From Candidatus Kryptoniota bacterium (GTDB taxonomy: Bacteria > Bacteroidota > Ignavibacteria > Kryptoniales > JAKASW01), in contig DATCTN010000021.1 in the NCBI GenBank assembly GCA_036567965.1, positions 72,906 through 136,905 of the forward strand: DNA of 64,000 nt. Reading direction: 5' to 3'. The notes under the pieces are model-generated. The model worked only from the letters and a program-made list of their open reading frames with translations. It had not been told where the DNA came from and searched no databases. Position numbers and translations under genes: made by a program. Positions 1 through 64,000 of this stretch are shown piece after piece. Positions within the stretch are counted from its first letter, which is position 1, and each line of letters opens with the position of its first letter.

Positions 1-4
1 GATC

Positions 5-2302
5 GTGCGATACGGGAACAACCTTTCCAGGCACTTCATTGAACATGGAGCAGTCTTTATGATCGATGATGGTGAGGGAGGAATGTGGCTGGGCACTGTT
101 GACGGACTCTGCAAATTTGATGAGGATGGTTCTGAAATGTCCGATCACATTCTCCTGACGACTTCAAACGGATTGAAAGGGACCGACCTGACGTCCGGAA
201 TAGTGGACCGGGAAGGCGATTTATGGGTGGGCTTCGCTGGAAATGGAATCTCGAAACTCTCGAGCAGAAACAATCTTTTATTCCCCGCAGATGATTTCGC
301 CTTTCCAATTAATAATTCCCAGGTGTCGTCCGATAACTATGGCCACATGTGGGTCCTTGTAAAGAACGGCGTGCTGGAAATCTGGCGCGAGCAATCAGGA
401 CTTGCTAAGAGCGCGTTCCACTTCCTGAAGAACGACAGCCTGACCGATCCATATGTCTCCGTGCAATTAATGAATGGGACTAAGCTTTGGCTGGTCTCAA
501 CTCTCGGCCGGATTATTTGCCTTCGTATAATCTCAAAGGGCGATTCCGAATCCGATCTTGAGTTGACAAAGTCGTTCAAGGTGGAGCTCATTCATGCCGG
601 TCTGGGAACGATATTTCTGTATATCGATCAATTTGGTCGAGGGTGGATGAGCGTAGACCGAATGGGAGTTCTTGAAATCGAACTTGACGGAGATAACAGA
701 CACACCCGCTTACTTGGAACGAGCGATGGGTTGCCGGACAACTCGATAAGATCCATTTTTGTCGATTCTCGAGGGAATGTCTGGTTCGGGGGCTACATAG
801 CCGGATTGTCGGAATTCACTTACTCGGGGGACAAGTTCACAGTGAGGAAGTATTCCACGAAGGACGGCTTACCCGACAATTCCATCCGTGCCATCTGCGA
901 GGACGACAACGGAACCATCTGGGTAGGAACAAGATACGGCGGAGTCGCTTTAATGCACGGTGACTCTATCTCGACGCTGACAGTGAAGGATGGTCTGATG
1001 AGCGACGATGTTTGGGCTGTCACCTTCGATCAGCGGATAGGCATACTCGTCGGCACACAACTCGGGCTTCAGGGGCGCACTCGCAATGACACTCGAGGGA
1101 ATACGTGGAAAGAATTCACCCGGAACTTTCCCATTCATTCGTGCGGCGTCTCAGTGAGTCGACTCATTTGGGCTGGAGGACCCGCCGACGTTCTGATTAT
1201 GGATGAAAATGCAGAAGTTGAAAATGGGGTTCCCCCTCTCGTTTATATTACCGATCTCCGTGTGAACGGAAATAGAACGCCAGTCAATTCTTCGATCAGA
1301 CTTCCTTATTACAGTAATACTCTTACGTTTGATTTTGCCGGTGTGAGTCTACGTGACGAAGGGAAGTTGAGATATAAATATATCCTGCGCGGTGCGGATG
1401 ATGAATGGCGGGAAGTTGCCACAAAGGCACCGGTGACCTATGTTTCGATGAAGCCGGGGAATTACATTTTCGAAGTGAAAGCAGTAAACACGGCTGGACT
1501 GGAAAGCACCGGCAAAGCTGTAATCTCCATTCTTATCACGCCTCCTTTCTGGAGTACGTGGTGGTTTGTAGCCGGTGTTGCGTTACTTATCGTTTCCATC
1601 ATCTACATTCTCTTCAGACTTCGGATAAACAGGCTCCTCGCGATAGAGAGGGTTCGGTCGAGAATTGCGACAGATCTTCACGATGATATCGGCTCAGGCT
1701 TGACCAGGATAGCGATTCTCGCGGACGTCGCGCTAAAGCAGGGGAAAACACCGGACGCACTTCAAGATGCTCAAACACGGAGCGAGACTTCGGAGTCCGG
1801 GGACTTTGCTCCAAACAGTATTGTGCTCAGGATCGGAGCGAACGCCCGTGAGCTTGTCGACGCTATGAGCGACGTGGTGTGGTCGATCGATCCGAAGAAT
1901 ATGACTATGGGCGATCTTGTCAACCGGCTGCGGTCGTATTCGTATGAGATGTGCGAGGGAAAAGGAGTCGCTCTTGCACTTCAAATCGACGAATCGTTTT
2001 CTTCTACAAAAATAGATCCGGAAATATTAAGGACACTTCTTCTCGTGGCGAAGGAAGCGTTGAATAACTCGATAAAGTACTCCGGTTGCAGATCGGTCAG
2101 CATCGGCTTGAAAGTGGTGGACAGGAACATCGAGCTCGGAGTGTCTGACGACGGAAGCGGATTCGTCCCTCAAGAACACTCGGGCGGACATGGGCTCGTC
2201 AATATGAGGCGTCGGGCAGAAAAGCTCGGAGGAACATATAGGCTAAAGTCGTCAAGAGGCGAGGGCACAAGCATTATGCTCACCATTCCGCTCCGGCCCT
2301 AA
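5..2302 (+). CDS. Sensor histidine kinase with beta-propeller sensor, probably 5'-truncated by the window edge
   Basis: A one-component membrane sensor of the propeller/Y_Y_Y/HisKA_3 type. Visible parts in order are propeller blade motifs such as LWVGF (about residue 72), VWFGG and IWVGTRYGG (about 255-315), a Y_Y_Y domain (about 430-505, ending GNYIFEVKAVN), one membrane helix (about 517-540), the HisKA_3 phosphoacceptor in DLHDDIGSG (His about 559), and a HATPase domain with EALNNSIKYSG and DDGSGF. No signal peptide is present and the frame is open to the left edge, so the GTG at 5 is probably not the true start. The response regulator that follows is the likely partner. The periplasmic propeller plus Y_Y_Y arrangement is typical of Bacteroidota sensors; the ligand cannot be told. 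Confidence 0.9.
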   Translation: MRYGNNLSRHFIEHGAVFMIDDGEGGMWLGTVDGLCKFDEDGSEMSDHILLTTSNGLKGTDLTSGIVDREGDLWVGFAGNGISKLSSRNNLLFPADDFAFPINNSQVSSDNYGHMWVLVKNGVLEIWREQSGLAKSAFHFLKNDSLTDPYVSVQLMNGTKLWLVSTLGRIICLRIISKGDSESDLELTKSFKVELIHAGLGTIFLYIDQFGRGWMSVDRMGVLEIELDGDNRHTRLLGTSDGLPDNSIRSIFVDSRGNVWFGGYIAGLSEFTYSGDKFTVRKYSTKDGLPDNSIRAICEDDNGTIWVGTRYGGVALMHGDSISTLTVKDGLMSDDVWAVTFDQRIGILVGTQLGLQGRTRNDTRGNTWKEFTRNFPIHSCGVSVSRLIWAGGPADVLIMDENAEVENGVPPLVYITDLRVNGNRTPVNSSIRLPYYSNTLTFDFAGVSLRDEGKLRYKYILRGADDEWREVATKAPVTYVSMKPGNYIFEVKAVNTAGLESTGKAVISILITPPFWSTWWFVAGVALLIVSIIYILFRLRINRLLAIERVRSRIATDLHDDIGSGLTRIAILADVALKQGKTPDALQDAQTRSETSESGDFAPNSIVLRIGANARELVDAMSDVVWSIDPKNMTMGDLVNRLRSYSYEMCEGKGVALALQIDESFSSTKIDPEILRTLLLVAKEALNNSIKYSGCRSVSIGLKVVDRNIELGVSDDGSGFVPQEHSGGHGLVNMRRRAEKLGGTYRLKSSRGEGTSIMLTIPLRP

Positions 2303-2304
2303 CT

Positions 2305-2320
2305 GTACATTTGTTCAGTT
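2305..2320 (+). promoter_or_regulatory. 16-bp direct repeat containing a TAnnTTTG -7 box (copy 1)
   Basis: GTACATTTGTTCAGTT lies just after the kinase stop and 26 bases before the next start codon. It recurs exactly at 3087-3102. The TACATTTG core matches the Bacteroidota -7 consensus TAnnTTTG. A good -33 element at the usual spacing is not evident, so promoter function is inferred. Confidence 0.4.
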
Positions 2321-2346
2321 GCGATTCCCAGACATAAACGTTAGGA

Positions 2347-3051
2347 TTGACATTGCGTGATACTAAGAAGAGTAATTCTGCAGAAAGCGGGAAGATGACC
2401 TCTCCCCCTCCCGAAGACAGCATCGTCCATGTGGCGATCGTTGAAGACGATGACGAGATTAGGAACGGGTTGTCATGGCTTCTGAACCACTCAGAAGGGT
2501 TCACTTGTGAAGCAGCTTACCGGAACTGTTCCGAAGTGCTGCGTGGTGTCGAGGAAAACACTCCTGACGTAATCCTGATGGACATCGGCCTTCCCGGAAT
2601 GTCCGGGATCGAATGCGTTCAGATGATCAAGGAACAGTACCCGAGGGTGGAAGTACTGATGGTCACCATCTACGGCGATGATGAGAAGGTATTCCAGTCC
2701 ATCCGCAACGGCGCCGTCGGATACATCTTGAAGAACACATCTTCCGAGAGACTCCTTGACGCCATCAGAGACGCTTACCACGGAGGAGCGCCGATGTCGC
2801 CCGAGATTGCTAGAAAGGTGATGGGCTACTTCCGCGTCAGCGACAGCAGTAATCTTACCGCGACGCTCTCGAAAAGAGAGCTCGAAGTGCTCCAGTGTCT
2901 TGTCGACGGGCACTCATACAAAGCAATCGCCGACAAGCTTTTCATCAGCTCGCATACAGTCAGGTTTCACCTCCACAATATCTACGAGAAGCTTCACGTC
3001 AGGTCGCGCGCCGAGCTCGTAGCGAAAGCTGTGAAAAATAAGCTGATTTGA
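2347..3051 (+). CDS. LuxR/NarL-family response regulator
   Basis: A DNA-binding response regulator. The receiver domain (about residues 27-145) shows the acidic pocket VEDDDE, the phosphoacceptor in VILMDIGLPG and the conserved lysine in GYILKN. The C-terminal LuxR helix-turn-helix is SKRELEVLQCLVDG followed by SHTVRFHLHNIYEKL. It follows the propeller sensor kinase at 5-2302 and is presumably its partner. The start is uncertain: the TTG at 2353 has AGGA six bases upstream, and an ATG at 2395 would still leave a whole receiver domain. Confidence 0.9.
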   Translation: MTLRDTKKSNSAESGKMTSPPPEDSIVHVAIVEDDDEIRNGLSWLLNHSEGFTCEAAYRNCSEVLRGVEENTPDVILMDIGLPGMSGIECVQMIKEQYPRVEVLMVTIYGDDEKVFQSIRNGAVGYILKNTSSERLLDAIRDAYHGGAPMSPEIARKVMGYFRVSDSSNLTATLSKRELEVLQCLVDGHSYKAIADKLFISSHTVRFHLHNIYEKLHVRSRAELVAKAVKNKLI

Positions 3052-3086
3052 ATCTTCGTTGTCATAATTCACCTTTTCGAAAAACC

Positions 3087-3102
3087 GTACATTTGTTCAG
3101 TT
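3087..3102 (+). promoter_or_regulatory. 16-bp direct repeat containing a TAnnTTTG -7 box (copy 2)
   Basis: Exact second copy of GTACATTTGTTCAGTT, in the gap after the response regulator and ahead of the decayed T9SS domain. It may be the surviving promoter of the gene that used to follow. No convincing -33 element is seen. Confidence 0.35.
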
Positions 3103-3132
3103 TCTGCTATACGCGTTCCTATTCATCTTCGA

Positions 3133-3446
3133 TTGAGATACAGGAGGAGAGATGCTATCGGAACCGTTAGCGCGGACGTTACCGCTCGTTTTTCACTTTC
3201 ACGAAACTATCGGAGCCCATTAAATCCGTCCACAGTTATCGAGTATCAGTTCCGACCGATAAGATGGTTTCCCTCAAGGTTTACGACACCCTGGGCAGGG
3301 AAAACAGGACATTGGTCGAAAGCCAGCAAAGTGCCGGGAATTACGCGGTTACATTCGATGCGGCGAGTCTGCCCAGCGGAATATATTTCTACACACTATC
3401 GGCCGGGAGTTATTCACAGATCAGGAAGTTGACAGTTGTCAAATAA
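3133..3446 (+). pseudogene. Remnant of a T9SS C-terminal sorting domain, frameshifted
   Basis: Two reading frames together spell a T9SS type A sorting domain. The first reads LSRNYRSPLNPSTVIEYQ, a decayed form of the usual LxQNYPNPFNPST motif. At about 3241-3247 the frame changes and continues as VPTDKMVSLKVYDTLGRE, ending in SGIYFYTLSAGS and KLTVVK. The final frame is a perfect domain end, while the start has lost the PNPF core. No passenger protein remains upstream. It looks like the stub of a deleted surface-protein gene, not a functional CDS. Confidence 0.7.
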
Positions 3447-3448
3447 GT

Positions 3449-3479
3449 TTTCAATTGACCGGCGCGACGGTTACATTTG
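3449..3479 (+). promoter_or_regulatory. Candidate Bacteroidota promoter of the lipoprotein gene
   Basis: TTT at 3449-3451, a 20-base spacer, and TACATTTG at 3472-3479, a full match to the TAnnTTTG -7 consensus. It lies 52 bases upstream of the lipoprotein start. The same 20-base spacing is seen at four other candidate promoters in the window. Confidence 0.5.
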
Positions 3480-3531
3480 TAGTTGAGTTGTGTTTCTTCT
3501 ATCAATTGTCTCAACAAACCTAGAGGAGGTT

Positions 3532-4533
3532 ATGCTCATGTTGCGTTTGAGGTATCTGAAAGGATTGATGCTGGTAGCTCTTCTTGCAGTTACCACCGGC
3601 GGCTGTGGTGGATGCTTCGGCTATAATACGATGGGGATCCATCTTTTCTCCATGAAGGTCGAAGTGAAGGGACCGAATAACGTTGCTCTTGTGGGGGCGG
3701 TCGTGCACTGCAGCTGCGGCGAAACCGTTACTGTCGATACGAGCGGCATCGCCACACTTCATTTCTCCGATATGGGTCCGTACTACATCTCTGTTGAGTA
3801 CCAGGATAGAGTCATTTCATCGTACAATGTCTCGATGCCATCAGACGGAGGCAAGACACTCACGACGAATTATATGCCCGCGCCTGCCAACGCTGGAGAG
3901 AGTGCTCCATCCGGCGGCGGCGACAACAGCGGGTTGGCCATGATGGCTACACGGTTGTACCCCATACTGTTCCAGTATATGTTCAGCGCCTACGGATACA
4001 GCCTCGAGCTCGTTCCTTACCAGGCCGGCCAGTATACGAACTGGACGATGTCCGGCGAAAATGGACACGACTTCGAAACCCATAAGGCTTTTCTAACCCA
4101 GCTTGCGGACGGCAAGCAGTGGTGGCAGATGAATTACATCTCGAATAAGAAGGACACGATGGTAATTGAAGTCCTGTTCAGCGAAAAGCAGCAGTCAGTC
4201 AGGAGAATGAGGCAGAAGTGGGGTAATGATGCGCCGAAGGAAGTGCCTGTTACAGAGGGCTGGTACACATCGCCAATGCAATTAACTCCCGAATCAATTG
4301 ACGGCGCCGTGGTTAAAAAAGGCGTGAGCGTGACGGTAGCAGCCGGAACCTTCTCGTGTGATCAACTTGAGTTCGGCGTGAATGCCGGCATGACGCTGCG
4401 ACTCTGGAGGGCCGCCGGAGTCCCTGGAGGAGTCGTGAAGTATGAGATGGCGACTGACAAAGGGAAGACACTGTACTCGGGCGAACTTAATTCATTCGGT
4501 AGCGGAGCGATGACGAGTTTAGGCTCGTACTAA
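3532..4533 (+). CDS. Putative lipoprotein with N-terminal carboxypeptidase-regulatory-like domain
   Basis: Not recognised as a named family. The start at 3532 is chosen because GAGGAGG lies just upstream. A hydrophobic leader ends at the Cys-rich TTGGCGGC, giving a plausible lipoprotein cleavage site although the -3 residue is Thr. Residues about 38-90 look like a small beta-sandwich (NNVALVGAVV, TVDTSGIATLHF), as in carboxypeptidase regulatory domains. The rest has no motif I can name. It is monocistronic, with its own promoter candidate upstream and a strong terminator downstream. Confidence 0.75.
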   Translation: MLMLRLRYLKGLMLVALLAVTTGGCGGCFGYNTMGIHLFSMKVEVKGPNNVALVGAVVHCSCGETVTVDTSGIATLHFSDMGPYYISVEYQDRVISSYNVSMPSDGGKTLTTNYMPAPANAGESAPSGGGDNSGLAMMATRLYPILFQYMFSAYGYSLELVPYQAGQYTNWTMSGENGHDFETHKAFLTQLADGKQWWQMNYISNKKDTMVIEVLFSEKQQSVRRMRQKWGNDAPKEVPVTEGWYTSPMQLTPESIDGAVVKKGVSVTVAAGTFSCDQLEFGVNAGMTLRLWRAAGVPGGVVKYEMATDKGKTLYSGELNSFGSGAMTSLGSY

Positions 4534-4544
4534 ATGCCACAAAT

Positions 4545-4612
4545 AGAACTGCGCCCTCACTTATGCGTTTACCTCAAACGCAATGATGTGGGGGTGCGGT
4601 TCTAAATTTTTT
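4545..4612 (+). terminator. Rho-independent terminator after the lipoprotein gene
   Basis: A 16-bp stem with a few G-U pairs joins 4545-4560 (starting AGAACTGCGCCC) to 4588-4603 (ending GCGGTTCT). An inner 7-bp stem TGCGTTT/AAACGCA lies at 4564-4582. The structure is followed by AAATTTTTT. It is unusually long for an intrinsic terminator. Confidence 0.75.
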
Positions 4613-4742
4613 CGGGATTTTCCTTTGCAGCGAGACTTTGCTAACCTGCCGGATCTCCTGCCAACCAAAATTACCCGTCAAGCAGGCGGGACATTATCCT
4701 GCAATCTAGTTTGCTCCTGGAAATAACCGGCATTATTATCTT

Positions 4743-5513
4743 TTGCTGAAAATGTTCAGGACCAGGTTTGGTAAACAAATAGTCGCGGAATTTCTTCCGC
4801 CGGCTCGCTTTGCAACCAAGCAGAAAATCATAATCCTCTGCGACGGCATGCCCGGGATTCCCAGGAAGCAGCAGCTCGTTGAGTTCCTTTCAGCCAAAGG
4901 ATTTTGGGTAATATATCCTCGGTACCGCGGAGCATGGGAGAGCGGCGGTGAATTTCTGAAAGAGTCTCCGGAAAAGGATATTGCGATAATTCTCGACGCA
5001 CTCCCGAAAGGCTTTACAGAAACTGCATTCGGGAAAAAGTTCAAGCTGGTCCCGGATGAACTATACATCATTGGCGGAAGTTTTGGCGGAACTGTTTCTA
5101 TCCTTTGTTCGCTGGACGATCGAGTCAAGAAAGTTGTTGCGAATTGTCCGGTAGTCGACTGGAAGATTCTACCGTCCGAACAGAAGAAGGAGACGTCCGA
5201 AATCAAGTACTCGGACTACATCCGGTCCGCATTCGGGAACGGCTATCGTCTCTCTCAAAAAAATTGGAACAAGTTGTTTTCCGGAAAATTCTTTAATCCT
5301 TCATATCATAGTGATGAATTCGATGCGTCGAAAGTCCTTATGTTCCACACGAAGGACGATCCGTTTGTCCCTTGGAGAGACGTAAAGAGGTTTTCCGACA
5401 GGACCGGAATCGAACTGGTACTTCTTACTAAAGGCGGCCACCTGAGAACGGAATTCGTCGTGACAAAATACTGGGACAGGATCTCTCGCTTCTTCGCCCG
5501 GTCGGATCGCTGA
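4743..5513 (+). CDS. Alpha/beta hydrolase
   Basis: A probable cytoplasmic serine hydrolase of the dienelactone hydrolase/prolyl oligopeptidase-like group. The nucleophile elbow GGSFGG is at about residue 114. The acid is likely the Asp in FHTKDDPFVPW (about 205), and the histidine lies in KGGHLRTE near the end. There is no signal peptide. The start may be TTG 4743 or ATG 4752; neither has a clear ribosome-binding site. The substrate is unknown and the gene appears to stand alone. Confidence 0.8.
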   Translation: MLKMFRTRFGKQIVAEFLPPARFATKQKIIILCDGMPGIPRKQQLVEFLSAKGFWVIYPRYRGAWESGGEFLKESPEKDIAIILDALPKGFTETAFGKKFKLVPDELYIIGGSFGGTVSILCSLDDRVKKVVANCPVVDWKILPSEQKKETSEIKYSDYIRSAFGNGYRLSQKNWNKLFSGKFFNPSYHSDEFDASKVLMFHTKDDPFVPWRDVKRFSDRTGIELVLLTKGGHLRTEFVVTKYWDRISRFFARSDR

Positions 5514-5674
5514 ACGAATTTCAATTATCATCCGCGGTGAGGGGAACTTCTATTTTACCGTCTGGGTTGAGGCATACGATAATACGAGGGGAGTCGGCAA
5601 CCAATTATGACTATATCGACCGATTGGAACGAAAATTTCCGAATCTCGTTCCGCAGATTCGCTGATGACTTTCA

Positions 5675-8600
5675 TTGGAAACGAACTGCCGCTTGAGTCT
5701 CCCTGGATTGTTGATTTTTCTCAGATTGTTGTGCCTCGGCTGTCTGCTCTGCGCTACTCTCGCTCCTCAGCTCGCCCGCGCCCAGGAGAGAGACATACGG
5801 TTCCAGCATCTTTCAATAGAACAAGGGTTGTCGCAGAGCTCCGTCTTTTCAATCACCCAGGACCGGAGCGGCTATATGTGGTTCGCTACCCAGGACGGAC
5901 TCAACCGCTATGATGGATATTCGTTTGTCCATTATGAACATGACGACGGCGATTCCACCTCTCTCTCCGATAATTATGTAAATGTAGTTTTCATGGACCA
6001 CACTGGTACGCTATGGACGGGAACCAGGGGTGGAGGTGTCGACAGGTTCGTTCCTGCTACGGGAAGTTTCGTGCGCTACCGACACAGCTCAACAAGTGAA
6101 AACACAATCAGCGACGATGAGGTGAGATGCATATGTGAGGATCGTGACGGTACCCTTTGGGTGGGAACTTCGGGCGGCCTCGATCGCTACGACCGAGCGG
6201 CTGACAGATTCATCAGGTGCTCTCACAACCCGCGTGACGCCGCGAGCATTCCTCCAGGCCTTGTGGAATGTCTGTTCGAGGACGCGATAGGTAATTTGTG
6301 GATTGGGATGCTCGGATCGCTTGAAATCTTCGAGAAATCCACGGGAAAATTCTCACCGGTGGCTCTTCCCGTTCCGGGCACACTTTGCGTCTGGATATCC
6401 GAGGACGATGGCGGCCATATCTGGATCGCAATGCAGAATCAATTCTACATATATAAAGACGGTAAGTGGAGTCCCGCCTCAACGAAAATCAAGGGCGACA
6501 CGATTCAAATCATAAACAGAATCCTGAAGGATCGAGATGGTGTAATGTGGTACGGCGGGAACGGCGGCCTTCTACGCTACAATAAGCATAGGAATAAACT
6601 GGACAGGTTTACTAATATATCAAACGATCCATTGAGCTTAAGCGGAAATTCAATTTTGTCGCTGTACCAGGATAGGGAGGGAATTCTCTGGGTCGGGACA
6701 TATGATGGGGTCAACAAGTATGCGCCCGCGGAATTTAAGTTTCGACACGTGAAGCTGAGTCCGGATGTTGCCAAGCCCGAAGGTTGGAACAAGATCAGGA
6801 GCTTTTGCGAAGACCCGTACGGCAGAATCTGGGTCGCCACTCAGCAAGGGCTTATGACTTACGACCGAAAGAAAGACGTCCTGGCGCGCGTCGCGAACAA
6901 TTCCTGGTATCAATCTGCAACTACCCCGCGACTTATTTGGTCGCTCCTGGAAGACGAAACATACAAATTGCCGACGATCTGGGTCGGCACGAACGGAGAC
7001 GGCCTGATTAGAATGACTGTCGGTAAGAGCGGCTCGGAAGGATTCACCAGATTCATCCCACGTCGTGGAGATAATCACAGCATCAGTAGTCCATCGCCTG
7101 AAACGCTATACGAAACCCGTGATGGCACGCTGTGGATCGGGACGCTGTGGGAAGGACTGAATCGCTTCGATAAGAAGACAGGGACATTTACGCGTTACGT
7201 CAATAGCCCTTCGGATCCTGAGAGTCTCAGCGGTAACGAGGTGTGGTCCCTTTACCAGGACAGTTCCGGAAGCTTGTGGGTGGGCACAGGTGGCGATGGA
7301 CTCGACAAGCTCGACATCCCGAACGGACGATTCACCCGCTTCCGCCACGACCCGCGCGACCCATCGAGTCTGAGCGATGATAAAGTGACCGCGATCGTGG
7401 AAGGTAGGAACAGTTCTCTCTGGATCGGAACCTACTCAGGGCTGAATGAATTTGACACACGCTCCGGCAAGTTCCGGCACTACACTGTACGCGACGGTCT
7501 GCCGAACAATGTCGTGTACGGGATCGCGGACGATCATGAAGGCGATTTGTGGATCAGTACGAACAGCGGGTTGTCCCGATTCTCGATTTCGGATCACACT
7601 TTTAGAAACTACGATGCCGGTGACGGCCTCCAGAGCAACGAATTCAACCACGGTGCCGAGTATCTCACGCGGGAACGTGAACTTCTCTTCGGTGGAGTGA
7701 ACGGCTTCAGCATCTTCTACCCGGATAGTCTTCCAGAAAACAAAAACATTCCTGACGTGGTAATCACGGATTTCAAGATCTTCAACAAATCGGTGAGACC
7801 CGGCAACGGTCCTCTCACGAGCGACATAAGTGCCGCGAGTGAGGTGCGGCTATCCTACAACGACGCCGTCATCTCATTCGACTTCGCCGCTCTTGAATAC
7901 ACTAATCCCGAAAAGAACCGGTATGCGTACAAGATGGATGGCTTTGACAAGGACTGGGTTTATGCGGGATCACGGCGTGAAGCCACCTACACAAATCTCG
8001 ATCCGGGCAAATATGTTTTTGAAGTTAAAGCAGCGAACAGTGACGGACTCTGGGGCACAACTCCGAAGTCAATATCAATTCTGATATCGCCGCCGTTCTG
8101 GGCAACATGGTGGTTTCGGTCGGGTGTCGCGCTCATGTTCCTTTCTTTTGGTCCGCTCGTGTATCTCAAACGTGTCAGCGCACTAAAGAAGAAGCAGAAT
8201 CTTCAACAGGAATTCTCAAGGAGACTCATCGAGTCGCAGGAGGCGGAACGGAAGCGTGTTGCAGCAGAGCTTCACGACAGCATCGGCCAGGATCTGCTCG
8301 TTATCAAGAACAAGTTGTTGCTCGGTCTGCAATCTGGAAATAGTGCTGACGGGGGGTCAAGAGATTTCGAAGAAGTCGTCGAGCATGTTACCGGATCTAT
8401 AAAACATGTGCGGGAAATCTCAAGAAATCTTCGACCGATTCAACTTGATCAGATCGGACTCACCTCTGCGCTTGAGTCCGTGGTGGAGGTCGCAGCGGAA
8501 TCATCCCAAATTCAACCTACTTTACAGATCGATAACATTGACAATCTTCTGAGTAAAGAGAGCGAGATAAATTTTTTCCGTATTGTCCAGGAGAGCCTGA

Positions 8601-8863
8601 ATAATATCATCAAACATTCGCAGGCATCGGAGCTTAGCGTGATAATCATAAAATCTGACCGGATGTTGACGCTTGAAATCAAAGACAACGGACGGGGAAT
8701 GGATCTTCGCGAAGCGGGCAGAAGTCGGAATAAAGGACTTGGTCTCACGGGGATGGTGGAACGCTCGAGAATACTCGGCGGTGAACTACGGCTGGAATCG
8801 AGTCCCGGGAAAGGAGCGAAGGTGACTTTGAAAGTCCCACTTGGAGCGAAAGACAGTGGCTGA
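5675..8863 (+). CDS. Two-propeller sensor histidine kinase
   Basis: A 1062-residue membrane sensor. A signal peptide ends at ARA (residue 36). About 13 blade motifs of the type LWVGTxGGLxRxD follow between residues about 60 and 690, consistent with two seven-bladed propellers. Then come a Y_Y_Y domain (about 725-800), a membrane helix around WWFRSGVALMFLSF (about 803-825), HisKA_3 with ELHDSIGQD, and HATPase with ESLNNIIKHS and DNGRGM. The start is a TTG with no strong ribosome-binding site, so it may lie a few codons later. The stop overlaps the next gene's start, a response regulator that is the likely partner. Confidence 0.93.
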   Translation: METNCRLSLPGLLIFLRLLCLGCLLCATLAPQLARAQERDIRFQHLSIEQGLSQSSVFSITQDRSGYMWFATQDGLNRYDGYSFVHYEHDDGDSTSLSDNYVNVVFMDHTGTLWTGTRGGGVDRFVPATGSFVRYRHSSTSENTISDDEVRCICEDRDGTLWVGTSGGLDRYDRAADRFIRCSHNPRDAASIPPGLVECLFEDAIGNLWIGMLGSLEIFEKSTGKFSPVALPVPGTLCVWISEDDGGHIWIAMQNQFYIYKDGKWSPASTKIKGDTIQIINRILKDRDGVMWYGGNGGLLRYNKHRNKLDRFTNISNDPLSLSGNSILSLYQDREGILWVGTYDGVNKYAPAEFKFRHVKLSPDVAKPEGWNKIRSFCEDPYGRIWVATQQGLMTYDRKKDVLARVANNSWYQSATTPRLIWSLLEDETYKLPTIWVGTNGDGLIRMTVGKSGSEGFTRFIPRRGDNHSISSPSPETLYETRDGTLWIGTLWEGLNRFDKKTGTFTRYVNSPSDPESLSGNEVWSLYQDSSGSLWVGTGGDGLDKLDIPNGRFTRFRHDPRDPSSLSDDKVTAIVEGRNSSLWIGTYSGLNEFDTRSGKFRHYTVRDGLPNNVVYGIADDHEGDLWISTNSGLSRFSISDHTFRNYDAGDGLQSNEFNHGAEYLTRERELLFGGVNGFSIFYPDSLPENKNIPDVVITDFKIFNKSVRPGNGPLTSDISAASEVRLSYNDAVISFDFAALEYTNPEKNRYAYKMDGFDKDWVYAGSRREATYTNLDPGKYVFEVKAANSDGLWGTTPKSISILISPPFWATWWFRSGVALMFLSFGPLVYLKRVSALKKKQNLQQEFSRRLIESQEAERKRVAAELHDSIGQDLLVIKNKLLLGLQSGNSADGGSRDFEEVVEHVTGSIKHVREISRNLRPIQLDQIGLTSALESVVEVAAESSQIQPTLQIDNIDNLLSKESEINFFRIVQESLNNIIKHSQASELSVIIIKSDRMLTLEIKDNGRGMDLREAGRSRNKGLGLTGMVERSRILGGELRLESSPGKGAKVTLKVPLGAKDSG

Positions 8864-9497
8864 CACGAGGACAGTCGTCATTGCAGACGATCATCCGCTA
8901 TTTCGGGCTGGTGTGAGACAGTCGTTGGAGAAAGACAACACGCTGCGAATCGTGGGAGAGGTCGACAATGGTGCCGACGCCCTGACACTCATTCAAGATT
9001 TGAAACCGGATTTCGCGATTCTAGATATCCAGATGCCGAAATTGACAGGACTGGAAGTGGCAAAGCGCGCAGAGCAGATCGGCTTGCAGACCCGAGTTAT
9101 TCTCCTCACCATGATAGATGACCGCAAAATATTTCTTGAAGCAATGGAGTGCGGAGTGAGGGGATATGTTTTGAAAGACAGCGCGGTAAATGAGATCAAC
9201 CACGCGATCGAGTCAATCTCGGACGACAAATATTACATCAGCCCTTCGCTCTCGGGTTTGCTGGTGGAAAGAAGGAAGGGTGGACATCTCCCTCCTGAAT
9301 TAAAAGAACTGACTCCGACAGAGCAGCGCATAGTTAGGCTTGTCGCCGAGCTGAAATCAAACCAGGAAATCGCTGACGAGCTATTCATAAGCAAACGTAC
9401 TGTGGAGAATCACAAGGCAAACATATCAAGAAAGCTCAAACTCGACGGTACCAACTCACTCCTGAAACTTGCCCTAAAGCACAAATCCGTCCTCTAG
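8856..9497 (+). CDS. LuxR/NarL-family response regulator
   Basis: The GTG at 8856 is chosen because GGAG lies nine to ten bases upstream and the start overlaps the kinase stop by 8 bases, implying translational coupling. The receiver domain has IADDHPLFRAG, the phosphoacceptor in ILDIQMPKLTG, and GYVLKDSA with the conserved Lys. The C-terminal LuxR helix-turn-helix is LTPTEQRIVRLVAE followed by SKRTVENHKANI. It is the probable output partner of the two-propeller kinase. Confidence 0.94.
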   Translation: MADTRTVVIADDHPLFRAGVRQSLEKDNTLRIVGEVDNGADALTLIQDLKPDFAILDIQMPKLTGLEVAKRAEQIGLQTRVILLTMIDDRKIFLEAMECGVRGYVLKDSAVNEINHAIESISDDKYYISPSLSGLLVERRKGGHLPPELKELTPTEQRIVRLVAELKSNQEIADELFISKRTVENHKANISRKLKLDGTNSLLKLALKHKSVL

Positions 9498-9778
9498 TAT
9501 TCTGACCTTAAAATCCATTTGATCTAATATTAGATAGCGCGTGCCGGGCGCAAATCGGCAATCCCGCTGAATCGTTTGCTTTCTCTTGAATCGGATTGCC
9601 TCAATTCTCGCCTGCTGATCAAAAACAAATCTCATTTCAGACTTCAGACTGTTGATTAGTCCGCGCCGCCCAATTGCTCTGACCGTTGACCCGCTGAAGA
9701 AATCAAACCCGCCCTCTCCAAACATCACCTCGATTTGTGAAAGTCGGCCTACCGCATTTGTTGTCATTTCACTGGGCA
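9498..9778. other. Gene-free stretch before the tandem repeat array
   Basis: No convincing gene. A perfect 14-bp palindrome ATCTAATATTAGAT sits at 9522-9535, 24 bases after the response regulator stop, and could be an operator or a weak terminator. A 101-codon minus-strand frame covers most of the stretch but has no recognisable domain and runs into the regulator gene. Confidence 0.4.
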
Positions 9779-10205
9779 TCTGCTACGACGGTGCAATTCA
9801 GTTGCTCGATGGCTCAGGACCCCTGATGCAGCACTGCAGGACTCGTGACGCAAAAGTGCAAGACACTTGATGCAGCTGTGCAATGTATCTGATGCGCCGG
9901 TGCAAAATACATCATGCGACATCGAAAGGCATTTGTTGCCACCCCGCAAGCCATTTGCTGCGATGTCGCAAGACACTTGATGCGACGGTGTCCGGCACTT
10001 GATACGACGGTGTCTGGCACTTGATACGACGGTGTCTGGCACTTGATGCGGCGGTGTCCGGCACTTGATGCGACGGTGTCCGGCACTTGATGCGAGGGTG
10101 TCCGGCACTTGATGCGACGGTGTCCGGCACTTGATACGACGGTGTCCGGCACTTAATGCGACGGTGTCCGGCACTTAATGCGACGGTGTCTGGCACTTGA
10201 TGCGA
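9779..10205. repeat. 22-bp tandem repeat array, degenerate on the left and homogeneous on the right
   Basis: Ten near-identical 22-bp units run in perfect register from 9975 to 10194, with a partial eleventh to 10205. Each contains a core close to TTGATGCGACGGTGTC. Seven degenerate units with the same 22-base period precede them from 9822, and two more (one a base short) reach back to about 9779. The degenerate units share TGATGC and GTGCAA positions. Because 22 is not a multiple of 3, the minus strand is open in all three frames through much of the array and would encode a 22-residue repeat. There are no unique spacers, so it is not CRISPR. Confidence 0.93.
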
Positions 10206-10222
10206 CCTTTAGGTCGCATCAT
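10175..10222 (-). other. Micro-ORF with strong ribosome-binding site reading into the repeat array
   Basis: On the minus strand AGGAGG (10236-10231) lies eight bases before an ATG at 10222. The frame reads MMRPKGRIKCQTPSH and stops at a TAA created by the ACTTAATG variant found in only two repeat units. Without that variant the frame would run on through the array as a 22-residue repeat. Whether anything is translated is unknown. Confidence 0.25.
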
Positions 10223-10298
10223 AAAACAAACCTCCTAAGCGGGCTTTAGCCCAATTCCTTTGCCCCTCGTGCGTTAACTCACGGAAGTCATGAGTTAA
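10199..10298. repeat. REP-like cluster of three hairpins at the array end
   Basis: Three perfect inverted repeats lie in 100 bases: GATGCGACC-TTTA-GGTCGCATC (10199-10220), GGGCT-TT-AGCCC (10241-10252) and TTAACTCA with TGAGTTAA (10274-10281 and 10291-10298). The first is formed between the last tandem unit and an inverted copy of its GATGCGACC core. The set resembles the palindromic intergenic elements (REP-like) seen in Bacteroidota. No transposase is nearby. Confidence 0.7.
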
Positions 10299-10378
10299 TC
10301 CACATTAAAAAGTGAGTATACCCCGATTTCCGATCTGCTAAAACGCAGTTACTTTTGAATTGGAATTTTAGTCGTGAA

Positions 10379-10741
10379 ATGGAAAGACTCATATTGAAAT
10401 TTCTTATCGTGGACGATAACAAAACATTTCGTGAAACTCTGACCCGGTTTGTCAAGCTTGACGGAGATGAGGTGATTGAATGCGAAGATGGGAATGAGGC
10501 TCCGGAAGCATACCTTCTCCACCGCCCGGATTGGGTGCTCATGGATATTCACATGAAGGATGTCGGTGGCATCCAGGCGACCGCCGGAATAATAGCAGTC
10601 GATCCGCAGGCGAAGGTTGTTATCGTGACTGATTATGGCGATAAGTTCTTCCGTCGCGCTGCTGAAAAAGCAGGGGCGGTCGGCTTCGTTGTAAAGGACG
10701 AACTGTCTGAATTACAGTTGATAGTAAGGAGAGCAAAATGA
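10379..10741 (+). CDS. Receiver-only response regulator
   Basis: A 120-residue stand-alone CheY-like receiver. Acidic residues lie in FLIVDDNKTF, the phosphoacceptor Asp in WVLMDIHMKD, a Thr in VVIVTDYGD and the Lys in GFVVKDELSE. There is no output domain. ATG 10379 is preferred over the upstream TTG 10355 because the receiver fold begins right after it. Its stop overlaps the next gene's start as ATGA, so it is translationally coupled to the giant secreted protein. Its kinase is not adjacent; the upstream propeller kinase is one possibility. Confidence 0.85.
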   Translation: MERLILKFLIVDDNKTFRETLTRFVKLDGDEVIECEDGNEAPEAYLLHRPDWVLMDIHMKDVGGIQATAGIIAVDPQAKVVIVTDYGDKFFRRAAEKAGAVGFVVKDELSELQLIVRRAK

Positions 10742-13700
10742 AAGAGATGCTAAGGCTTGTCGCGATTGCAATTGTGATGATAAGTTCTGCTGCGGGTTTG
10801 TATGCGCAAACGATCAGCTCGTTCAACCCGCTGGCAGCAAGAGTGGGGAGCACCGTTGTAATCACCGGTACTGGATTCAGTTCCACCGCATCGAATAACA
10901 CCGTTCGGTTCGGCCAGGAAACAGCGACTGTAAGCAACGCCACTTCCACGTCGCTCACTGTCGTCGTGCCGGTCTCAGCTTCATATGGCCCCATAAGCGT
11001 CGAAGTCGCCGGCTCAGGGACTGCGATTTCCACTCTATCCTTCGATCCGGAATTTTCATCGGGCGATTTGTCCACCTCATCCGGCACACTCAGTCAGACA
11101 ATCTCTATCGGCGGAAGTCCGTCAGTGCCATTTCTCGTCGACATGGACGGTGATGGAAAGCCTGATGTTCTGATAACCCGTCCATCTGCTGGCACGATTT
11201 CGTATCTGCACAACACGAGTTCGTCCGGAACCATTTCATTTGCCTCACCACAGGAACTGTCAACAGGTACTGCTTATTCAAAACGAATCGTAACGGCCGA
11301 CTTTGATGGAGACGGCAGGACAGACTTCCTTGTAGTTTCGGAGTCGGGCGTAAACCTCTTCCGAAACACCGGCACTTCTTCGAATCCGAGTTTCACTCTT
11401 TGGCAGACTTTCAATAATCCCGATATGACCGGCGGTTCATGGCAGGTTCAATCAGGAGAGATAGAATTAGGGCAGTCCATCGGTATCCTGGCGCTTATTG
11501 TCGGCGAGGAACCTCCCTCGTCATTCCCGGATAACAGCGTGGTCTGGGTCCCGAATTATATCACCAACATGAGAGCGGAAGATGTCGTAGTCGCCGACTT
11601 CAACGGAGACGGCATGCCGGATTTCGCAATAGCCTATGCAGGAGATCCGGCCGTGAATGTAAACGGTCGAGTGAGGGTGTATCTGACCCAGAAGGTTTTT
11701 GGGATCACCACTTTCAATCTAGCGTACGATGCCGAGATACATCAGCCGGTATTCAATAACGAACTGGACGCTTACAGCCTCGCCGTCGGCGATCTCAACG
11801 GCGACGGGAGACCCGACCTGGTCGTTGGAGGAAACTTCGATGCCTTCTCTTCATCTGGCATGGTTAGCGTCTTGATGAATGTGAACGGAAATAGTTTCGT
11901 GCCCGCATTGAATTGGTATCAGAATGCGCGTACCGAGCGCGTGGTCGTCGCCGATTTTGACGGCGATTCGAAACCCGACATTGGATATGAATCGATCGAC
12001 GATCACACGATTCGCGTCCGAAGGAACGAATGCTCCGGCGATACGATCCAGTTTTCCGATCCTGTCGTATTGTCATCCACCTTGGGTGAGAACTCATTAC
12101 AGGTTGCAGACTATGACGGCGACGGGATGCCAGATCTTGTTTGGGCAAGCGAAGCGGGAGGTAACTACATAAAGATCGCGCGGAATACAAGCACATCAGG
12201 ATCGATTTCATTTGCATCCCCCGTATCGGTCAATGTCTCGGGATTCGATTTCCCGGGCGCCATTGCCGTCGGTGACCTCGATGGAGACGGTCGGCCGGAC
12301 GTAGTGACAGTAAAACAAGTTTCCGACGAAGTTGGCGTAATCCAGAACGAGGTGCCTCCTTATTCTCTATCACACTCCACAATCAACATGTCTCCCGACT
12401 CTATCTTGAAAAATGGAACCTCTACTGCGACACTCCAGATCAAGGACGTGAACGGCAACAGTCTCTCCACTTCCGGACTTTCAGTTGCGTTCTCGCTAAC
12501 AGGGAGCGGCACCAGCTCTGGCACATTCGGTGCGACCACGAATGGTAGCGGAACGTATTCGGCAACATTTACCGGAACTGCAGTCGGAACTCAGAACGGA
12601 GTCACCGCGAACATAAACGGTTCGCCTCTTTCGTCAGCTCCCGCGGGGATCACAGTTTCGGCAGGTACAGCTTCGATCGCGCATTCGACGATAACAATCT
12701 CGCGCTCGCAGCTGGCAGCCTCATCGTCCGCAACCGTCTGCTTGCAGGCACGAGACGCGAACGGAGACTCGCTGACTACAGGCGGCCTGACAGGAATAAC
12801 ATTCTTCCTTACCGGCTCAGGAACAAGCTCGGGTTCTTTCGGAACGGTTGCTGACAGCGGTAACGGGAAATATTACACGACATTCACAGCGTCCACTTCA
12901 GGTACCGCAAGAAGCGTTAGCGCGCGATCTTCGACTGACACCGTGAAGACAACTCTTCCGACGGTGACCGTAAACGCAGGAACATTTTCCACGAGCACCT
13001 CAGTGCTAAGCGTCTCGGCTACTTCAGTACTGATTTATGACTCGATCTCCGTGACATTGCAGGTTAAAGACGGCTCGGGTAACAACGTGACGGTCGGGGG
13101 CCTGGATGTCGAGATTCAGATATTCGGTAGCACCAACCCTTACGACAATGGCAAGGGTTATTTGACGTCTGTCGTCGACAATCAGAATGGAACCTACTCG
13201 GCGAAGTTTATAGGCCTTTCTCCGGGATCCGGGACGGGTTTAATCGCTTATATCTATAATCCCAATCCCGGTTACATGACATATCAGATGGTGTATTCCT
13301 TCCCTTCGCAGGTGACTGTCAATCCTCGTCCATTCTCTTTCGCGAACTCGTATGTGGCCGTGAGCCAAGCGACGACAATTGTCGGAGGTCAGGTATACTT
13401 TTCTTTTATCGCCAATAATGACTTGAACCAAGCGTACACGCAGCAGGACATTACTGTCGCGATTACTCTTACGAACGACGGCACGGCGAGCGGCTCAGCG
13501 CTCGGTGCACTCCAATACACGAACTCAGGATATTATTCATACATATGGCAGGCTTCCGGGGTCGGGACCGCGCGCACTCTCATAGCGACTGTGAATGGTG
13601 ATACGGTAAAGACAACAAGGCCCACCATAACCGTGCTGCCGTACGGCACCGCCCTCAGTTACCCGGGTCATTCTCAAACTGCTGTACCTACCGACACGAC

Positions 13701-14805
13701 GTTCAGCTGGTACGCTTCGTCCGGGGCGACTTCATATCGGGTGCAGATCGTCGCCGACTCTTCAAACGGGACCATCATTGTCGATTCGAGCGGTATCACC
13801 GGGACTCAACTAGCGGTTTCGGGTCTATGGAATTACAGAAATTACGTCTGGCGTGTCGTGGTGTACCTCGACACGGTTCAGGGCGCCTATTCCAACGACT
13901 ATTCGTTCAGAACTGTCGTGCGTGCACCGATTCTCGCATCACCGACTCCGAGAGAGACCAACATGCAGACAACAGTCCCGTTCAAGTGGGATTCCACACT
14001 CGGTGCGAATTCATATGAGTTGCAGTTGGCTACGGATTCTTTATTTAATACAATCGTAAGCGATCGGACAGGATTGACGACGTTCATAGATACATTGAGT
14101 TCGCTTTCTGCCGGCACGAGGTATTTCTGGCGAGTGACGGCATCAGGTGACGGAGGGACAAGCGGATATTCCGAGGTCAGGAGCTTCACCGCGGCGGACC
14201 ATTCACTCGCCGTCCAGGCGACTGACTTCAAAGCATTGCCCGATATCGGCTCGGTCACCCTTTCCTGGCGCACTCAATCGGAACTCAATAATGCCGGCTT
14301 CAATGTTCTACGCAAGGATCCTGGATCGTCTGAATTCAAACTCATCTCCACCTATGCGTCGAATGACAGTCTGAGAGGCATCGGAACAAGCCCGACGGGA
14401 AGGAGCTATGATTTCACGGACAACAGGATCAACTCCGGCAGCAAATACTCGTACGAATTTCAATGCGTGTCGTCGAGCGGAGCAAGCAACTATCTCGACA
14501 CACTGAGTGTCACAACGGCAATTCCGAAGTCCTATGCACTGTACCAGAATTATCCAAATCCATTCAACCCCTCGACGACCATCAGGTTCGATTTGAAACA
14601 AAGTTCGAATGTCGTTCTGGAAATTTTCAACACCATCGGACAACGAGTGGAAGAATTCAATTATGGACAGATGAACGCGGGAAGATTCAACGAGAGCATA
14701 AACATGTCGAGGTTTGCAAGCGGCGTGTACTTCTACCGAATCATCGTAAATAGTATCGACAACGAGAGATTCGTGTCGATAAAGAAACTCGTTCTGTTGA
14801 AATAA
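10738..14805 (+). CDS. Giant T9SS-secreted surface protein (TIG, FG-GAP, Ig-like, Fn3-like domains)
   Basis: A 1355-residue exported protein. A signal peptide ends near GLYAQ (residue 23). An IPT/TIG domain follows (about 25-105), then a propeller with seven calcium-type FG-GAP motifs such as DMDGDGKPDV and DLNGDGRPDL (about 130-540). Four invasin-like Ig domains (about 545-975, each starting near SHSTI or a variant) and two fibronectin-III-like domains (about 980-1150) come next. The end is a T9SS type A sorting domain with YPNPFNPSTT and KLVLLK. It is probably cell-surface attached or released, with an adhesive or binding role that cannot be specified. It overlaps the receiver gene by 4 bases. 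Confidence 0.93.
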   Translation: MKEMLRLVAIAIVMISSAAGLYAQTISSFNPLAARVGSTVVITGTGFSSTASNNTVRFGQETATVSNATSTSLTVVVPVSASYGPISVEVAGSGTAISTLSFDPEFSSGDLSTSSGTLSQTISIGGSPSVPFLVDMDGDGKPDVLITRPSAGTISYLHNTSSSGTISFASPQELSTGTAYSKRIVTADFDGDGRTDFLVVSESGVNLFRNTGTSSNPSFTLWQTFNNPDMTGGSWQVQSGEIELGQSIGILALIVGEEPPSSFPDNSVVWVPNYITNMRAEDVVVADFNGDGMPDFAIAYAGDPAVNVNGRVRVYLTQKVFGITTFNLAYDAEIHQPVFNNELDAYSLAVGDLNGDGRPDLVVGGNFDAFSSSGMVSVLMNVNGNSFVPALNWYQNARTERVVVADFDGDSKPDIGYESIDDHTIRVRRNECSGDTIQFSDPVVLSSTLGENSLQVADYDGDGMPDLVWASEAGGNYIKIARNTSTSGSISFASPVSVNVSGFDFPGAIAVGDLDGDGRPDVVTVKQVSDEVGVIQNEVPPYSLSHSTINMSPDSILKNGTSTATLQIKDVNGNSLSTSGLSVAFSLTGSGTSSGTFGATTNGSGTYSATFTGTAVGTQNGVTANINGSPLSSAPAGITVSAGTASIAHSTITISRSQLAASSSATVCLQARDANGDSLTTGGLTGITFFLTGSGTSSGSFGTVADSGNGKYYTTFTASTSGTARSVSARSSTDTVKTTLPTVTVNAGTFSTSTSVLSVSATSVLIYDSISVTLQVKDGSGNNVTVGGLDVEIQIFGSTNPYDNGKGYLTSVVDNQNGTYSAKFIGLSPGSGTGLIAYIYNPNPGYMTYQMVYSFPSQVTVNPRPFSFANSYVAVSQATTIVGGQVYFSFIANNDLNQAYTQQDITVAITLTNDGTASGSALGALQYTNSGYYSYIWQASGVGTARTLIATVNGDTVKTTRPTITVLPYGTALSYPGHSQTAVPTDTTFSWYASSGATSYRVQIVADSSNGTIIVDSSGITGTQLAVSGLWNYRNYVWRVVVYLDTVQGAYSNDYSFRTVVRAPILASPTPRETNMQTTVPFKWDSTLGANSYELQLATDSLFNTIVSDRTGLTTFIDTLSSLSAGTRYFWRVTASGDGGTSGYSEVRSFTAADHSLAVQATDFKALPDIGSVTLSWRTQSELNNAGFNVLRKDPGSSEFKLISTYASNDSLRGIGTSPTGRSYDFTDNRINSGSKYSYEFQCVSSSGASNYLDTLSVTTAIPKSYALYQNYPNPFNPSTTIRFDLKQSSNVVLEIFNTIGQRVEEFNYGQMNAGRFNESINMSRFASGVYFYRIIVNSIDNERFVSIKKLVLLK

Positions 14806-14814
14806 GAGGGCAGT

Positions 14815-14884
14815 AACCTTGCGAAGGTTCCTTAGTTATTGCTGGATACCCTTCGCAAGGTTCACTGTGTAACCTTCGCAAGGT
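14815..14884. repeat. Three copies of a 15-bp palindromic element between two surface-protein genes
   Basis: AACCTTGCGAAGGTT (14815-14829) is followed by CCTTCGCAAGGTT (14850-14862) and AACCTTCGCAAGGT (14871-14884). Copies 2 and 3 are in one orientation and copy 1 is inverted. Copies 1 and 2 can also pair with each other over 13 bp. The elements fill most of the 106-base gap between two T9SS genes. They look like REP-type elements or a composite terminator, though no U-run follows. Confidence 0.75.
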
Positions 14885-14911
14885 CGACTAAAGTTTTATA
14901 AGGAGATAAAG

Positions 14912-16867
14912 ATGCGCAGATTGATATACAGCTGTTCGATTGTACTCTCACTCATCTTTTGTGAGTACGCCTTTTCTCAAACCCCCGTTCAGCCGCCCGG
15001 GAGCGGGACGATGGGAGATCCTTATCAGGTCGGCACATTGTCCAATCTTGCATGGATCCAGGACGTGGCGAACGATACTGCGTGGAATTCTTACTATGTC
15101 CAGACCGCAGACATTGATGCCTCGTCAGACTCTACATGGAACTCTCATTACGGGTTCGCTCCCATCGGTTTTTACCCCGGCGTGTATTTCGGCGGGACAT
15201 ACGACGGCGGCGGGCACACGATAACAGGTCTCTACATCTCGAAGGTGGACAGCAATTACGACGGCCTTTTCGGATACACTCAGGGTGCGACGATATTAAA
15301 CCTCGGGCTCATCAACGTGAACGTAACCGGAGGGACCGCCGTGGGCGGATTGGGAGGAGAGTTTTACGGGAACACGGTCGTCAGAAATTGCTACGTCACG
15401 GGAAATGTATCGGGAGGAGGTCTGGTGGGCGGGCTGATCGGCTGGACGGAAACCAGCTCGAGTGTGATTCACTCATACAGCCACGCGAGTGTATCGGCTT
15501 CGCTCGGTCCGGTGGGAGGACTCGTGGGTTGGAACGACTTTTCCGCGATCGACAGCTGTTACAGTACGGCAGTCGTGAGCGCTGAGCCGGGATGTGGGGG
15601 ACCAGTCGGAGGATTCGTAGGTGAAAGTTCATCATCGACCATTACTCACAGTCACAGCACCGCTTCGGTTTCAGCGCCGGGGACCGGCACGAGTTACATC
15701 GGCGGATTCGTTGGGCAAAGCTATCCGACAGACACCATCAGCACCTGCTATAGCAATGGGACAGTCACGAGCAACGGCTCGATAATCGGAGGGTTCTCCG
15801 GGTACAACGTAACGTCTCTAACGACAGATTGCTATTCGACGACGACCCTCGTTTGCGCTTCATCCTGCGACTGGGTCGGCGGATTCGTTGGGCAAATCCA
15901 AAACTCAACGGACAGCAATTGTTACAGCACTTCAAACGCGACAGGCAGCGTGTTTGTCGGCGGCTATTCCGCAGAGATCATGAATAGCGCAGTCGTAAGC
16001 AAATGCTATTCGGTTGGACATGTGAGCGGTAGCGCGCTTGCCGGCGGCTTCACAGGGTATGTGAACAGTTCGACGGTCGACAGCTCATTCTGGGACATGG
16101 ACTCGTCCGGCTGGAGTACGAGCGCGGGCGGTGAAGGGAAGACCGATGCTGAGATGAAGACAGGATCTACATTCACAAACGCGCTCTGGGATTTCAGCGG
16201 AACGTGGGCAATAAACGTCGCAGTGAATAGTGGATATCCATACCTAATAGGTACGACTGATATTTCACTTCCTGTCCAGGCAACCGGTTTTACGGCTACT
16301 GCCGCCGCAGGTTCGATTTCGCTTTCGTGGAGAACACAATCGGAAGTGAATAATGCGGGATTTGTGGTGATGAGAGAGCAGTCAGGTATTAACGGTTGGC
16401 AGTTAGCTGGTAGTTACGTGACAGACAAGAATCTTGAAGGATTAGGTACAAGCAGTTCCGGGAGAAGTTATTCATTCACCGATGATAAAGTCATTTCAGG
16501 TAAAACATATAACTACAAAATCCAGAGCGTATCTACTGATGGAACTACAAAAGACTTATCTACTCTAACCGTTACTGTAGACGTACCGAAGAGTTATGCA
16601 TTGTACCAGAACTATCCGAATCCTTTTAATCCAGGTACAACCGTAAGCTTCGACCTGAAAAAGACTTCGACTGTGGCAATAGACATTTACAATACACTCG
16701 GCCAACGCGTCGAAGAGTTGAATTATGGCACCTTGACTTCGGGTAGGTACAGCGAGAGCATAAACATGTCGAGGTTTGCAAGCGGCGTGTACTTCTACAG
16801 GATCGTCGCACAGGGAATCGACAACGAGAGATTTGTTTCGATGAAGAAGCTGGTGCTGTTGAAGTAG
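14912..16867 (+). CDS. T9SS-secreted GLUG-repeat surface protein
   Basis: A 651-residue exported protein. A signal peptide ends near EYAFSQ (residue 23). Residues about 80-430 are serial GLUG-type repeats (GGLVG, GGFVGQ, CYSTA motifs), which form beta-helical adhesin-like folds. A spacer domain with SISLSWRTQSEVNNAGF is followed by a T9SS type A sorting domain with YPNPFNPGTT and KLVLLK. AAGGAG precedes the ATG. The C-terminal part (about 16370-16620) is visibly more AT-rich than its surroundings, and 46 bases near the end are identical to the preceding gene. Confidence 0.93.
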   Translation: MRRLIYSCSIVLSLIFCEYAFSQTPVQPPGSGTMGDPYQVGTLSNLAWIQDVANDTAWNSYYVQTADIDASSDSTWNSHYGFAPIGFYPGVYFGGTYDGGGHTITGLYISKVDSNYDGLFGYTQGATILNLGLINVNVTGGTAVGGLGGEFYGNTVVRNCYVTGNVSGGGLVGGLIGWTETSSSVIHSYSHASVSASLGPVGGLVGWNDFSAIDSCYSTAVVSAEPGCGGPVGGFVGESSSSTITHSHSTASVSAPGTGTSYIGGFVGQSYPTDTISTCYSNGTVTSNGSIIGGFSGYNVTSLTTDCYSTTTLVCASSCDWVGGFVGQIQNSTDSNCYSTSNATGSVFVGGYSAEIMNSAVVSKCYSVGHVSGSALAGGFTGYVNSSTVDSSFWDMDSSGWSTSAGGEGKTDAEMKTGSTFTNALWDFSGTWAINVAVNSGYPYLIGTTDISLPVQATGFTATAAAGSISLSWRTQSEVNNAGFVVMREQSGINGWQLAGSYVTDKNLEGLGTSSSGRSYSFTDDKVISGKTYNYKIQSVSTDGTTKDLSTLTVTVDVPKSYALYQNYPNPFNPGTTVSFDLKKTSTVAIDIYNTLGQRVEELNYGTLTSGRYSESINMSRFASGVYFYRIVAQGIDNERFVSMKKLVLLK

Positions 16868-16979
16868 AATTGTCGTCGAATGAAGAACCGTACCAAGTCT
16901 AATTCCCATTACGCAGAATTGTATTAGGACAGGCATGGTGACGACTTGCATTTCGAAGAGTATCACTCAGTGATGTATT

Positions 16980-17020
16980 TGCGATTAATTTGCTTTTGAC
17001 TTCCTGTTTCATTAATCGCA
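16980..17020. promoter_or_regulatory. 10-bp perfect inverted repeat upstream of the serine hydrolase
   Basis: TGCGATTAAT (16980-16989) and ATTAATCGCA (17011-17020) are exact inverted repeats separated by 21 bases. No T-run follows, so an operator for a dimeric regulator is as likely as a terminator. It lies 58 bases before the start of the beta-lactamase-like gene. Confidence 0.4.
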
Positions 17021-17077
17021 TTTGAAGATCTCATTCGCCATATTGCTGCGTCGATCACTAATTGTAAGAGAGTCACT

Positions 17078-18028
17078 ATGCGCCGCCGCTTTAGCTCGTT
17101 GTTCGTGTTGCTTTTCGCCTGCGCGCAATTCTCCAACGCGCAAGAAGTGAAAGTCCCGGAATATTTCAAAGTAGATACTCTTCTTTCCGATTCCCTCAGA
17201 CAGTTCGTCAGGTCAGTCGGTCTAGACAGTACCTTTAATGTCGGAGCCGACGGCACGGAGCAGGTATCTTTCGCTGTAGTGGACCTCGATGGAGCGGAAC
17301 CCATTCTCGGGGGAGTTAACTACGATAATTTCATTTATCCCGCCAGTGTCTACAAAATATATGTCGCAATGCAGGTGCTGAAGGAAATATATAGTGGCGA
17401 CTATTTTCTGACGTCCCCATATGTAGTGAGGTCACCAAATGCAGTGGATGTGGGTAAACAGATCGACTGGGACCCCCGCCCGACGTTAAAGGACGGTGAT
17501 ACGGTCACGATCAATTATCTCCTCGATCTCATGATCACGCGAAGCGATAATTCCGCGGCGAATTGTTTGATCGATGTGGCACGGAGAGACAGCATAAATC
17601 AAACAATGCACGACTACGGATGGTACGGCAGTGAAGTCACCAGAAAATTTCTAGGGAGGGATGTTGAAGACTCGGCCTACAAAACCATTCGCGGCACCGA
17701 AACGTGCGCGCTTCACGCCGCCGATTTCATGTACAGGGTTTATACGAATCAGCTCGTAAGCCCATGGGTCAGCATGCAAATGAAGGCTCTCCTCGGCAGA
17801 CAGCTCGACACGACAAAAATATCGGCCGGACTTCCGCCTAACACAATGTTTTATCACAAAACAGGATGGTGGAGTTTTTGGACAAACGATGTCGGTATAG
17901 TAGATAACGGAAAAATGAAATACATCATTTCGTGTTTCACTCCCGTCGACGAAATCACTGCTGGCCCGAGAATGAAAGAATTGTCCCGCAAGGTATTTGA
18001 TTTGTTGAAGCGAAGAGACGGTAACTGA
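17078..18028 (+). CDS. Class A beta-lactamase-like serine hydrolase
   Basis: A periplasmic penicillin-interacting-type hydrolase. A signal peptide ends near QFSNAQ (residue 21). The SxxK motif is PASVYKIYVA (about residue 89), the SDN motif is RSDNSAANCL (about 153), and the KTG motif is YHKTGWW (about 261). The usual omega-loop ExxLN with the deacylating glutamate is not evident, so true beta-lactam hydrolysis is doubtful. It could be a peptidase-like or cell-wall-related enzyme. It appears monocistronic. Confidence 0.8.
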   Translation: MRRRFSSLFVLLFACAQFSNAQEVKVPEYFKVDTLLSDSLRQFVRSVGLDSTFNVGADGTEQVSFAVVDLDGAEPILGGVNYDNFIYPASVYKIYVAMQVLKEIYSGDYFLTSPYVVRSPNAVDVGKQIDWDPRPTLKDGDTVTINYLLDLMITRSDNSAANCLIDVARRDSINQTMHDYGWYGSEVTRKFLGRDVEDSAYKTIRGTETCALHAADFMYRVYTNQLVSPWVSMQMKALLGRQLDTTKISAGLPPNTMFYHKTGWWSFWTNDVGIVDNGKMKYIISCFTPVDEITAGPRMKELSRKVFDLLKRRDGN

Positions 18029-18497
18029 TATTCAACCGAGCGGTCATTCCGGCCTCCCTCCACCCAATCGGGGAGGGGAATGGCAATCGGGTTCGTTTCC
18101 TACGTCTGACCACTTCTGATTAGTCCGCAGGTCTTCCGTAAGATCCTCGACGCGGATTGAATTTCTTCTGATTCCTACAAAATAATGGACCTTCTGCAAT
18201 TGCTTTCGGCAATCGCGCATTGATGCCGGTACACCATCTTCCGTGTGCCTCCCAAGCGCACCCATCTGTTTTTCCCTGGTTGATTCCAGGAAAATGAACA
18301 GAGACGTAGCCAGGGTAGACACCGGGATTAACTCTCAATCCTCAGTGTCTGTGTGCGTCTCGTGGTTTAGTTCACCAAAAAGACATAGATGGATTGCTTA
18401 GACGGAAACAGACAGGAGATGACCAGAGTGGTCGACTAGTCGCACTGTGTTCTCGTTTTGGATTGATTCTCCGCGCCCTCGCTGATAAATTACTTCA
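18029..18497. other. Gene-free stretch of about 470 bases
   Basis: No supported gene. Short minus-strand frames have no recognisable domain. An imperfect palindrome around GTCGACTAGTCG lies at about 18430-18442. I see no terminator or promoter I would defend. Confidence 0.4.
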
Positions 18498-18887
18498 ATG
18501 TCTTCTAATTCTCGGCACTTCACTCTTGACGAAGCTCGTTCTGTCCTCGGGACACTTCTTCCCGACTTATCGCGGATGGTGGAGCTGAAGAAAATCCTCA
18601 ACGCGAAGAACTATGATGTCTATCGGCATGCGTATTTCGGCGGCGGCGGTCCGAACGGCACCAAACACTATCCGCCGGAGCTTGAGGAGTTGGTGGAAAT
18701 AGCGCAGCACTTCGCTGAAGCCGGCGTCGCTGTGAAGAGCCTGGATCAGGGTCTGATTGACTTTCCACATATCAGAAAAAATGGTGAAGAAGTCTACCTC
18801 TGTTACAAACTGGGGGAAGACGACATACTTTTCTGGCATCCCATCAAAACAGGATTTGCCGGAAGAAAAAGCACAACACAATTGTGA
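18498..18887 (+). CDS. DUF2203 family protein
   Basis: A 129-residue cytoplasmic protein. Family features are the N-terminal FTLDEARSVLGTLLPDL helix, the DFPHIRKNGEEVYLCYKLGE segment and the C-terminal WHPIKTGFAGR. The function of the family is not known. The stop overlaps or nearly abuts the proline dehydrogenase gene, suggesting co-transcription. ATG at 18498 has no strong ribosome-binding site. Confidence 0.85.
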   Translation: MSSNSRHFTLDEARSVLGTLLPDLSRMVELKKILNAKNYDVYRHAYFGGGGPNGTKHYPPELEELVEIAQHFAEAGVAVKSLDQGLIDFPHIRKNGEEVYLCYKLGEDDILFWHPIKTGFAGRKSTTQL

Positions 18888-18898
18888 ATGGAGTCCAG

Positions 18899-19801
18899 AT
18901 GAACCCGCTGAACAACATGATGGTCTCAACTCTACAGGTATTCCCAAAATCGTTCATAAAAAAATTCGCGATGCGTTATATCGCTGGTGAACATATCGAG
19001 GACGCAGTCTCACTTGTCAGGAAACTTAACACTAGTCGGATGATGGCTACTATCGATGTCCTCGGAGAAAACATCACTACCAAGGACGAGGCTCTCGAAT
19101 CGACGAGAGCGGCGGAAGAGGTGCTCCAGGTCATAAGCGCGAGCAATCTGGATGCAAATCTTTCGATCAAACTGACCCAATTCGGTCTTAACATCGACAA
19201 GGATTTTTGCTTTAATAATGTAAAGAGGATTCTCGACACAGCAAGGAGCCGTGGGAATTTTGTCCGCATCGACATGGAGGACTCCTCTACTACAACAGCT
19301 ACACTCGACATCTACGAGCGATTTCGCAAAGCAGGGTTTGATAACACCGGAGTCGTGATCCAGGCATACATGCGAAGGAGCGAGTCTGACGTCAAGAGAC
19401 TCATCGATATGAAAGCCAACGTCAGATTGTGCAAAGGGATTTATATTGAACCTGAGAGCATTGCGTTTAAGAAAAAGGACGAGATTAGGAAAAATTATGT
19501 CAAGCTGCTGAACATGTTGATGGAAGCGAAATCCGGAGTCGCGGTCGCGACGCATGACGATTATCTGATTGATGCCGCTTACGAGTCGATATCGCGCTTC
19601 GGCCTCAAACCGTCCGAATACGAGTTCCAGATGCTCCTGGGCGTCAGAGCTGACCTCAGAGACAGGATCGTAGCGGACGGAAAAATGCTTAGAGTGTATG
19701 TCCCGTTCGGCAAGCACTGGTACGCCTACTCGATCAGGCGATTCAAAGAGAACCCTCAGGTTGCGGGATACGTGTTCAAGGCAGTCTTCACGGGACGGTA
19801 G
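18899..19801 (+). CDS. Proline dehydrogenase (stand-alone)
   Basis: Flavin enzyme oxidising proline to pyrroline-5-carboxylate and passing electrons to quinone. About 300 residues, the size of the monofunctional type. Supporting segments are RIDMEDSSTT, VIQAYMRRSESDV, RLCKGIYIEP, VAVATHDDYL, FQMLLGVR and the C-terminal RVYVPFGKHWYAYSIRRF. ATG 18899 is chosen because GGAG lies 5 bases upstream; a GTG at 18884 would overlap the DUF2203 stop. No pyrroline-5-carboxylate dehydrogenase is in the window. Confidence 0.92.
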   Translation: MNPLNNMMVSTLQVFPKSFIKKFAMRYIAGEHIEDAVSLVRKLNTSRMMATIDVLGENITTKDEALESTRAAEEVLQVISASNLDANLSIKLTQFGLNIDKDFCFNNVKRILDTARSRGNFVRIDMEDSSTTTATLDIYERFRKAGFDNTGVVIQAYMRRSESDVKRLIDMKANVRLCKGIYIEPESIAFKKKDEIRKNYVKLLNMLMEAKSGVAVATHDDYLIDAAYESISRFGLKPSEYEFQMLLGVRADLRDRIVADGKMLRVYVPFGKHWYAYSIRRFKENPQVAGYVFKAVFTGR

Positions 19802-19892
19802 CAAACGCTTAACGAACGAGTCTGCGATCTTGTAAGCTGGTGGGTCTGTTCAGGAATCACCAGACTAGTACGCCGCATTGGATAGAGAAGGA

Positions 19893-19923
19893 TTTCACTT
19901 TCGGATCTTTCGGTTTAGATTAG
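19893..19923 (+). promoter_or_regulatory. Candidate promoter upstream of uvrB
   Basis: TTT at 19893-19895, a 20-base spacer and TAGATTAG at 19916-19923, 20 bases before the uvrB ATG. It fits the window's TTK-N20-TAnATT pattern weakly, because the -33 element lacks G. Confidence 0.3.
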
Positions 19924-19942
19924 TGGGAGAGATGAAGCGCTT

Positions 19943-21961
19943 ATGATCGGGAAATTCAAATTAGTCTCTGATTACAAACCGTCAGGAGATCAGCCGGAAG
20001 CGATTCGCGAGCTGACCGATGGTATCGTGTCGGGCCGCCAGTTCCAAACTCTACTTGGTGTGACGGGAAGCGGGAAGACCTATACCATGGCACAGATCAT
20101 GCAAAACATCAACAGACCTGCGCTCGTCATCTCTCATAACAAGACGCTGGCGGCTCAACTTTACGGAGAGTTCAAGCAGCTCTTTCCGGAAAACGTCGTC
20201 GAATTCTTTATATCCTATTACGACTATTATCAGCCTGAAGCTTATATCCCGCAAACGGATACATATATTGAAAAGGACTCATCAATTAACGATGAGATCG
20301 ACCGTCTCAGACTTCGCGCTACCAGCTCACTTCTTAGCGGCAGGAGCGACGTGATTGTCGTCGCATCGGTGTCATGCATTTACGGAATAGGGTCACCTTC
20401 GGATTACCGCGACGAGGTCGTCATTTTAAATAAAGGCGAGAAAATGGGAAGAAGACATCTTCAGGAACTTCTTATTGACAGCCTTTATTCGAGAAACGAT
20501 GTTGAATTTCAAAGAGGTAAATTCCGTGTAAGGGGTGACGTGGTTGAAGTTTTTCCTGCCTACGAGGTCGACGAGGCAATCAGGATAGAATTTTTCGGCG
20601 ACGAAATCGAATCGATGAAAACGTTCGATCCAATCACGGGCGTTCCGGTTTTGGAAATGGAAGACGTCTATATTTACCCGGCCCGACATTTCGTCACGAG
20701 CGAGGAAAACCTCTCACGGGCAGTCAAGTCGATTGAGAATGAGCTCGTCGAAAGATTGACCGACCTTCGAGCCATGGGAAAATATCTGGAAGCCCAGAGA
20801 CTGGAGCAAAGGACGAGGTTCGACCTTGAGATGATGAAAGAGGTTGGATACTGCAACGGCATCGAGAATTACTCCCGTCACATCACGGGCCGCGAACCGG
20901 GCCAGAAACCTTACTGCCTTCTCGACTATTTTCCCGAGGACTTCATTATGTTCATCGACGAATCGCACCAAACTCTGCCTCAGGTCCGCGCGATGTACCA
21001 AGGCGACAGGTCGAGGAAAATGACGCTCGTCGAATACGGATTCCGGCTTCCCTCGGCACTTGACAACAGGCCCCTCAAGTTTGAAGAGTTCGAATCGATG
21101 ATCAAGCAGGTCGTGTTCGTTAGCGCCACACCGAGCGAATATGAGCTGTCCAAGAGCAGCGGCGTTATCGTGGAACAGGTAATCCGGCCGACGGGAATCA
21201 TTGATCCTGAAGTCGAGGTCAGGCCAGTCAAGAACCAGATGGACGATCTCATCCATGAAATAAGAAACCGGGTTGCAGTTAAGGAACGAACGCTCGTCAC
21301 TACGCTGACGAAACGAATGGCCGAGGATCTCACCGAATACCTGAGAAACCTGAACGTTCGGGTGAAATATATTCACTCCGACATCGACTCGCTTGAGAGA
21401 GTGTCGATACTGAGGGATCTCCGACTCGGCGAGTTCGACGTGCTCGTCGGGGTGAATCTCCTTCGGGAAGGTCTCGACCTTCCGGAAGTGTCACTTGTCG
21501 CGATACTTGACGCCGACAAGGAGGGATTCCTCAGGTCCGAAAAGAGTCTCATTCAAACTGCCGGCCGCGCCGCCCGTAACATAGGAAGTAAGGTGATTCT
21601 TTATGCCGACAATATCACAAATAGCATGAAGAAGATGATGGATGAGACAGAACGCCGGAGGAAGATTCAAACCGATTTCAATGTTAAGCATAATATCAAA
21701 CCGAAGTCGATCGTGAAATCGACCGAGGAAATAATCGCATCTACGGCTATTGCGGACGTGCGGACCGAGTCCGAGGAGAAAGCGAGGACCGGACAGCGAT
21801 CGGTCGTCGCTGAATCTCAGCAGCGATACCTCAGCCAACAGCAAAGGGCCGAATTGATAGAACGCCTTACTAAAGAAATGTACCAGGCCGCGAAGGAGCT
21901 CGATTTCGAAAAAGCCGCTGAGCTGCGCGACGAAATTCATCGATTGTCGAAGAAGAATTGA
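19943..21961 (+). CDS. uvrB: Excinuclease ABC subunit B
   Basis: Nucleotide excision repair helicase-like subunit that verifies damage handed over by UvrA and recruits UvrC. Its 672 residues are the normal size. Walker A is [10 protein letters not shown], the beta-hairpin region [12 protein letters not shown], motif [11 protein letters not shown] and helicase motif [13 protein letters not shown]-terminal UVR motif ([17 protein letters not shown]) is present for UvrC contact. The stop overlaps the next start as TTGA. Start ATG 19967 region is full-length with the expected GDQPEAI segment near residue 15. Confidence 0.98.
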
Positions 21962-22671
21962 AACCCACTGACGGACTCTCAAGGATTGCCGAATCATTCG
22001 TAAACTTCGTTTATCCTCCGTCATGCACAACCTGCTCCAGAGATCTGAAAAGGGGAGAATTCTATATTTGCAGCCGATGTTGGGACAGCTTCGAGCGTGT
22101 CGCGCGCACAGAAACCATCATCCAGGGCATCGAAGAAAAATTTCTGAGGGACGAATCCATCGACGCGATGGATGCAGTGTTCCTGTTCGGAGACGACAGT
22201 CGCGTCAGGACTGCCGTCCATCTTCTAAAATATAACGGTGCTGAAGCGATAGCGAAAAGATTCGGAGTCCTCATAGCCGCAAAGATCGCAGCCGATGTGA
22301 AGATGTCTTCTTGCGAAGTGATTGCTCCCGTTCCTCTTCATTCTGCGCGCGAGCGCGAACGAGGCTATAACCAGAGTGAATTGATAACGAGAAGCGTGGC
22401 GTGTGAGCTCCGGGTTTTGCATCTGCCTCGTCTTCTGAAGCGAACGAGACAGACTCAGACCCAAACACTGTTCGATGCCGAAGGGCGAAGGCGAAATATT
22501 GCCGGAGCATTTACGGTCGATGACCGGCTGGCAAATCGAGTCGCGGGTCGAAAGATACTCCTGGTGGACGATGTAATTACCACCGGGTCCACAATCAGGG
22601 AATGTGCCGGAGAACTAAAGAAGGGGGGAGCCTCGGAGATTTATGCCGCATCCGCCGCTATTACAGTCTGA
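21958..22671 (+). CDS. ComF family protein (amidophosphoribosyltransferase-like)
   Basis: A ComF/GntX-type protein. An N-terminal zinc-binding region carries CTTC and CSRC pairs (about residues 22-40), and a phosphoribosyltransferase fold ends in the PRPP motif [12 protein letters not shown]. ComF proteins are linked to DNA uptake, but family members also occur outside competence. The TTG start overlaps the uvrB stop by 4 bases. A comFA helicase is not seen nearby. Confidence 0.88.
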
Positions 22672-23032
22672 TATCAGAAAATTCATAACGGGGGTCGAAA
22701 ACGTCCATTGCACCTTTCCGGACCCCGATCGAGCAAAAGATTTCCTCACGTCACTGTTCGGGCCTGCAGAACATGTCGATGGCTCGTGGACGGAATTCAA
22801 AGTCGCCGGACTCGATGTTGCCGTGACTTCAGCATCAGAGACAAAATTCGTGATCACGTTTACGGTCGAACGTCTCGAAGAGCTGCGAGATGTCCTCATT
22901 GAAAGAAAACTGGCTGAACCCCAATTGCAGACAGGAGATTACGGAAACTTCATAGAGATTTCGCCCGAGAAGGGCTTTTTCATCCATTTCTTTGAACCCA
23001 AGAAGAAATGTGATTCTATTGAAAGATCATAA
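22643..23032 (+). CDS. VOC-superfamily (glyoxalase-like) protein
   Basis: 129 residues with a single vicinal-oxygen-chelate-like fold. The segments VENVHCTFPDPDRAKDFL, a middle FVITFTVERLEEL and the C-terminal GNFIEISPEKGFFIHFFEP match the beta-alpha-beta-beta-beta pattern. The substrate is unknown. The ATG lies inside the ComF gene (29-base overlap) with CGGAG five bases before it. Confidence 0.65.
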   Translation: MPHPPLLQSDIRKFITGVENVHCTFPDPDRAKDFLTSLFGPAEHVDGSWTEFKVAGLDVAVTSASETKFVITFTVERLEELRDVLIERKLAEPQLQTGDYGNFIEISPEKGFFIHFFEPKKKCDSIERS

Positions 23033-23069
23033 TTTTTGGATTTTCCTGCCCGAGCATTTAAACTCTCTT

Positions 23070-24038
23070 ATGAAGAAAATTACTTTTGTCTTCTTAATTT
23101 CAATCACAATGCTTTCGTGCTCGGGTCGAAATAAGCAACAGGAATCAGACACGACTCAACATGTTGCTCAAATCCCCACAGTCCCCGTCCCGGTATTCGA
23201 CGGTAAATCAGCATTCAATTATCTGGTAAAACAGACCGACTTCGGTCCGAGGAATCCGAACAGCAGCGGCCACGAACAGTGTCTGTATTATTTACAGAAC
23301 GTCTTGTCGCAATATGCCGATTCTGTCGAGCTGCAGAAGTTCGATATCCCCGGCTATGACGGTATGATGCTCCATCTTACGAACATCATTGCTCACTTCA
23401 ACATGAAGTCGAATAAGCGCGTCCTCCTCACTGCGCACTGGGACACAAGGCCGCGTGCCGATCAGGAGAAAGGCGGCGGTTCTGATAAACCTATCCTTGG
23501 AGCGAACGACGGCGCCAGCGGAGTTGCAGTCCTTCTTGAAATGGCTCGCGACTTCAAGCAGGACCCGCCACCGGTCGGAGTGGACATAATTTTCTGGGAT
23601 GGCGAGGACTATGGCAAAGAAGGGAGCCTCGACTACTATTTCCTCGGATCGAAATACTGGGCCCAAACACGACAGCTTGCATACTACCCGATATTCTCTG
23701 TTAACCTTGACATGGTGGGAGACAAGGAACTCTCTTTGCCGAAAGAAGCCGGCTCGTACCAGTATGCTCCCGATATTGTCGATCTTATTTGGAACACGGC
23801 TGAAGAAATGGGCGTAAGTCAATTTGTCGATTCGGTCGGCGGAGCGATTTCCGACGATCATCTTTCTCTCCAATACATTGGGATGAAAGCGATCGACATT
23901 ATCGACTTTGCGTACCCGGATGCGACGAACAAATACTGGCACACGCTCGAAGATACACCGGACAAATGCAGCAGTGAAAGTCTTACCGCAGTCGGAAAGG
24001 TACTTATGCAGGTATTGTATAGGAAAATTCCCATTTGA
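23070..24038 (+). CDS. M28-family peptidase / glutaminyl cyclase-like lipoprotein
   Basis: A secreted zinc-dependent hydrolase. ATG 23070 is chosen because it gives a clean lipoprotein leader ending MLSC (Cys about residue 17). Metal-ligand segments are TAHWDTRP, GANDGASG, WDGEDYG, VNLDMVGD and the late YWHTLEDTPDKCS. This set resembles glutaminyl-peptide cyclotransferases and M28 aminopeptidases; which activity it has cannot be decided from motifs alone. The stop overlaps the prmA start as TTGA. Confidence 0.85.
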   Translation: MKKITFVFLISITMLSCSGRNKQQESDTTQHVAQIPTVPVPVFDGKSAFNYLVKQTDFGPRNPNSSGHEQCLYYLQNVLSQYADSVELQKFDIPGYDGMMLHLTNIIAHFNMKSNKRVLLTAHWDTRPRADQEKGGGSDKPILGANDGASGVAVLLEMARDFKQDPPPVGVDIIFWDGEDYGKEGSLDYYFLGSKYWAQTRQLAYYPIFSVNLDMVGDKELSLPKEAGSYQYAPDIVDLIWNTAEEMGVSQFVDSVGGAISDDHLSLQYIGMKAIDIIDFAYPDATNKYWHTLEDTPDKCSSESLTAVGKVLMQVLYRKIPI

Positions 24039-24889
24039 AAACAACGGCAGAGAAGTATTTTCAACTCAAGGTAACTTCGGATAGTTCAATCAACGATCTC
24101 ATAGTCGGATTCCTAAGTGACGTGGGAGCAGAAGGTTTTATCGAGGAAGGGAACGAACTCATTTGCTATTTAGCGGAAGACAAGTGGAAGCCCGGTTACA
24201 AGGACGATTTAGTCGAGTTTCTCTCGAGACTAAAAGCGGAGAGGAAAATTGAAACTTTCACCGTGGATCTGTCCGAGGTGATGAACCGCGATTGGAACAG
24301 TCTCTGGGAAGAATCCATCGTGCCGGTCGAGGTAACCGAAAATATTGTCATCAAGCCGAGCTGGAAGACTTATTACGGCGCCGCAAAAATCGTAATTGAG
24401 ATCGACCCGAAGATGTCGTTCGGGACCGGACACCACGAGACAACCAGAATGATGATCAAGCTCCTTGAGAAGTATGTGCATAATGGAAACACGGTCCTGG
24501 ACATTGGAACCGGGACAGGTGTACTCGCGATCGCGGCTGTAAAGGTCGGCGCGAAAACATGTGTGGCGGTTGACAATGATGAGTGGTCGATAGTCAACGC
24601 CCGCGAGAATATCTCCAGGAACGGAGTCGAATCTGCGGTGGATCTAATGTTCGGAGAAGTGGGTAAAGTACCGGACAGACAATTCGATATCGTCATGAGC
24701 AATCTGAACAGGAATACTCTCATCTATATAAAATCGGAAATTGCACGGCGCTGCTGCGGACTCCTTATGCTTTCAGGAATTCTTACGCTCGATGAGAAAT
24801 CTATCGTCGACGAGTTCGCGTCTGTCGGATTTAAACTGATTGAATCGTTGAAAAATGCCGAGTGGTCCGCGCTAGTCCTCAAGAGATGA
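24035..24889 (+). CDS. prmA: Ribosomal protein L11 methyltransferase
   Basis: Cytoplasmic SAM-dependent enzyme trimethylating ribosomal protein L11. The SAM motif is VLDIGTGTGVLAIAA (about residues 156-170), preceded by MSFGTGHHETT, a signature of PrmA, and followed by VMSNLNRNT. The length (284) is normal. The TTG start overlaps the previous stop by 4 bases, and its own stop overlaps the next ATG. Confidence 0.93.
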   Translation: MKTTAEKYFQLKVTSDSSINDLIVGFLSDVGAEGFIEEGNELICYLAEDKWKPGYKDDLVEFLSRLKAERKIETFTVDLSEVMNRDWNSLWEESIVPVEVTENIVIKPSWKTYYGAAKIVIEIDPKMSFGTGHHETTRMMIKLLEKYVHNGNTVLDIGTGTGVLAIAAVKVGAKTCVAVDNDEWSIVNARENISRNGVESAVDLMFGEVGKVPDRQFDIVMSNLNRNTLIYIKSEIARRCCGLLMLSGILTLDEKSIVDEFASVGFKLIESLKNAEWSALVLKR

Positions 24890-25812
24890 GGTGTGCTTCA
24901 ATTGATATCGGCACCAATACGATACTGATGCTGATAGGGGAAATCGGAGGGACATCGAATCTCAGACCGATTTCCGACTTCTATGAAGTTCCCCGAATTG
25001 GAAAAAGCGTCTCGTTGACCGGACGACTCGATCAGGCGTCGATGGATCGTGCATTGGTCGTGCTGAAGAAGTATGCCTCAATCGCTAGGGAGCAGGATGT
25101 AGAGAATATCTTCGCTTCGGCGACCAGCGCGGTGCGGGACGCGAATAATCGCGATGAGTTCATTCGTCACGTCAAGAATGAAACCGGGATCTCTGTCGAA
25201 ATAATCGACGGTATTACGGAGGGAAGACTGGTGTTCCTCGGCGCGATGAGTGGGGCAAAGCAGGATTCTGTTCCGACGTTGGTCGTCGACATCGGGGGCG
25301 GCAGCACGGAGCTCAGCTACGGCGCAGGCACGACACCGGAACAGGTGCTGAGCATCGACGTCGGGGCTGTGCGACTGACGGAAAGATTTTTCAAGCACTT
25401 GCCGCCTCTTGAAATCGAACTCGAGGAGGCGAAGGCATTAATTGAAGATGCGATGAAAGCTTACCCGTTTTCGAAAATCCATCCGCGGCAGGTAATTGCC
25501 GTCGGGGGAACAGCCACAACCCTGGCTCTCATCGCACAAGGTAAGTTCAAGTTTGACATTGGGTCTGTCGAGCATTTTAAGTTGACCACATTGGAATTGG
25601 CCGACATTCAAAGAAAATTGAAACCGATGCGGCCCGAAGAAATTCTAAAACTTACGGAGGCGGCTGAAGGGAGAGCCGACGTGCTTCTGGCCGGTACGAT
25701 CATATTGCTCAAGGTCCTTGTTGCTTCGAGGGCGGAGAGCTTTTATTCGACCGACCGGGGGCTGCGTCATGGATACTTGATTTCCCGGTATAACCGGCTC
25801 GTCGGTCGATGA
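24886..25812 (+). CDS. Ppx/GppA-family phosphatase
   Basis: Exopolyphosphatase or pppGpp phosphatase of the ASKHA fold. ATG 24886 is preferred because it overlaps the prmA stop as ATGA and begins directly with the first phosphate loop SIDIGTNT. The second loop is VVDIGGGSTEL and the third VGGTATT. At about 308 residues it is the short form without the extra C-terminal domains of E. coli Ppx, so exopolyphosphatase and pppGpp activity cannot be told apart. Confidence 0.9.
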   Translation: MRCASIDIGTNTILMLIGEIGGTSNLRPISDFYEVPRIGKSVSLTGRLDQASMDRALVVLKKYASIAREQDVENIFASATSAVRDANNRDEFIRHVKNETGISVEIIDGITEGRLVFLGAMSGAKQDSVPTLVVDIGGGSTELSYGAGTTPEQVLSIDVGAVRLTERFFKHLPPLEIELEEAKALIEDAMKAYPFSKIHPRQVIAVGGTATTLALIAQGKFKFDIGSVEHFKLTTLELADIQRKLKPMRPEEILKLTEAAEGRADVLLAGTIILLKVLVASRAESFYSTDRGLRHGYLISRYNRLVGR

Positions 25813-27122
25813 ACACGTCGTCACTCGCAGGTCACGCGATCGAGTTAGTCGACATTATTGTGAAGTCGAATTCGCCGGCCGACAGGATAGTTGCTGATTT
25901 CTACAAGGAGCGGCGATATCTCGGCTCCCACGACAGACGCTGGATCACGGAGAAAGTCTACAGCATCATCCGGAATTTCATCCTACTCAAGGAGTTGTCA
26001 ACGAGCTGCGCACCTCATTCGGGTGCTTTCGGTGTCTTCATTGCGCATGAGCTGCAAATTTCCGATCTGAAACCGGACGTGATCTATCAGCAGTTCTCGA
26101 ATCTCATCTCGTCTTATACCTTGAGTGGAGTCGAATTTGACATCGACATTTTTTCCAGATGCATTGCCGAGAGAATCGACAGAATCCGGAATTTGAAAGA
26201 GAGTGAATTCACTTTGCGTTCCTTTCCTGAATTTTTCGGAAAACTTCTGCCCGATAGAATCATACACGAATCTTTGGAACTCATGGATTCGCTCAACACC
26301 GAGGCACGGTTCAGCATTCGTGTGAACACATCCAGAATTACACGCGACAAAGTCATTGCGGAGTTGGAGCGAGCCGGCATTGGAGCTACTGCGTCCTTGA
26401 TTTCGCCTGTCGGCATAAATCTGGACAAGCGCGTAAATCTTAATACGCTTCAACTCTTCAAGTCCGGAATGGTCGAGGTCCAGGACGAGTCGAGTCAGCT
26501 CGTGGGCTTTGTTGTAAATCCTCAGCCGGGTGAACTTGTGGTGGACGCATGTGCGGGAGGCGGCGGGAAGAGTCTAGAGCTGGCCGATCTTTCCGGCGGA
26601 CAGGCACGGATATATTCGCTCGACGTCGAACCCGATCGACTCTCCACGCTTAAGTCGCGCTCGGAGAGAGATGGTTTCAAAAACATATCCGCCATCAGGG
26701 CGAACAGAAACAGCTTCGATCAAATAGAAAATCTTGTCTCGACGGCAGATAAAGTCCTTGTGGACGCGCCTTGCACGGGGAGCGGAACAATTAGAAGGAA
26801 TCCGGACAAGAAATTCAAGCTTTCAGAATCGCTCGTCGAGAAAATGTCGGCTTATCAGTGCGAGCTAATCCGCCACTACGCACAACTTGTTCGGATCGGG
26901 GGAGTTCTTGTCTATTCAACCTGCAGCATTTTTGAACTTGAGAACCGTGTCGTGACCGCCGCTTTTCTTGAGTCGAACAGCACTTTCGAACAGTTGGATA
27001 TCTGTGATATGCGACTTGAGGTGGATTTTTCTCAATTGGTTCACAAGGGGTGCATCGAGATCTATCCGCACCGGCATGACATGGACGGTTTTTACATCGC
27101 AGTCATGAGACGGGTGAAATGA
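25809..27122 (+). CDS. rsmB: 16S rRNA cytosine-5 methyltransferase, RsmB/NOP family
   Basis: 437 residues: an N-terminal NusB-like RNA-binding part (about 1-130) and a SAM methyltransferase. SAM motif I is VDACAGGGGKSL. The two catalytic cysteines are in VDAPCTGSGTIRR and YSTCSIFELEN. The N-terminal domain supports RsmB rather than RsmF. The ATG overlaps the ppx stop as ATGA, and the 3' end overlaps the convergent cysteine desulfurase by 20 bases. Confidence 0.88.
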   Translation: MNTSSLAGHAIELVDIIVKSNSPADRIVADFYKERRYLGSHDRRWITEKVYSIIRNFILLKELSTSCAPHSGAFGVFIAHELQISDLKPDVIYQQFSNLISSYTLSGVEFDIDIFSRCIAERIDRIRNLKESEFTLRSFPEFFGKLLPDRIIHESLELMDSLNTEARFSIRVNTSRITRDKVIAELERAGIGATASLISPVGINLDKRVNLNTLQLFKSGMVEVQDESSQLVGFVVNPQPGELVVDACAGGGGKSLELADLSGGQARIYSLDVEPDRLSTLKSRSERDGFKNISAIRANRNSFDQIENLVSTADKVLVDAPCTGSGTIRRNPDKKFKLSESLVEKMSAYQCELIRHYAQLVRIGGVLVYSTCSIFELENRVVTAAFLESNSTFEQLDICDMRLEVDFSQLVHKGCIEIYPHRHDMDGFYIAVMRRVK

Positions 27123-28284
27123 CTTTCTTCCTCTTTCCAATTCGCCTGACGATCCCGATGAAGTGATCCACCGCTGTCACCACTTCCTCTTCGGTTGTGA
27201 AACGGCCGAACGAAAATCTGACTGTCGCCATCGTGGTAGCATCATCTCTTCCAAGAGCTTTTATAACGTGAGACGGCTGGAGACTTCCCGAACTGCATGC
27301 CGATCCGCTCGAGACCGCAATCCCCTCGAGGTCCATGTTGATTATGAGCGCCTCTCCGTCGATCTCCATCTTGCTCGAATCGATTGAAACGCTGAGAATG
27401 TTCGGGATGGCGTCATGGCCCGGCGAGTTAAAAATTGCCTCCGGCACCTCTTCGGAGATTTTAGTCCTCATCGAAGTGTTCAGGCGAGATAGTCTGGTAC
27501 TCTCGTTGCTCAGCTCAGCGGATGCAAGTTCGGCGGCTTTCGCGAATCCGACCGCCATGAAAACACTCTCAGTTCCCGGACGCCTGTTTCTTTCCTGCGC
27601 GCCTCCGTGGAGAAGCGGCTCCACGTCAACTCCCCTCCTGACATAAAGTGCTCCGATTCCTTTGGGTCCATATAGTTTGTGAGCCGAGAAGGAGGCCAGG
27701 TCAACCCCGCTCGACGTGAGGTCCAAAGGGATCTTGCAGAATGATTGGACTGCGTCCGTGTGAAGCAAGGCGCCTCTTGAGTGGACGATACCGGAGAGCT
27801 CGGACAATCTTTGAACCGAACCGATTTCATTGTTCGCATGAATAATACTTACCAGGATCGTCTCTTCCGTCATGACTTTTTCGATTTCTTCGGAGGAAAC
27901 GAATCCTTCCGGATCGACATGAACGATCGAGACCTTAAAACCCTTTCTTCTCAGCGAGTCTGCTCCGTGGAGAATCGCATGGTGTTCTATTGACGAAACG
28001 ACGATATGCTTTTTCCTGGTGTCTTCACACTTAGCAGCGATGCCCAACAAAGCAGTGTTGTCCGACTCTGTCCCGCCGCTAGTAAAAAAGAGTTCCGAAC
28101 TCCTTACGCCGAGGAAGCCGGCGAGTTTATCGCGGCCGTTTTCGAGCGAGGCCTTTGCCTCTCGCCCGAATGCATGAATGCTGGAAGCGTTTCCAAAAGT
28201 GCCGTCGAGATACGGCGACATCGCGTCTATCACCCGCCTGTCGACAGGCGTCGTGGCCGTATAGTCGAGATATATCTTGTTCAT
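27103..28284 (-). CDS. Cysteine desulfurase (NifS/IscS family)
   Basis: PLP enzyme releasing sulfur from cysteine for Fe-S clusters and tRNA thiolation. The start is MNKIYLDYTATTP. The PLP lysine is in SFSAHKLYGPKGIG (about residue 206), and the active Cys lies in the SSGSACSSGS loop (about 326-335). At 393 residues it is full length. No scaffold gene is adjacent. It is divergent from the Crp-type regulator, sharing a 171-base intergenic region. Confidence 0.95.
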   Translation of the reverse strand: MNKIYLDYTATTPVDRRVIDAMSPYLDGTFGNASSIHAFGREAKASLENGRDKLAGFLGVRSSELFFTSGGTESDNTALLGIAAKCEDTRKKHIVVSSIEHHAILHGADSLRRKGFKVSIVHVDPEGFVSSEEIEKVMTEETILVSIIHANNEIGSVQRLSELSGIVHSRGALLHTDAVQSFCKIPLDLTSSGVDLASFSAHKLYGPKGIGALYVRRGVDVEPLLHGGAQERNRRPGTESVFMAVGFAKAAELASAELSNESTRLSRLNTSMRTKISEEVPEAIFNSPGHDAIPNILSVSIDSSKMEIDGEALIINMDLEGIAVSSGSACSSGSLQPSHVIKALGRDDATTMATVRFSFGRFTTEEEVVTAVDHFIGIVRRIGKRKKVISPVS

Positions 28285-28377
28285 TGAGTCTGTGTCGTTT
28301 TGAATATCAATATAAAACCATTTAAGTGCATTATTAGTTCAGGACTAAGGGACCGGGTCCGTTCTCTTCTGATTATA

Positions 28378-28408
28378 TTGCTTTTGACTCCATGCGCATC
28401 TATATTTT
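28378..28408 (+). promoter_or_regulatory. Candidate promoter of the Crp-type regulator
   Basis: TTG at 28378-28380, exactly 20 bases, then TATATTTT at 28401-28408. Spacing and sequence match the candidates ahead of the serine palmitoyltransferase-like gene and rplM. The -7 box is one base from TAnnTTTG. Confidence 0.5.
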
Positions 28409-28455
28409 TCGAGGAGTGAGCCATTTATGGAAAATAAATTGGTGGGATAACGGTC

Positions 28456-29139
28456 ATGAGAGAGCCAGTTGAATTTCTAAAGAATGCTCCGATATTTGAG
28501 GAGCTTGAAGAGAGAGATTTCGCCCGGATAAGTGCCTGCGGTGTACGGAAGGCTTACAAGAAGGGCGATGTCATTCTCATGGAAGAGGAATCCGGATCCG
28601 CACTATTTGTCATCATAGAGGGCGAAGTAAAAGTTGTGAGGATCGGTGACGATGGTCGGGAAGTAATACTGAGCGTCCTCGGACCGAGCGACATATTTGG
28701 TGAAATGGCGCTCCTCGACGGAGAAGCACGCTCAGCAAGTGTCGTCGCGCTCGATAACTCAGAGCTGTTCATGCTCCATCGCAAGGATTTTCTCGCTCTA
28801 TTACACGAGTATCCGACTATTGCAATTTCATTACTCAGGCACCTGACACAAAGACTTCGCAGAGCGGACGCTTTAATCAAGAGTCTCTCTCTGAAGGATG
28901 CCTATCACCGCGTGGGTTATGTCCTGCTTAGATTTGCCGACGACCAGGGGCGCATCAAGCAGGGTAAGGTTGAGATCGACAACCTTCCCGTTCAACAGGA
29001 AATCGCGAACATGGCCGGGACAACAAGAGAAACCGTTTCGCGCACCTTCAGCAAGATGGAGAAGCTCAAACTCATAACGGTCAGCGGAAATTCAGTAACG
29101 CTTCTTGACTACGAAGCGTTCAGGCAAAAGTTCACCTGA
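28456..29139 (+). CDS. Crp/Fnr-family transcription regulator
   Basis: 227 residues. The cNMP-binding fold (about 10-125) has the DIFGEMALLDGEARSASV phosphate-binding-type segment. The C-terminal winged helix contains QQEIANMAGTTRETVSRTFS. There are no Fnr-type cysteine clusters, so the ligand is more likely a nucleotide than an Fe-S cluster. The next gene overlaps or abuts it. Its targets are unknown. Confidence 0.92.
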   Translation: MREPVEFLKNAPIFEELEERDFARISACGVRKAYKKGDVILMEEESGSALFVIIEGEVKVVRIGDDGREVILSVLGPSDIFGEMALLDGEARSASVVALDNSELFMLHRKDFLALLHEYPTIAISLLRHLTQRLRRADALIKSLSLKDAYHRVGYVLLRFADDQGRIKQGKVEIDNLPVQQEIANMAGTTRETVSRTFSKMEKLKLITVSGNSVTLLDYEAFRQKFT

Positions 29140-29170
29140 ACAAGCGGCGGCGACTCCAGCAGGATTTCAC

Positions 29171-30004
29171 TTGAGGATAGATCTTCATACTCATACAAAT
29201 TCGTCCGACGGTGCGCTGAGCGTTAGCGAATTGTTTCGCAAAGTCAAGAACGCGGCGATCGATACTCTGAGCGTCACAGACCACGATACAGTGTCGGCTC
29301 TCGATGAATCGACTAAGGCTGCTTCGGAATTGGGCATCGAATTCGTCCCGGGGATTGAAGTGACTTCAAGGTATAAGAGTTTTCAACTCCATTTCCTCGG
29401 GTATTTTATCGACTATACTAACAAAAACTTCCTTGCTCGCCTGAGGGAACTTCAGGACGCAAGGATCATGCGGGCCAAAAGAATAATCGCGAAACTGAAC
29501 AAGATAAAGATTCCTCTGAAGTTGGAGTCCGTAATTGAAAAAGCCGGCTTGACAAACTCAATCGGGCGACCGCACATTGCAAACTCAATGGTTGAGGAAG
29601 GTTTTGCCGAAAGTTACGATGAGGTTTTTAATAAATATATTGGAATCGGTCGCCCTGCTTACGAGGCGAATTACCAGTTTCCGCCGGAGCGTGCGATCGC
29701 TTTGATAAGTGAGGCCGGTGGTCTTGCCGTCCTGGCTCATCCGTCCCACTATGTGAGCAAGGACTTTTTGATCCGGCTTCTCAAGCTGGGGATGGAAGGA
29801 GTCGAGGTCATTCATCCTTCCCACAGCGATGAAGAGAGGGCGTTCTACTCGAAGTTTGCGGATGAGAATTCGATACTCAAGACCGGAGGAAGCGATTTTC
29901 ACGGAGGACTCAAGAACGATGACGTTAACCTCGGAAAATATATTGTTAATGAGAGCTGGTTTTCCGCGATGAAGGAAAAAGTAGGCAGGTCGGTTCTCAG
30001 CTAA
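29171..30004 (+). CDS. PHP-domain metallohydrolase
   Basis: A polymerase-and-histidinol-phosphatase type phosphoesterase. TTG 29171 is chosen because AGGA lies about 7 bases upstream and the protein then opens directly with the metal-binding DLHTHTNSSDG. Further ligands are VTDHDT, the GIEVTS segment, VLAHPSHY and the late GGSDFHGG. The length (277) fits the TrpH-like 3'-5' exonuclease/nucleoside phosphatase group. The precise substrate is unknown. Confidence 0.85.
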   Translation: MRIDLHTHTNSSDGALSVSELFRKVKNAAIDTLSVTDHDTVSALDESTKAASELGIEFVPGIEVTSRYKSFQLHFLGYFIDYTNKNFLARLRELQDARIMRAKRIIAKLNKIKIPLKLESVIEKAGLTNSIGRPHIANSMVEEGFAESYDEVFNKYIGIGRPAYEANYQFPPERAIALISEAGGLAVLAHPSHYVSKDFLIRLLKLGMEGVEVIHPSHSDEERAFYSKFADENSILKTGGSDFHGGLKNDDVNLGKYIVNESWFSAMKEKVGRSVLS

Positions 30005-30015
30005 AGGAGAAATCA

Positions 30016-30480
30016 TTGGTTACTTACGAAGGGAAGCTTGACGGGAGCGGGTTGAAAATTGCGATCATCGTCAGCAGATTCAACGGCCTTATTACCGAGC
30101 GGTTACTCAACGGGGCAATGGATTGCCTTTCAAGGCATGGCGTTGCGGATAACCACATTGAGATCTACAGGTGTCCCGGAGCATTTGAAATTCCTCCGAC
30201 CGCGGCAAAAGTCATCGATCTGAAAAAGCATGATGCTGTGATTTGTCTGGGAGCGGTGATCCGCGGAGAGACGCCGCATTTTGATTATATCGCGGCTGAG
30301 TCCGCAAAGGGAGTTGCCTCGCTGTCACTTCACTCCGGTATCCCTGTCGTTTATGGAATACTTACGACCGATACGGTGGAACAAGCGACAGAGCGCGCCG
30401 GCGGAAAGTCCGGCAATAAGGGGTTTGACTCCGCTCTTACCGCGCTTGAAATGGTAAATCTGTTCAAGAAAATATCTTAG
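30016..30480 (+). CDS. ribH: 6,7-Dimethyl-8-ribityllumazine synthase
   Basis: Penultimate enzyme of riboflavin synthesis. 154 residues, the normal size. Family segments are IVSRFNGLIT, RCPGAFEIP, CLGAVIRGETPHFD and VVYGILTTDT. The TTG at 30016 has AAAGGAGA six bases upstream. It lies 12 bases after the PHP gene and 9 bases before the PorZ-like gene, so it is within an operon. Other rib genes are not in the window. Confidence 0.97.
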   Translation: MVTYEGKLDGSGLKIAIIVSRFNGLITERLLNGAMDCLSRHGVADNHIEIYRCPGAFEIPPTAAKVIDLKKHDAVICLGAVIRGETPHFDYIAAESAKGVASLSLHSGIPVVYGILTTDTVEQATERAGGKSGNKGFDSALTALEMVNLFKKIS

Positions 30481-30488
30481 CATCTGCG

Positions 30489-32735
30489 ATGAGAAAAACC
30501 GGAATCCTATTTTCTCTGGTGGTATTGTCATTGCCCGCCAACTCTCAAACTCTCACGTGGAAGAACCTGACGAGTATGTATGACGTCAATGACGTCACAA
30601 TCCAGGGCGGAAACGTCTGGGCTGCTACCATGGGCGGCGTGTTTTCCTATTCGATTGCTGCAAAATCTTTCAAGGAGCTGACGACGACCGAAGGACTCTC
30701 CTATATCCAGGCGACCGCGATAGCTGTGGAAAAGGGAAGCCGAATCCTCGTAGGCGAAGCAAACGGCGCAATCGACGAACTTGACTCGGCCGGGAATGTC
30801 TTGCGAACGCAGCATGATATAGTCGCATCTGCGGCGCTGACAAAGGAAGTCACTAATTTCTACTTTACCGGCGACTCGATATTTGCAAGTACGCAAATGG
30901 GAGTAATCCTGATTTCTTACTCGACCTTTCAGATACTCAACAGTTACACCCACTTTGTCGCGGCGCAGAACACGAATGCGCGCGGAGTGGCCGTTTTCAA
31001 GAATAACATCTATGTCGCAAGTGATTCAGGACTGTCAGTCGCCCCTCGCTCGGGAGTCAACCTGTCTGCACCCGATCTTTGGCGAGTGAACGATACGCTT
31101 GGCCTGTCAGGCGGCACAAGTGCAGTCGCCGTCTTTAACGGCGCGCTATATGCGGGTACAGCCACTGGACTTTACTTCTCCGTCGACGGAGCCAATTTTC
31201 AGATCGTGAACGGCGTCACCGGAAAAGTGCTCGCGCTTAACAGTCAGCCCGCGTACCTTCTCGTCAACATGAATGGAACGTTGCTCAAGGTTGACCCGAG
31301 CAACAATGTGAGTACTATTTATAGCGGCGGCCCTGGGCTGACAGGCGTTGCGCCGGTCTCCGACTCTCTCTTCGCAGCCGCCAGCTCACATGGACTCGTG
31401 TTTTTGAACCAGACAGCTCAAACCATACTTCCTCCAGGACCGGCTACCAATATCATTTCGACTCTGGCTGTTGATGGAGCCGGCAATCTATGGTGCTCTA
31501 CGCAATCCGATACGACACACATCGGAGTGGCATTCATGGAAATGAAATACGGAACTGCGGGTTGGATAAACTTCAACCAGAGTTCCGATCCTAAACTCCC
31601 ATCCGCGAGCACTTATTTTCGGATCAGCGCAGTGTGCGGAAACCAGATTTTTGTCGGCACGTGGGGAAATGGTCTTGTCCTTTTGACCGGCGATACAATC
31701 AGCAAAGTTTTCAACTACCAGAACTCGTCGTTGGCCAGCTCACCCGGCAGCAATCCTGCCTACGTTCTCGCAGGGGATGCTGTCTGCGATTCGCATGGCG
31801 ACGTTTGGGTGACCAATCCATATGCGTACAACAATAATCCATTGGACGCGTATTCCCCGCAAGACACGGCATGGTACTCTTTTAATAACCCGTATTCGCT
31901 GTCATCGGGATTTGCACCGATCGGCATCGATGCCTACGGAGGTGTGTGGACGGGCGATGCTCTCAGCGATATACACGGGGTTTATCACGGACTTTTTTAC
32001 TATAACGCCAACGGCACTCTCTCGGACAGAAGTGACGATATCAGCTACTTGCTGACGCAGAGCACCGGCTTGATCAGCAACCACGTTAGCTCCATTTCAG
32101 TGGACAAAGAGAATCAGGTCTGGGTAGGCACGGATTTAGGCCTGGACTTGGTTTATCCGGCAGATCCTACCATTCCTTCCTCGTCACCGTCAATTACTTC
32201 TATCTTCTCGATGCTGGATCAATCCGTCAACAGCATCGACTACGATGCGTTGGATGACAAATGGGTCGCGACCAACACGGGAGTGTATGTCCTTTCACGG
32301 GACGGCAACACTCGTCTCGCGAGTTACGACGTAACCAACAGTCCGCTTCCTACCGACGTCGTGACTGCCATTGCGTGCGACAGGGCACACGGTGTAGTGT
32401 ACTTCGCTACCTCTTTCGGAATAATCTCTCTTAAGACTGGTGTCGTAGAGCCGAACACAAATTTTTCCACCCTGAAAATCTTTCCTAATCCTGCAAAACT
32501 TCCGGTAAGGCATTCGATCCAGATTCAAGGACTTGTGGCGAATAGTCACGTGAAGATCTTTTCTGTGGACGGAAAACTGGTTGATGAGTTTGACGCCCAG
32601 GGCGGGAAGATCGCATATTGGGACGGATCAGATGCAAGCGGGAAGCTTGTTCCGACAGGTGTGTACATTGTCGTGGCATATTCACCTGATGGCAGCCAGA
32701 GCGCCGTCTCAAAAATTGCCATCGTGCGTCAGTAA
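30489..32735 (+). CDS. PorZ-like T9SS-associated beta-propeller protein
   Basis: 748 residues. A signal peptide (MRKTGILFSLVVLSLPANSQ) precedes a PorZ-type N-terminal propeller opening with TSMYDVNDVTIQGGNVWAAT. A second propeller part carries LWCSTQSD and QVWVGTDLGLDL. The C-terminal beta-sandwich (about 665-748) starts NFSTLKIFPNPAKLP and ends SAVSKIAIVRQ, like a T9SS sorting domain. PorZ is part of the surface complex that attaches T9SS cargo to lipopolysaccharide, which fits the T9SS cargo elsewhere in the window. The propeller also resembles regulatory propellers, so the name is an inference. Confidence 0.7.
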   Translation: MRKTGILFSLVVLSLPANSQTLTWKNLTSMYDVNDVTIQGGNVWAATMGGVFSYSIAAKSFKELTTTEGLSYIQATAIAVEKGSRILVGEANGAIDELDSAGNVLRTQHDIVASAALTKEVTNFYFTGDSIFASTQMGVILISYSTFQILNSYTHFVAAQNTNARGVAVFKNNIYVASDSGLSVAPRSGVNLSAPDLWRVNDTLGLSGGTSAVAVFNGALYAGTATGLYFSVDGANFQIVNGVTGKVLALNSQPAYLLVNMNGTLLKVDPSNNVSTIYSGGPGLTGVAPVSDSLFAAASSHGLVFLNQTAQTILPPGPATNIISTLAVDGAGNLWCSTQSDTTHIGVAFMEMKYGTAGWINFNQSSDPKLPSASTYFRISAVCGNQIFVGTWGNGLVLLTGDTISKVFNYQNSSLASSPGSNPAYVLAGDAVCDSHGDVWVTNPYAYNNNPLDAYSPQDTAWYSFNNPYSLSSGFAPIGIDAYGGVWTGDALSDIHGVYHGLFYYNANGTLSDRSDDISYLLTQSTGLISNHVSSISVDKENQVWVGTDLGLDLVYPADPTIPSSSPSITSIFSMLDQSVNSIDYDALDDKWVATNTGVYVLSRDGNTRLASYDVTNSPLPTDVVTAIACDRAHGVVYFATSFGIISLKTGVVEPNTNFSTLKIFPNPAKLPVRHSIQIQGLVANSHVKIFSVDGKLVDEFDAQGGKIAYWDGSDASGKLVPTGVYIVVAYSPDGSQSAVSKIAIVRQ

Positions 32736-32833
32736 TCGTACGCAATTGTTTGGCGCGGGCCAACATCACCCATCTAGCATTCTTGAGTCTCCGGTTGCGA
32801 TCCTCCGATCGGAAGCGGCCCAAAAACCTGCAA

Positions 32834-32864
32834 TTGGTTTTTTTCTGGCCCTATTTTATATTAA
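32834..32864 (+). promoter_or_regulatory. Candidate promoter of the serine palmitoyltransferase-like gene
   Basis: TTG at 32834-32836, exactly 20 bases, then TATATTAA at 32857-32864. The -7 box is identical to that ahead of rplM, with the same spacing. The start codon is 49 bases downstream. Confidence 0.55.
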
Positions 32865-32912
32865 AAAACAATGGAGACTATTTCCGAATCCGTACAAAGG
32901 AGGCATAGCCGA

Positions 32913-34106
32913 TTGGACTTATTCCAAAAATGCTACGAATATACTCTGGCTGATGAAGTAAAGAAGCAGGGACTTTATCCCTATTTTCATCCATTTCAGG
33001 AGAACGAGGGACCGGTTGTTATAATAGACGGTAGGAAAGTAATAATGGCCGGCTCGAATAATTACTTGGGCCTGACAACTCATCCGCAGGTAATGGAGGC
33101 AGCGAAGAAAGCAATCGACAAATACGGAACGGGCTGTTCGGGATCGAGGTATTTAACCGGAACTGTCGATCTGCACGTTGAACTCGAAGAGCGGCTCGCG
33201 AAATTCATGAACAAAGAGGCGTGTCTGACCTATTCGACCGGCTTTCAGACGGCGGTCGGGGTCATCTCTACACTGGTTCAGCACGGCGACTATGTTATTT
33301 CAGACAGGGACAACCATGCTTGCATCGTCATGGGCACGTTGCTCTCGAAGGGCGAGATGGCCGAGCTGGTGAGGTACAAACACAACGATATGAACGATCT
33401 CGAACGCGTGATCTCGAAACTGCCTCTCGATTCGCCGAAACTCATCGTGTCGGACGGAGTCTTTTCAACTTCTGGTGACATCGTGGATCTTCCGAGGATG
33501 GTAGAGGTCGCGAAGAAGTATAAGGCGAGAGTGATGATCGACGACGCGCATTCGGTCGGCGTGATCGGGAAAGGCGGCCGCGGAACTGCAAGCCATTTCG
33601 GAGTCGAGAAGGACGTCGACCTCATTATGGGCACCTTCTCGAAGACCTTTGCCTCTCTCGGCGGATTCGTCGTCGGCGAGAGAGCGGTCATCAACTATCT
33701 GCAACATAATTCACCTGCGTTCATTTTCAGCGCGAGCCCGACTCCTGCGTCCGTTGCCGCGGCAATAGAAGCACTCAAGATACTTGAAGCCCAGCCCGAG
33801 CTTGTAGATAAGCTCATTAATAATGCCAGCCGTGTGAGAAAGGGGCTGAAAGATCTGGGCTTCACCGTTTTGGAAAACCGTACCGCGATTGTTCCCGTGA
33901 TAATCGGCGATACTATGAAGACGCTGCTGTTCTGGAAGAAACTCTTCGATGCCGGGGTGTACGCGAACGCGTTTGTAAGACCGGGAGTACCACCTGGCCT
34001 GGAGATGCTGCGAACAAGTTATATGGCTTCCCACAAACCTGAGCACCTGGACAAAATCATAGAGCTGTTCGGCGCTATCGGGAAAGAGCTGGGAGTCATT
34101 GACTAA
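32913..34106 (+). CDS. Alpha-oxoamine synthase, serine palmitoyltransferase-like
   Basis: PLP enzyme condensing an amino acid with an acyl-CoA. TTG 32913 is chosen because AAAGGAGG lies nine bases upstream. Segments [42 protein letters not shown] and the PLP lysine in [12 protein letters not shown] match the family. The GSRxLxGTxDxHxELE and SxTPAxxAAxxEAL segments resemble Bacteroidota serine palmitoyltransferase more than glycine C-acetyltransferase or BioF. If so, it starts sphingolipid synthesis. The acyltransferase-like gene downstream fits that role. Confidence 0.75.
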
Positions 34107-34159
34107 GTAAAGCTTTCCACTTTAAAAGTTCATTTGCCGTAGCACGAGGAGAAGGAAGA

Positions 34160-35278
34160 ATGAGCGATATCCGAATTGAACCGGTCCACACCAAAAAAGA
34201 CTTGATGTCTTTCATCAAGCTGCCCTGGAAGATCTACAGAAACGATCCGAACTGGGTCCCGCCTCTCATCATGGACAGGTTGAAGCTGGTCGATACCAAA
34301 AAGAATCCGTTCTACAAACATTCCGAGATCGAGCTCTTCCTCGCAAAGAGAGATGGCGAAGTGGTCGGCCGGAATGCGGCGATCATCAATGAGAATCATA
34401 ACAGCTTCCAGAATGAAAAGATCGGCTTCTTCGGTTTCTTCGAGTCAATAAAAGATCAGGGTGTTGCCAACGCACTTTTTGACGCAGCGAAGGACTGGAT
34501 TGCGAAAAAAGGGTTCCGATCGATGCGCGGACCGATGAATCCTTCAACGAATGACGAGATCGGTCTTCTTGTCGAAGGGTTCGACAGCAGCCCGCTTATC
34601 CTGATGACATATAACCCGAAGTATTATCTCGACCTCTATGACGGTTACGGATTGAAAAAGGAGAAGGATCTCTTCGCGTATCACGTGAATGCGGATTACG
34701 TGTTCTCTGAGAAGCTTGAACGGGTCACGAGGATGGTGACCCACAAGGAAGGTCTTACATTCCGCAGCATCAACATGAAGGACCTCGACAACGAAATTAA
34801 AAGAGTCAAGGACGTTTACAACGAGGCGTGGAGCAAAAACTGGGGATTCGTGCCGATGACGGACGAGGAATTCGATTTTCTTGCCGCAGATCTCAAACAA
34901 ATCGTGGTGCCGGATCTGGCCATCTTTGCTGAAGTAAAAGGAAAACCGATCGGGTTCGCCCTTTCATTGCCCGACATAAACTACGCTCTGAAGTTTAATA
35001 AAAAGGGAAGACTCCTTCCGGGGGTGTACCATCTTCTCACAAAGAAGAAGAATATAAAGTGGATCAGAATAATAATCCTCGGGGTGATCCACAGCTATCA
35101 GCAGACGGGAGTCGCGGCAGTCCTCTTCTACGAGACGGCCAAGCGGGCAATCAAACTCGGCTACAGAGACGGTGAAGCATCATGGGTTCTTGAGGATAAC
35201 TTGATGATGAACCGAAGCGCGGAACTGCTTAACGCGAGAAAATACAAGACTTATAGGATATATAAAAAAGACTTCTAA
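34160..35278 (+). CDS. GNAT-fold protein, candidate ceramide synthase
   Basis: 372 residues, soluble, with an N-acetyltransferase-like fold. Marked segments are the PWKIYRNDPNWVPPL opening, GFFGFFES, RGPMNPSTNDEIGLL, the YNPKYYLDLYDGYG block and a C-terminal VLEDNLMMNRSAELL. Members of this family occur in many bacteria as unassigned acetyltransferases. Bacterial ceramide synthases belong to the same broad fold, and the gene follows a serine palmitoyltransferase-like gene by 53 bases, so an N-acylation role in sphingolipid synthesis is suggested but unproven. GAGGAGAAGG precedes the ATG. Confidence 0.6.
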   Translation: MSDIRIEPVHTKKDLMSFIKLPWKIYRNDPNWVPPLIMDRLKLVDTKKNPFYKHSEIELFLAKRDGEVVGRNAAIINENHNSFQNEKIGFFGFFESIKDQGVANALFDAAKDWIAKKGFRSMRGPMNPSTNDEIGLLVEGFDSSPLILMTYNPKYYLDLYDGYGLKKEKDLFAYHVNADYVFSEKLERVTRMVTHKEGLTFRSINMKDLDNEIKRVKDVYNEAWSKNWGFVPMTDEEFDFLAADLKQIVVPDLAIFAEVKGKPIGFALSLPDINYALKFNKKGRLLPGVYHLLTKKKNIKWIRIIILGVIHSYQQTGVAAVLFYETAKRAIKLGYRDGEASWVLEDNLMMNRSAELLNARKYKTYRIYKKDF

Positions 35279-35296
35279 ATCGGAGGATAGGAATCG

Positions 35297-36220
35297 ATGC
35301 CTGTGAAGAAAGTCGAGAAGATATGGATGAACGGGAAACTGGTCAACTGGGACGATGCGAAGATTCATGTGCTTGCACACGTCGTCCATTACGGATCAAG
35401 CTGGTTCGAAGGTATTCGTTGTTACAAGACTGAAAAAGGAACGGCAGTATTCAGGTTGAACGATCACCTGAAGCGATTCGAGAATTCGCTGAAGATCTAC
35501 CGCACTGAGACTCCTTATACACGCGAGCAAGTCGTCCAGGGTGTAATGGACACAATCCGCGCGAACAAGATGGAGGCGTGTTACATCCGCCCCGTTGCAT
35601 TCCGCGGCTACGGTGAGGTCGGCGTCAATCCCCTTAATTCCCCCATCGATCTGGTGATAGCAGTATGGGATTGGGGCCAATATCTCGGGAGCGGTGCGTT
35701 GGAGCAGGGAATCGACGTTTGCGTTTCAAGCTGGCGGCGACCTATGGCTGATAGTTTCCCGACTATGGCAAAGACCGGCGGCAACTACATGAACTCGCAG
35801 TTGATCAAACTCGAGGCGATCGCGAATGGGTACACCGAGGGCATTGCTCTCGATGCGAATGGTTATATCAGCGAAGGAAGCGGTGAGAATATTTTCGTAA
35901 TCAGCGACGGGGTTATGTATACGACTCCGATCTATTCCGCAATTCTTCCCGGCGTTACAAGAAACACGATTATCCAGCTTGCGAGAGAATCGGGGATCGA
36001 AGTCAAAGAGGAAGTCATGCTGCGGGAGATCCTTTACACTGCGGACGAAGTCTTCTTCACCGGAACTGCAGCCGAATTGACTCCCATCCGTTCCGTCGAC
36101 AAGATTAAAGTTGGAAGTGGTAATCCAGGACCTATTACTCGCGAGATGCAAAGTCAATTCTTCGACATCGTAAAGAGAGGAAATGACAAACACGATTGGC
36201 TGACATTTGTCTATGACTAA
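35297..36220 (+). CDS. ilvE: Branched-chain amino acid aminotransferase
   Basis: PLP transaminase for leucine, isoleucine and valine. 307 residues. The WMNGKLVNWDDAKIHVLAHV opening, HYGSSWFEGIRCY, the PLP lysine in MAKTGGNYMNS and EGSGENIFV are typical of class IV group I. It sits 18 bases after the GNAT-type gene, in the same direction. Supply of branched precursors for branched lipids is a possible link but not shown. Confidence 0.94.
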   Translation: MPVKKVEKIWMNGKLVNWDDAKIHVLAHVVHYGSSWFEGIRCYKTEKGTAVFRLNDHLKRFENSLKIYRTETPYTREQVVQGVMDTIRANKMEACYIRPVAFRGYGEVGVNPLNSPIDLVIAVWDWGQYLGSGALEQGIDVCVSSWRRPMADSFPTMAKTGGNYMNSQLIKLEAIANGYTEGIALDANGYISEGSGENIFVISDGVMYTTPIYSAILPGVTRNTIIQLARESGIEVKEEVMLREILYTADEVFFTGTAAELTPIRSVDKIKVGSGNPGPITREMQSQFFDIVKRGNDKHDWLTFVYD

Positions 36221-36231
36221 CATCGCGGGAA

Positions 36232-36810
36232 ATGACAGAACAATTATCGGAAAAGAATAGCCTCTGGTTTAATTTCTTCCGTCAACACGCAGAAGAGGAC
36301 AAGACGGTAGAGACACTTTTATCGAAAGTCCCTATCTTTTCACAGCTTGACAGGCGCGAACTGACCAAGCTCGCGGCCATCGTTCACAAGCGAGAGTACA
36401 CTGCCGGTGAACTCGTATTCAGCAAGGGAGATCCGGGCCTCGGGATGTATGTGATCGAGGAAGGAGAGGTCGAAATCGTTATTGCGGGGCCAAACGGCAG
36501 CCCGAAAGTGCTCGCGTTGCTCGAAACGGGAGATTTCTTCGGAGAGTTGTCCCTCCTTGACGAATCTCCTCGAAGCGCGACTGCTTCGGTGAAGCACGAC
36601 TCAAAGATTATCGGCTTCTTCAGGCCCGACCTGATCGATTTACTCGATCGTTCGCCCAAGGCCGGCACGAAGATCCTGTTTAAACTGGGAGAAGTTATTG
36701 GAACTCGTCTCCGAATTACCAACGAGCAGCTCGCCATCATTAGCGACGAGCTGGAAAAGCGGAGCAACACAAGAGGGGGTGGAAGAAACTATGGCAACCG
36801 TCAATCTTAA
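36232..36810 (+). CDS. Cyclic nucleotide-binding domain protein without DNA-binding domain
   Basis: 192 residues. A cNMP-binding fold (about 30-150) has GDFFGELSLLDESPRSATA, close to the canonical phosphate-binding cassette. The C-terminal tail (about 150-192) is charged and short and lacks a helix-turn-helix. It follows ilvE by 11 bases and overlaps uspA by 20 bases. It may be a sensor protein acting through partners. Its regulation is not visible. Confidence 0.82.
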   Translation: MTEQLSEKNSLWFNFFRQHAEEDKTVETLLSKVPIFSQLDRRELTKLAAIVHKREYTAGELVFSKGDPGLGMYVIEEGEVEIVIAGPNGSPKVLALLETGDFFGELSLLDESPRSATASVKHDSKIIGFFRPDLIDLLDRSPKAGTKILFKLGEVIGTRLRITNEQLAIISDELEKRSNTRGGGRNYGNRQS

Positions 36811-37261
36811 GAAGATTCTCGTGCCGCAGGATTTTTCCGACTATTCTCTTCACGCACTGCGGTATGCAATTACACTGGCTGACCTGTTTAAATCTGAACT
36901 TCTCGTGCTGCACATCGTTGAGCCGATCGTGTATCCGGCGGATTTCAGCTTCGGTCAGGTGAGCATTCCTGCCATGGAGGAGGAAATAAGGAAGCACAGC
37001 GAGGAACAACTCGCTGAACTGGTAGAACGTGAAATACCGGCCGGAGTGAAATCCTCGTCGATGATAAGAATCGGAAAACCATTTATTGAAATCGTGGAGG
37101 TCGCGCGATCGGAAAACATCGACCTCATTGTGATTTCGTCTCACGGAAGAACGGGAATGGACCATGTTCTCTTCGGAAGTACCGCCGACAAGGTCGTCCG
37201 CAAGGCCCCATGCCCGGTGCTCACCATCCGACCGCATGAACACGAGTTCGTAATCCCGTAG
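36791..37261 (+). CDS. Universal stress protein UspA family
   Basis: 156 residues, one UspA domain. The start ATG 36791 is inside the end of the previous gene, and the protein opens KKILVPQDFSDYSLHALRYA. The nucleotide-binding motif is SSHGRTGMDHVLFGSTADKVVRKAPCPVL, which contains the GxxGx9GS-type loop of the ATP-binding group. Coupling to a cNMP-binding protein suggests a shared nucleotide-signal function. Confidence 0.9.
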   Translation: MATVNLKKILVPQDFSDYSLHALRYAITLADLFKSELLVLHIVEPIVYPADFSFGQVSIPAMEEEIRKHSEEQLAELVEREIPAGVKSSSMIRIGKPFIEIVEVARSENIDLIVISSHGRTGMDHVLFGSTADKVVRKAPCPVLTIRPHEHEFVIP

Positions 37262-37481
37262 GGATCGTGGGTTGAACGAGGGACGGTTTGTCGCCCCGAA
37301 GAAAACGATTGTGACGCTTAGTTCCTCTAGTGTTCCACGGCTTCCTGGCCGCGGCTCTGACGTGAAGTGAGTCCCGTTCCCAACTGATCTTCTCTTTCAT
37401 TGCAAAATTACAATTACCTACCTGGCGCGGAATCTTTGGTCCTTAATGACTTGTTGATTAGGATGTCATGATATTATCAAC

Positions 37482-38657
37482 ATGCAGAAACAGCTCATGA
37501 GAAATACCAGAAATGTGCTTCCTCAGGAAATTCCCTGGATGTTTCTCTTTTTGATTGTGGTCGGGAATCTCCTCTCCGGCTGCGGACTCGGGATGTCAGA
37601 TATGTACCGCAACCCTGTGGAACAGGATGAAGACGTGAGGAGCTTGCATGTCTTGATGCCCACTTTCCCTGGGGTGAGCGACAAATATTGGTTCAACACA
37701 TACGGCGACACTCTAAACCTCAAGGAAAAAATCGTCCTGATCGATTTCTGGGATTACACATGCGTCAATTGTATTCAAACGCTTCCTTACCTGAAGGAAT
37801 GGTACGCACGATACGAAAAACTTGGCCTTGTAATCATCGGAGTCCATTCACCGGAATTTGAATTTGCGAAACAAAAGGAGAACATATTGAACGCGATTTG
37901 TCAATTTGGAATCCGGTATCCCGTAGTAATGGATAATGATTTTCAAATATGGAATGAATTCGGCAACAGGTATTGGCCCGCGGAGTACATATTCGACTCG
38001 GAAGGCGTACTTCGCTCTGTCCACTTCGGCGAAGGAAACTATGGCGCGACGGAGGAAACGATACAGAGACTCCTGCGCGATATTAATCCCAAAGTCGTTC
38101 TCCCACCTGTCATGGGACCGGTTCGCCCAACCGACACGCCAGGGGCCTGCTGTTACAGGACAACTGCGGAGACTTATCTCGGTTACGAACGAGGCACAAT
38201 TGCGAACACATCGAGTTCAGAGCGCGAACATGATTACGAATATTCTGCACCCGCCTCGATTGCCGAAGACAAATGTTACTTGACGGGGAAGTGGGATGTT
38301 GAGAACCAATACGTACGATATGCCGGGAAGCCTGGCGAAGGCTCTCTCACAATAAACTACATTGCGAAAGGAGCGGAACTTGTGATCAGGACTGATGCCT
38401 CGTTTCTAAAATCCGCTGATCCACTTACCGTTTACATTTTGCAGGACGGGAAACCTTTACTGCCCGACGCCCGGGGAGACGATGTGCAAGTCGATAGTTC
38501 CGGGCGAACGTTTATCGTAGTCGAAAGCGCGAGGATGTATTCTCTCACTATGAACGCCGCTTACGGAAGACATGTCCTGACACTTCTGCCAACATCTGAT
38601 GCTTTTTCCGCCTACGCGTTCACTTTCATAACGGCGTGTCAGGCGGACTCGGACTGA
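37482..38657 (+). CDS. DipZ/TlpA-like thioredoxin-fold lipoprotein
   Basis: 391 residues. The lipobox LLSGC is at about residue 35. The thioredoxin domain (about 65-205) carries the CVNC redox pair followed by IQTLPYLKEWY and the PEFEFAKQKENI insertion typical of DipZ C-terminal domains. A C-terminal beta-rich domain (about 225-391) resembles the DipZ carbohydrate-binding-like module. Full DipZ has an N-terminal CcdA-like membrane part; here it is absent. It probably handles disulfide or cytochrome maturation in the periplasm. No clear ribosome-binding site for ATG 37482. Confidence 0.82.
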   Translation: MQKQLMRNTRNVLPQEIPWMFLFLIVVGNLLSGCGLGMSDMYRNPVEQDEDVRSLHVLMPTFPGVSDKYWFNTYGDTLNLKEKIVLIDFWDYTCVNCIQTLPYLKEWYARYEKLGLVIIGVHSPEFEFAKQKENILNAICQFGIRYPVVMDNDFQIWNEFGNRYWPAEYIFDSEGVLRSVHFGEGNYGATEETIQRLLRDINPKVVLPPVMGPVRPTDTPGACCYRTTAETYLGYERGTIANTSSSEREHDYEYSAPASIAEDKCYLTGKWDVENQYVRYAGKPGEGSLTINYIAKGAELVIRTDASFLKSADPLTVYILQDGKPLLPDARGDDVQVDSSGRTFIVVESARMYSLTMNAAYGRHVLTLLPTSDAFSAYAFTFITACQADSD

Positions 38658-38661
38658 CTGC

Positions 38662-39975
38662 TCAGAGCCCGTACTTTTTCCGCTTTCGCCAGAGAGTGGC
38701 AGGATCTATTCCCAGAACTCTCGAGGCTTCCTCAACAGTCGCGGTCTCGTGGATAACGCGCGCGATGTAGTCCTTCTCCATTTCCTCAAGTGAGATGAGC
38801 CGTTTGGATTCCTCCCTGCTGAGCTCGTCTGGGAGATGGAACATCTCAATTTTCTTCCCGTGAGCCAGGAGAACCGCCCTCTCGATGACATTTTCGAGCT
38901 GACGGATGTTTCCGGGCCACTGGTAATCTGTGAGGAGTCTGAACGCTTCCGGACCTATCTCGGGAATAGAATCGCCGCCAAATTTCTTGATGAAGTGTTT
39001 GATGAGGACGGGAATATCATCGGGCCGTTCCCGCAACGGCGGGAGCCTCATTGTCACGCCGTTTACCCGGTAGTACAGGTCGTCTCTGAACCTTCCGCCT
39101 GCCAGTGCTTCCTTGAGGTCTCGGTTTGTCGCAGCGATGAATCGAACGTCTACTTTCATCGTCTGTGAATCACCGACGCGCTCGAACTCGCGGCTCTGCA
39201 GGAAGCGAAGGAGCTTCGCCTGTGTCGTCGTCGGGATTTCCGTTATCTCGTCGAGAAACACAGTCCCGCCGTCTGCCATTTCAAACCGACCCTGCCGGTC
39301 TTTCACGGCACCTGTAAACGAACCTTTGACATGGCCGAACAATTCGCTCTCGAGAAGGCTTTCTGAGAGCGCTGCGCAATTTACCGTCATGAAAGGCGCA
39401 GAACATCTTGAACTTGATTTGTGTATGAATTTCGCGAAGAGCTCCTTGCCCGTCCCGCTCTCACCTTCGATCAAAACGCTGATGTTCGTGTTTGCGATTT
39501 CGCGAGCCAGGTTAAGGACGGAAAGCATTTGCGGATTGATCGTCACGATGTCTTCAGCGGCTTCGTATTCCATCAGTTTCTGCTGAAGGTCCTTCAGTTC
39601 CTTCTGGAGCTTGAAATGTTCGAAGACTTTTTGAGCGAAATGCTGCAGCTCCTGAAAGTCGAAAGGTTTCTGAAGGTAGTCGTACGCTCCCTGCTTTATT
39701 GCCTGCACGGCAGTGTCGACTGAGCCGTGTGCCGTCACGATCACTGCGATTATGTCCGGACAGAATTTTTTGACCTCGTTGAGGAGATGCAGTCCGTCCA
39801 TCGGATACATTTTCAAATCGAAGAACCCGATATCGAATTGTTTCTGCGCCGCGACTCGAAGTGCTTCGTCCGGCTTCGACAACGCCGTGACTTCAAGCCC
39901 TATAGACTCGAGACAAATCTTCATAGTACGAAGAATATTGTGTTCGTCGTCGACTAGAAGTACTCTAGCGCTCAT
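38662..39975 (-). CDS. NtrC-family sigma-54 response regulator
   Basis: 437 residues. The receiver (1-120) has the phosphoacceptor in FFDLKMYPMDG. The AAA+ domain has Walker A GESGTGKE and Walker B GTVFLDEI. The sigma-54 contact loop reads GSFTGA instead of the usual GAFTGA. The C-terminal Fis-type helix-turn-helix is EEASRVLGIDPATLWRKRKK. It overlaps the upstream histidine kinase gene by 4 bases. It should activate sigma-54 promoters; targets are not visible here. Confidence 0.95.
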   Translation of the reverse strand: MSARVLLVDDEHNILRTMKICLESIGLEVTALSKPDEALRVAAQKQFDIGFFDLKMYPMDGLHLLNEVKKFCPDIIAVIVTAHGSVDTAVQAIKQGAYDYLQKPFDFQELQHFAQKVFEHFKLQKELKDLQQKLMEYEAAEDIVTINPQMLSVLNLAREIANTNISVLIEGESGTGKELFAKFIHKSSSRCSAPFMTVNCAALSESLLESELFGHVKGSFTGAVKDRQGRFEMADGGTVFLDEITEIPTTTQAKLLRFLQSREFERVGDSQTMKVDVRFIAATNRDLKEALAGGRFRDDLYYRVNGVTMRLPPLRERPDDIPVLIKHFIKKFGGDSIPEIGPEAFRLLTDYQWPGNIRQLENVIERAVLLAHGKKIEMFHLPDELSREESKRLISLEEMEKDYIARVIHETATVEEASRVLGIDPATLWRKRKKYGL

Positions 39976-41843
39976 GCGGGTATCTCTTTCTCGCTGGAAA
40001 CCCTGTTCTTGATGGGAATAGAAAAAGTGAACACACTGCCGATACCAACTTTGCTCTCAACTCCTATCCGCCCGCCATAAAGTTCGACAATCTCCTTGGC
40101 AATTGATAGTCCGAGTCCGACCGAGCCGGGCGACGGATTTGCGGAGTCCCTGAGCTGTACGAATTTATCGAAGACTTTCTGCAATTCATCCTCCTCTATT
40201 CCGCACCCTGTGTCTCGAACCGCAACAAGTAGATCGTCTCCGTTCGTTGTGGCGTCAATGGTAACGCTGCCGCCCGAGTCTGTGAATCGCAGGGCATTAG
40301 TTACCAGATTCGATATCACCCATGATAACTGCTGAAAGTCTGCAACGAATTCCGGGATGGCCTCATCAATGTTCAACGTGAGTCTCACATTCTTGTCCTT
40401 GAATTGCAGCAGCACCGGCTGGACTGAAAAATCTACAAGGGACTTCACGTCGATACGATCCTGCTTGATTTGAGTCCTGCCCGATTCCAGGCGGGAAAGC
40501 TGGAGAAGCTCTCTCACCAGCTTTGTGAGCCTTTCAGCGTCTTCCTTTGCTGCAGCAAGAAGTTCTCTTTGACCCTTGTTCACCCGGCCGACGTGTTCTT
40601 CTTTTAATATATCGAGCGTCATATTGATTGAAGTCAGGGGGGTCCTGAACTCGTGCGACACGCGGGCGAGAAACTCAGACTTCATCTTGTCGAGTTCTTT
40701 GAATTGGGTCACGTCCTGCAAAATGAGAATAACGCCGGTTACACTTCCGGTCTTGTCCTTGGAGGAGTTCAGCTTGATCCGGAAATATCTTTCTTCTCCG
40801 CCGAACGACATTTCAAAATACGGAGGGATATTCTTAAGTGACTCGCCTCCGATGCACCGGCTGACATAGTTCTGCAGGTCTTTGTTGCGCACGACATTTT
40901 GAAAAGCTTTTCCTGCTGACGCTTCCTCGGATACGTCAAAAAGCTCTTCAGCTAGCTGGTTCATCAGGACCACGTTCCGCTCGCTGTCCACTACAATGAT
41001 CGGATCGGAGATTGTCCCTACTATCGCCTCGGATTTTTTCTTTTCGGAGATCAGTTTTTCGATATTGATCTCTTCATATTTCGACAGGCGCTCTGCCATC
41101 CTGTTGAATTCGCGGCTCAACTCGCCGATTTCATCGTTGGAGCTGATATTTGCCCTGACGTCCAGCAGCCCCCTACCGAGTTTCCTTACAGTGTCGGTCA
41201 GCTTCTCCGCCGGCTCGAGTATGTACTGAGAAAATTGCCAGCTTGCCACTATGCTAAGTACGATTGCCAAAAGGGCCGCGCCCACTACTGCGACCGTTGC
41301 CTGAGTAGAGATGTCTCCCGCCTTTGTGTCAGTCTGTACCATGGCGTTATTGTTCATGTCGAGAAGCTGAGAGCAGTCTCCCTTGATCCTGTCGAAGATG
41401 GGTAGAATAGTTCTGCTGTGGTATTGTTGCGCGTATAAGTGACTGCGTGTAATGACGAGCCCGTACAGAATGTCCGTGGCATCCGAATACTTCTTGTAGT
41501 TCGCCTCTATATCTTTAAGTATGTCTATCGCGCGATCCGAAGCATTCGACCTCTCCTGAGCCTGCCTGAACCACACGAAAAAATCCGTGTGGTTGTTCGT
41601 GAAATCATCGTATCCTACATCGAGACTGCCATTCAACATTACCAGTTGTGAGCTGTTGTCCCGCTCGAGAGCGACCACCATGTTCTGGACCGCAATGACA
41701 TTCTGGTAATTCTGTTTCACCAGAGTCGTGATCGCTTGTGTCAGCTGATTGAAATTATAAATCGACCACACGCTGACAACGACGTTGATAACGACAAGGA
41801 CCGTGAATCCTGCTGCAACTTTGGCTCGAAGCGTGCTAAACAT
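39972..41843 (-). CDS. Membrane sensor histidine kinase with HAMP and PAS domains
   Basis: 623 residues. Two membrane helices (about 10-30 and 185-205) bracket a four-helix-type extracytoplasmic sensor. A HAMP domain (about 205-260), a PAS domain (about 265-375), HisKA with SHEFRTPLTSINM and HATPase with VGLGLSIAKEIVELYGG follow. It is the partner of the NtrC-family regulator. The ligand is unknown; the architecture is typical of stress or nutrient sensors. Confidence 0.93.
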   Translation of the reverse strand: MFSTLRAKVAAGFTVLVVINVVVSVWSIYNFNQLTQAITTLVKQNYQNVIAVQNMVVALERDNSSQLVMLNGSLDVGYDDFTNNHTDFFVWFRQAQERSNASDRAIDILKDIEANYKKYSDATDILYGLVITRSHLYAQQYHSRTILPIFDRIKGDCSQLLDMNNNAMVQTDTKAGDISTQATVAVVGAALLAIVLSIVASWQFSQYILEPAEKLTDTVRKLGRGLLDVRANISSNDEIGELSREFNRMAERLSKYEEINIEKLISEKKKSEAIVGTISDPIIVVDSERNVVLMNQLAEELFDVSEEASAGKAFQNVVRNKDLQNYVSRCIGGESLKNIPPYFEMSFGGEERYFRIKLNSSKDKTGSVTGVILILQDVTQFKELDKMKSEFLARVSHEFRTPLTSINMTLDILKEEHVGRVNKGQRELLAAAKEDAERLTKLVRELLQLSRLESGRTQIKQDRIDVKSLVDFSVQPVLLQFKDKNVRLTLNIDEAIPEFVADFQQLSWVISNLVTNALRFTDSGGSVTIDATTNGDDLLVAVRDTGCGIEEDELQKVFDKFVQLRDSANPSPGSVGLGLSIAKEIVELYGGRIGVESKVGIGSVFTFSIPIKNRVSSEKEIPA

Positions 41844-42108
41844 TTTGAAGATGTCCGGTTGTCATGAATAAGTTTACAAACCCAGCTCTAATTTGCAATC
41901 TACCTGCCGGTCTGACTCCCCATTTCGGGCCCATTTCTCAAGCCATTCTACATCTTCTGCGGTATATTTCCACCGAGGTTCATGGTAAAATGTCGCAGCG
42001 CAGACTTTTTGAGCATCGACCCGCATGATTTTGTTTGTATCACACTCGGTTTTTCAACCTTTTGCTCAATCATTAGAACCGGCACGGCTATTGACTAAGA
42101 GAGAAAAG

Positions 42109-42510
42109 ATGAAGACCAGGAAATCTGACCCCATTGTCGGAATTATGACGGACGAATCGGCCCTGGCCGAACTTCTTGAGAAGTTCCTTTCAAAGGAAGG
42201 CTTCAGCGTCAGCTTGGTGCCGAATGGGAAACCGGAGACAGAAGAAATATCTGTAATGGTATTCGCGCCTACGCGTGAGTTCAGCAAGACAGTAAATCTA
42301 TTCGAAGATTTGAAAAAGAGAGTGCCGACTCTGCTCGTACTTCAGTATGATGAAGCCGGAGTGGAAGCCGATGAGAATTCCATCGTCCTCGAGGAGCATC
42401 CCATTAATCTTAAGAAGCTCGGTCGGGCGGTCTCGTCACTCCTGAAGCGCGCGACCGCAGATCTCAAAGCAGATAAGAGAAAGTCGAAGGGCGAAGTTGT
42501 CGAAGAGTAA
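42109..42510 (+). CDS. Small degenerate-receiver-like protein
   Basis: 133 residues, soluble. The segment DPIVGIMTDESALAELLEKFL followed by GFSVSLVPNGK looks like the N-terminal part of a receiver domain, but the acidic pair and phosphoacceptor Asp are missing, and the tail is lysine-rich. It may be a pseudo-receiver. It is divergent from the histidine kinase gene at 39972-41843. ATG 42109 is preferred over the longer frame from 42025, whose extra leader has no support. Confidence 0.5.
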   Translation: MKTRKSDPIVGIMTDESALAELLEKFLSKEGFSVSLVPNGKPETEEISVMVFAPTREFSKTVNLFEDLKKRVPTLLVLQYDEAGVEADENSIVLEEHPINLKKLGRAVSSLLKRATADLKADKRKSKGEVVEE

Positions 42511-42579
42511 TCTTGCGGTCACTCCGATCAAAGTCTTCAACAGGCTGGTTATTGTGGAAGTTTATTTTGCGGGATTGAG

Positions 42580-42650
42580 TTTTGGGCTGCCGATTTCTAA
42601 AAATGCCACTCGCTCGGGGAAGGCACTGCCAACGATTCGGCGGCCCAAAA
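42580..42650. other. Large imperfectly paired hairpin in a 387-base gene-free stretch
   Basis: TTTTGGGCTGCCGA (42580-42593) pairs with TCGGCGGCCCAAAA (42637-42650) over 14 positions with one G-U pair. An inner TGCC/GGCA stem lies at 42604-42625. It could be a terminator working in both directions, a small RNA or a remnant of a palindromic element. The rest of 42511-42897 holds no gene; a CACTC/GAGTG hairpin sits near 42837-42851. Confidence 0.5.
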
Positions 42651-42897
42651 GTTTTAGGTAGAAGCTCAGCTTTTCCTCTTTCCTCCTCCTCCTGCTGCCG
42701 GAGAACTTAACGGGACTCTGGCAGCAGATCTTTTTTCATCCGTGTGGAAAGTTATCGCATAATGTGCCATAAGACCACACCAACATGTCGTGCAATCGCG
42801 ATCTACTCGCGTAATCTTTGAATATCTATGGTTTTTCACTCTTTTTCGAGTGTAGAAATTTTCAATGCGGCACACTCCTTGATCGTATACAAGCCAG

Positions 42898-43206
42898 ATG
42901 AAACCGGAAGAGCTTGTCACGCTCAATGAACTCGTGCTCAATAAGGTGAGAGAATCACTGTTGAGGAATCAGAAATCCATTGCTGGTAAGTCCAATCAAC
43001 AAATTGTCCAGGACGCAGCTTCACTCGACAGCGCTGACGTCAACGAACTACTGTTTGCGTTGAAGCGGATCGACAAAGGTACCTACGGGCAATGCGTAAT
43101 TTGCAGACATGACATACCGCTGCGTGTTCTCGAATCAAACCTGACTGCAAGACTGTGCATTTCGTGCGAAACTGCGATCAAGGAAAGAAGCGAGCCGGCC
43201 AGGTGA
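42898..43206 (+). CDS. DksA/TraR-type zinc-finger protein
   Basis: 102 residues: an N-terminal helical pair (about 1-65) and a C-terminal four-cysteine zinc finger, CVIC and CISC (about 71-93). The coiled-coil tip lacks the full DxxDxA of E. coli DksA; DSADVNELLFALKRID is what is seen. Such proteins bind RNA polymerase or act as small redox-sensitive zinc proteins. Its stop overlaps the GTG start of the 19-heme cytochrome, so the two are translationally coupled. Confidence 0.75.
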   Translation: MKPEELVTLNELVLNKVRESLLRNQKSIAGKSNQQIVQDAASLDSADVNELLFALKRIDKGTYGQCVICRHDIPLRVLESNLTARLCISCETAIKERSEPAR

Positions 43207-45884
43207 AGAACTCGGTTGTTCTCCTGGCGGGTGCCATCTTCAGCATTCTTGGAGCCTTCTCTTCGAACGCAGACGCTCAATCCATCGATGACTGTCTTGC
43301 ATGTCATTCAGACAGCACTCTTACTATGGTCAAAGCCGGCAGGACAATCAGTCTTTACGTCGATAGTTCGGCTTTCAAATCATCCACTCACGGAGATCAA
43401 ACGTGCGTCGACTGTCACGCAGGATTCGACCCGACAAACGTTCCTCATAAGAAAGACATCACACCTGTTGACTGCAACACTTGTCATGGGATTTCGTTCG
43501 GTGCGGGCACACCCACGAAATCGGCTCACGGTGCAGTCGAGTGCTACAGTTGTCATGGCAAACATGATATTCAACCCGCAAAGAATCTCTCTTCCAGCTC
43601 GACTTGCTTGTCATGTCATCCCGCTGAAAGAAAGTTCTTAAGTTCGCCGCATGCGATTGTTACTTCGGGAAAACCAGTTCCGGGCTGCGAGACCTGTCAC
43701 CAGAAGGCGCACGATGTCAGAATCTCAGTCGCGTTAAAAGGATTAACGAGCGACACGCTCTGCTCCCGATGTCATAAAGAAGAGAGAGAAGAATTAAAGG
43801 GAGGAATTCATGAAGGAGTTTTTGAGAAGGGAACTCTTTCTTGCACAACATGCCATTCACCTCACGATGCCACCGTATCAAGACTCTCTATTTCGCGAAA
43901 TGCGTGTTTCAGATGTCATACTGATAAGGAACTTTTCCGTGGCGTAAACTCGCACAATGGTCAGGACCTTACCAGCCTGGTCCAGTCTTACCAGCACAGT
44001 ATACACGTTGAGTCGCTTGGCAAGATTGGCAAGGGAGCCACATGCGTCGACTGTCATGGATCGCACCTAATCAGGCCGGCAAATGATCCTCAATCTCCTG
44101 TATCCAGATCTAATATTGTCTCGACTTGCGGGAGATGCCATGCAGATGTGAAGACGCACTATCTCAACTCCTCTCACGGAAAGGCTTTTGTTGCGGGTCT
44201 GGCACTAGCGCCTGTCTGCACGGACTGTCACAACGAGCACAGCATTAACTCGATTTCCGACGCGAATTCGCCGGTTAGTCGTGCAAATGAACCAAAAATC
44301 TGTCTCGACTGTCACCTGGGTAACAATGCTGTTCTTAAGTTGGTGGGAGTATCTCCGGCATTCCTTCAGAGTATCAAGTACAGCGTTCACCTTCAGGCAC
44401 TGTCGAAAGGGAATTTGAAAGCCGCAACCTGCAGTGACTGTCACGGCGCACATGACATGCTCCCGGCGGGCGATCCTAATTCAAAAGTTTTCAGGAACAA
44501 TATTCCGTCAACCTGCGGCCAGAAAGGATGTCATGAGAACGTAGGGTCTAAGTACTTTGCAGGTATCCACGGCAAAGCGATGGCGGAAGGAAATAGCGGA
44601 GCGCCCGTATGCACTGACTGCCATGGAGATCATCAGATACTTGCACAGAGCAATCCTCAGTCGAGTGTCTCGGGCGGTAACGTGGTACAGGTTTGTTCAA
44701 ACTGTCACGGCTCGCTGGACCTGACGCAGCGTTACGGACTTCCCAGTCATGCAGTGGGGAGTTACATGGATAGTTACCATGGACTGGCGACGACCGGCGG
44801 ACTTACGACTGTTGCCAACTGCGCCAGCTGTCATGGTGCACATGATATCAGGCCTTCATCTGATCCCGCGTCGCCGATAAACAAGGCTAACCTTGCAGCG
44901 ACTTGCGGCAAGTGTCATCCCGGAGCTGATGCACAATTCGCGGCTGCGGCCGTGCATACTCTTCCCGAATCGAAGAAAGATCCGCTTCTTTACTGGATTT
45001 CTCAAGTTTACGCGGTTCTCATTTTCGGAATCATTGGTCTGATGGTGATCCACAATACATTCGATTTCTTCAAGAAATCAAAGAGGAAGCTCAAAGAGCG
45101 AAGGAATCCCGCAGATCATGAACGAATCGGTTCGAAACTCTACTTGAGGATGAACCGAAGCGAGCGCATGCAGCATTGGGCGCTACTCATAAGTTTCACT
45201 CTTCTCGTGTTCACAGGCTTTATGCTGAAATTCCCTGACTCATGGTGGGTGAGAATGATTCGCGATATTGGCGGCGGCGGTGAAAGAGTTATTGAACTTC
45301 GCAGTCTTCTGCACAGGATCAGTGCAATCGTGCTTATCGCCACTGCATTTTTTCATGTATTTTATATATCTTTTACGCAGGAAGGACGGTTGTTTATTCG
45401 CAATATGGTTCCGAAGCTGAAAGACGCGAGGGATGTCGCCCAGATCGTGAAATATTATCTGGGCGTCGGGAAGGAGAAGCCACGCTTCGATCGGTTCAGC
45501 TATATTGAGAAGGCTGAGTATTGGGCACTCGTTTGGGGAACGGTTGTGATGGTAGCTACCGGACTGATCCTCTGGTTCGATAATGTTTCTCTCGGTATCT
45601 TCACGAAACTCGGTCTGGACGCGGCGACACTCATTCATTACTACGAAGCCATCCTCGCTTCGCTCGCGATCGTCGCGTGGCATATGTATTTCGTTATTTT
45701 CAATCCTGATGTTTACCCCATGAACCTCTCGTGGTTATTCGGTACCATCACTGAAGAGGAAATGCTGGAAGAGCATCCCCTTGAGCTCGAGAGATTGAAG
45801 ATTGAGAGCGAGGTTTCCGAAGACATAATTGTGGAAAATGGAACACTCCAAAGGAGAGATGATGAAGCAGACGTCAGCAATTAG
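43203..45884 (+). CDS. 19-heme cytochrome c fused to membrane cytochrome b (CbcL-like quinol oxidoreductase)
   Basis: 893 residues. GTG 43203 is chosen because it overlaps the DksA-like stop and gives a signal peptide ending SNADAQ. Residues about 28-580 contain 18 CxxCH heme sites and one CX4CH site (CGQKGCH), in repeating units ending CHGxH or CHGAHD. The C-terminal part (about 600-860) has four to five membrane helices with histidines in MQHWAL, LLHRIS, FFHVFY, LIHYYE and AWHMYF suitable for b-type hemes. This is the arrangement of CbcL-like inner-membrane quinol oxidoreductases that feed periplasmic cytochromes, with more c-hemes than CbcL. Confidence 0.9.
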   Translation: MKNSVVLLAGAIFSILGAFSSNADAQSIDDCLACHSDSTLTMVKAGRTISLYVDSSAFKSSTHGDQTCVDCHAGFDPTNVPHKKDITPVDCNTCHGISFGAGTPTKSAHGAVECYSCHGKHDIQPAKNLSSSSTCLSCHPAERKFLSSPHAIVTSGKPVPGCETCHQKAHDVRISVALKGLTSDTLCSRCHKEEREELKGGIHEGVFEKGTLSCTTCHSPHDATVSRLSISRNACFRCHTDKELFRGVNSHNGQDLTSLVQSYQHSIHVESLGKIGKGATCVDCHGSHLIRPANDPQSPVSRSNIVSTCGRCHADVKTHYLNSSHGKAFVAGLALAPVCTDCHNEHSINSISDANSPVSRANEPKICLDCHLGNNAVLKLVGVSPAFLQSIKYSVHLQALSKGNLKAATCSDCHGAHDMLPAGDPNSKVFRNNIPSTCGQKGCHENVGSKYFAGIHGKAMAEGNSGAPVCTDCHGDHQILAQSNPQSSVSGGNVVQVCSNCHGSLDLTQRYGLPSHAVGSYMDSYHGLATTGGLTTVANCASCHGAHDIRPSSDPASPINKANLAATCGKCHPGADAQFAAAAVHTLPESKKDPLLYWISQVYAVLIFGIIGLMVIHNTFDFFKKSKRKLKERRNPADHERIGSKLYLRMNRSERMQHWALLISFTLLVFTGFMLKFPDSWWVRMIRDIGGGGERVIELRSLLHRISAIVLIATAFFHVFYISFTQEGRLFIRNMVPKLKDARDVAQIVKYYLGVGKEKPRFDRFSYIEKAEYWALVWGTVVMVATGLILWFDNVSLGIFTKLGLDAATLIHYYEAILASLAIVAWHMYFVIFNPDVYPMNLSWLFGTITEEEMLEEHPLELERLKIESEVSEDIIVENGTLQRRDDEADVSN

Positions 45885-46227
45885 CGACAAGCTAAGGCTC
45901 CATTTCGAGTCTGCCCTCAAAAAGAGAATCAGCCGTGTTCTGGAATTGATGTATGCGAACCCGTCTGAACTTGTAGATTTGGAGAGTGGAGAAAAGTATA
46001 TTTGCAGCGTTTGCGACATGGAGAACAAGCGATGTGAAAGGGAACCCGATTATAGATGTGAGATTGCGAGGAAATGCGAGACCGAGTTCAAGGAACTTGA
46101 GCTCGCAGTGGACCGACTGCACAGCGGCTCTTTCGGATTCTGTATGCGGTGCTCCGCTTTCATCGGCATCGAGGAACTCGAGAAAGAGCCCACGAGAGTC
46201 TTCTGCGAATCCTGCGCGTCTGATTAA
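45862..46227 (+). CDS. Second DksA/TraR-type zinc-finger protein
   Basis: 121 residues. An N-terminal CSVCDMENKRCEREPDYRCE cluster and a C-terminal four-cysteine finger with CMRC and CESC. ATG 45862 is chosen because AAGGAG lies five bases upstream; it overlaps the end of the cytochrome gene by 23 bases. Only weakly similar to the first such protein. The role may be regulatory or redox-linked to the cytochromes. Confidence 0.65.
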   Translation: MKQTSAISDKLRLHFESALKKRISRVLELMYANPSELVDLESGEKYICSVCDMENKRCEREPDYRCEIARKCETEFKELELAVDRLHSGSFGFCMRCSAFIGIEELEKEPTRVFCESCASD

Positions 46228-46328
46228 CAGTTCATATTTAATTTCCACCGATTGCGTTATACGAAATTGTGTTGCAACTTTAGGAAAATCTATAGACATA
46301 AATACCTTAACAAAATGGAGTTAGCGCT

Positions 46329-46880
46329 ATGCGAACCCTTAAACTCGTAATCATGTCGATGTTCCTGATGTCGGTCGTTTCTTATGCAGCTGATACCAAG
46401 CATCAATACGTCGGCGTGCAAGTTTGTAAGATGTGCCACCAGACCGAGAAGAACGGACAGCAGTTCCAGAAATGGCAAGCGAGCAAACACGCCGAAGCAA
46501 TGAAAGTGCTTTCAACTCCTGAGGCGCAGAAGATCGCGGATGCGAAGGGAATAAAAGGTAAAGCGTCCGATGCGAAAGAATGTGTCGAATGTCATGAAAC
46601 CGGATATGACGCCGAAGCATCTATGCTTGGACCGAAGTTCAGCAAAGACGACGGTGTGCAATGCGAATCCTGCCACGGACCCGGAAAAGACTATATGTCA
46701 ATGGCTGTGATGAAGGATCGACAGAAAGCTGTCGCAGCCGGTCTTAACCTGGTTTCAGCTTCCGATGGCAGCGCGGAAAAACTTTGTGATACCTGCCACA
46801 ACAAAAAGAGCCCGACCTTCAAGGCTTTTGATTTCAAGAAGATGTGGGCGCAGATAGCTCATCCGGCGCCGAAGCAGTAG
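46329..46880 (+). CDS. Tetraheme cytochrome c554-like protein
   Basis: 183 residues with a signal peptide ending VSYAAD. Four CxxCH sites are CKMCH, CVECH, CESCH and CDTCH. The order YVGVQVCKMCHQ, the FQKWQASKHAEAMKVL segment and CHGPGKDY follow the cytochrome c554 family pattern of nitrifiers and sulfate reducers. It is probably a periplasmic electron carrier between the cytochrome b complex and the outer-membrane conduit. GGAG lies about 8 bases before the ATG. A possible promoter is TTG 46267 with TATAGACA at 46291-46298. Confidence 0.88.
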   Translation: MRTLKLVIMSMFLMSVVSYAADTKHQYVGVQVCKMCHQTEKNGQQFQKWQASKHAEAMKVLSTPEAQKIADAKGIKGKASDAKECVECHETGYDAEASMLGPKFSKDDGVQCESCHGPGKDYMSMAVMKDRQKAVAAGLNLVSASDGSAEKLCDTCHNKKSPTFKAFDFKKMWAQIAHPAPKQ

Positions 46881-46916
46881 GCGTAACTCTTTTCATTCCA
46901 TAAAGGAAGGTGGGTT

Positions 46917-48371
46917 GTGAAGGAATCATCACTGACGATCCCGAGGAGGCGTGGTATGCCCGGTCCTGTATGCAACGGATCGGGTTGCGGCGGGCCCGAA
47001 CAGCTGGACTGCACTGACGCAAGGAGTGGATCATACCGCCCAGGAATAAATCGGGGAATCCGCCGGATCTCCCGACTGCTTCTCTTATCTCTCGCCGCAC
47101 TTGGTGGCATTTATTCTGTTGATGCTGCCCGCGCGCAGACGTTGAGCGGCAGGTTCGTCACGACTTTCTACTCATACCAGCAATACGACACGACCGGCGC
47201 ATCCAAGCTTAGCCTGCGCGGATTTGAAGCACTGCAGCTTAATTTTGGGCAAGGGAATTATCAGTTGCATACATACCTCCTCGGTACAACCGATTTCATC
47301 ACGAGTCAACCTGGCGATCCTCGGCTCCGTGCGGGCAATCTCTATATCGAGGGACGAAACATCGGCGACTTCCTCACTTTGAAACTTGGAAGGCAGCCGA
47401 CATTCCAGAGAGTGGGCGTGTCATCATTCGACGGGCTGAGCGCGGATGCGAAGTTCCTTGACAATAAGATTACTGTCTCCGCGTTCGGTGGAGCGCTGCC
47501 TCCCACTGATGAGAACTTTAATTTGAACTCCTCACCGAAGGACAACTTGCTTTACGGCGCCCAAGCCTACTACTCGCCGTTCGACAATTTTCGTGTAGGA
47601 GGCGCATATGTTGACAGGAACTTCAAACCAGACAGCTACTGGGCTGTCAGACGCGATACTCTGAACGCTCCTGACGACAGCAGACTTGTTTATATTGATC
47701 CGACATCTGTAGCAAGTGAGTTCGTGTCTGGCGATATGTTCTACTACAACCAGCAGGTGTCAGGTTACCTGAGGCTCGATTACGATTTGAACTTTGACGA
47801 ATTCAACAGGACGGAAGCATCGTTCAGATATTCACCCACAATAAGCGTCTCCGCAAATGTCGAATATTTCCATCGTGATTCGAGGCTGCCTTTCAACTCA
47901 ATCTTTTCAGTTTTCGACCATAGTGGTACAGACGAGTATGATGCGGGACTTACGTACATGTTTACGAGAGATATGAGTGCGTTCGGCTCGATAAGCAAGA
48001 TTTTTTACGCGGGCGACAATTCAACCCAATTCACGATCGGGACGAACATCTATCTTTTTTCTCTTAACTTCTCGCATAACGACGGCTTCGCGGGACAGCT
48101 GAACGGACTCAGCGCTCAGCTGATTTATCCGCTCCTCGATCGCAAGGTGATGCTCATCGGTTCAGCGTCTGCAACTGACTACAAGATTCTGCAATCCCTC
48201 TCCTCGACGAACCGACTCTATACCGGCGAGCTCGGGATTTCCTATCGTCCGTTTAACCTTCTATCGCTCGATGTTCAAGGACAATATCTGCAGGATCCGG
48301 TTTACAAAAACGATTTCAGGGGATACCTGCGGGCGAACTACTACTTCTTCGACAATCTCGGTGCTCGTTGA
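46917..48371 (+). CDS. Outer-membrane beta-barrel protein of a porin-cytochrome conduit
   Basis: 484 residues. After a long N-terminal leader (see finding) a hydrophobic signal LLLLSLAALGG ends VDAARAQ (about residue 73). The rest has alternating aromatic/polar strands (FVTTFYSYQQY, YLRLDYDLNFDEF, FRYSPTISVSANVEYF) and no globular motif, as in outer-membrane barrels of about 20-26 strands. It is followed by two multiheme cytochromes, the layout of porin-cytochrome electron conduits. Start GTG 46917 has AAGGAAGG upstream, but the 49-residue leader before the signal is unusual. Confidence 0.75.
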   Translation: MKESSLTIPRRRGMPGPVCNGSGCGGPEQLDCTDARSGSYRPGINRGIRRISRLLLLSLAALGGIYSVDAARAQTLSGRFVTTFYSYQQYDTTGASKLSLRGFEALQLNFGQGNYQLHTYLLGTTDFITSQPGDPRLRAGNLYIEGRNIGDFLTLKLGRQPTFQRVGVSSFDGLSADAKFLDNKITVSAFGGALPPTDENFNLNSSPKDNLLYGAQAYYSPFDNFRVGGAYVDRNFKPDSYWAVRRDTLNAPDDSRLVYIDPTSVASEFVSGDMFYYNQQVSGYLRLDYDLNFDEFNRTEASFRYSPTISVSANVEYFHRDSRLPFNSIFSVFDHSGTDEYDAGLTYMFTRDMSAFGSISKIFYAGDNSTQFTIGTNIYLFSLNFSHNDGFAGQLNGLSAQLIYPLLDRKVMLIGSASATDYKILQSLSSTNRLYTGELGISYRPFNLLSLDVQGQYLQDPVYKNDFRGYLRANYYFFDNLGAR

Positions 48372-48382
48372 TGGAGGTGCAC

Positions 48383-49642
48383 ATGAAAAGTTTCAGATCG
48401 TTCGGAATCGTCGGGCTGGTCGCGCTTCTGTCAATTTCCAATCTAATTGCTTCGAAGGACGCGCCGGCGGTCGATAATTCCAAACTCATAAAGTTCTCAC
48501 ACAGTAAACATGTGAATGATGTCGGCGTCGCATGCGCAGATTGCCATACCGCAGTGACGTCCAGCTCGAAAGAGACCGATTTCCTTCTGCCCACGATGGA
48601 AACGTGCTACACTTGCCACGATCAATCGTCGACAAGCTGCACATTCTGTCACACTTCGTCGGATTCAACAACCTATCAGGATTTTGTTCAGACGAAAAGT
48701 GAAGTCTACTTCTCCCACAAACAGCATGCAGGCGACCTAAAGTTGAAGTGCGAGACTTGTCACCAGGGATTGGATAAAGTCGCCTACTCGTCTGAAGATC
48801 CCGATGCGCTCCCGAAAATGGAGCTCTGCACGGTATGCCACGGTCAGGGAGAGACCAATGTTGATGTAAAAAAAGTGGAGCATGCGGTCGTAGCTGCGCC
48901 CGGTGCCTGCGAGAACTGCCACAAGGATCTTACGAAACTTGTGCCGGCGAGTCACCGCCAACCGGATTTCCGCACGCAGCATAAGGACTTTGTGAATGCG
49001 AGCGGACCACAGAACGATTGCAAATCTTGCCACTCGTCGACGTCTTGTCAGGAATGCCATGACGCCTCCAACATGGCGAAGGATCTGACTCCCGGCCAGC
49101 TTTACGTACCGTCTACACCCTCGCTTTCGCCTCTCACGACTCATAAGAATACCACCGAGGAACGCGTCCATCCGATGGACTATAGATTCACGCATTCCAT
49201 CGACGCTAAGGGGCGCGAGAGCAACTGCTACACATGCCATGACGAGAGGACCTTCTGCGTGCAGTGCCACTCGTCCGAGGCAAACGGCGAGCGCATCAAA
49301 CCGGTGTGGCATGATGGAGGAGATTTTATCACTTTCGGGGTCGGAAGCGGAGGCGGGAGACATGCTCAGTACGCACGAAAAGATATCGAGAGTTGCGCGA
49401 GCTGTCACGACTCGCAGGGTGCCGATCCCACGTGCATAACCTGCCACAACGATCCTGACGGCATTCGAGGAAACGATCCGAAAACCCATCCAGCTTTCTT
49501 CATGCACGATGTTGAAGGGAACTGGCACACAGATGCTGGATCCGTTTGTTACACATGCCACACCGATGCCAACGCCCATCCGGGTGGAAGACCCGGTATA
49601 GGCTTCTGTGGCTACTGCCACGGCAGCAAACCGGGAGACTGA
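48383..49642 (+). CDS. 14-heme periplasmic cytochrome c
   Basis: 419 residues. ATG 48383 is chosen because GGAGGTG lies just upstream, and a signal peptide ends near NLIAS. Fourteen CxxCH sites are visible, including CADCH, CYTCH, CTFCH, CETCH, CTVCH, CENCH, CKSCH, CQECH, CYTCH, CVQCH, CASCH, CITCH, CYTCH and CGYCH. It lacks a lipobox, so a soluble periplasmic or barrel-inserted location is likely. The start overlaps the barrel gene's stop region within 12 bases. Confidence 0.9.
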   Translation: MKSFRSFGIVGLVALLSISNLIASKDAPAVDNSKLIKFSHSKHVNDVGVACADCHTAVTSSSKETDFLLPTMETCYTCHDQSSTSCTFCHTSSDSTTYQDFVQTKSEVYFSHKQHAGDLKLKCETCHQGLDKVAYSSEDPDALPKMELCTVCHGQGETNVDVKKVEHAVVAAPGACENCHKDLTKLVPASHRQPDFRTQHKDFVNASGPQNDCKSCHSSTSCQECHDASNMAKDLTPGQLYVPSTPSLSPLTTHKNTTEERVHPMDYRFTHSIDAKGRESNCYTCHDERTFCVQCHSSEANGERIKPVWHDGGDFITFGVGSGGGRHAQYARKDIESCASCHDSQGADPTCITCHNDPDGIRGNDPKTHPAFFMHDVEGNWHTDAGSVCYTCHTDANAHPGGRPGIGFCGYCHGSKPGD

Positions 49643-49644
49643 CA

Positions 49645-50532
49645 ATGAAAAACCGTTTGAGATTCTTCCTAGCTATCCTGATCGCTGCGGCATTCGGAGC
49701 TTGTAGCAAACTGCAGAATAACGCACTCGCGCCTGTCCAATCGACCGGCGACATTCATCCGGCTGGCTGGACTCTGATTACCTCTCCGAATTTTCATGGG
49801 AAGTACATCAAGACAAACAAATACGACTTGAGCACATGTGAATCCTGCCACGGAACTGATCTTAAAGGGGGGATGACGCAGAAGTCGTGCTACAAATGCC
49901 ATGACGGCGCGTCCGGACCTCTCTCCTGCAACACGTGTCACGGAAGCAACCTTAATCCGGCGCCGCCTTCGGATCTGGCAGGCGACACGCTGACCTCGGC
50001 CGCTGGAGTTGGAGCGCACCAATCGCACCTTGCCGGTAGCGACTTTCTTTCTTCTGTCCAGTGCTCTTCATGTCATATCGTGCCACAAAGCGCGGCTCCG
50101 GGCGTTCATCCTGCCGGTACCGGAAAGGCTTTGATCGTTTTTTCAAATGTGGCAGTCACACAAACAAACACACCAGGGTCACGTTATTACGACAGCACAA
50201 TGGCGACGATTCGCCCGGTTCCTTCTTTCAATCCGCAGACTCTGCAATGTTCGAACACTTATTGCCACGGCAATTTCAAGGGCGGCAATAATTTCACACC
50301 TACCTGGACAAGTGTGGGCATGAATCAAGATGCTTGCGGGACATGTCATGGTACAGCGTCGAATCCGGCTCCATCGACATCAATTCATGAAGGCGCTGTA
50401 TATCAGGGACCATCGTCTCAGAATTGTTACTTCTGTCACGAGCCGATGATGGGTCCCAACGGTATCCAGGACAGCTCCATGCATGTTACCGGCCAGCTCA
50501 CGCTCTATGGGAGACAGGTAAGCGAGTGGTGA
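49645..50532 (+). CDS. 7-heme cytochrome c lipoprotein
   Basis: 295 residues. ATG 49645 is chosen because the lipoprotein leader AAAFGAC (Cys about residue 20) follows it. Six CxxCH sites and one CX4CH site (CSNTYCH) are visible. The mix of CxxCH and CxxxxCH motifs is a mark of the Geobacter-type CxxxxCH cytochrome group. Lipid anchoring with the preceding barrel suggests a surface-exposed terminal electron donor. It ends the cytochrome operon, just before a terminator. Confidence 0.88.
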   Translation: MKNRLRFFLAILIAAAFGACSKLQNNALAPVQSTGDIHPAGWTLITSPNFHGKYIKTNKYDLSTCESCHGTDLKGGMTQKSCYKCHDGASGPLSCNTCHGSNLNPAPPSDLAGDTLTSAAGVGAHQSHLAGSDFLSSVQCSSCHIVPQSAAPGVHPAGTGKALIVFSNVAVTQTNTPGSRYYDSTMATIRPVPSFNPQTLQCSNTYCHGNFKGGNNFTPTWTSVGMNQDACGTCHGTASNPAPSTSIHEGAVYQGPSSQNCYFCHEPMMGPNGIQDSSMHVTGQLTLYGRQVSEW

Positions 50533-50584
50533 ATTGAAGTAAGTGAGAATGTAGTTCAGCATTCCTGAGAGCTCAAGATTTGCC

Positions 50585-50628
50585 AGCCGGGAGAAGGTGG
50601 ATAGCTCCCGGCTTCTTCTTTTTCCCCT
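50585..50628 (+). terminator. Rho-independent terminator of the cytochrome operon
   Basis: A perfect 9-bp stem AGCCGGGAG (50585-50593) / CTCCCGGCT (50605-50613) with an 11-base loop, followed by TTCTTCTTTTTCCCC. Confidence 0.85.
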
Positions 50629-50733
50629 TTAAATCTCAAGAAAGACATCAGCAGTCCCAATTTTTCGTGAATTTTCATTTCCTCAATGCTACATTGAACG
50701 TAAGAAGTCACTAAAACAATTTGAAAGGTACAG

Positions 50734-51546
50734 TTGAAGAATCTTGATGAAGTGAAAGGCTGGCTCGTCGATCTTGATGGGACACTCTACGTGGGCGACG
50801 CGGCTTTGCCGGGAGCGGTCGAGTTTGTACATGGTCTTCACTCGGGCGGCAAACACTTCCGATTTGTGTCGAATACTACGATCCAATCGAGGAATCAAAT
50901 CGCCAGGAAAATGAGTGAGATGGGAATTGAGGCAAGGCCGGGGGAAATCTTCACTGCGTCTTCCGCCGCTGCCGAACTTCTGCGAAGCTTCGATGGTGTG
51001 AAATGTTATTTCGCGGTCGCCGACGAGCTTATGGAGGAGTTCGAAGGAATCAGCGAGTCAGAAACTCATCCCGATTACGTTGTGGTCGGCGACATCAGCG
51101 GGGCAATGACATTCGAGGAGTTGAACAAGATTTTCGGACTTTTGATGGGCGGAGCAGAGCTGATCGCGCTTCAGAAGAACCGCTTTTTCAGGGGGACACA
51201 GGGATTACAAATAGACGCCGGTGCATTCGTCGCGGCACTCGAATACGCCACGGGCAAGCAGGCGAGAATCATCGGCAAACCGTCCAGGCAATTCTTCAAT
51301 CTCGCAGTCCACGATATTAGGGTCGAAGCCGGCGAGCGATGGCTGTCCGCAGATTTCGCGATGATTGGAGATGACATCGAGTCCGACATAAAAGGCGCCT
51401 CAGAGGCTGGACTTGTCAGCGTACTGGTGAAAACAGGGAAGTTCAACGACTCCTACAGCGAGCACTTCGGCATTGTTCCGGACTTTTCATTCAATTCGAT
51501 CAAAGAGCTGTCCGATTCGCTTCGAAGTGGTTTCAACAATTTGTAG
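50734..51546 (+). CDS. HAD-IIA family hydrolase (NagD/LHPP-like)
   Basis: 270 residues. The nucleophile motif is GWLVDLDGTLYVGD, motif II is FVSNTTIQSRNQI, and motif III/IV is AMIGDDIESDIKGASEAG preceded by IGKPSRQFF. The cap size fits HAD-IIA enzymes that dephosphorylate sugar phosphates or phosphohistidine/pyrophosphate. The TTG start follows GAAAGGTACAG. Only a poor promoter candidate lies upstream. Confidence 0.9.
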   Translation: MKNLDEVKGWLVDLDGTLYVGDAALPGAVEFVHGLHSGGKHFRFVSNTTIQSRNQIARKMSEMGIEARPGEIFTASSAAAELLRSFDGVKCYFAVADELMEEFEGISESETHPDYVVVGDISGAMTFEELNKIFGLLMGGAELIALQKNRFFRGTQGLQIDAGAFVAALEYATGKQARIIGKPSRQFFNLAVHDIRVEAGERWLSADFAMIGDDIESDIKGASEAGLVSVLVKTGKFNDSYSEHFGIVPDFSFNSIKELSDSLRSGFNNL

Positions 51547-51610
51547 CGTTACATCTTGACTCTCGATGTGATTAATAAGAACTGGTTTCCCACCGAATGA
51601 ACGACTAATT

Positions 51611-52246
51611 TTGAAAGACCCCATGAGCAATCTAACTGTAATCGATCATCCGTTGATAAAACGGGACATTACCATTCTAAGGGACAAGTCGACCTCAAGC
51701 GAAGATTTCAGAATAGTCTTGAGAAGACTTGCATCGCTGATGGTGTATGAGGTGACGAAAGACCTTAAACTGGTCAATCACTCAATCGACACTCCGTTGG
51801 AAAGGACGACCGGGCATTTGATATCAGATCAGGTGATACTGGTGCCGGTTCTTCGGGCCGGTCTCGGTATGCTTGAAGCCTATCTCAGTTTCATTCCTAA
51901 CGCGAAGGTCGGCCACATCGGACTTTATCGCGACGAGACGACGCTGAAACCGGTGGACTACTATGCCAAGTTCCCCCCGAATCTTTCGGGCAGCAAAGTG
52001 ATCCTGATCGATCCGATGTTGGCGACAGGAGGAAGCGCCTCGGAGGCGGTCAAATATCTAAAAGAGCGTGAAGCCAACGACATCAGGCTGAATTGTGTTG
52101 TCGCGGCACCGGAGGGAGTGAGATTGCTCGAGAAGAATCATCCGGAAGTACGAATTTATGCGGCCGTGCTCGACCGTGAGTTAAACAAAAACGGATACAT
52201 CCTTCCCGGACTAGGAGACGCCGGGGACCGGATATTCGGCACTTGA
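51611..52246 (+). CDS. upp: Uracil phosphoribosyltransferase
   Basis: Pyrimidine salvage enzyme making UMP from uracil and PRPP. 211 residues. The opening MSNLTVIDHPLIKRDITILRDK is typical, the PRPP loop is LIDPMLATGGSASEAV, and the uracil-binding end GLGDAGDR is intact. ATG 51623 may be the real start rather than TTG 51611. Ribosome-binding site not obvious. Confidence 0.95.
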   Translation: MKDPMSNLTVIDHPLIKRDITILRDKSTSSEDFRIVLRRLASLMVYEVTKDLKLVNHSIDTPLERTTGHLISDQVILVPVLRAGLGMLEAYLSFIPNAKVGHIGLYRDETTLKPVDYYAKFPPNLSGSKVILIDPMLATGGSASEAVKYLKEREANDIRLNCVVAAPEGVRLLEKNHPEVRIYAAVLDRELNKNGYILPGLGDAGDRIFGT

Positions 52247-52274
52247 CGGTGGCTGTTTGCATTGGGGGATTGGA

Positions 52275-53026
52275 ATGAGCCAGGAAAGGGACGACAAGGT
52301 TTACAGATTCGGAGACGACAACCTCCTCTCGAATGTCATCACTAAGAACGAGCTGCGTGATTGTTATGACAGGTTCCATGAGAAATCGGAATTTGTCTAC
52401 TACCATAATAAGACAACCCGTAAGTTCCTGACTGTACTTCTCAGGAAAGCGCGAGTGAGGGCTGGCTCGTCGGTTCTTGATGTCGGTTGCGCAGTGGGAT
52501 TTTATACGGAACAGATGCGTCGACTCGGATTTCAATCTGTCGGTCTGGACATCAGTCGGGTCGGCATTCTGCGGGGGCGTGAGAAATACCCTGCGTCTCT
52601 CTTCTTTGTCGGTGATGCGGCTGACATGCCGATCAACGATCGGTCATTCGACGCGATATTCATGCTCGGTTGCAGTCTGACCAATACGCGCGATATTCAA
52701 GCGATCCAAATTTATTTGAACAGACTTATGAAGTTTGTTCGCGACGATACGATGGAGTTCTGATACTGATCGGAGGGACGGATTTTTCCGGAAGGGTTGC
52801 GCCGACTTCTGAATGGATCTACCACCGGTACGCCGAGATATTGAAGATCATCGACCCGGACTCAGTGGACGCGGAAGGCCCGTTCATCATGAACTTGAAA
52901 CTTCTCTCACGTCTTGGTTTCCTGGCGCTTAATGCAGGTTTCGGTTTCGCGGCAAGGATATTTGGCAGACGAAGAACTTGGAGTGTCGTTTACTTCATCA
53001 GAAAAAGAAAATCACCCGGCAAATAA
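52275..53026 (+). pseudogene. SAM-dependent methyltransferase interrupted by a 5-bp tandem duplication
   Basis: ATG 52275 with a GGGGGA upstream opens a class I methyltransferase (VLDVGCAVGFYTEQ, VGLDISRVGILRG, VGDAADMPINDRSFD). At 52744-52753 the sequence ACGAT occurs twice in tandem. The first frame ends two codons later in a stop, while the remainder (GVLILIGGTDFSGRV to the end at 53026) continues in another frame. Removing one ACGAT restores RDDGVLILIGG and a single 249-residue protein. The gene is therefore broken as read, by a slippage-like event or a sequence error. Confidence 0.85.
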
Positions 53027-53743
53027 TCTTCCGCCCAGGTAGGTGGCTGCCGCGGCAAGTCCGCCGATTGCCATGCTTTCGAGCCCGCTGCGAAGAAAGT
53101 TCTTTCCGGTTACGACAGTCTTTGCCGCACCAACACCAAAAAGGACACTCAGAGTTATCGCGATGCTCAGGGTGAGACCCGGCACTGGCTGCATGAACAT
53201 GTAAGGGATTATCGGCATCAACGCGCCGAATGCGTACGCGCCCCCGGTTGCAATCCCGGACTTCGTCGGTGAAATGGTATTATCCATAGAGAGGCCCAAC
53301 TCTTCCCGCATCATAATATCTACCCATCTTTTCTTGTCGGATGTGATATGCGAAACAATCTTCTCCAGCATTTCGTCTTTGAATCCTTTTGCACTGTATA
53401 TTTCCCTTATCTCTTCGCGTTCAATATCGGGAAATTTATCGACCTCATATCCTTCGCGGCTCATTTCACCTTTATAATATTCTATTTGTGATTTGGTCGA
53501 GAGGTATGCTCCGAGCGCCATCGATATTGTACCTCCGATAAGCTCGGCTAGTCCTGCCACAAGAATCACACTGCTCTTCACGCCGGCGCCGTTCACTCCT
53601 GAAGCTACCGCGAACGCCGCCACGAGGCCGTCGTTCGCACCGAACACTAACTCTCTGATTATGTTTCCGCCGGGGATATGTAACGCCTCGGTATGCGACG
53701 GCGTGTTGCTCAGAACCCTTCCTCTCCAAGACCATTTCGCCAT
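53012..53743 (-). CDS. VIT1/CCC1-family iron/manganese transporter
   Basis: 243 residues with four to five membrane helices. Early segment RELVFGANDGLVAAFAVASGV, then GGTISMALGAYLSTKSQ with the conserved glycine-rich loop, a soluble acidic metal-binding region (about 100-160), and the C-terminal pair YAFGALMPIIPYMF and TGKNFLRSGLESMAIGG. The family exports Fe(II) or Mn(II) from the cytosol. It overlaps the broken methyltransferase convergently by 15 bases. Confidence 0.9.
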   Translation of the reverse strand: MAKWSWRGRVLSNTPSHTEALHIPGGNIIRELVFGANDGLVAAFAVASGVNGAGVKSSVILVAGLAELIGGTISMALGAYLSTKSQIEYYKGEMSREGYEVDKFPDIEREEIREIYSAKGFKDEMLEKIVSHITSDKKRWVDIMMREELGLSMDNTISPTKSGIATGGAYAFGALMPIIPYMFMQPVPGLTLSIAITLSVLFGVGAAKTVVTGKNFLRSGLESMAIGGLAAAATYLGGRLFAG

Positions 53744-53917
53744 AACCGTCCTTTTTCATCAATTTATGTTTAAAAGTGCGTCGGAAAAAACAAAACCTGA
53801 AATTTCCGTTGCTCTTGATCTACGTGGACCGGCGAGATTGCCGGGCTACCTGACGGGGCACTCATACGGGGTGACTGAAGCCTATGAAAGTGAGTCGCTA
53901 CCTGCTTTGGGGTTACC

Positions 53918-53948
53918 TTGACTGAATTGCGCCACTTTGTTATATTAA
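53918..53948 (+). promoter_or_regulatory. Candidate promoter of the rplM-rpsI genes
   Basis: TTG at 53918-53920, exactly 20 bases, then TATATTAA at 53941-53948. The -7 sequence and spacing are identical to those ahead of the serine palmitoyltransferase-like gene. The start codon is 25 bases downstream. Confidence 0.55.
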
Positions 53949-53972
53949 AAGTCAAAAGTTGGAGAAAGAAAA

Positions 53973-54413
53973 TTGTCCGCTGAGTACAAAACGAAGAGCT
54001 TCAAGAGAGAAGATGTCGAGCAGAAGTGGTACGTTGTCGACGCGAACGGAAAGACTCTGGGGCGCCTGGCCACAAAAATAGCGTCGCTCCTGAGAGGTAA
54101 AACGAAATCCAGGTTCACTCCTCACAACGACACCGGGGATTTTGTTGTTGTAGTGAACGCGGGAAAAGTTAGAGTGAGCGGGAAGAAATCCGAGACAAAG
54201 GTTTATTTCCATTATACCGGATACCCCGGTGGCGCGACTTATGTCAGTTATAAAGAACTAATCCAGAGAAAACCCGAGACGGTAATCGAGCACGCGGTGA
54301 AAGGGATGCTTCCAAAGAACCGGTTGGGAGCCCAATTGTTTACGAAACTTAAAGTCTACTCCGGTCCGGAACACCCGCACTCGGCGCAGAAGCCTACCAC
54401 GCTAGAGATATAA
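53973..54413 (+). CDS. rplM: 50S ribosomal protein L13
   Basis: 146 residues, full length. The segments [34 protein letters not shown] and [12 protein letters not shown] are typical. TTG start with GGAGAAAGAA upstream. Followed by rpsI after 12 bases, the usual pair. Confidence 0.98.
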
Positions 54414-54425
54414 TCAGGAGATTTA

Positions 54426-54824
54426 ATGGCATCAGTTCAAATCAAGCTGGCTGCAGTTGGAAGAAGGAAGACCTCGACCGCCAGAGTTCGTCTGGTTCCC
54501 GGGTCGGGAAAGATATTTGTGAACAACCAACCTCACTTCGAGTATTTCCCGGTCGTGTCTGTTCAGAACGAGCTCTTCAAGGCCTTCGAGGCGACAGAGT
54601 CACAAGGAAAGTATGATGTGTTCGCCATAGTAGCAGGCGGAGGACTTTCAGGTCAGGCAGGTGCAATGAAGCTTGCAATTGCGAGGGCACTCCTGAAGGA
54701 AGGCGAAGAGTTGCGTCCGAGACTGCGTGCGGCAGGAGTGTTGACGCGCGATCCCCGGATGGTCGAGCGAAAGAAGTACGGTCGCAAGAAAGCGCGCAAA
54801 CGCTTCCAGTGGACCAAGCGTTAA
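54426..54824 (+). CDS. rpsI: 30S ribosomal protein S9
   Basis: 132 residues, full length, ending in the conserved basic tail KKYGRKKARKRFQWTKR. The N-terminal GRRKTSTARV and the GGGLSGQAGA core are intact. CAGGAG lies just before the ATG. Confidence 0.98.
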   Translation: MASVQIKLAAVGRRKTSTARVRLVPGSGKIFVNNQPHFEYFPVVSVQNELFKAFEATESQGKYDVFAIVAGGGLSGQAGAMKLAIARALLKEGEELRPRLRAAGVLTRDPRMVERKKYGRKKARKRFQWTKR

Positions 54825-54844
54825 TCAAGTAAAACAAAAGAGCA

Positions 54845-54909
54845 TACCTCCCGATTCGCGCGGTGGTGTGGCGCCGTCGGCGCCATTCCGCGGGGAAAAG
54901 ACGGAGGTA
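54845..54909 (+). ncRNA. Structured 5' leader of rpsB (candidate S2-type leader)
   Basis: Three nested helices fold the leader: TACCTCC (54845-54851) with GGAGGTA (54903-54909), CGCGG (54859-54863) with CCGCG (54888-54892), and GGCGCC (54870-54875) with GGCGCC (54879-54884) around a GTC loop. No U-run follows, so it is not a simple terminator. Ribosomal protein genes often carry such leaders for autoregulation; binding of S2 here is inferred. Confidence 0.55.
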
Positions 54910-54934
54910 GAAGAATTAAACCAAAGGAGCTACA

Positions 54935-55699
54935 ATGTCTAGAGTGTCGATCGAAGCACTTCTCTCATCGGGCGCCCATTTCGGACACCTGACCCGCCGC
55001 TGGGATCCCAAAATGAAGCCATACATTTTCATGGAGCGTAACGGCATCCACATCATCGATCTCCGCCAGACGCAGCGATTGATCGACGATGCATGCGAAG
55101 CGGTTGCGAACCTTGCCGCAGAAGGAAAGAAAGTCCTGCTGGTGGGGACAAAGAAACAGGCGCGCGACATAATCAAGCAGCAGGCAGAACGAGCCGGCGT
55201 CCATTACGTCACGGAGCGATGGCTCGGAGGTATGCTGACGAATTTCAGCACGATCCGCAAAAGCGTGCGGCGATTGCAGCATATTGAAAAGATGGAGACG
55301 GACAATACGATCGATAGCCTGACTAAGAAAGAAGGCCTTCATCTCAAAAGAGAAAAAGAAAAACTCGAAAGGACGTTATCGGGTGTCAGGGATATGAACA
55401 AACTCCCTGGCGCGATCTTTGTCGTCGACATAAAGAAAGAACATATTGCAGTCAAAGAAGCAGAACGACTGGGTATTCCCATCTTCGCGATGGTTGATAC
55501 CAACTGCGATCCGGATCCCATCGACTACGTCATCCCATCTAACGATGACGCGGTAAAGGCAATCGAGGTCGTGTTGAAAGCGCTGACTGAGGCGTATATA
55601 GAGGGAACTCAGCGCACGAAAGATGGAAAAGTTGAAGAGATGATGGAGCGGTCGGCTGACGCGGCCGGAAGCTCTGCCAAAGCAGAAAGCGGAAATTGA
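54935..55699 (+). CDS. rpsB: 30S ribosomal protein S2
   Basis: 254 residues. Opening [31 protein letters not shown], the [11 protein letters not shown] loop and [20 protein letters not shown] are all conserved. AAAGGAG sits just before the ATG. The stop abuts tsf (4-base overlap if TTG 55696 is used), the standard rpsB-tsf operon. Confidence 0.98.
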
Positions 55700-56307
55700 A
55701 AATGCAGATTACGACTGAAATGGTAAAATCGCTCCGCGAAGTCACCGGTGCGGGGATGATGGATTGTAAGAAAGCTCTTCAGGAAGCGGATGGCGACGTA
55801 GAGCAGGCGAAAAAAATTCTCAGGGCCCACGGCGCGCAGGTGGCGGAAAAGCGTGCCGGCCGCGAGGCAAAGCAGGGAGTCATCGAATCGTATATCCATG
55901 CCGGCGGCCGTATCGGCGCAATGGTTGAAATCAATTCCGAAACCGATTTCGTCGCGAGGACAGAAGAGTTCAGGCAGCTTGCCCGCGATCTCGCTATGCA
56001 AATTGCTGCAATGAACCCTATGGTGGTCAGCAGAGAAGAAGTCCCGGAGCAACTCGTGAAAAAGGAGCTCGGTGATTACCGGGATCAGGCAACGAGCGAG
56101 GGAAAGACCCCGGAAGTCGCTGACAAGATTGCCGAAGGAAGACTTGAGAAGTATTATCAGGAAGTCGTACTCCTCGAACAGGCGTTTATCAAAGAACCGC
56201 AGAAAATGGTCAAGGACCTGATCACGGACATGGCCGCGAAAACAGGTGAGAATATTTCGGTAAGAAGATTTCAGAGATTTGAACTCGGTGTTGATGGCAA
56301 CAAGTGA
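55696..56307 (+). CDS. tsf: Translation elongation factor Ts
   Basis: 203 residues, the short form. The EF-Tu contact motif is [19 protein letters not shown]. The core [11 protein letters not shown] and the C-terminal [15 protein letters not shown] are intact. ATG 55702 is an alternative start. The gene follows rpsB directly and is followed by a terminator. Confidence 0.97.
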
Positions 56308-56358
56308 GGTTTTAAATTTGAAGCCGTCGTCCGAAAAGGATTGACAGCAACAGCTATG

Positions 56359-56397
56359 AAAGCTGCACTTATCCTCCTTTAAAGTGCAGCTTTTTTT
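56359..56397 (+). terminator. Rho-independent terminator after tsf
   Basis: A 12-bp perfect stem AAAGCTGCACTT (56359-56370) / AAGTGCAGCTTT (56382-56393), with an 11-base loop and a continuing T-run (to 56397). Confidence 0.9.
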
Positions 56398-56435
56398 GTA
56401 ATTATTATTTCATTAGAATTGAAAAAGGAGCGAGC

Positions 56436-57152
56436 GTGGACCTGAAATATCGGCGAATACTGCTTAAGCTGAGCGGTGAATCCCTAATGGGCGAGAAGGG
56501 ATACGGCATCGACCCGGAGGTACTGGGTCGCTTTGCGGATGAAGTTTCCGGCGTGCACGCTCTCGGTGTGGAAGTAGGAATTGTGATTGGCGGCGGCAAC
56601 ATCTATCGAGGAATCGCCGCGGCAGCCGACGGTGTCGATAAAGTTGTGGGCGACCAGATGGGAATGCTCGCAACCGTTGTAAATTCTCTCGCGCTTCAGA
56701 ATGCCCTTGAGAAAAAGGGAATCTACACACGCTTGATGAGCGCGATCGTAATGGAACAAATCGCTGAGCCATTCATTCGCAGGCGCGCCATTCGGCATCT
56801 TGAGAAGGGAAGAGTGGTGATATTCGGCGCCGGTACTGGAAATCCGTACTTCACGACGGATACAGCCGCAGCTCTTCGTGCTGTCGAGATCGGAGCAGAC
56901 GTGATAATCAAAGGGACGAGAGTCGACGGAGTTTTCGACTCCGATCCCGAGAAGAATCCGAAGGCGATAAGGTTTTCTGAAATCTCCTATATGGACGTGC
57001 TTCAGAAGGATCTGAAGGTAATGGATCTCACGGCAATCACACTATGCAGAGAGAACAAACTTCCGATCGTGGTGTTCAACATGACCATACCCGGGAATTT
57101 GAAGAAGCTTGTCACAGGCGGAAGCATAGGCTCAATCGTCCGCGAGGTCTGA
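56436..57152 (+). CDS. pyrH: UMP kinase
   Basis: 238 residues. Opening [27 protein letters not shown] and [17 protein letters not shown] are characteristic. Converts UMP to UDP. GTG start with GGAG about 6 bases upstream. It is followed by frr, the usual order. Confidence 0.97.
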
Positions 57153-57180
57153 ATCATTATTCATCATTTCGGAGGATTTT

Positions 57181-57738
57181 ATGTTAGATAAGATCATTCA
57201 CGAGTCTGAAGACAAAATGAAAAAAGCTGTAGAATTCACCCGGCAAGAGCTCGCGAAGTTAAGATCGGGCAAAGCTACCGTGGCGCTTCTGGACGACATC
57301 CGGATAGACTACTACGGTCAGAAGCTGCCGATAGCGCAGACCGCTACAGTAAGCACTCCTGACGTCCACCTGATAACAGTCCAGCCCTGGGACAAATCCA
57401 TGACACACGAAATCGAGAAGGCGATCCTTGCCGCGAATATCGGACTCACTCCCCAGAACGACGGGACAGTAGTGCGTCTTCCGGTGCCGCCGTTGACCGA
57501 AGAGAGACGCAAGGAGCTTGTGAAGGTGGCAAAAAAGTTTTCGGAGGACGGGCGTATAACGATCAGGAACATTCGACGCGATTCGAACGAACATTTGAAG
57601 AAGGCAGAAAAGGATGAACACGTCTCCGAAGATGAGAGGAAGCGGGGCGAGACCGAGGTTCAAAAACTGACCGACAAGTACATCAAGCAGGTGGACGACA
57701 TCCTCGCGATGAAAGAAAAAGAAATCATGGAAGTGTAA
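57181..57738 (+). CDS. frr: Ribosome recycling factor
   Basis: 185 residues. The ELAKLRSGKATVALLDDIRIDYYGQKLPI helix and the VRLPVPPLTEERRKELVK region are conserved. It releases ribosomes from mRNA after termination. GGAGGA precedes the ATG. Confidence 0.97.
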   Translation: MLDKIIHESEDKMKKAVEFTRQELAKLRSGKATVALLDDIRIDYYGQKLPIAQTATVSTPDVHLITVQPWDKSMTHEIEKAILAANIGLTPQNDGTVVRLPVPPLTEERRKELVKVAKKFSEDGRITIRNIRRDSNEHLKKAEKDEHVSEDERKRGETEVQKLTDKYIKQVDDILAMKEKEIMEV

Positions 57739-57765
57739 CGGCGGATCATTTTCAGCGGTTGTCAG

Positions 57766-57790
57766 AAGCGGCGCGAGCCGCTTTTTTTAT
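57766..57790 (+). terminator. Rho-independent terminator after frr
   Basis: AAGCGGC (57766-57772), GCGA loop, GCCGCTT (57777-57783), then a run of T. It ends the pyrH-frr operon ahead of the convergent kinase gene. Confidence 0.9.
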
Positions 57791-57830
57791 TGCCCTTGAA
57801 TGAAGACATTATCCCGGATTTGAAGAAATA

Positions 57831-59318
57831 TCACGTGAACGAGTCCGCACGCTGATTCTCAGTGAGCTCATTGTTGCGAAGGACACTCATACTCACTGCA
57901 ACCGCCGTCCCCCCGCCAGCGTGGCTCTGTATCGTCATTTTTCCCCCGTGCGCTTCGATCAGCGATCTTGAAATTGAAAGCCCCAGGCCTGAACCGCGTC
58001 TCGTCCCTTCGGCACTCCGTGATTTGTCGGCCCTGTAGAATCTATCGAATACATGAGGCAGGTCCTCCTCTGATATCCCGATTCCGCTGTCGACGATCTT
58101 TATGATGGCGTGGTTCTCCTCGAGAGTCTCCACAACTCTTATCATGCTGTTATCGTGCGAATATTTGATCGCATTGTCAAGAAGGTTGATGAATACGCTG
58201 AGGAGCTTGTCGCGATCGCCGTTCACGAAAATCTCCTCACCTTCTCCGGAAGATCCCGTACTGATCTCGAAATTTATTGTGATCGATCGCTGAGATGCGT
58301 AGGCCGATGTCCTGGAAACAGCGTCAAGAAGGAGTTCATCGAGTCTCAACGGCTTCATCGCCAGTTGGAGCTGTCCTCCCTCCAGCCGCGCAATCGTTAA
58401 CAGCTCATCCACAATGTTGGTGATTCGCCTTATTTCTTCGACCGAGCTTCTCAATATCGCCTGGTACTCTTCCGGCGTACGCGGGTTCTTCAGCGCGACT
58501 TCAATTTCCCCGAGGAGAATCGTCAGAGGGGTCCTGAGCTCATGAGATGCGTCCGTGGTAAATTGCTTTTGAATTTTGAATCCGCCCTCTATCCTGTCTA
58601 TCATTTCATTCAAGGTTCTCGAAAGCCGGGTCACTTCATCGTCGACGTTTCCTGCCTCGAGTCTCTTGTCGAGATGTTCGGCCGAAATCGATTGAGCCGT
58701 CCTGATGATTCTGTCGATCGGGTCGAAGGCTTTCTTCGCGATGTAGAAACCGCCGAGTGCCGCCGCGAGAATCGTCAGAGGGACCGCGATGAAAAGCAAA
58801 ATCCTCAATCCCAGAAGACTCTCATCGAGCGGCTGGGTGCTCGAAGCGACCTGGACAAGATACCGGGGTATCCCGTTGTCAAACACAGGATACGTCACAA
58901 GTCGCAGATTACCGGAACCGATAAGTTCCTTCGTAAATTTCTTGTCGAGAGTCTCAAACACCTGATGCTGACTCAGCGCGAGATTCAAGACCTGAATACT
59001 GACCGGGAGCGTTGACTGCTTGAGGTTTGAGGACTTGATGATAATGTTTCCGGAAATCGAGATGACCTGTACATATCGGTTTGTCCCGAAATCTCTCGTG
59101 ACCGGTCTCTGGAGCAAATTCGAGATTATCTCTTGCTCTAGCAGCCCGTCACCTTTTACAAAATCCACGATCGCGAGCGCATCGTTGCTCAGGTTCAAGT
59201 CAAAATTCTGCGCGCTCTGTCTTGCATAAAGTAGGTACAACGCTGCCGAGAAAATTGACAGGGTAAAACCGAAGATCAAGACGTAAAGAAGCGTTATCTT
59301 CGATCTAATCGTTCTCAT
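57831..59318 (-). CDS. Membrane sensor histidine kinase
   Basis: 495 residues. Membrane helices at about 8-32 and 170-195 bracket a periplasmic sensor of about 130 residues. A HAMP domain, HisKA with SHELRTPLTILLGE and a HATPase with GSGLGLSISRSLIEAHGG follow. It overlaps its OmpR-type partner by 14 bases. The arrangement resembles metal- or antibiotic-sensing kinases, but the signal is unknown. Confidence 0.94.
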   Translation of the reverse strand: MRTIRSKITLLYVLIFGFTLSIFSAALYLLYARQSAQNFDLNLSNDALAIVDFVKGDGLLEQEIISNLLQRPVTRDFGTNRYVQVISISGNIIIKSSNLKQSTLPVSIQVLNLALSQHQVFETLDKKFTKELIGSGNLRLVTYPVFDNGIPRYLVQVASSTQPLDESLLGLRILLFIAVPLTILAAALGGFYIAKKAFDPIDRIIRTAQSISAEHLDKRLEAGNVDDEVTRLSRTLNEMIDRIEGGFKIQKQFTTDASHELRTPLTILLGEIEVALKNPRTPEEYQAILRSSVEEIRRITNIVDELLTIARLEGGQLQLAMKPLRLDELLLDAVSRTSAYASQRSITINFEISTGSSGEGEEIFVNGDRDKLLSVFINLLDNAIKYSHDNSMIRVVETLEENHAIIKIVDSGIGISEEDLPHVFDRFYRADKSRSAEGTRRGSGLGLSISRSLIEAHGGKMTIQSHAGGGTAVAVSMSVLRNNELTENQRADSFT

Positions 59319-59988
59319 CTTCTGCCTTCAGGTTGTATCCGACACCCACGATGGTGTGTATAAGCTGCTGATTGAACTCCTTGTCCACTTTTTGCCTGAG
59401 AAGTTTTACGTATACATCGATCACGTTTGATTCCATATCGAAGCTTACATTCCAGACATGCTGGGCGATCTGCGTGCGAGAGAGGATCCTTCCGCTGTTG
59501 CGCATGAGGTATTCGAGGAGAGCGAACTCTCTCATGGTGAGACGAATCTGCTTTCCGTCGCGTTCTACTCTGCGAGTGACGGGGTCGAGCGTGAGCCCGT
59601 CGACCCGCAGAATCGTCGACTTGTCCTGGTTCTTTCTCCTCAGCAATGCCCGGACACGAGCAAGAAGCTCCTCGAAGTGGAACGGCTTCGTCAGGTAATC
59701 GTCTGCGCCAGAATCCAGTCCGCGAACCTTTGCGTCCGTGTCCCCTAATGCTGTGAGCATCAGGATAGGCGTGTCGATCTTCCTTTGCCTGATCTTCCTG
59801 CAAGTTGTGATGCCGTCCTGCTTCGGAAGGAGAATGTCAAGGATGATAGTGTCATAATCTGCCTGTGAAACCAGCGACTCGCCTTCCAGGCCGTCGTGAG
59901 CAACGTCGACGGCGTAGGCCTGTTCCTCCAACCCTTTCTTTATGAAAGAAGCTACCTTCTTTTCGTCTTCAACCAGAAGTATTCTCAT
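59305..59988 (-). CDS. OmpR/PhoB-family response regulator
   Basis: 227 residues. The receiver (1-120) has the phosphoacceptor in IILDILLPKQDG and TKPF with the conserved Lys. The winged helix (about 130-225) shows LTMREFALLEYLMRNSGRILSRTQIAQHVW. It is upstream of and co-transcribed with its kinase on the minus strand. Confidence 0.95.
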   Translation of the reverse strand: MRILLVEDEKKVASFIKKGLEEQAYAVDVAHDGLEGESLVSQADYDTIILDILLPKQDGITTCRKIRQRKIDTPILMLTALGDTDAKVRGLDSGADDYLTKPFHFEELLARVRALLRRKNQDKSTILRVDGLTLDPVTRRVERDGKQIRLTMREFALLEYLMRNSGRILSRTQIAQHVWNVSFDMESNVIDVYVKLLRQKVDKEFNQQLIHTIVGVGYNLKAEDEND

Positions 59989-60452
59989 CGGGGATTAAGT
60001 CTGTCCTGCTTGATCAGGGTGCCACTCCGTTGAATAACGCAACTTCGTGGTCGATTCTCCGGAGGTTAGGTTCATTCATCCTTTTTTAAAATATTCCACC
60101 GGAAAATTAAAATCAATTTGTCTGATGCACCATGAAGGGAGTCCTGAACGGTAACGACTCATTATCAACCGACACCTGCAATTCGAATAAGCGCCCTCAT
60201 CACGTGCGACAGCGTCGGCTCCGTCGGATTTCATCGTCTATAGTTAGAAATCGAACCGTTCCCCCTCTATTACAAACCGATTTGATGTTTCGATTCTCTT
60301 CATCATATTTGAAATGAGATGTTTCTCTTTTTCCTTAGATGTGTTTGTGATGACATCATTCAATATTGGCGAAATATCATGAGCTGTTTCCTCCTTATGA
60401 CAGAACGGGGAAAACGGAAAGCCTTTGTCGAATTTTCGGAGAGGGGATAAAG
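59989..60452. other. Gene-free stretch between divergent genes
   Basis: It must contain the promoters for the OmpR-type regulator (minus) and the enoyl-CoA hydratase (plus). Two poly-A/T tracts are near 60082-60110. I see no clear promoter box or hairpin. Short frames here have no recognisable domain. Confidence 0.4.
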
Positions 60453-61232
60453 ATGGGACAGAGAATAGGCTACGAAGTCAAAGGGAAAGTCGCCTATCTG
60501 ACGATGTCGCGTCCCGAAAAGCGCAACGCGCTGGACGACGAGGCCATCCGCGAAATGACCGAGTTTCTTGCAGAAGCGGAGTCAGACCGTAAGGTGCGCG
60601 TGATCGCAATTCGAGGCGAAGGGAGTTCATTCTCGGCCGGTGCGGACCTGGAATACCTGTTGAGACTTTCGAGGAATACGCCGCCCTCAAATTTCCAGGA
60701 ATCTTCCGCGCTGAAAGATCTTCTTCTCAACATTTACAAAAGCAAGAAGCTGACATGCGCTATTGTTCGTGGACCCGCGCTGGCCGGAGCATTCGGAATC
60801 GTCCTCGCGTGTGACCTCGTAATGGCATCGGATACCGCACGATTCGGTTTCACGGAAGTAAAAATTGGGTTTGTCCCGGCCATCGTTCTAAACTTCGCTT
60901 TGAGAAAGCTCAGGGAATCTGATGTCCGCAGACTCGTATTGACCGGCGATATTATCGATTGTGCGGAAGCGGTCAAAATCGGAATCACTTCGGACGCGAT
61001 ACCTGACCGGGATCTCGACCGAATTACCGAGACTTTCTTCGGTGATTTCGTGTCCGGAACGAGCTCAAAGGCTGTCGCCCTTACGAAGGAAATACTCTCG
61101 CGTGTCAGGGAATTGAATCTTAACGAAGCTCTGCGCTTCAGCACCAAGATGAATGTCGTTGCTCGCGCAACAGATGACTTCCAGAAGGGAGTCAATTCGT
61201 TTTTGAAGAAAGAAAAACCGAGGTGGGAATAG
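60453..61232 (+). CDS. Enoyl-CoA hydratase/isomerase family protein
   Basis: 259 residues, crotonase fold. ATG 60453 is chosen because GGAGAGGGG lies just upstream; a longer frame from 60366 has no support. Family segments are SRPEKRNALDDEAIREM, IRGEGSSFSAGADLEYL (oxyanion loop) and GPALAGAFGIVLACDLVMASD. The usual catalytic glutamates are partly present (FTEVKIGFVP). Fatty-acid or other acyl-CoA hydration; the substrate is unknown. It overlaps apt by one base. Confidence 0.9.
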   Translation: MGQRIGYEVKGKVAYLTMSRPEKRNALDDEAIREMTEFLAEAESDRKVRVIAIRGEGSSFSAGADLEYLLRLSRNTPPSNFQESSALKDLLLNIYKSKKLTCAIVRGPALAGAFGIVLACDLVMASDTARFGFTEVKIGFVPAIVLNFALRKLRESDVRRLVLTGDIIDCAEAVKIGITSDAIPDRDLDRITETFFGDFVSGTSSKAVALTKEILSRVRELNLNEALRFSTKMNVVARATDDFQKGVNSFLKKEKPRWE

Positions 61233-61753
61233 TGGACATCAAAAGCAAAATCAGAACCATCCCGGATTTTCCCAAAAAAGGGATAATGTTTCGGGACATT
61301 ACAACCTTACTGAAGGACAAAGAGGCTTTTGAATACGTTGTTGAATCTTTTTACAGCCGATACAAAGACAAACGTATCGATAAAGTTGTCTCCGTCGAAT
61401 CGCGGGGCTTCATATTCGGCAGCGTCCTCGCCTACAGACTTGGAGCAGGTTTTGTCCCTATCCGTAAACCCGGGAAGCTGCCGGGTGAAGTGATACGTCA
61501 GGAATACAAACTTGAGTATGGCACCGACTCGATGGAAATTCACAAGGACGCGATCAAGCCTGGGGAGAAGGTGCTGATTCACGATGATCTCCTTGCTACA
61601 GGCGGTACAGTGGCCGCCGCGTGCAAGCTAGTAGAGAGACTCCAGGGCAAAGTGGAGGGAATTTGTTTTCTCATCGAACTCACGCCGCTCGGCGGGCGGA
61701 CCGCCATTACATTCAAGGACGTGTATTCATTGATTCAATACGACACGGATTGA
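61232..61753 (+). CDS. apt: Adenine phosphoribosyltransferase
   Basis: 173 residues. GTG 61232 overlaps the upstream stop and has GAGGTGGG before it. Motifs FPKKGIMFRDITTLLKD, SVESRGFIFGSVLAYRLG and the PRPP loop VLIHDDLLATGGTVAAA match Apt. Salvages adenine to AMP. Usually solitary; coupling to a crotonase gene is unusual. Confidence 0.95.
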   Translation: MDIKSKIRTIPDFPKKGIMFRDITTLLKDKEAFEYVVESFYSRYKDKRIDKVVSVESRGFIFGSVLAYRLGAGFVPIRKPGKLPGEVIRQEYKLEYGTDSMEIHKDAIKPGEKVLIHDDLLATGGTVAAACKLVERLQGKVEGICFLIELTPLGGRTAITFKDVYSLIQYDTD

Positions 61754-61893
61754 CAGAAGTCAGGCTGGAGATTCTCATACTGCGTGCAAGAGGAAGCAAT
61801 CGGCGACGCAAGGGCGGTTTTTTAAAATATAGTCCTCCGAAATTCGGAAAAAACGTTCCAAGTATATAATTTTATATGTTAGCAAGTTGCTTG

Positions 61894-61932
61894 GTTGGGT
61901 GCGCCTCAACGGCGCAAACAATGAAGTCCAAC
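61894..61932 (+). promoter_or_regulatory. Two-stem structured leader of purC
   Basis: GTTGG (61894-61898) can pair with CCAAC (61928-61932) around an inner hairpin TGCGCC-TCAAC-GGCGCA (61900-61916). The ATG of purC is 18 bases later. It does not match the purine riboswitch consensus as I know it. Possible translational control, or simply a stable leader. Confidence 0.35.
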
Positions 61933-61950
61933 TGAAAGTCGGAGAAGGAA

Positions 61951-62847
61951 ATGGAAACCGTATTATCTTACACCGCATACAAGGACTTAAAACTATTCCG
62001 CCGCGGCAAAGTTCGCGACGTTTACGAGGTAAAAGATCACCTGCTCCTTGTGGCGACCGACAGGATCAGCGCGTTTGACGTCGTATTGCCAACCGGCATC
62101 CCGCATAAAGGCAAAGTGCTCAACCAGATTTCCAACTTCTGGTTCGATCACACGAAAAACATAATAGGCAACCACGTAGTCGCGACTGATGTGAACCACT
62201 ATCCACATGAATGCAAACCCTACGCCCACGAACTTGCGGGACGAAGCATGATCGTCAAGAAGACCAATCCGCTTCCGATCGAATGTATTGTCCGCGGTTT
62301 CTTGAGCGGTTCCGGCTGGAACGACTATCGACAGACAAAATCTATCTGCGGAATATCTCTGCCGAGAGGGCTGCAGGAATCTGAAAAACTCCCCGAGCCG
62401 ATCTTTACTCCGTCCACTAAAGCGGAAATGGGAGTGCATGACGAGAACATTACTTTCGAGAATGCCGCTAAATTAATCGGCGCCGAAATGGCAGAGAAAG
62501 TCAGACGCTACTCCATCGAGGTTTATAATTCCGCGGCCGCTTACGCCGAGAGCAAGGGGATTATCATCGCCGACACGAAGCTGGAGTTTGGAATCGATGA
62601 AAAGGGTGAGCTTATCCTGATCGATGAACTTCTGACACCAGATTCGTCGCGCTTCTGGGACAGATCGAAATATGAAGTGGGAAAGGCCCAGGCCAGCTTC
62701 GACAAGCAATTCGTAAGAGACTATCTACTTGCCCTCAAATGGAACAAGAAGCCGCCGGCGCCAAATCTCACGGAGGAGATAATCCGCGGGACAAGTGAGA
62801 GGTATCTACTAGCGCTGAAGATCCTCACCGGCATAGTTCTTAATTGA
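61951..62847 (+). CDS. purC: Phosphoribosylaminoimidazole-succinocarboxamide synthase
   Basis: 298 residues, the long PurC type. Opening YKDLKLFRRGKVRDVYEVKD, then LVATDRISAFDVVLP, ECIVRGFLSGSGWNDY and ELILIDELLTPDSSRFW. Converts CAIR and aspartate to SAICAR in purine synthesis. GGAGAAGG precedes the ATG. Confidence 0.97.
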   Translation: METVLSYTAYKDLKLFRRGKVRDVYEVKDHLLLVATDRISAFDVVLPTGIPHKGKVLNQISNFWFDHTKNIIGNHVVATDVNHYPHECKPYAHELAGRSMIVKKTNPLPIECIVRGFLSGSGWNDYRQTKSICGISLPRGLQESEKLPEPIFTPSTKAEMGVHDENITFENAAKLIGAEMAEKVRRYSIEVYNSAAAYAESKGIIIADTKLEFGIDEKGELILIDELLTPDSSRFWDRSKYEVGKAQASFDKQFVRDYLLALKWNKKPPAPNLTEEIIRGTSERYLLALKILTGIVLN

Positions 62848-62883
62848 TTCGGTGAAATAAAGTCAGTCTGCAAACGTGTGCGG

Positions 62884-62914
62884 CTCCGTCTGAGCGCGGG
62901 GGACGGCGACGGAG
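62884..62914. terminator. Hairpin between convergent purC and glycosyltransferase genes
   Basis: CTCCGTC (62884-62890) and GACGGAG (62908-62914) form a 7-bp stem with GC-rich surroundings and a 17-base loop. There is no U-run, so a bidirectional terminator is only probable. Confidence 0.4.
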
Positions 62915-62946
62915 GCCGACAGTACGCGGATTCTTGGGACACGCCC

Positions 62947-63957
62947 TCAGCATCGCTCAAAATCCGAAATCGCCTGCGAGACAATTTCGGGAGTCAATCC
63001 GCGCATGCAATTGAAATGTCCCTTGGGACATGACTCGCGTCCCACATGTGAGCAGGGTCTGCATTCGAGGTCGCTCATCTCAAGGACCTTAGCGTTCGAG
63101 CCGCAGGGGTAGAATCCGAATTCATGCACGCTTGATCCGAAGAGCGCGATGAGATTCTTCCTGAGCGCGTCTGCGGCATGCATGAGGAATGAGTCGTTTG
63201 TGACAACCACGAACGCGTGCCTGAGCATCGCCGCACTCTCGACGAGCGATAGTTTGCCCGAGAAGTCGAGGGCTCCACTCGCCTCCCGGATCTGACGGCA
63301 AGTCGAAACGTCTTCGTCTCCACCGAGGAGGACCAGCTGATATTTTGACATGAGAGTCCCCGCAAGCTGGCACCAGTACTCGACCGGCCATCTCTTGGTG
63401 TAGTGCCTGGCACCCGGACAGAGAATTATCACGGGCCGGCTTTTGTCACCCTCTTTGTTCCATATCGAATCGGTTTCTTTAATGACATCAGGCGGCAGAA
63501 ACAATTCCGGGCACCCCACGCTCGAAATCGATCCGTCAAAAGTTTGTGCATACTTTAGAGCGACAGAACGCACATGTGAAAACAAATTCAACTTTGTCCG
63601 GACAAGCACCGCTCTTTTCACGACTTCCTTCCTGATGACCCTTATTTCGCCGGAGGTGCCCCTCCGCAGGTAGATGCTCCTGAAGTTATTCTGAAGGTCG
63701 AGAGTCAAATCGAATTTCTCACGCACGAACAAACGCCGGATATCCTCGAGTGCGTGAATGCCCGAGTCGTTCTGAACTAAATGCACCTCGTTTACGTTAG
63801 GATTATGAAATATGAGGTCGGCATAACGTGCTTTTACGACGAAATGGATTTCGGAGAGCGGTTCTCTTTCCTTCAGGATTTTCAATAGCGGGGAAGTCAG
63901 GATTATGTCTCCCGCTGAGCTCAGCCTTATCACAAGAATCTTTTTTGCCGCCATCAA
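62947..63957 (-). CDS. Glycosyltransferase family 9 (heptosyltransferase-like)
   Basis: 336 residues. Rossmann-like opening ILVIRLSSAGDIILTSPLLKIL, a sugar-nucleotide region CPGARHYTKRWPVEYW with LVLLGGDEDV, and GSSVHEFGFYPCG near the end. A late cluster of cysteines (CRPC, CPKGHFNC) resembles that of some lipopolysaccharide core heptosyltransferases. It probably adds a sugar to lipopolysaccharide or a surface glycan. The start near 63957 is MMAAKK; no upstream partner is in the window. Confidence 0.9.
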   Translation of the reverse strand: MMAAKKILVIRLSSAGDIILTSPLLKILKEREPLSEIHFVVKARYADLIFHNPNVNEVHLVQNDSGIHALEDIRRLFVREKFDLTLDLQNNFRSIYLRRGTSGEIRVIRKEVVKRAVLVRTKLNLFSHVRSVALKYAQTFDGSISSVGCPELFLPPDVIKETDSIWNKEGDKSRPVIILCPGARHYTKRWPVEYWCQLAGTLMSKYQLVLLGGDEDVSTCRQIREASGALDFSGKLSLVESAAMLRHAFVVVTNDSFLMHAADALRKNLIALFGSSVHEFGFYPCGSNAKVLEMSDLECRPCSHVGRESCPKGHFNCMRGLTPEIVSQAISDFERC

Positions 63958-64000
63958 TAGAAATTATGGATTTGTCGGAGTACATTCAATCGGAACGACA

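What the first reader, a model, noticed from the sequence alone, without database searches (positions are those of the whole stretch)
42898..50532. Porin-cytochrome electron conduit joined to a CbcL-like quinol oxidoreductase
Seven genes in one direction: DksA-like, a 19-heme cytochrome c fused to cytochrome b, DksA-like, a tetraheme c554-like protein, an outer-membrane barrel, a 14-heme cytochrome and a 7-heme lipoprotein. This gives 19+4+14+7 = 44 c-type heme sites and a route from inner membrane to cell surface. It suggests respiration on extracellular minerals or partners. The order and the combination with two zinc-finger proteins are not a standard layout I know.
Basis: partly seen in the sequence, partly recalled or inferred. 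Interest (0 to 1): 0.75.

Follow-up and report, generated by a model that had tools for sequence, protein, structure and literature searches.

The report
Known-type bacterial electron wire, new switches
These genes encode a chain of heme proteins and an outer-membrane pore that most likely carries respiratory electrons out of the cell; the wiring is a type already known from related bacteria (Ignavibacteria), but its control region carries a conserved folded RNA and two zinc-finger regulators that appear not to have been described for such genes.

Summary
In detail: seven co-directional genes at 42898-50532 with 19+4+14+7 = 44 heme motifs (two are CX4CH). The 484-codon protein is an outer-membrane barrel (AlphaFold pLDDT 89, 22 strands); the lipoprotein has Ser, not Asp, after the lipidated Cys. 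Best reading: an extracellular electron transfer conduit made of a CbcL-like quinol oxidoreductase, tetraheme shuttle, porin/14-heme pair and surface lipoprotein.

The layout is not new. The order c554-like, porin, 14-heme, 6+1-heme lipoprotein is the ordinary cassette of class Ignavibacteria (porin beside the 14-heme gene in 79/80 loci, lipoprotein in 76/80) and matches the Ignavibacterium album pcc cluster described in 2014. CbcL-type genes sit nearby in 35/49 long loci.

What looks new is the control region, confined to this genus. A 73-nt folded RNA element occurs once per genome in 13/13 congeners, only at this operon, and in 0/48 other Ignavibacteria; Rfam has no match. In 12/13 a covarying intrinsic terminator follows. 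Two DksA-like zinc-finger genes flank cbcL, one with four extra cysteines. RNA attenuation of the operon is my inference, untested. Direction of electron flow is unproven.

The parts
42025..42510 (+). small receiver-like ORF just upstream; similar small ORFs (31-48% identity) lie upstream of cbcL in congeners
   Evidence: No Pfam or NCBIfam hit; synteny
42579..42651 (+). element A: conserved structured RNA, 14-bp basal stem enclosing a conserved internal sequence
   Evidence: Aligned in 12 genomes, 95% column identity, every basal-stem change keeps pairing; one copy per genome in 13/13 congeners, 0/48 others; no Rfam match
42672..42690 (+). conserved CU-rich tract preceding the terminator
   Evidence: Alignments
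42691..42736 (+). element B: intrinsic-terminator-like hairpin plus U tract
   Evidence: Two-sided changes at 6 of 13 pairs, 0/500 shuffles reach the covariation score; U tract
42742..42780 (+). element C: conserved block GTGTGG...CCACAC (promoter, operator or RNA; unresolved)
   Evidence: Alignments; R2 model (spanning B and C) hits 13/13 congeners at this operon
42868..42883 (+). CGGCACA-N3-CTTGAW, conserved about 15 nt before the dksA1 start; resembles a sigma-54 -24/-12 site but has GA instead of GC
   Evidence: Conserved in 11/11 upstream regions; a degenerate copy in a twelfth
42898..43206 (+). dksA1: DksA/TraR-like C4 zinc-finger protein, 102 aa
   Evidence: NCBIfam DksA_like E 1.4e-10, below equivalog cut-off; present before cbcL in 12 of 13 congeners
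43203..45884 (+). cbcL-like: signal peptide, 19-heme domain fused to FdnI/HydC-type cytochrome b
   Evidence: PF01292 E 1.3e-17, PF14522/PF14537; all four FdnI heme-b histidines aligned
45859..46227 (+). dksA2: DksA-like zinc finger with an extra CX2CX7CX7C cluster where the coiled-coil tip would be
   Evidence: NCBIfam DksA_like E 5.1e-9; 13/13 congeners at this position; extra cysteines in the family
46329..46880 (+). tetraheme cytochrome c554-like periplasmic protein with signal peptide
   Evidence: PF13435 E 1.1e-17; 1bvb cytochrome c554 E 4e-8
46917..48371 (+). outer-membrane beta-barrel (22 strands), the porin of the conduit; about 40 extra residues before the signal peptide
   Evidence: AlphaFold pLDDT 89; Foldseek/VIA matches to outer-membrane barrels; no Pfam family
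48383..49642 (+). 14-heme periplasmic cytochrome, presumed to thread the barrel
   Evidence: 14 CXXCH; at least 12 further invariant His in 54 sequences; profile hits to Geobacter c7-type repeats 3ov0 E 7e-29 and weakly to 6r2q_A E 2e-4
49645..50532 (+). heptaheme lipoprotein (6 CXXCH + 1 CX4CH), presumed outer-membrane/surface
   Evidence: TIGR01904 Geobacter CxxxxCH/CxxCH domain 49.5 bits, cut-off 27; lipobox-type Cys followed by Ser across the family

Best explanation
The locus is an Ignavibacterium-type porin-cytochrome (Pcc) extracellular electron transfer operon. The CbcL-like protein takes electrons from menaquinol through its two b hemes to 19 periplasmic c hemes; the tetraheme protein shuttles them across the periplasm; the 14-heme protein inside the 22-strand barrel carries them through the outer membrane; the heptaheme lipoprotein passes them to minerals, electrodes or partner cells. 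Outward flow (anaerobic respiration) is more likely than inward. Shown here: gene content, heme motifs, b-heme ligands, barrel fold, lipobox, conserved cassette. Inferred: complex formation, quinol activity, electron path and direction. In this genus the operon appears to be regulated by a structured leader RNA, a terminator and two DksA-like proteins; that is also inferred.
For: Domain hits; confident barrel; conserved +2 Ser lipobox; cassette neighbours in 79/80, 76/80 and 70/80 class loci, porin homolog in 69/100 relatives; the same gene set reported for I. album, including a 14-heme, 400-residue periplasmic cytochrome and atypical motifs in the outer-membrane cytochrome (PMC4245776); CbcL/MtrH/MtoC family spans 3-23 hemes (PMC6295460); Melioribacter roseus of the same class is reported to reduce Fe(III) and to encode a pcc system (PMC6137239); no RuBisCO large-subunit hit in this genome, which weakly disfavours RuBisCO-based Fe(II)-oxidising autotrophy.
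Against: No sequence link of this barrel to Geobacter or Shewanella porins could be shown. I. album itself carries the cluster but is described in PMC4245776 as not reducing solid Fe(III)/Mn(IV) oxides, so the natural acceptor is open. The 14-heme model is poor beyond its N-terminal part (mean pLDDT 63). The genome also holds an alternative complex III-like cluster with a heme-copper oxidase, so inward flow from an external donor to O2 is possible.
Confidence: 0.78

Rival explanations
1. The same conduit runs inward: it oxidises external Fe(II), a cathode or partner cells and reduces the quinone pool through the CbcL/MtoC-like protein, with O2 as terminal acceptor.
For: CbcL/MtrH/MtoC homologs occur in both Fe(III) reducers and Fe(II) oxidisers without a distinguishing feature (PMC6295460); the genome has a heme-copper oxidase and an alternative complex III-like cluster.
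Against: No RuBisCO; cultured Melioribacter is an Fe(III) reducer (PMC6137239); an ImcH-like protein, a type so far linked only to quinol oxidation, is also encoded in the genome.
Confidence: 0.17
2. The cytochromes are not an outer-membrane conduit but serve a periplasmic reductase or oxidase, with the barrel an unrelated transport porin.
For: The tetraheme protein is cytochrome c554-like, and the N-terminal part of the 14-heme protein resembles the ActA heme subunit of alternative complex III.
Against: Barrel and 14-heme gene are adjacent in 79/80 loci; no terminal reductase gene in the operon; the lipoprotein gene directly follows in 76/80.
Confidence: 0.05
3. For the leader only: elements A-C are the 3' end and terminator of the small upstream gene plus an ordinary promoter, without a regulatory RNA.
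For: B has the form of an intrinsic terminator; in G004, A and B are 3 kb apart, so A need not work through B.
Against: A has a long conserved internal sequence unlike a terminator, is more conserved among congeners (about 92% mean pairwise) than the proteins that follow, and in G004 lies in front of an extra cytochrome gene at the operon head; the basal-stem 5' arm pairs with the terminator 3' arm better than 92-98% of shuffles in each sequence.
Confidence: 0.45

Closest known systems
Ignavibacterium album JCM 16511 pcc cluster IALB_1837-1840 (Shi et al. 2014, PMC4245776)
   Same: Periplasmic c-cytochrome, porin, 400-residue 14-heme periplasmic cytochrome and outer-membrane cytochrome with atypical motifs; same class of bacteria
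   Different: Here the cluster is joined to a fused 19-heme CbcL, two DksA-like genes and a conserved leader RNA. I. album sequence was not in hand, so identity to it was not measured
Geobacter Pcc complexes (OmbB-OmaB-OmcB and relatives)
   Same: Porin, periplasmic multiheme cytochrome and outer-membrane multiheme cytochrome; the lipoprotein here carries the Geobacter CxxxxCH/CxxCH domain
   Different: The barrel shows no detectable sequence relation here; the periplasmic cytochrome has 14 hemes, not 8
MtrCAB of Shewanella
   Same: Same working principle of a heme chain inside a barrel
   Different: Barrel of about 22 strands, not the 28 reported for MtrB; 14-heme inner cytochrome, not 10
CbcL/MtrH/MtoC quinol oxidoreductases
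   Same: N-terminal multiheme domain and C-terminal FdnI/HydC-type cytochrome b with conserved heme ligands
   Different: 19 hemes instead of 9 in G. sulfurreducens CbcL, though within the reported 3-23 range
cGAMP (GEMM-Ib) riboswitches upstream of Geobacter cytochrome genes (PMC6456294)
   Same: Structured leader with terminator in front of extracellular electron transfer genes
   Different: No Rfam match, so element A is not a recognisable GEMM RNA; ligand, if any, unknown; single copy per genome
DksA/TraR zinc-finger transcription factors
   Same: C4 zinc finger at the C-terminal end
   Different: Scores far below DksA equivalog cut-offs; dksA2 has four extra cysteines in the region of the tip

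Membership tests
Porin-cytochrome (Pcc) gene cluster | gene for a porin-like outer-membrane barrel | tested here: met
   AlphaFold pLDDT 89, 22 strands; leading structural matches are outer-membrane barrels
Porin-cytochrome (Pcc) gene cluster | adjacent periplasmic multiheme cytochrome | tested here: met
   14 CXXCH, N-terminal hydrophobic signal segment; adjacent in 79/80 loci
Porin-cytochrome (Pcc) gene cluster | adjacent outer-membrane multiheme cytochrome | tested here: met
   Lipobox-type Cys with Ser at +2, 6 CXXCH + 1 CX4CH; surface exposure itself not testable
Porin-cytochrome (Pcc) gene cluster | sequence homology to described Pcc porins | tested here: inconclusive
   No Pfam or NCBIfam hit, none among solved structures; I. 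album sequence not at hand; PMC4245776 itself places the I. album porin apart from the other groups
Porin-cytochrome (Pcc) gene cluster | complex formation and trans-outer-membrane electron transfer | not testable with these tools
   Needs biochemistry
Mtr (MtrB-type) conduit | 28-strand barrel | tested here: not met
   22 strands in the predicted model
CbcL/MtrH/MtoC | exported N-terminal multiheme domain, 3-23 motifs | tested here: met
   19 motifs after a signal segment
CbcL/MtrH/MtoC | C-terminal HydC/FdnI-like b cytochrome with conserved heme-ligand histidines | tested here: met
   PF01292 E 1.3e-17; H658, H704, H812, H827 align with FdnI H18, H57, H155, H169
CbcL/MtrH/MtoC | six transmembrane helices | tested here: inconclusive
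   Simple hydropathy finds five strong segments in the C-terminal part
CbcL/MtrH/MtoC | quinol oxidation or quinone reduction | not testable with these tools
   Needs an enzyme assay
DksA (equivalog) | score above curated cut-off | tested here: not met
   41.4 and 36.4 bits against a cut-off of 105
DksA/TraR superfamily | C4 zinc finger | tested here: met
   CxxC...CxxC conserved in both proteins across congeners
GEMM (c-di-GMP/cGAMP) riboswitch or any Rfam family | match to a family covariance model | tested here: not met
   No match at E<=1 over the window leader and three relatives

The most novel reading that the evidence does not exclude
Element A is a new class of cis-regulatory RNA (an aptamer or protein-binding leader) that controls an extracellular electron transfer operon by attenuation at terminator B, working together with a DksA variant whose tip carries a 4-cysteine, possibly metal- or redox-sensing, cluster.
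Probability: 0.3. Interest if true: 0.75.

Novelty: new variant of a known kind. Interest (0 to 1): 0.5.

Why it matters
It shows that the Ignavibacterium-type conduit is a near-fixed cassette of a whole bacterial class, found beside interchangeable inner-membrane entry modules (CbcL, ImcH-like, Rieske/cytochrome b with an 11-heme protein). This genome appears to have one such outer-membrane exit but three possible entries, which resembles the use of CbcL and ImcH at different potentials in Geobacter. If the leader RNA is a true switch, it would give a testable link between a cellular signal and extracellular respiration in a lineage known here only from metagenome-assembled genomes.

Tried and rejected
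Porin against solved structures by sequence gave only unrelated or no hits, singly and as a profile. Lipoprotein against solved structures gave nothing. The 14-heme model was too weak for a fold assignment beyond an ActA-like N-terminal part. Pairing of the purine loop of element A with the CU-rich tract was tested and is no better than shuffles, so rejected. Sigma-54 site: conserved, but its score is reached by up to 27% of shuffled upstream regions and the -12 GC is GA, so left open. A coding reading of element A was rejected because the window copy differs by indels and the downstream frame is not conserved. A pattern search for the loop missed even the window copy because of one indel; the covariance model replaced it. 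The promoter/terminator scan of the region found fewer sites than its shuffles and, with its short-loop rule, did not list hairpin B. No paper found for Kryptonia plus porin plus cytochrome, or for Stygiobacter plus cytochrome.
Full report
OBSERVATION. The seven genes exist at the stated coordinates, on one strand, with gaps or overlaps of -26 to +101 nt. Heme motifs are 19 (18 CXXCH + 1 CX4CH), 4, 14 and 7 (6 + 1 CX4CH), 44 in all. Both CX4CH motifs recur in congeners.

PROTEINS. CbcL-like: a signal segment, 19 hemes, then a PF01292 cytochrome b whose four histidines align with H18, H57, H155 and H169 of FdnI in 1kqf (that these are the heme-b ligands is from my own knowledge). c554-like: PF13435 and cytochrome c554 1bvb. 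Porin: a 64-sequence alignment gave a model with pLDDT 89 and 22 long strands; the leading structural matches are outer-membrane barrels, though no sequence family is known. 14-heme protein: 14 motif histidines plus at least 12 further invariant histidines in 54 relatives, consistent with bis-His electron-transfer hemes; profile matches to c7-type repeat proteins (3ov0, a Geobacter protein to my knowledge) and, weakly, to chain A of 6r2q, which to my knowledge is the MtrCAB complex although the record names it otherwise. Lipoprotein: TIGR01904 above cut-off; lipobox-type Cys followed by Ser in 46 of the 49 relatives that fit a simple pattern, and in nearly all the rest by eye.

RELATIVES. The window lies in a 4.1-Mb genome; close relatives include contigs labelled Bacteroidetes and Candidatus Kryptoniota, and more distant ones Candidatus Kryptonium, Melioribacteraceae and Ignavibacteriales. 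The porin has a homolog in 69 of 100 relatives. Of 80 loci in named genomes, chosen by the 14-heme protein, 79 have the porin directly before it, 76 the lipoprotein directly after it and 70 a c554-like gene nearby. This is the arrangement published for I. album (IALB_1840-1837), including a 14-heme, 400-residue cytochrome. The layout is therefore ordinary for the class.

INNER-MEMBRANE MODULES. Among 49 long loci, 35 have a CbcL-type gene, 18 an ImcH-like one, 13 a Rieske/cytochrome b set and 14 a NapC-type 17-18-heme protein near the cassette (families). The window genome has CbcL here, an ImcH-like protein on contig C30 and Rieske + cytochrome b + 11-heme + c554-like genes on contig C28: one porin of this family, three possible entries. 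In G034 the CbcL parts are two separate genes.

CONTROL REGION. Upstream of dksA1 the congeners share conserved blocks in otherwise diverged DNA. Element A (42579-42651) has 95% column identity, folds into a 14-bp stem with an inner helix, and all basal-stem changes keep pairing, using G-U on the operon's strand. These are one-sided changes, so covariation support for A is weak. A model of it finds one place per genome in 13/13 congeners, always at this operon, and none in 48 other genomes. One congener, G005, was not in the model and is an independent hit. The higher score on the + strand is partly by construction. Rfam has no match. About 40 nt after A comes a terminator-like hairpin with two-sided changes at 6 of 13 pairs (0/500 shuffles reach the score), found with element C in 13/13 and followed by U8 in G005. 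The 5' arm of A's stem can pair with the terminator's 3' arm (-11.9 to -15 kcal/mol; 2-8% of shuffles as good), which would make an antiterminator; this is a modest argument. In G004 an extra 19-heme gene and cytochrome b gene lie between A and B, and A is then directly in front of that cytochrome gene. The leader from A to B folds better than all 200 shuffles.

DKSA-LIKE PAIR. dksA2 is in 13/13 congeners between the inner-membrane and outer-membrane parts; dksA1 is before cbcL in 12 of 13 (not found in G006). Both fall far below DksA cut-offs. dksA2 and distant homologs carry four extra cysteines where the coiled-coil tip would be; a metal or redox role is inference.

DIRECTION. Outward flow is favoured by relatives that reduce Fe(III) (PMC6137239) and by the absence of RuBisCO, but CbcL/MtoC proteins are found in organisms of both kinds, and the genome has a heme-copper oxidase.

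VERDICT. A real and well-supported electron conduit, a member of a known kind in a known layout; the genus-specific RNA leader and DksA-like pair make it a variant worth follow-up.

Noticed in passing
window 38662-41843 (-): A histidine kinase and a sigma-54-type response regulator are encoded divergently from the operon; ORFs of the same size and place are seen beside it in many congeners.
   Followed up: partly
L178 (G000:C28), 3448-7019: Rieske, cytochrome b, 11-heme and c554-like genes form a separate cluster in this genome; in other Ignavibacteria the same module sits beside the porin cassette.
   Followed up: yes
L213 5677-7170 (G000:C30): ImcH-like 6+1-heme NapC-type protein, away from other heme genes in this genome.
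   Followed up: partly
L216 (G000:C30) and L214 (G000:C27): Alternative complex III-like cluster with heme-copper oxidase, and a second cluster with a 5-heme protein and a molybdopterin-type oxidoreductase, judged from ORF content.
   Followed up: no
window 46917-47135: The porin frame has about 40 residues before its signal peptide, with a conserved start region in several congeners but variable sequence after it.
   Followed up: partly
L068 1754-8519 (G004): An extra 19-heme cytochrome and cytochrome b pair lies between element A and elements B-C.
   Followed up: partly
L075 6522-11133 and similar in L076, L077, L078: Some congeners carry a four-gene insert (cytochrome b, 9-heme, cytochrome b, NapC-type 18-heme) after cbcL that the window genome lacks.
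   Followed up: partly

Follow-up and report, generated by a model that had tools for sequence, protein, structure and literature searches.

Why does the methyltransferase gene at 52275-53026 in the stretch of DNA analysed here (64,000 nucleotides, referred to as the window) change reading frame partway along its length, and does the change reflect a mutation in the organism, a genetic switch, a recoding site or an error in the assembled sequence? The 5' part of the gene (52275-52763, + strand) is its SAM-binding half; it starts in frame 1 at an ATG at 52275 and stays open for 162 codons up to a stop at 52761-52763. It scores 46.7 bits against the Pfam family Methyltransf_25, for which the cut-off is 27, and 44.6 bits against Methyltransf_11 (cut-off 21.2), and is 48-58% identical to intact congeneric homologues. 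The homology ends at 52748 and is followed by 4 out-of-frame codons and the stop. The 3' part (52754-53026, + strand; 90 codons plus stop) lies in the shifted frame and corresponds to the C-terminal region of the family, with 42-58% identity to the congeneric homologues over their C-terminal part and a separate profile match of 94.5 bits; it would carry the last strands of the fold. On its own, this downstream ORF matched no Pfam family. The two reading frames overlap at 52670-52763 and, the shift aside, each half is open.

In terms of the class I SAM-dependent methyltransferases (Methyltransf_25/11), the SAM-binding half of the window gene has the core profile match, above both curated cut-offs. 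The window copy differs from this class in being frame-broken: the complete fold is not found in a single reading frame, as the C-terminal 90 codons are in the other one. A profile built from six intact homologues (~245 aa) matched solved methyltransferases, mainly over the SAM-binding part, with 3l8d, 6uak and 1p91 heading the 40 matches listed. Two proteins were also tested against NCBIfam; none of the 25 models listed for each reached its cut-off, the best being MTase_DVU1556 (50.8 and 54.5 bits, compared with a cut-off of 155).

At the point where the frame changes there are two head-to-tail copies of ACGAT, ACGATACGAT, at 52744-52753 (+ strand); on this the sequence and the open frames agree with what the earlier note had described. 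When the region was aligned to a profile of 11 homologues, frame 1 matched as far as profile position 167, at 52746-52748, and the downstream frame took over with position 168 at 52754, leaving 52749-52753 as five bases with no profile position of their own. The same excess was obtained from tblastn, in which the junction in the window was 5 nt longer than in all five syntenic orthologues (ORFs from L040-L044), a figure computed by hand from the HSP ends. The size of the insert is therefore set by the orthologues, and for random letters the chance that five inserted bases would equal the preceding five is ~1 in 1000. Since the inserted bases copy those preceding them, a tandem duplication is the simplest account of the junction. 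The claim that the methyltransferase is broken by a 5-bp tandem duplication is thus borne out by the intact syntenic orthologues and by the spacing.

We looked for homologues of each half in other genomes. For the 5' half, 53 of 61 genomes (its own and 60 relatives) had a match at E <= 0.001, many of these matches being weak, as a common fold would lead one to expect; matches with E < 1e-40 came from six congeners, G011, G005, G007, G002, G006 and G003, the last with two copies. The 3' half was found in seven of the 13 genus genomes, i.e. the same six congeners and the window's own genome. In each of these six congeners both halves lie within a single open frame (250-286 codons, stop to stop). 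A single ORF is likewise seen in each of L009-L012, four homologues of this class that are more distantly related. The five syntenic orthologues are intact single ORFs that match the two halves of the window gene back to back, with only ~50% identity to it. In the window's own genome there was no further match to the 5' half at E <= 0.001, which leaves no sign of a close intact backup copy. A protein search of genome contigs with the 5' half found no relative. Searching with an alignment of the six intact homologues yielded 434 relatives; the 80 best were retained, headed by four metagenome-assembled 'Bacteroidetes bacterium' records, and no strain-level relative was found. The comparison with relatives that had been proposed for this locus gave intact orthologues at the level of the genus.

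The presence or absence of the gene among congeners suggests why a break might be tolerated. In the window it occupies a slot between a uracil phosphoribosyltransferase gene on the left (51611-52246, + strand; Pfam UPRTase 238.8 bits), which has one match per genome in all 13 genus genomes, and a convergent gene for a VIT1-family membrane protein on the right (53012-53743, - strand; Pfam VIT1 230.2 bits), which lies on the opposite side of the slot in all 12 congeners. An orthologue of the methyltransferase is present in this slot in 5 of the 12 congeners, with 757-771 bp between the matches to the border genes. The slot lacks an orthologue in the other seven, in six of which the border-gene matches are 19-93 bp apart, and a tblastn search (E <= 0.01) of the seven stretches holding these slots found no methyltransferase remnant. 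G003 belongs to the seven (19 bp between the border-gene matches); its two intact methyltransferase copies are found away from the usual slot, on contigs C155 and C75 (L045 and L046). In G008 the border-gene matches are 1972 bp apart and the slot contains another ORF of ~590 codons (L077:617-2589), the beginning of which we take to resemble FkbH/HAD-type proteins.

In the three gene-bearing congeners with a stretch spanning the entire block (G007, G002 and G006), the methyltransferase is 43-54% conserved, compared with 57-88% for each other block gene; in four congeners without the methyltransferase the second cytochrome-like block gene is as low, at 45-47%. The methyltransferase gene thus comes and goes in the genus, and its absence from the slot in 7 of the 12 congeners marks it as accessory and dispensable. 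A FastTree tree of the neighbouring genes, shown rooted arbitrarily on G003, was weakly supported (0.61 and 0.67) at the branches on which the balance of losses and gains would depend.

We consider it likely that the locus records an ordinary mutation of recent date by which an accessory class I SAM methyltransferase lost its function, and of the three options raised by the earlier note it is the pseudogene in the making that we favour. In this scheme, the accessory methyltransferase gene in the UPRTase/VIT1 slot would have gained a 5-bp tandem duplication, with replication slippage as the most likely cause. Translation in the shifted frame would end four codons past the homology, giving a product that keeps the SAM-binding half but has neither the C-terminal region nor the final strands of the Rossmann-like fold. 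Because these parts would be missing, the shortened product is, going by the general class I methyltransferase fold, most likely inactive. As the gene is dispensable in the genus the break would be tolerated, and the outcome would be a pseudogene at an early stage or a null allele in this strain.

This reading fits what is expected of a pseudogene, in that intact orthologues accompany a disabling change in the window copy and loss is tolerated, the gene being absent from the slot in seven congeners. The locus shares with ordinary bacterial pseudogenes that arise by a short frameshifting indel the presence of intact orthologues elsewhere, a single disabling indel and a dispensable gene, and nothing sets it apart from them beyond the fresh state of the window copy. 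The break is of an ordinary, already known kind: one tolerated break in an accessory gene that is often absent from congeners, with little significance beyond its value for annotation.

How fresh the break is was assessed from the state of preservation of the two halves. Together they keep 47 of the 54 positions that are invariant in the six intact homologues (0.87), which is within the range of 0.75-0.96 obtained when each intact homologue was left out in turn and compared with the other five plus the window. Of the seven lost positions, three belong to the N half, which has 38 of the invariant positions, and four to the C half, which has 16. First- and third-position G+C is lower in the C half (0.489 and 0.556) than in any other of the nine stretches compared, though in profile the C half is still similar to the VIT1-family gene; from the lost positions and the G+C, both of them small numbers, the C half could already have been drifting. 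The break is probably young, because conserved positions survive about as well as in intact homologues and neither half is interrupted other than by the shift. Support for recency is indirect, since no close strain was found and the orthologues are so divergent; the earlier description of the break as recent is thus upheld as probable.

The main rival explanation is an error of assembly or consensus, or the collapse of a strain mixture into a single contig, in which case the gene in the organism would be intact. We regard this as unlikely, though with a substantial enough chance that it deserves to be weighed against the mutation. It would accord with the good preservation of the rest of the gene, and three congeneric records (L078-L080) are metagenome-assembled drafts; the window's own genome consists of 32 contigs. 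Many annotated bacterial pseudogenes are described as assembly artefacts in one report (PMC11017572), which also counts in favor of an error. If errors of this kind were present, further broken frames might be expected in the window, and we scanned it for them with ORFs of at least 100 codons from the corresponding stretches of G002, G005, G006, G007 and G011. A total of 220 ORFs had matches at E <= 1e-8, and matches above 60 bits covered 46,293 of the 64,000 bp, within which the scan would miss short breaks near gene ends. Split matches were limited to the methyltransferase (five queries), one decayed remnant of a secretion tail and one false case, so that apart from the remnant no other real frame break was seen in the bases covered. 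Frame breaks in conserved genes are rare in the window, and this favors a real mutation without proving it. In addition, neither short-read nor long-read sequencing is known typically to produce 5-bp tandem duplications away from homopolymers, which also counts against an assembly error.

The false case, at 39619-41060, consists of two neighbouring reading frames that match separate domains of one long ORF of a relative at 22-26%; from the alignment we read them as two genes, sensor kinase-like and response regulator-like, and rejected the case as a break. The decayed remnant, at 3133-3446, resembles a type IX secretion C-terminal sorting tail, with frame 1 matching at 3190-3270 and frame 3 at 3249-3443. 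Its congeneric match is an ORF of 233 aa in L064, in which Por_Secre_tail is recognised (36.5 bits, cut-off 27); no Pfam family was matched by the window's own frame-1 ORF in the remnant.

A reversible switch, in which slippage between two copies and one copy of ACGAT turns the methyltransferase off and on, is in our judgement very improbable. The same low standing applies to the idea that the two-copy unit acts as a live, low-rate on/off switch in the population, by which the accessory methyltransferase would be silenced and not lost. Contraction of a perfect tandem repeat is possible in principle, and one source describes reversible null alleles in bacteria, namely in agr, by duplication plus inversion and by a poly(A) tract, which counts for a switch although the repeats are of another type (PMC6686034). 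Against this, the repeat has only two copies, and such repeats occur in the window at chance level: perfect two-copy 5-mers were found in 64 registers (54 separate places), compared with ~62.5 registers expected under equal base frequencies. One of the others lies within the methyltransferase gene itself, at 52555-52564, where the frame is unbroken. The repeat is also not kept in relatives, as none of the six homologues has a tandem repeat of 5-8 bp within 72 bp around the junction; a 4-bp tandem repeat is present near it, in the same 72 bp, in two of the six.

The locus does share with the phase-variable (contingency) genes that depend on simple sequence repeats the feature that the copy number of a tandem repeat decides the frame. 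However, it differs from them in that its repeat has two copies, is of chance abundance and is absent from the junction in the six homologues; the tract neither exceeds chance nor is conserved, as would be looked for in a phase-variable gene. The suggestion of a phase switch at this short repeat therefore found no positive evidence. As a caution for similar cases, a two-copy 5-mer is no evidence of a phase switch, because the window holds about the number of them that chance predicts.

Least credible of all is recoding, in which ribosomes would shift by -1 (or +2) where the two frames overlap and so make a full-length protein with two extra residues. The overlap itself and the largely conserved appearance of both halves would permit it. 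Against it, all 11 homologues examined are single-frame, so there is no conserved need for recoding and no frame transition conserved in orthologues; the overlap contains no in-phase X XXY YYZ slippery heptamer (one is present out of phase at 52708); and the product would mismatch the spacing of the orthologues. We have set a programmed frameshift aside on the grounds of the single-frame homologues and the lack of an in-phase heptamer.

Repeats of a different kind are also found in the window. A minisatellite-like array at 9974-10206 consists of ~10.6 copies of a 22-bp unit with 93% matches, and it is preceded at 9824-9883 by ~2.7 more diverged copies of the unit, with 71% matches.
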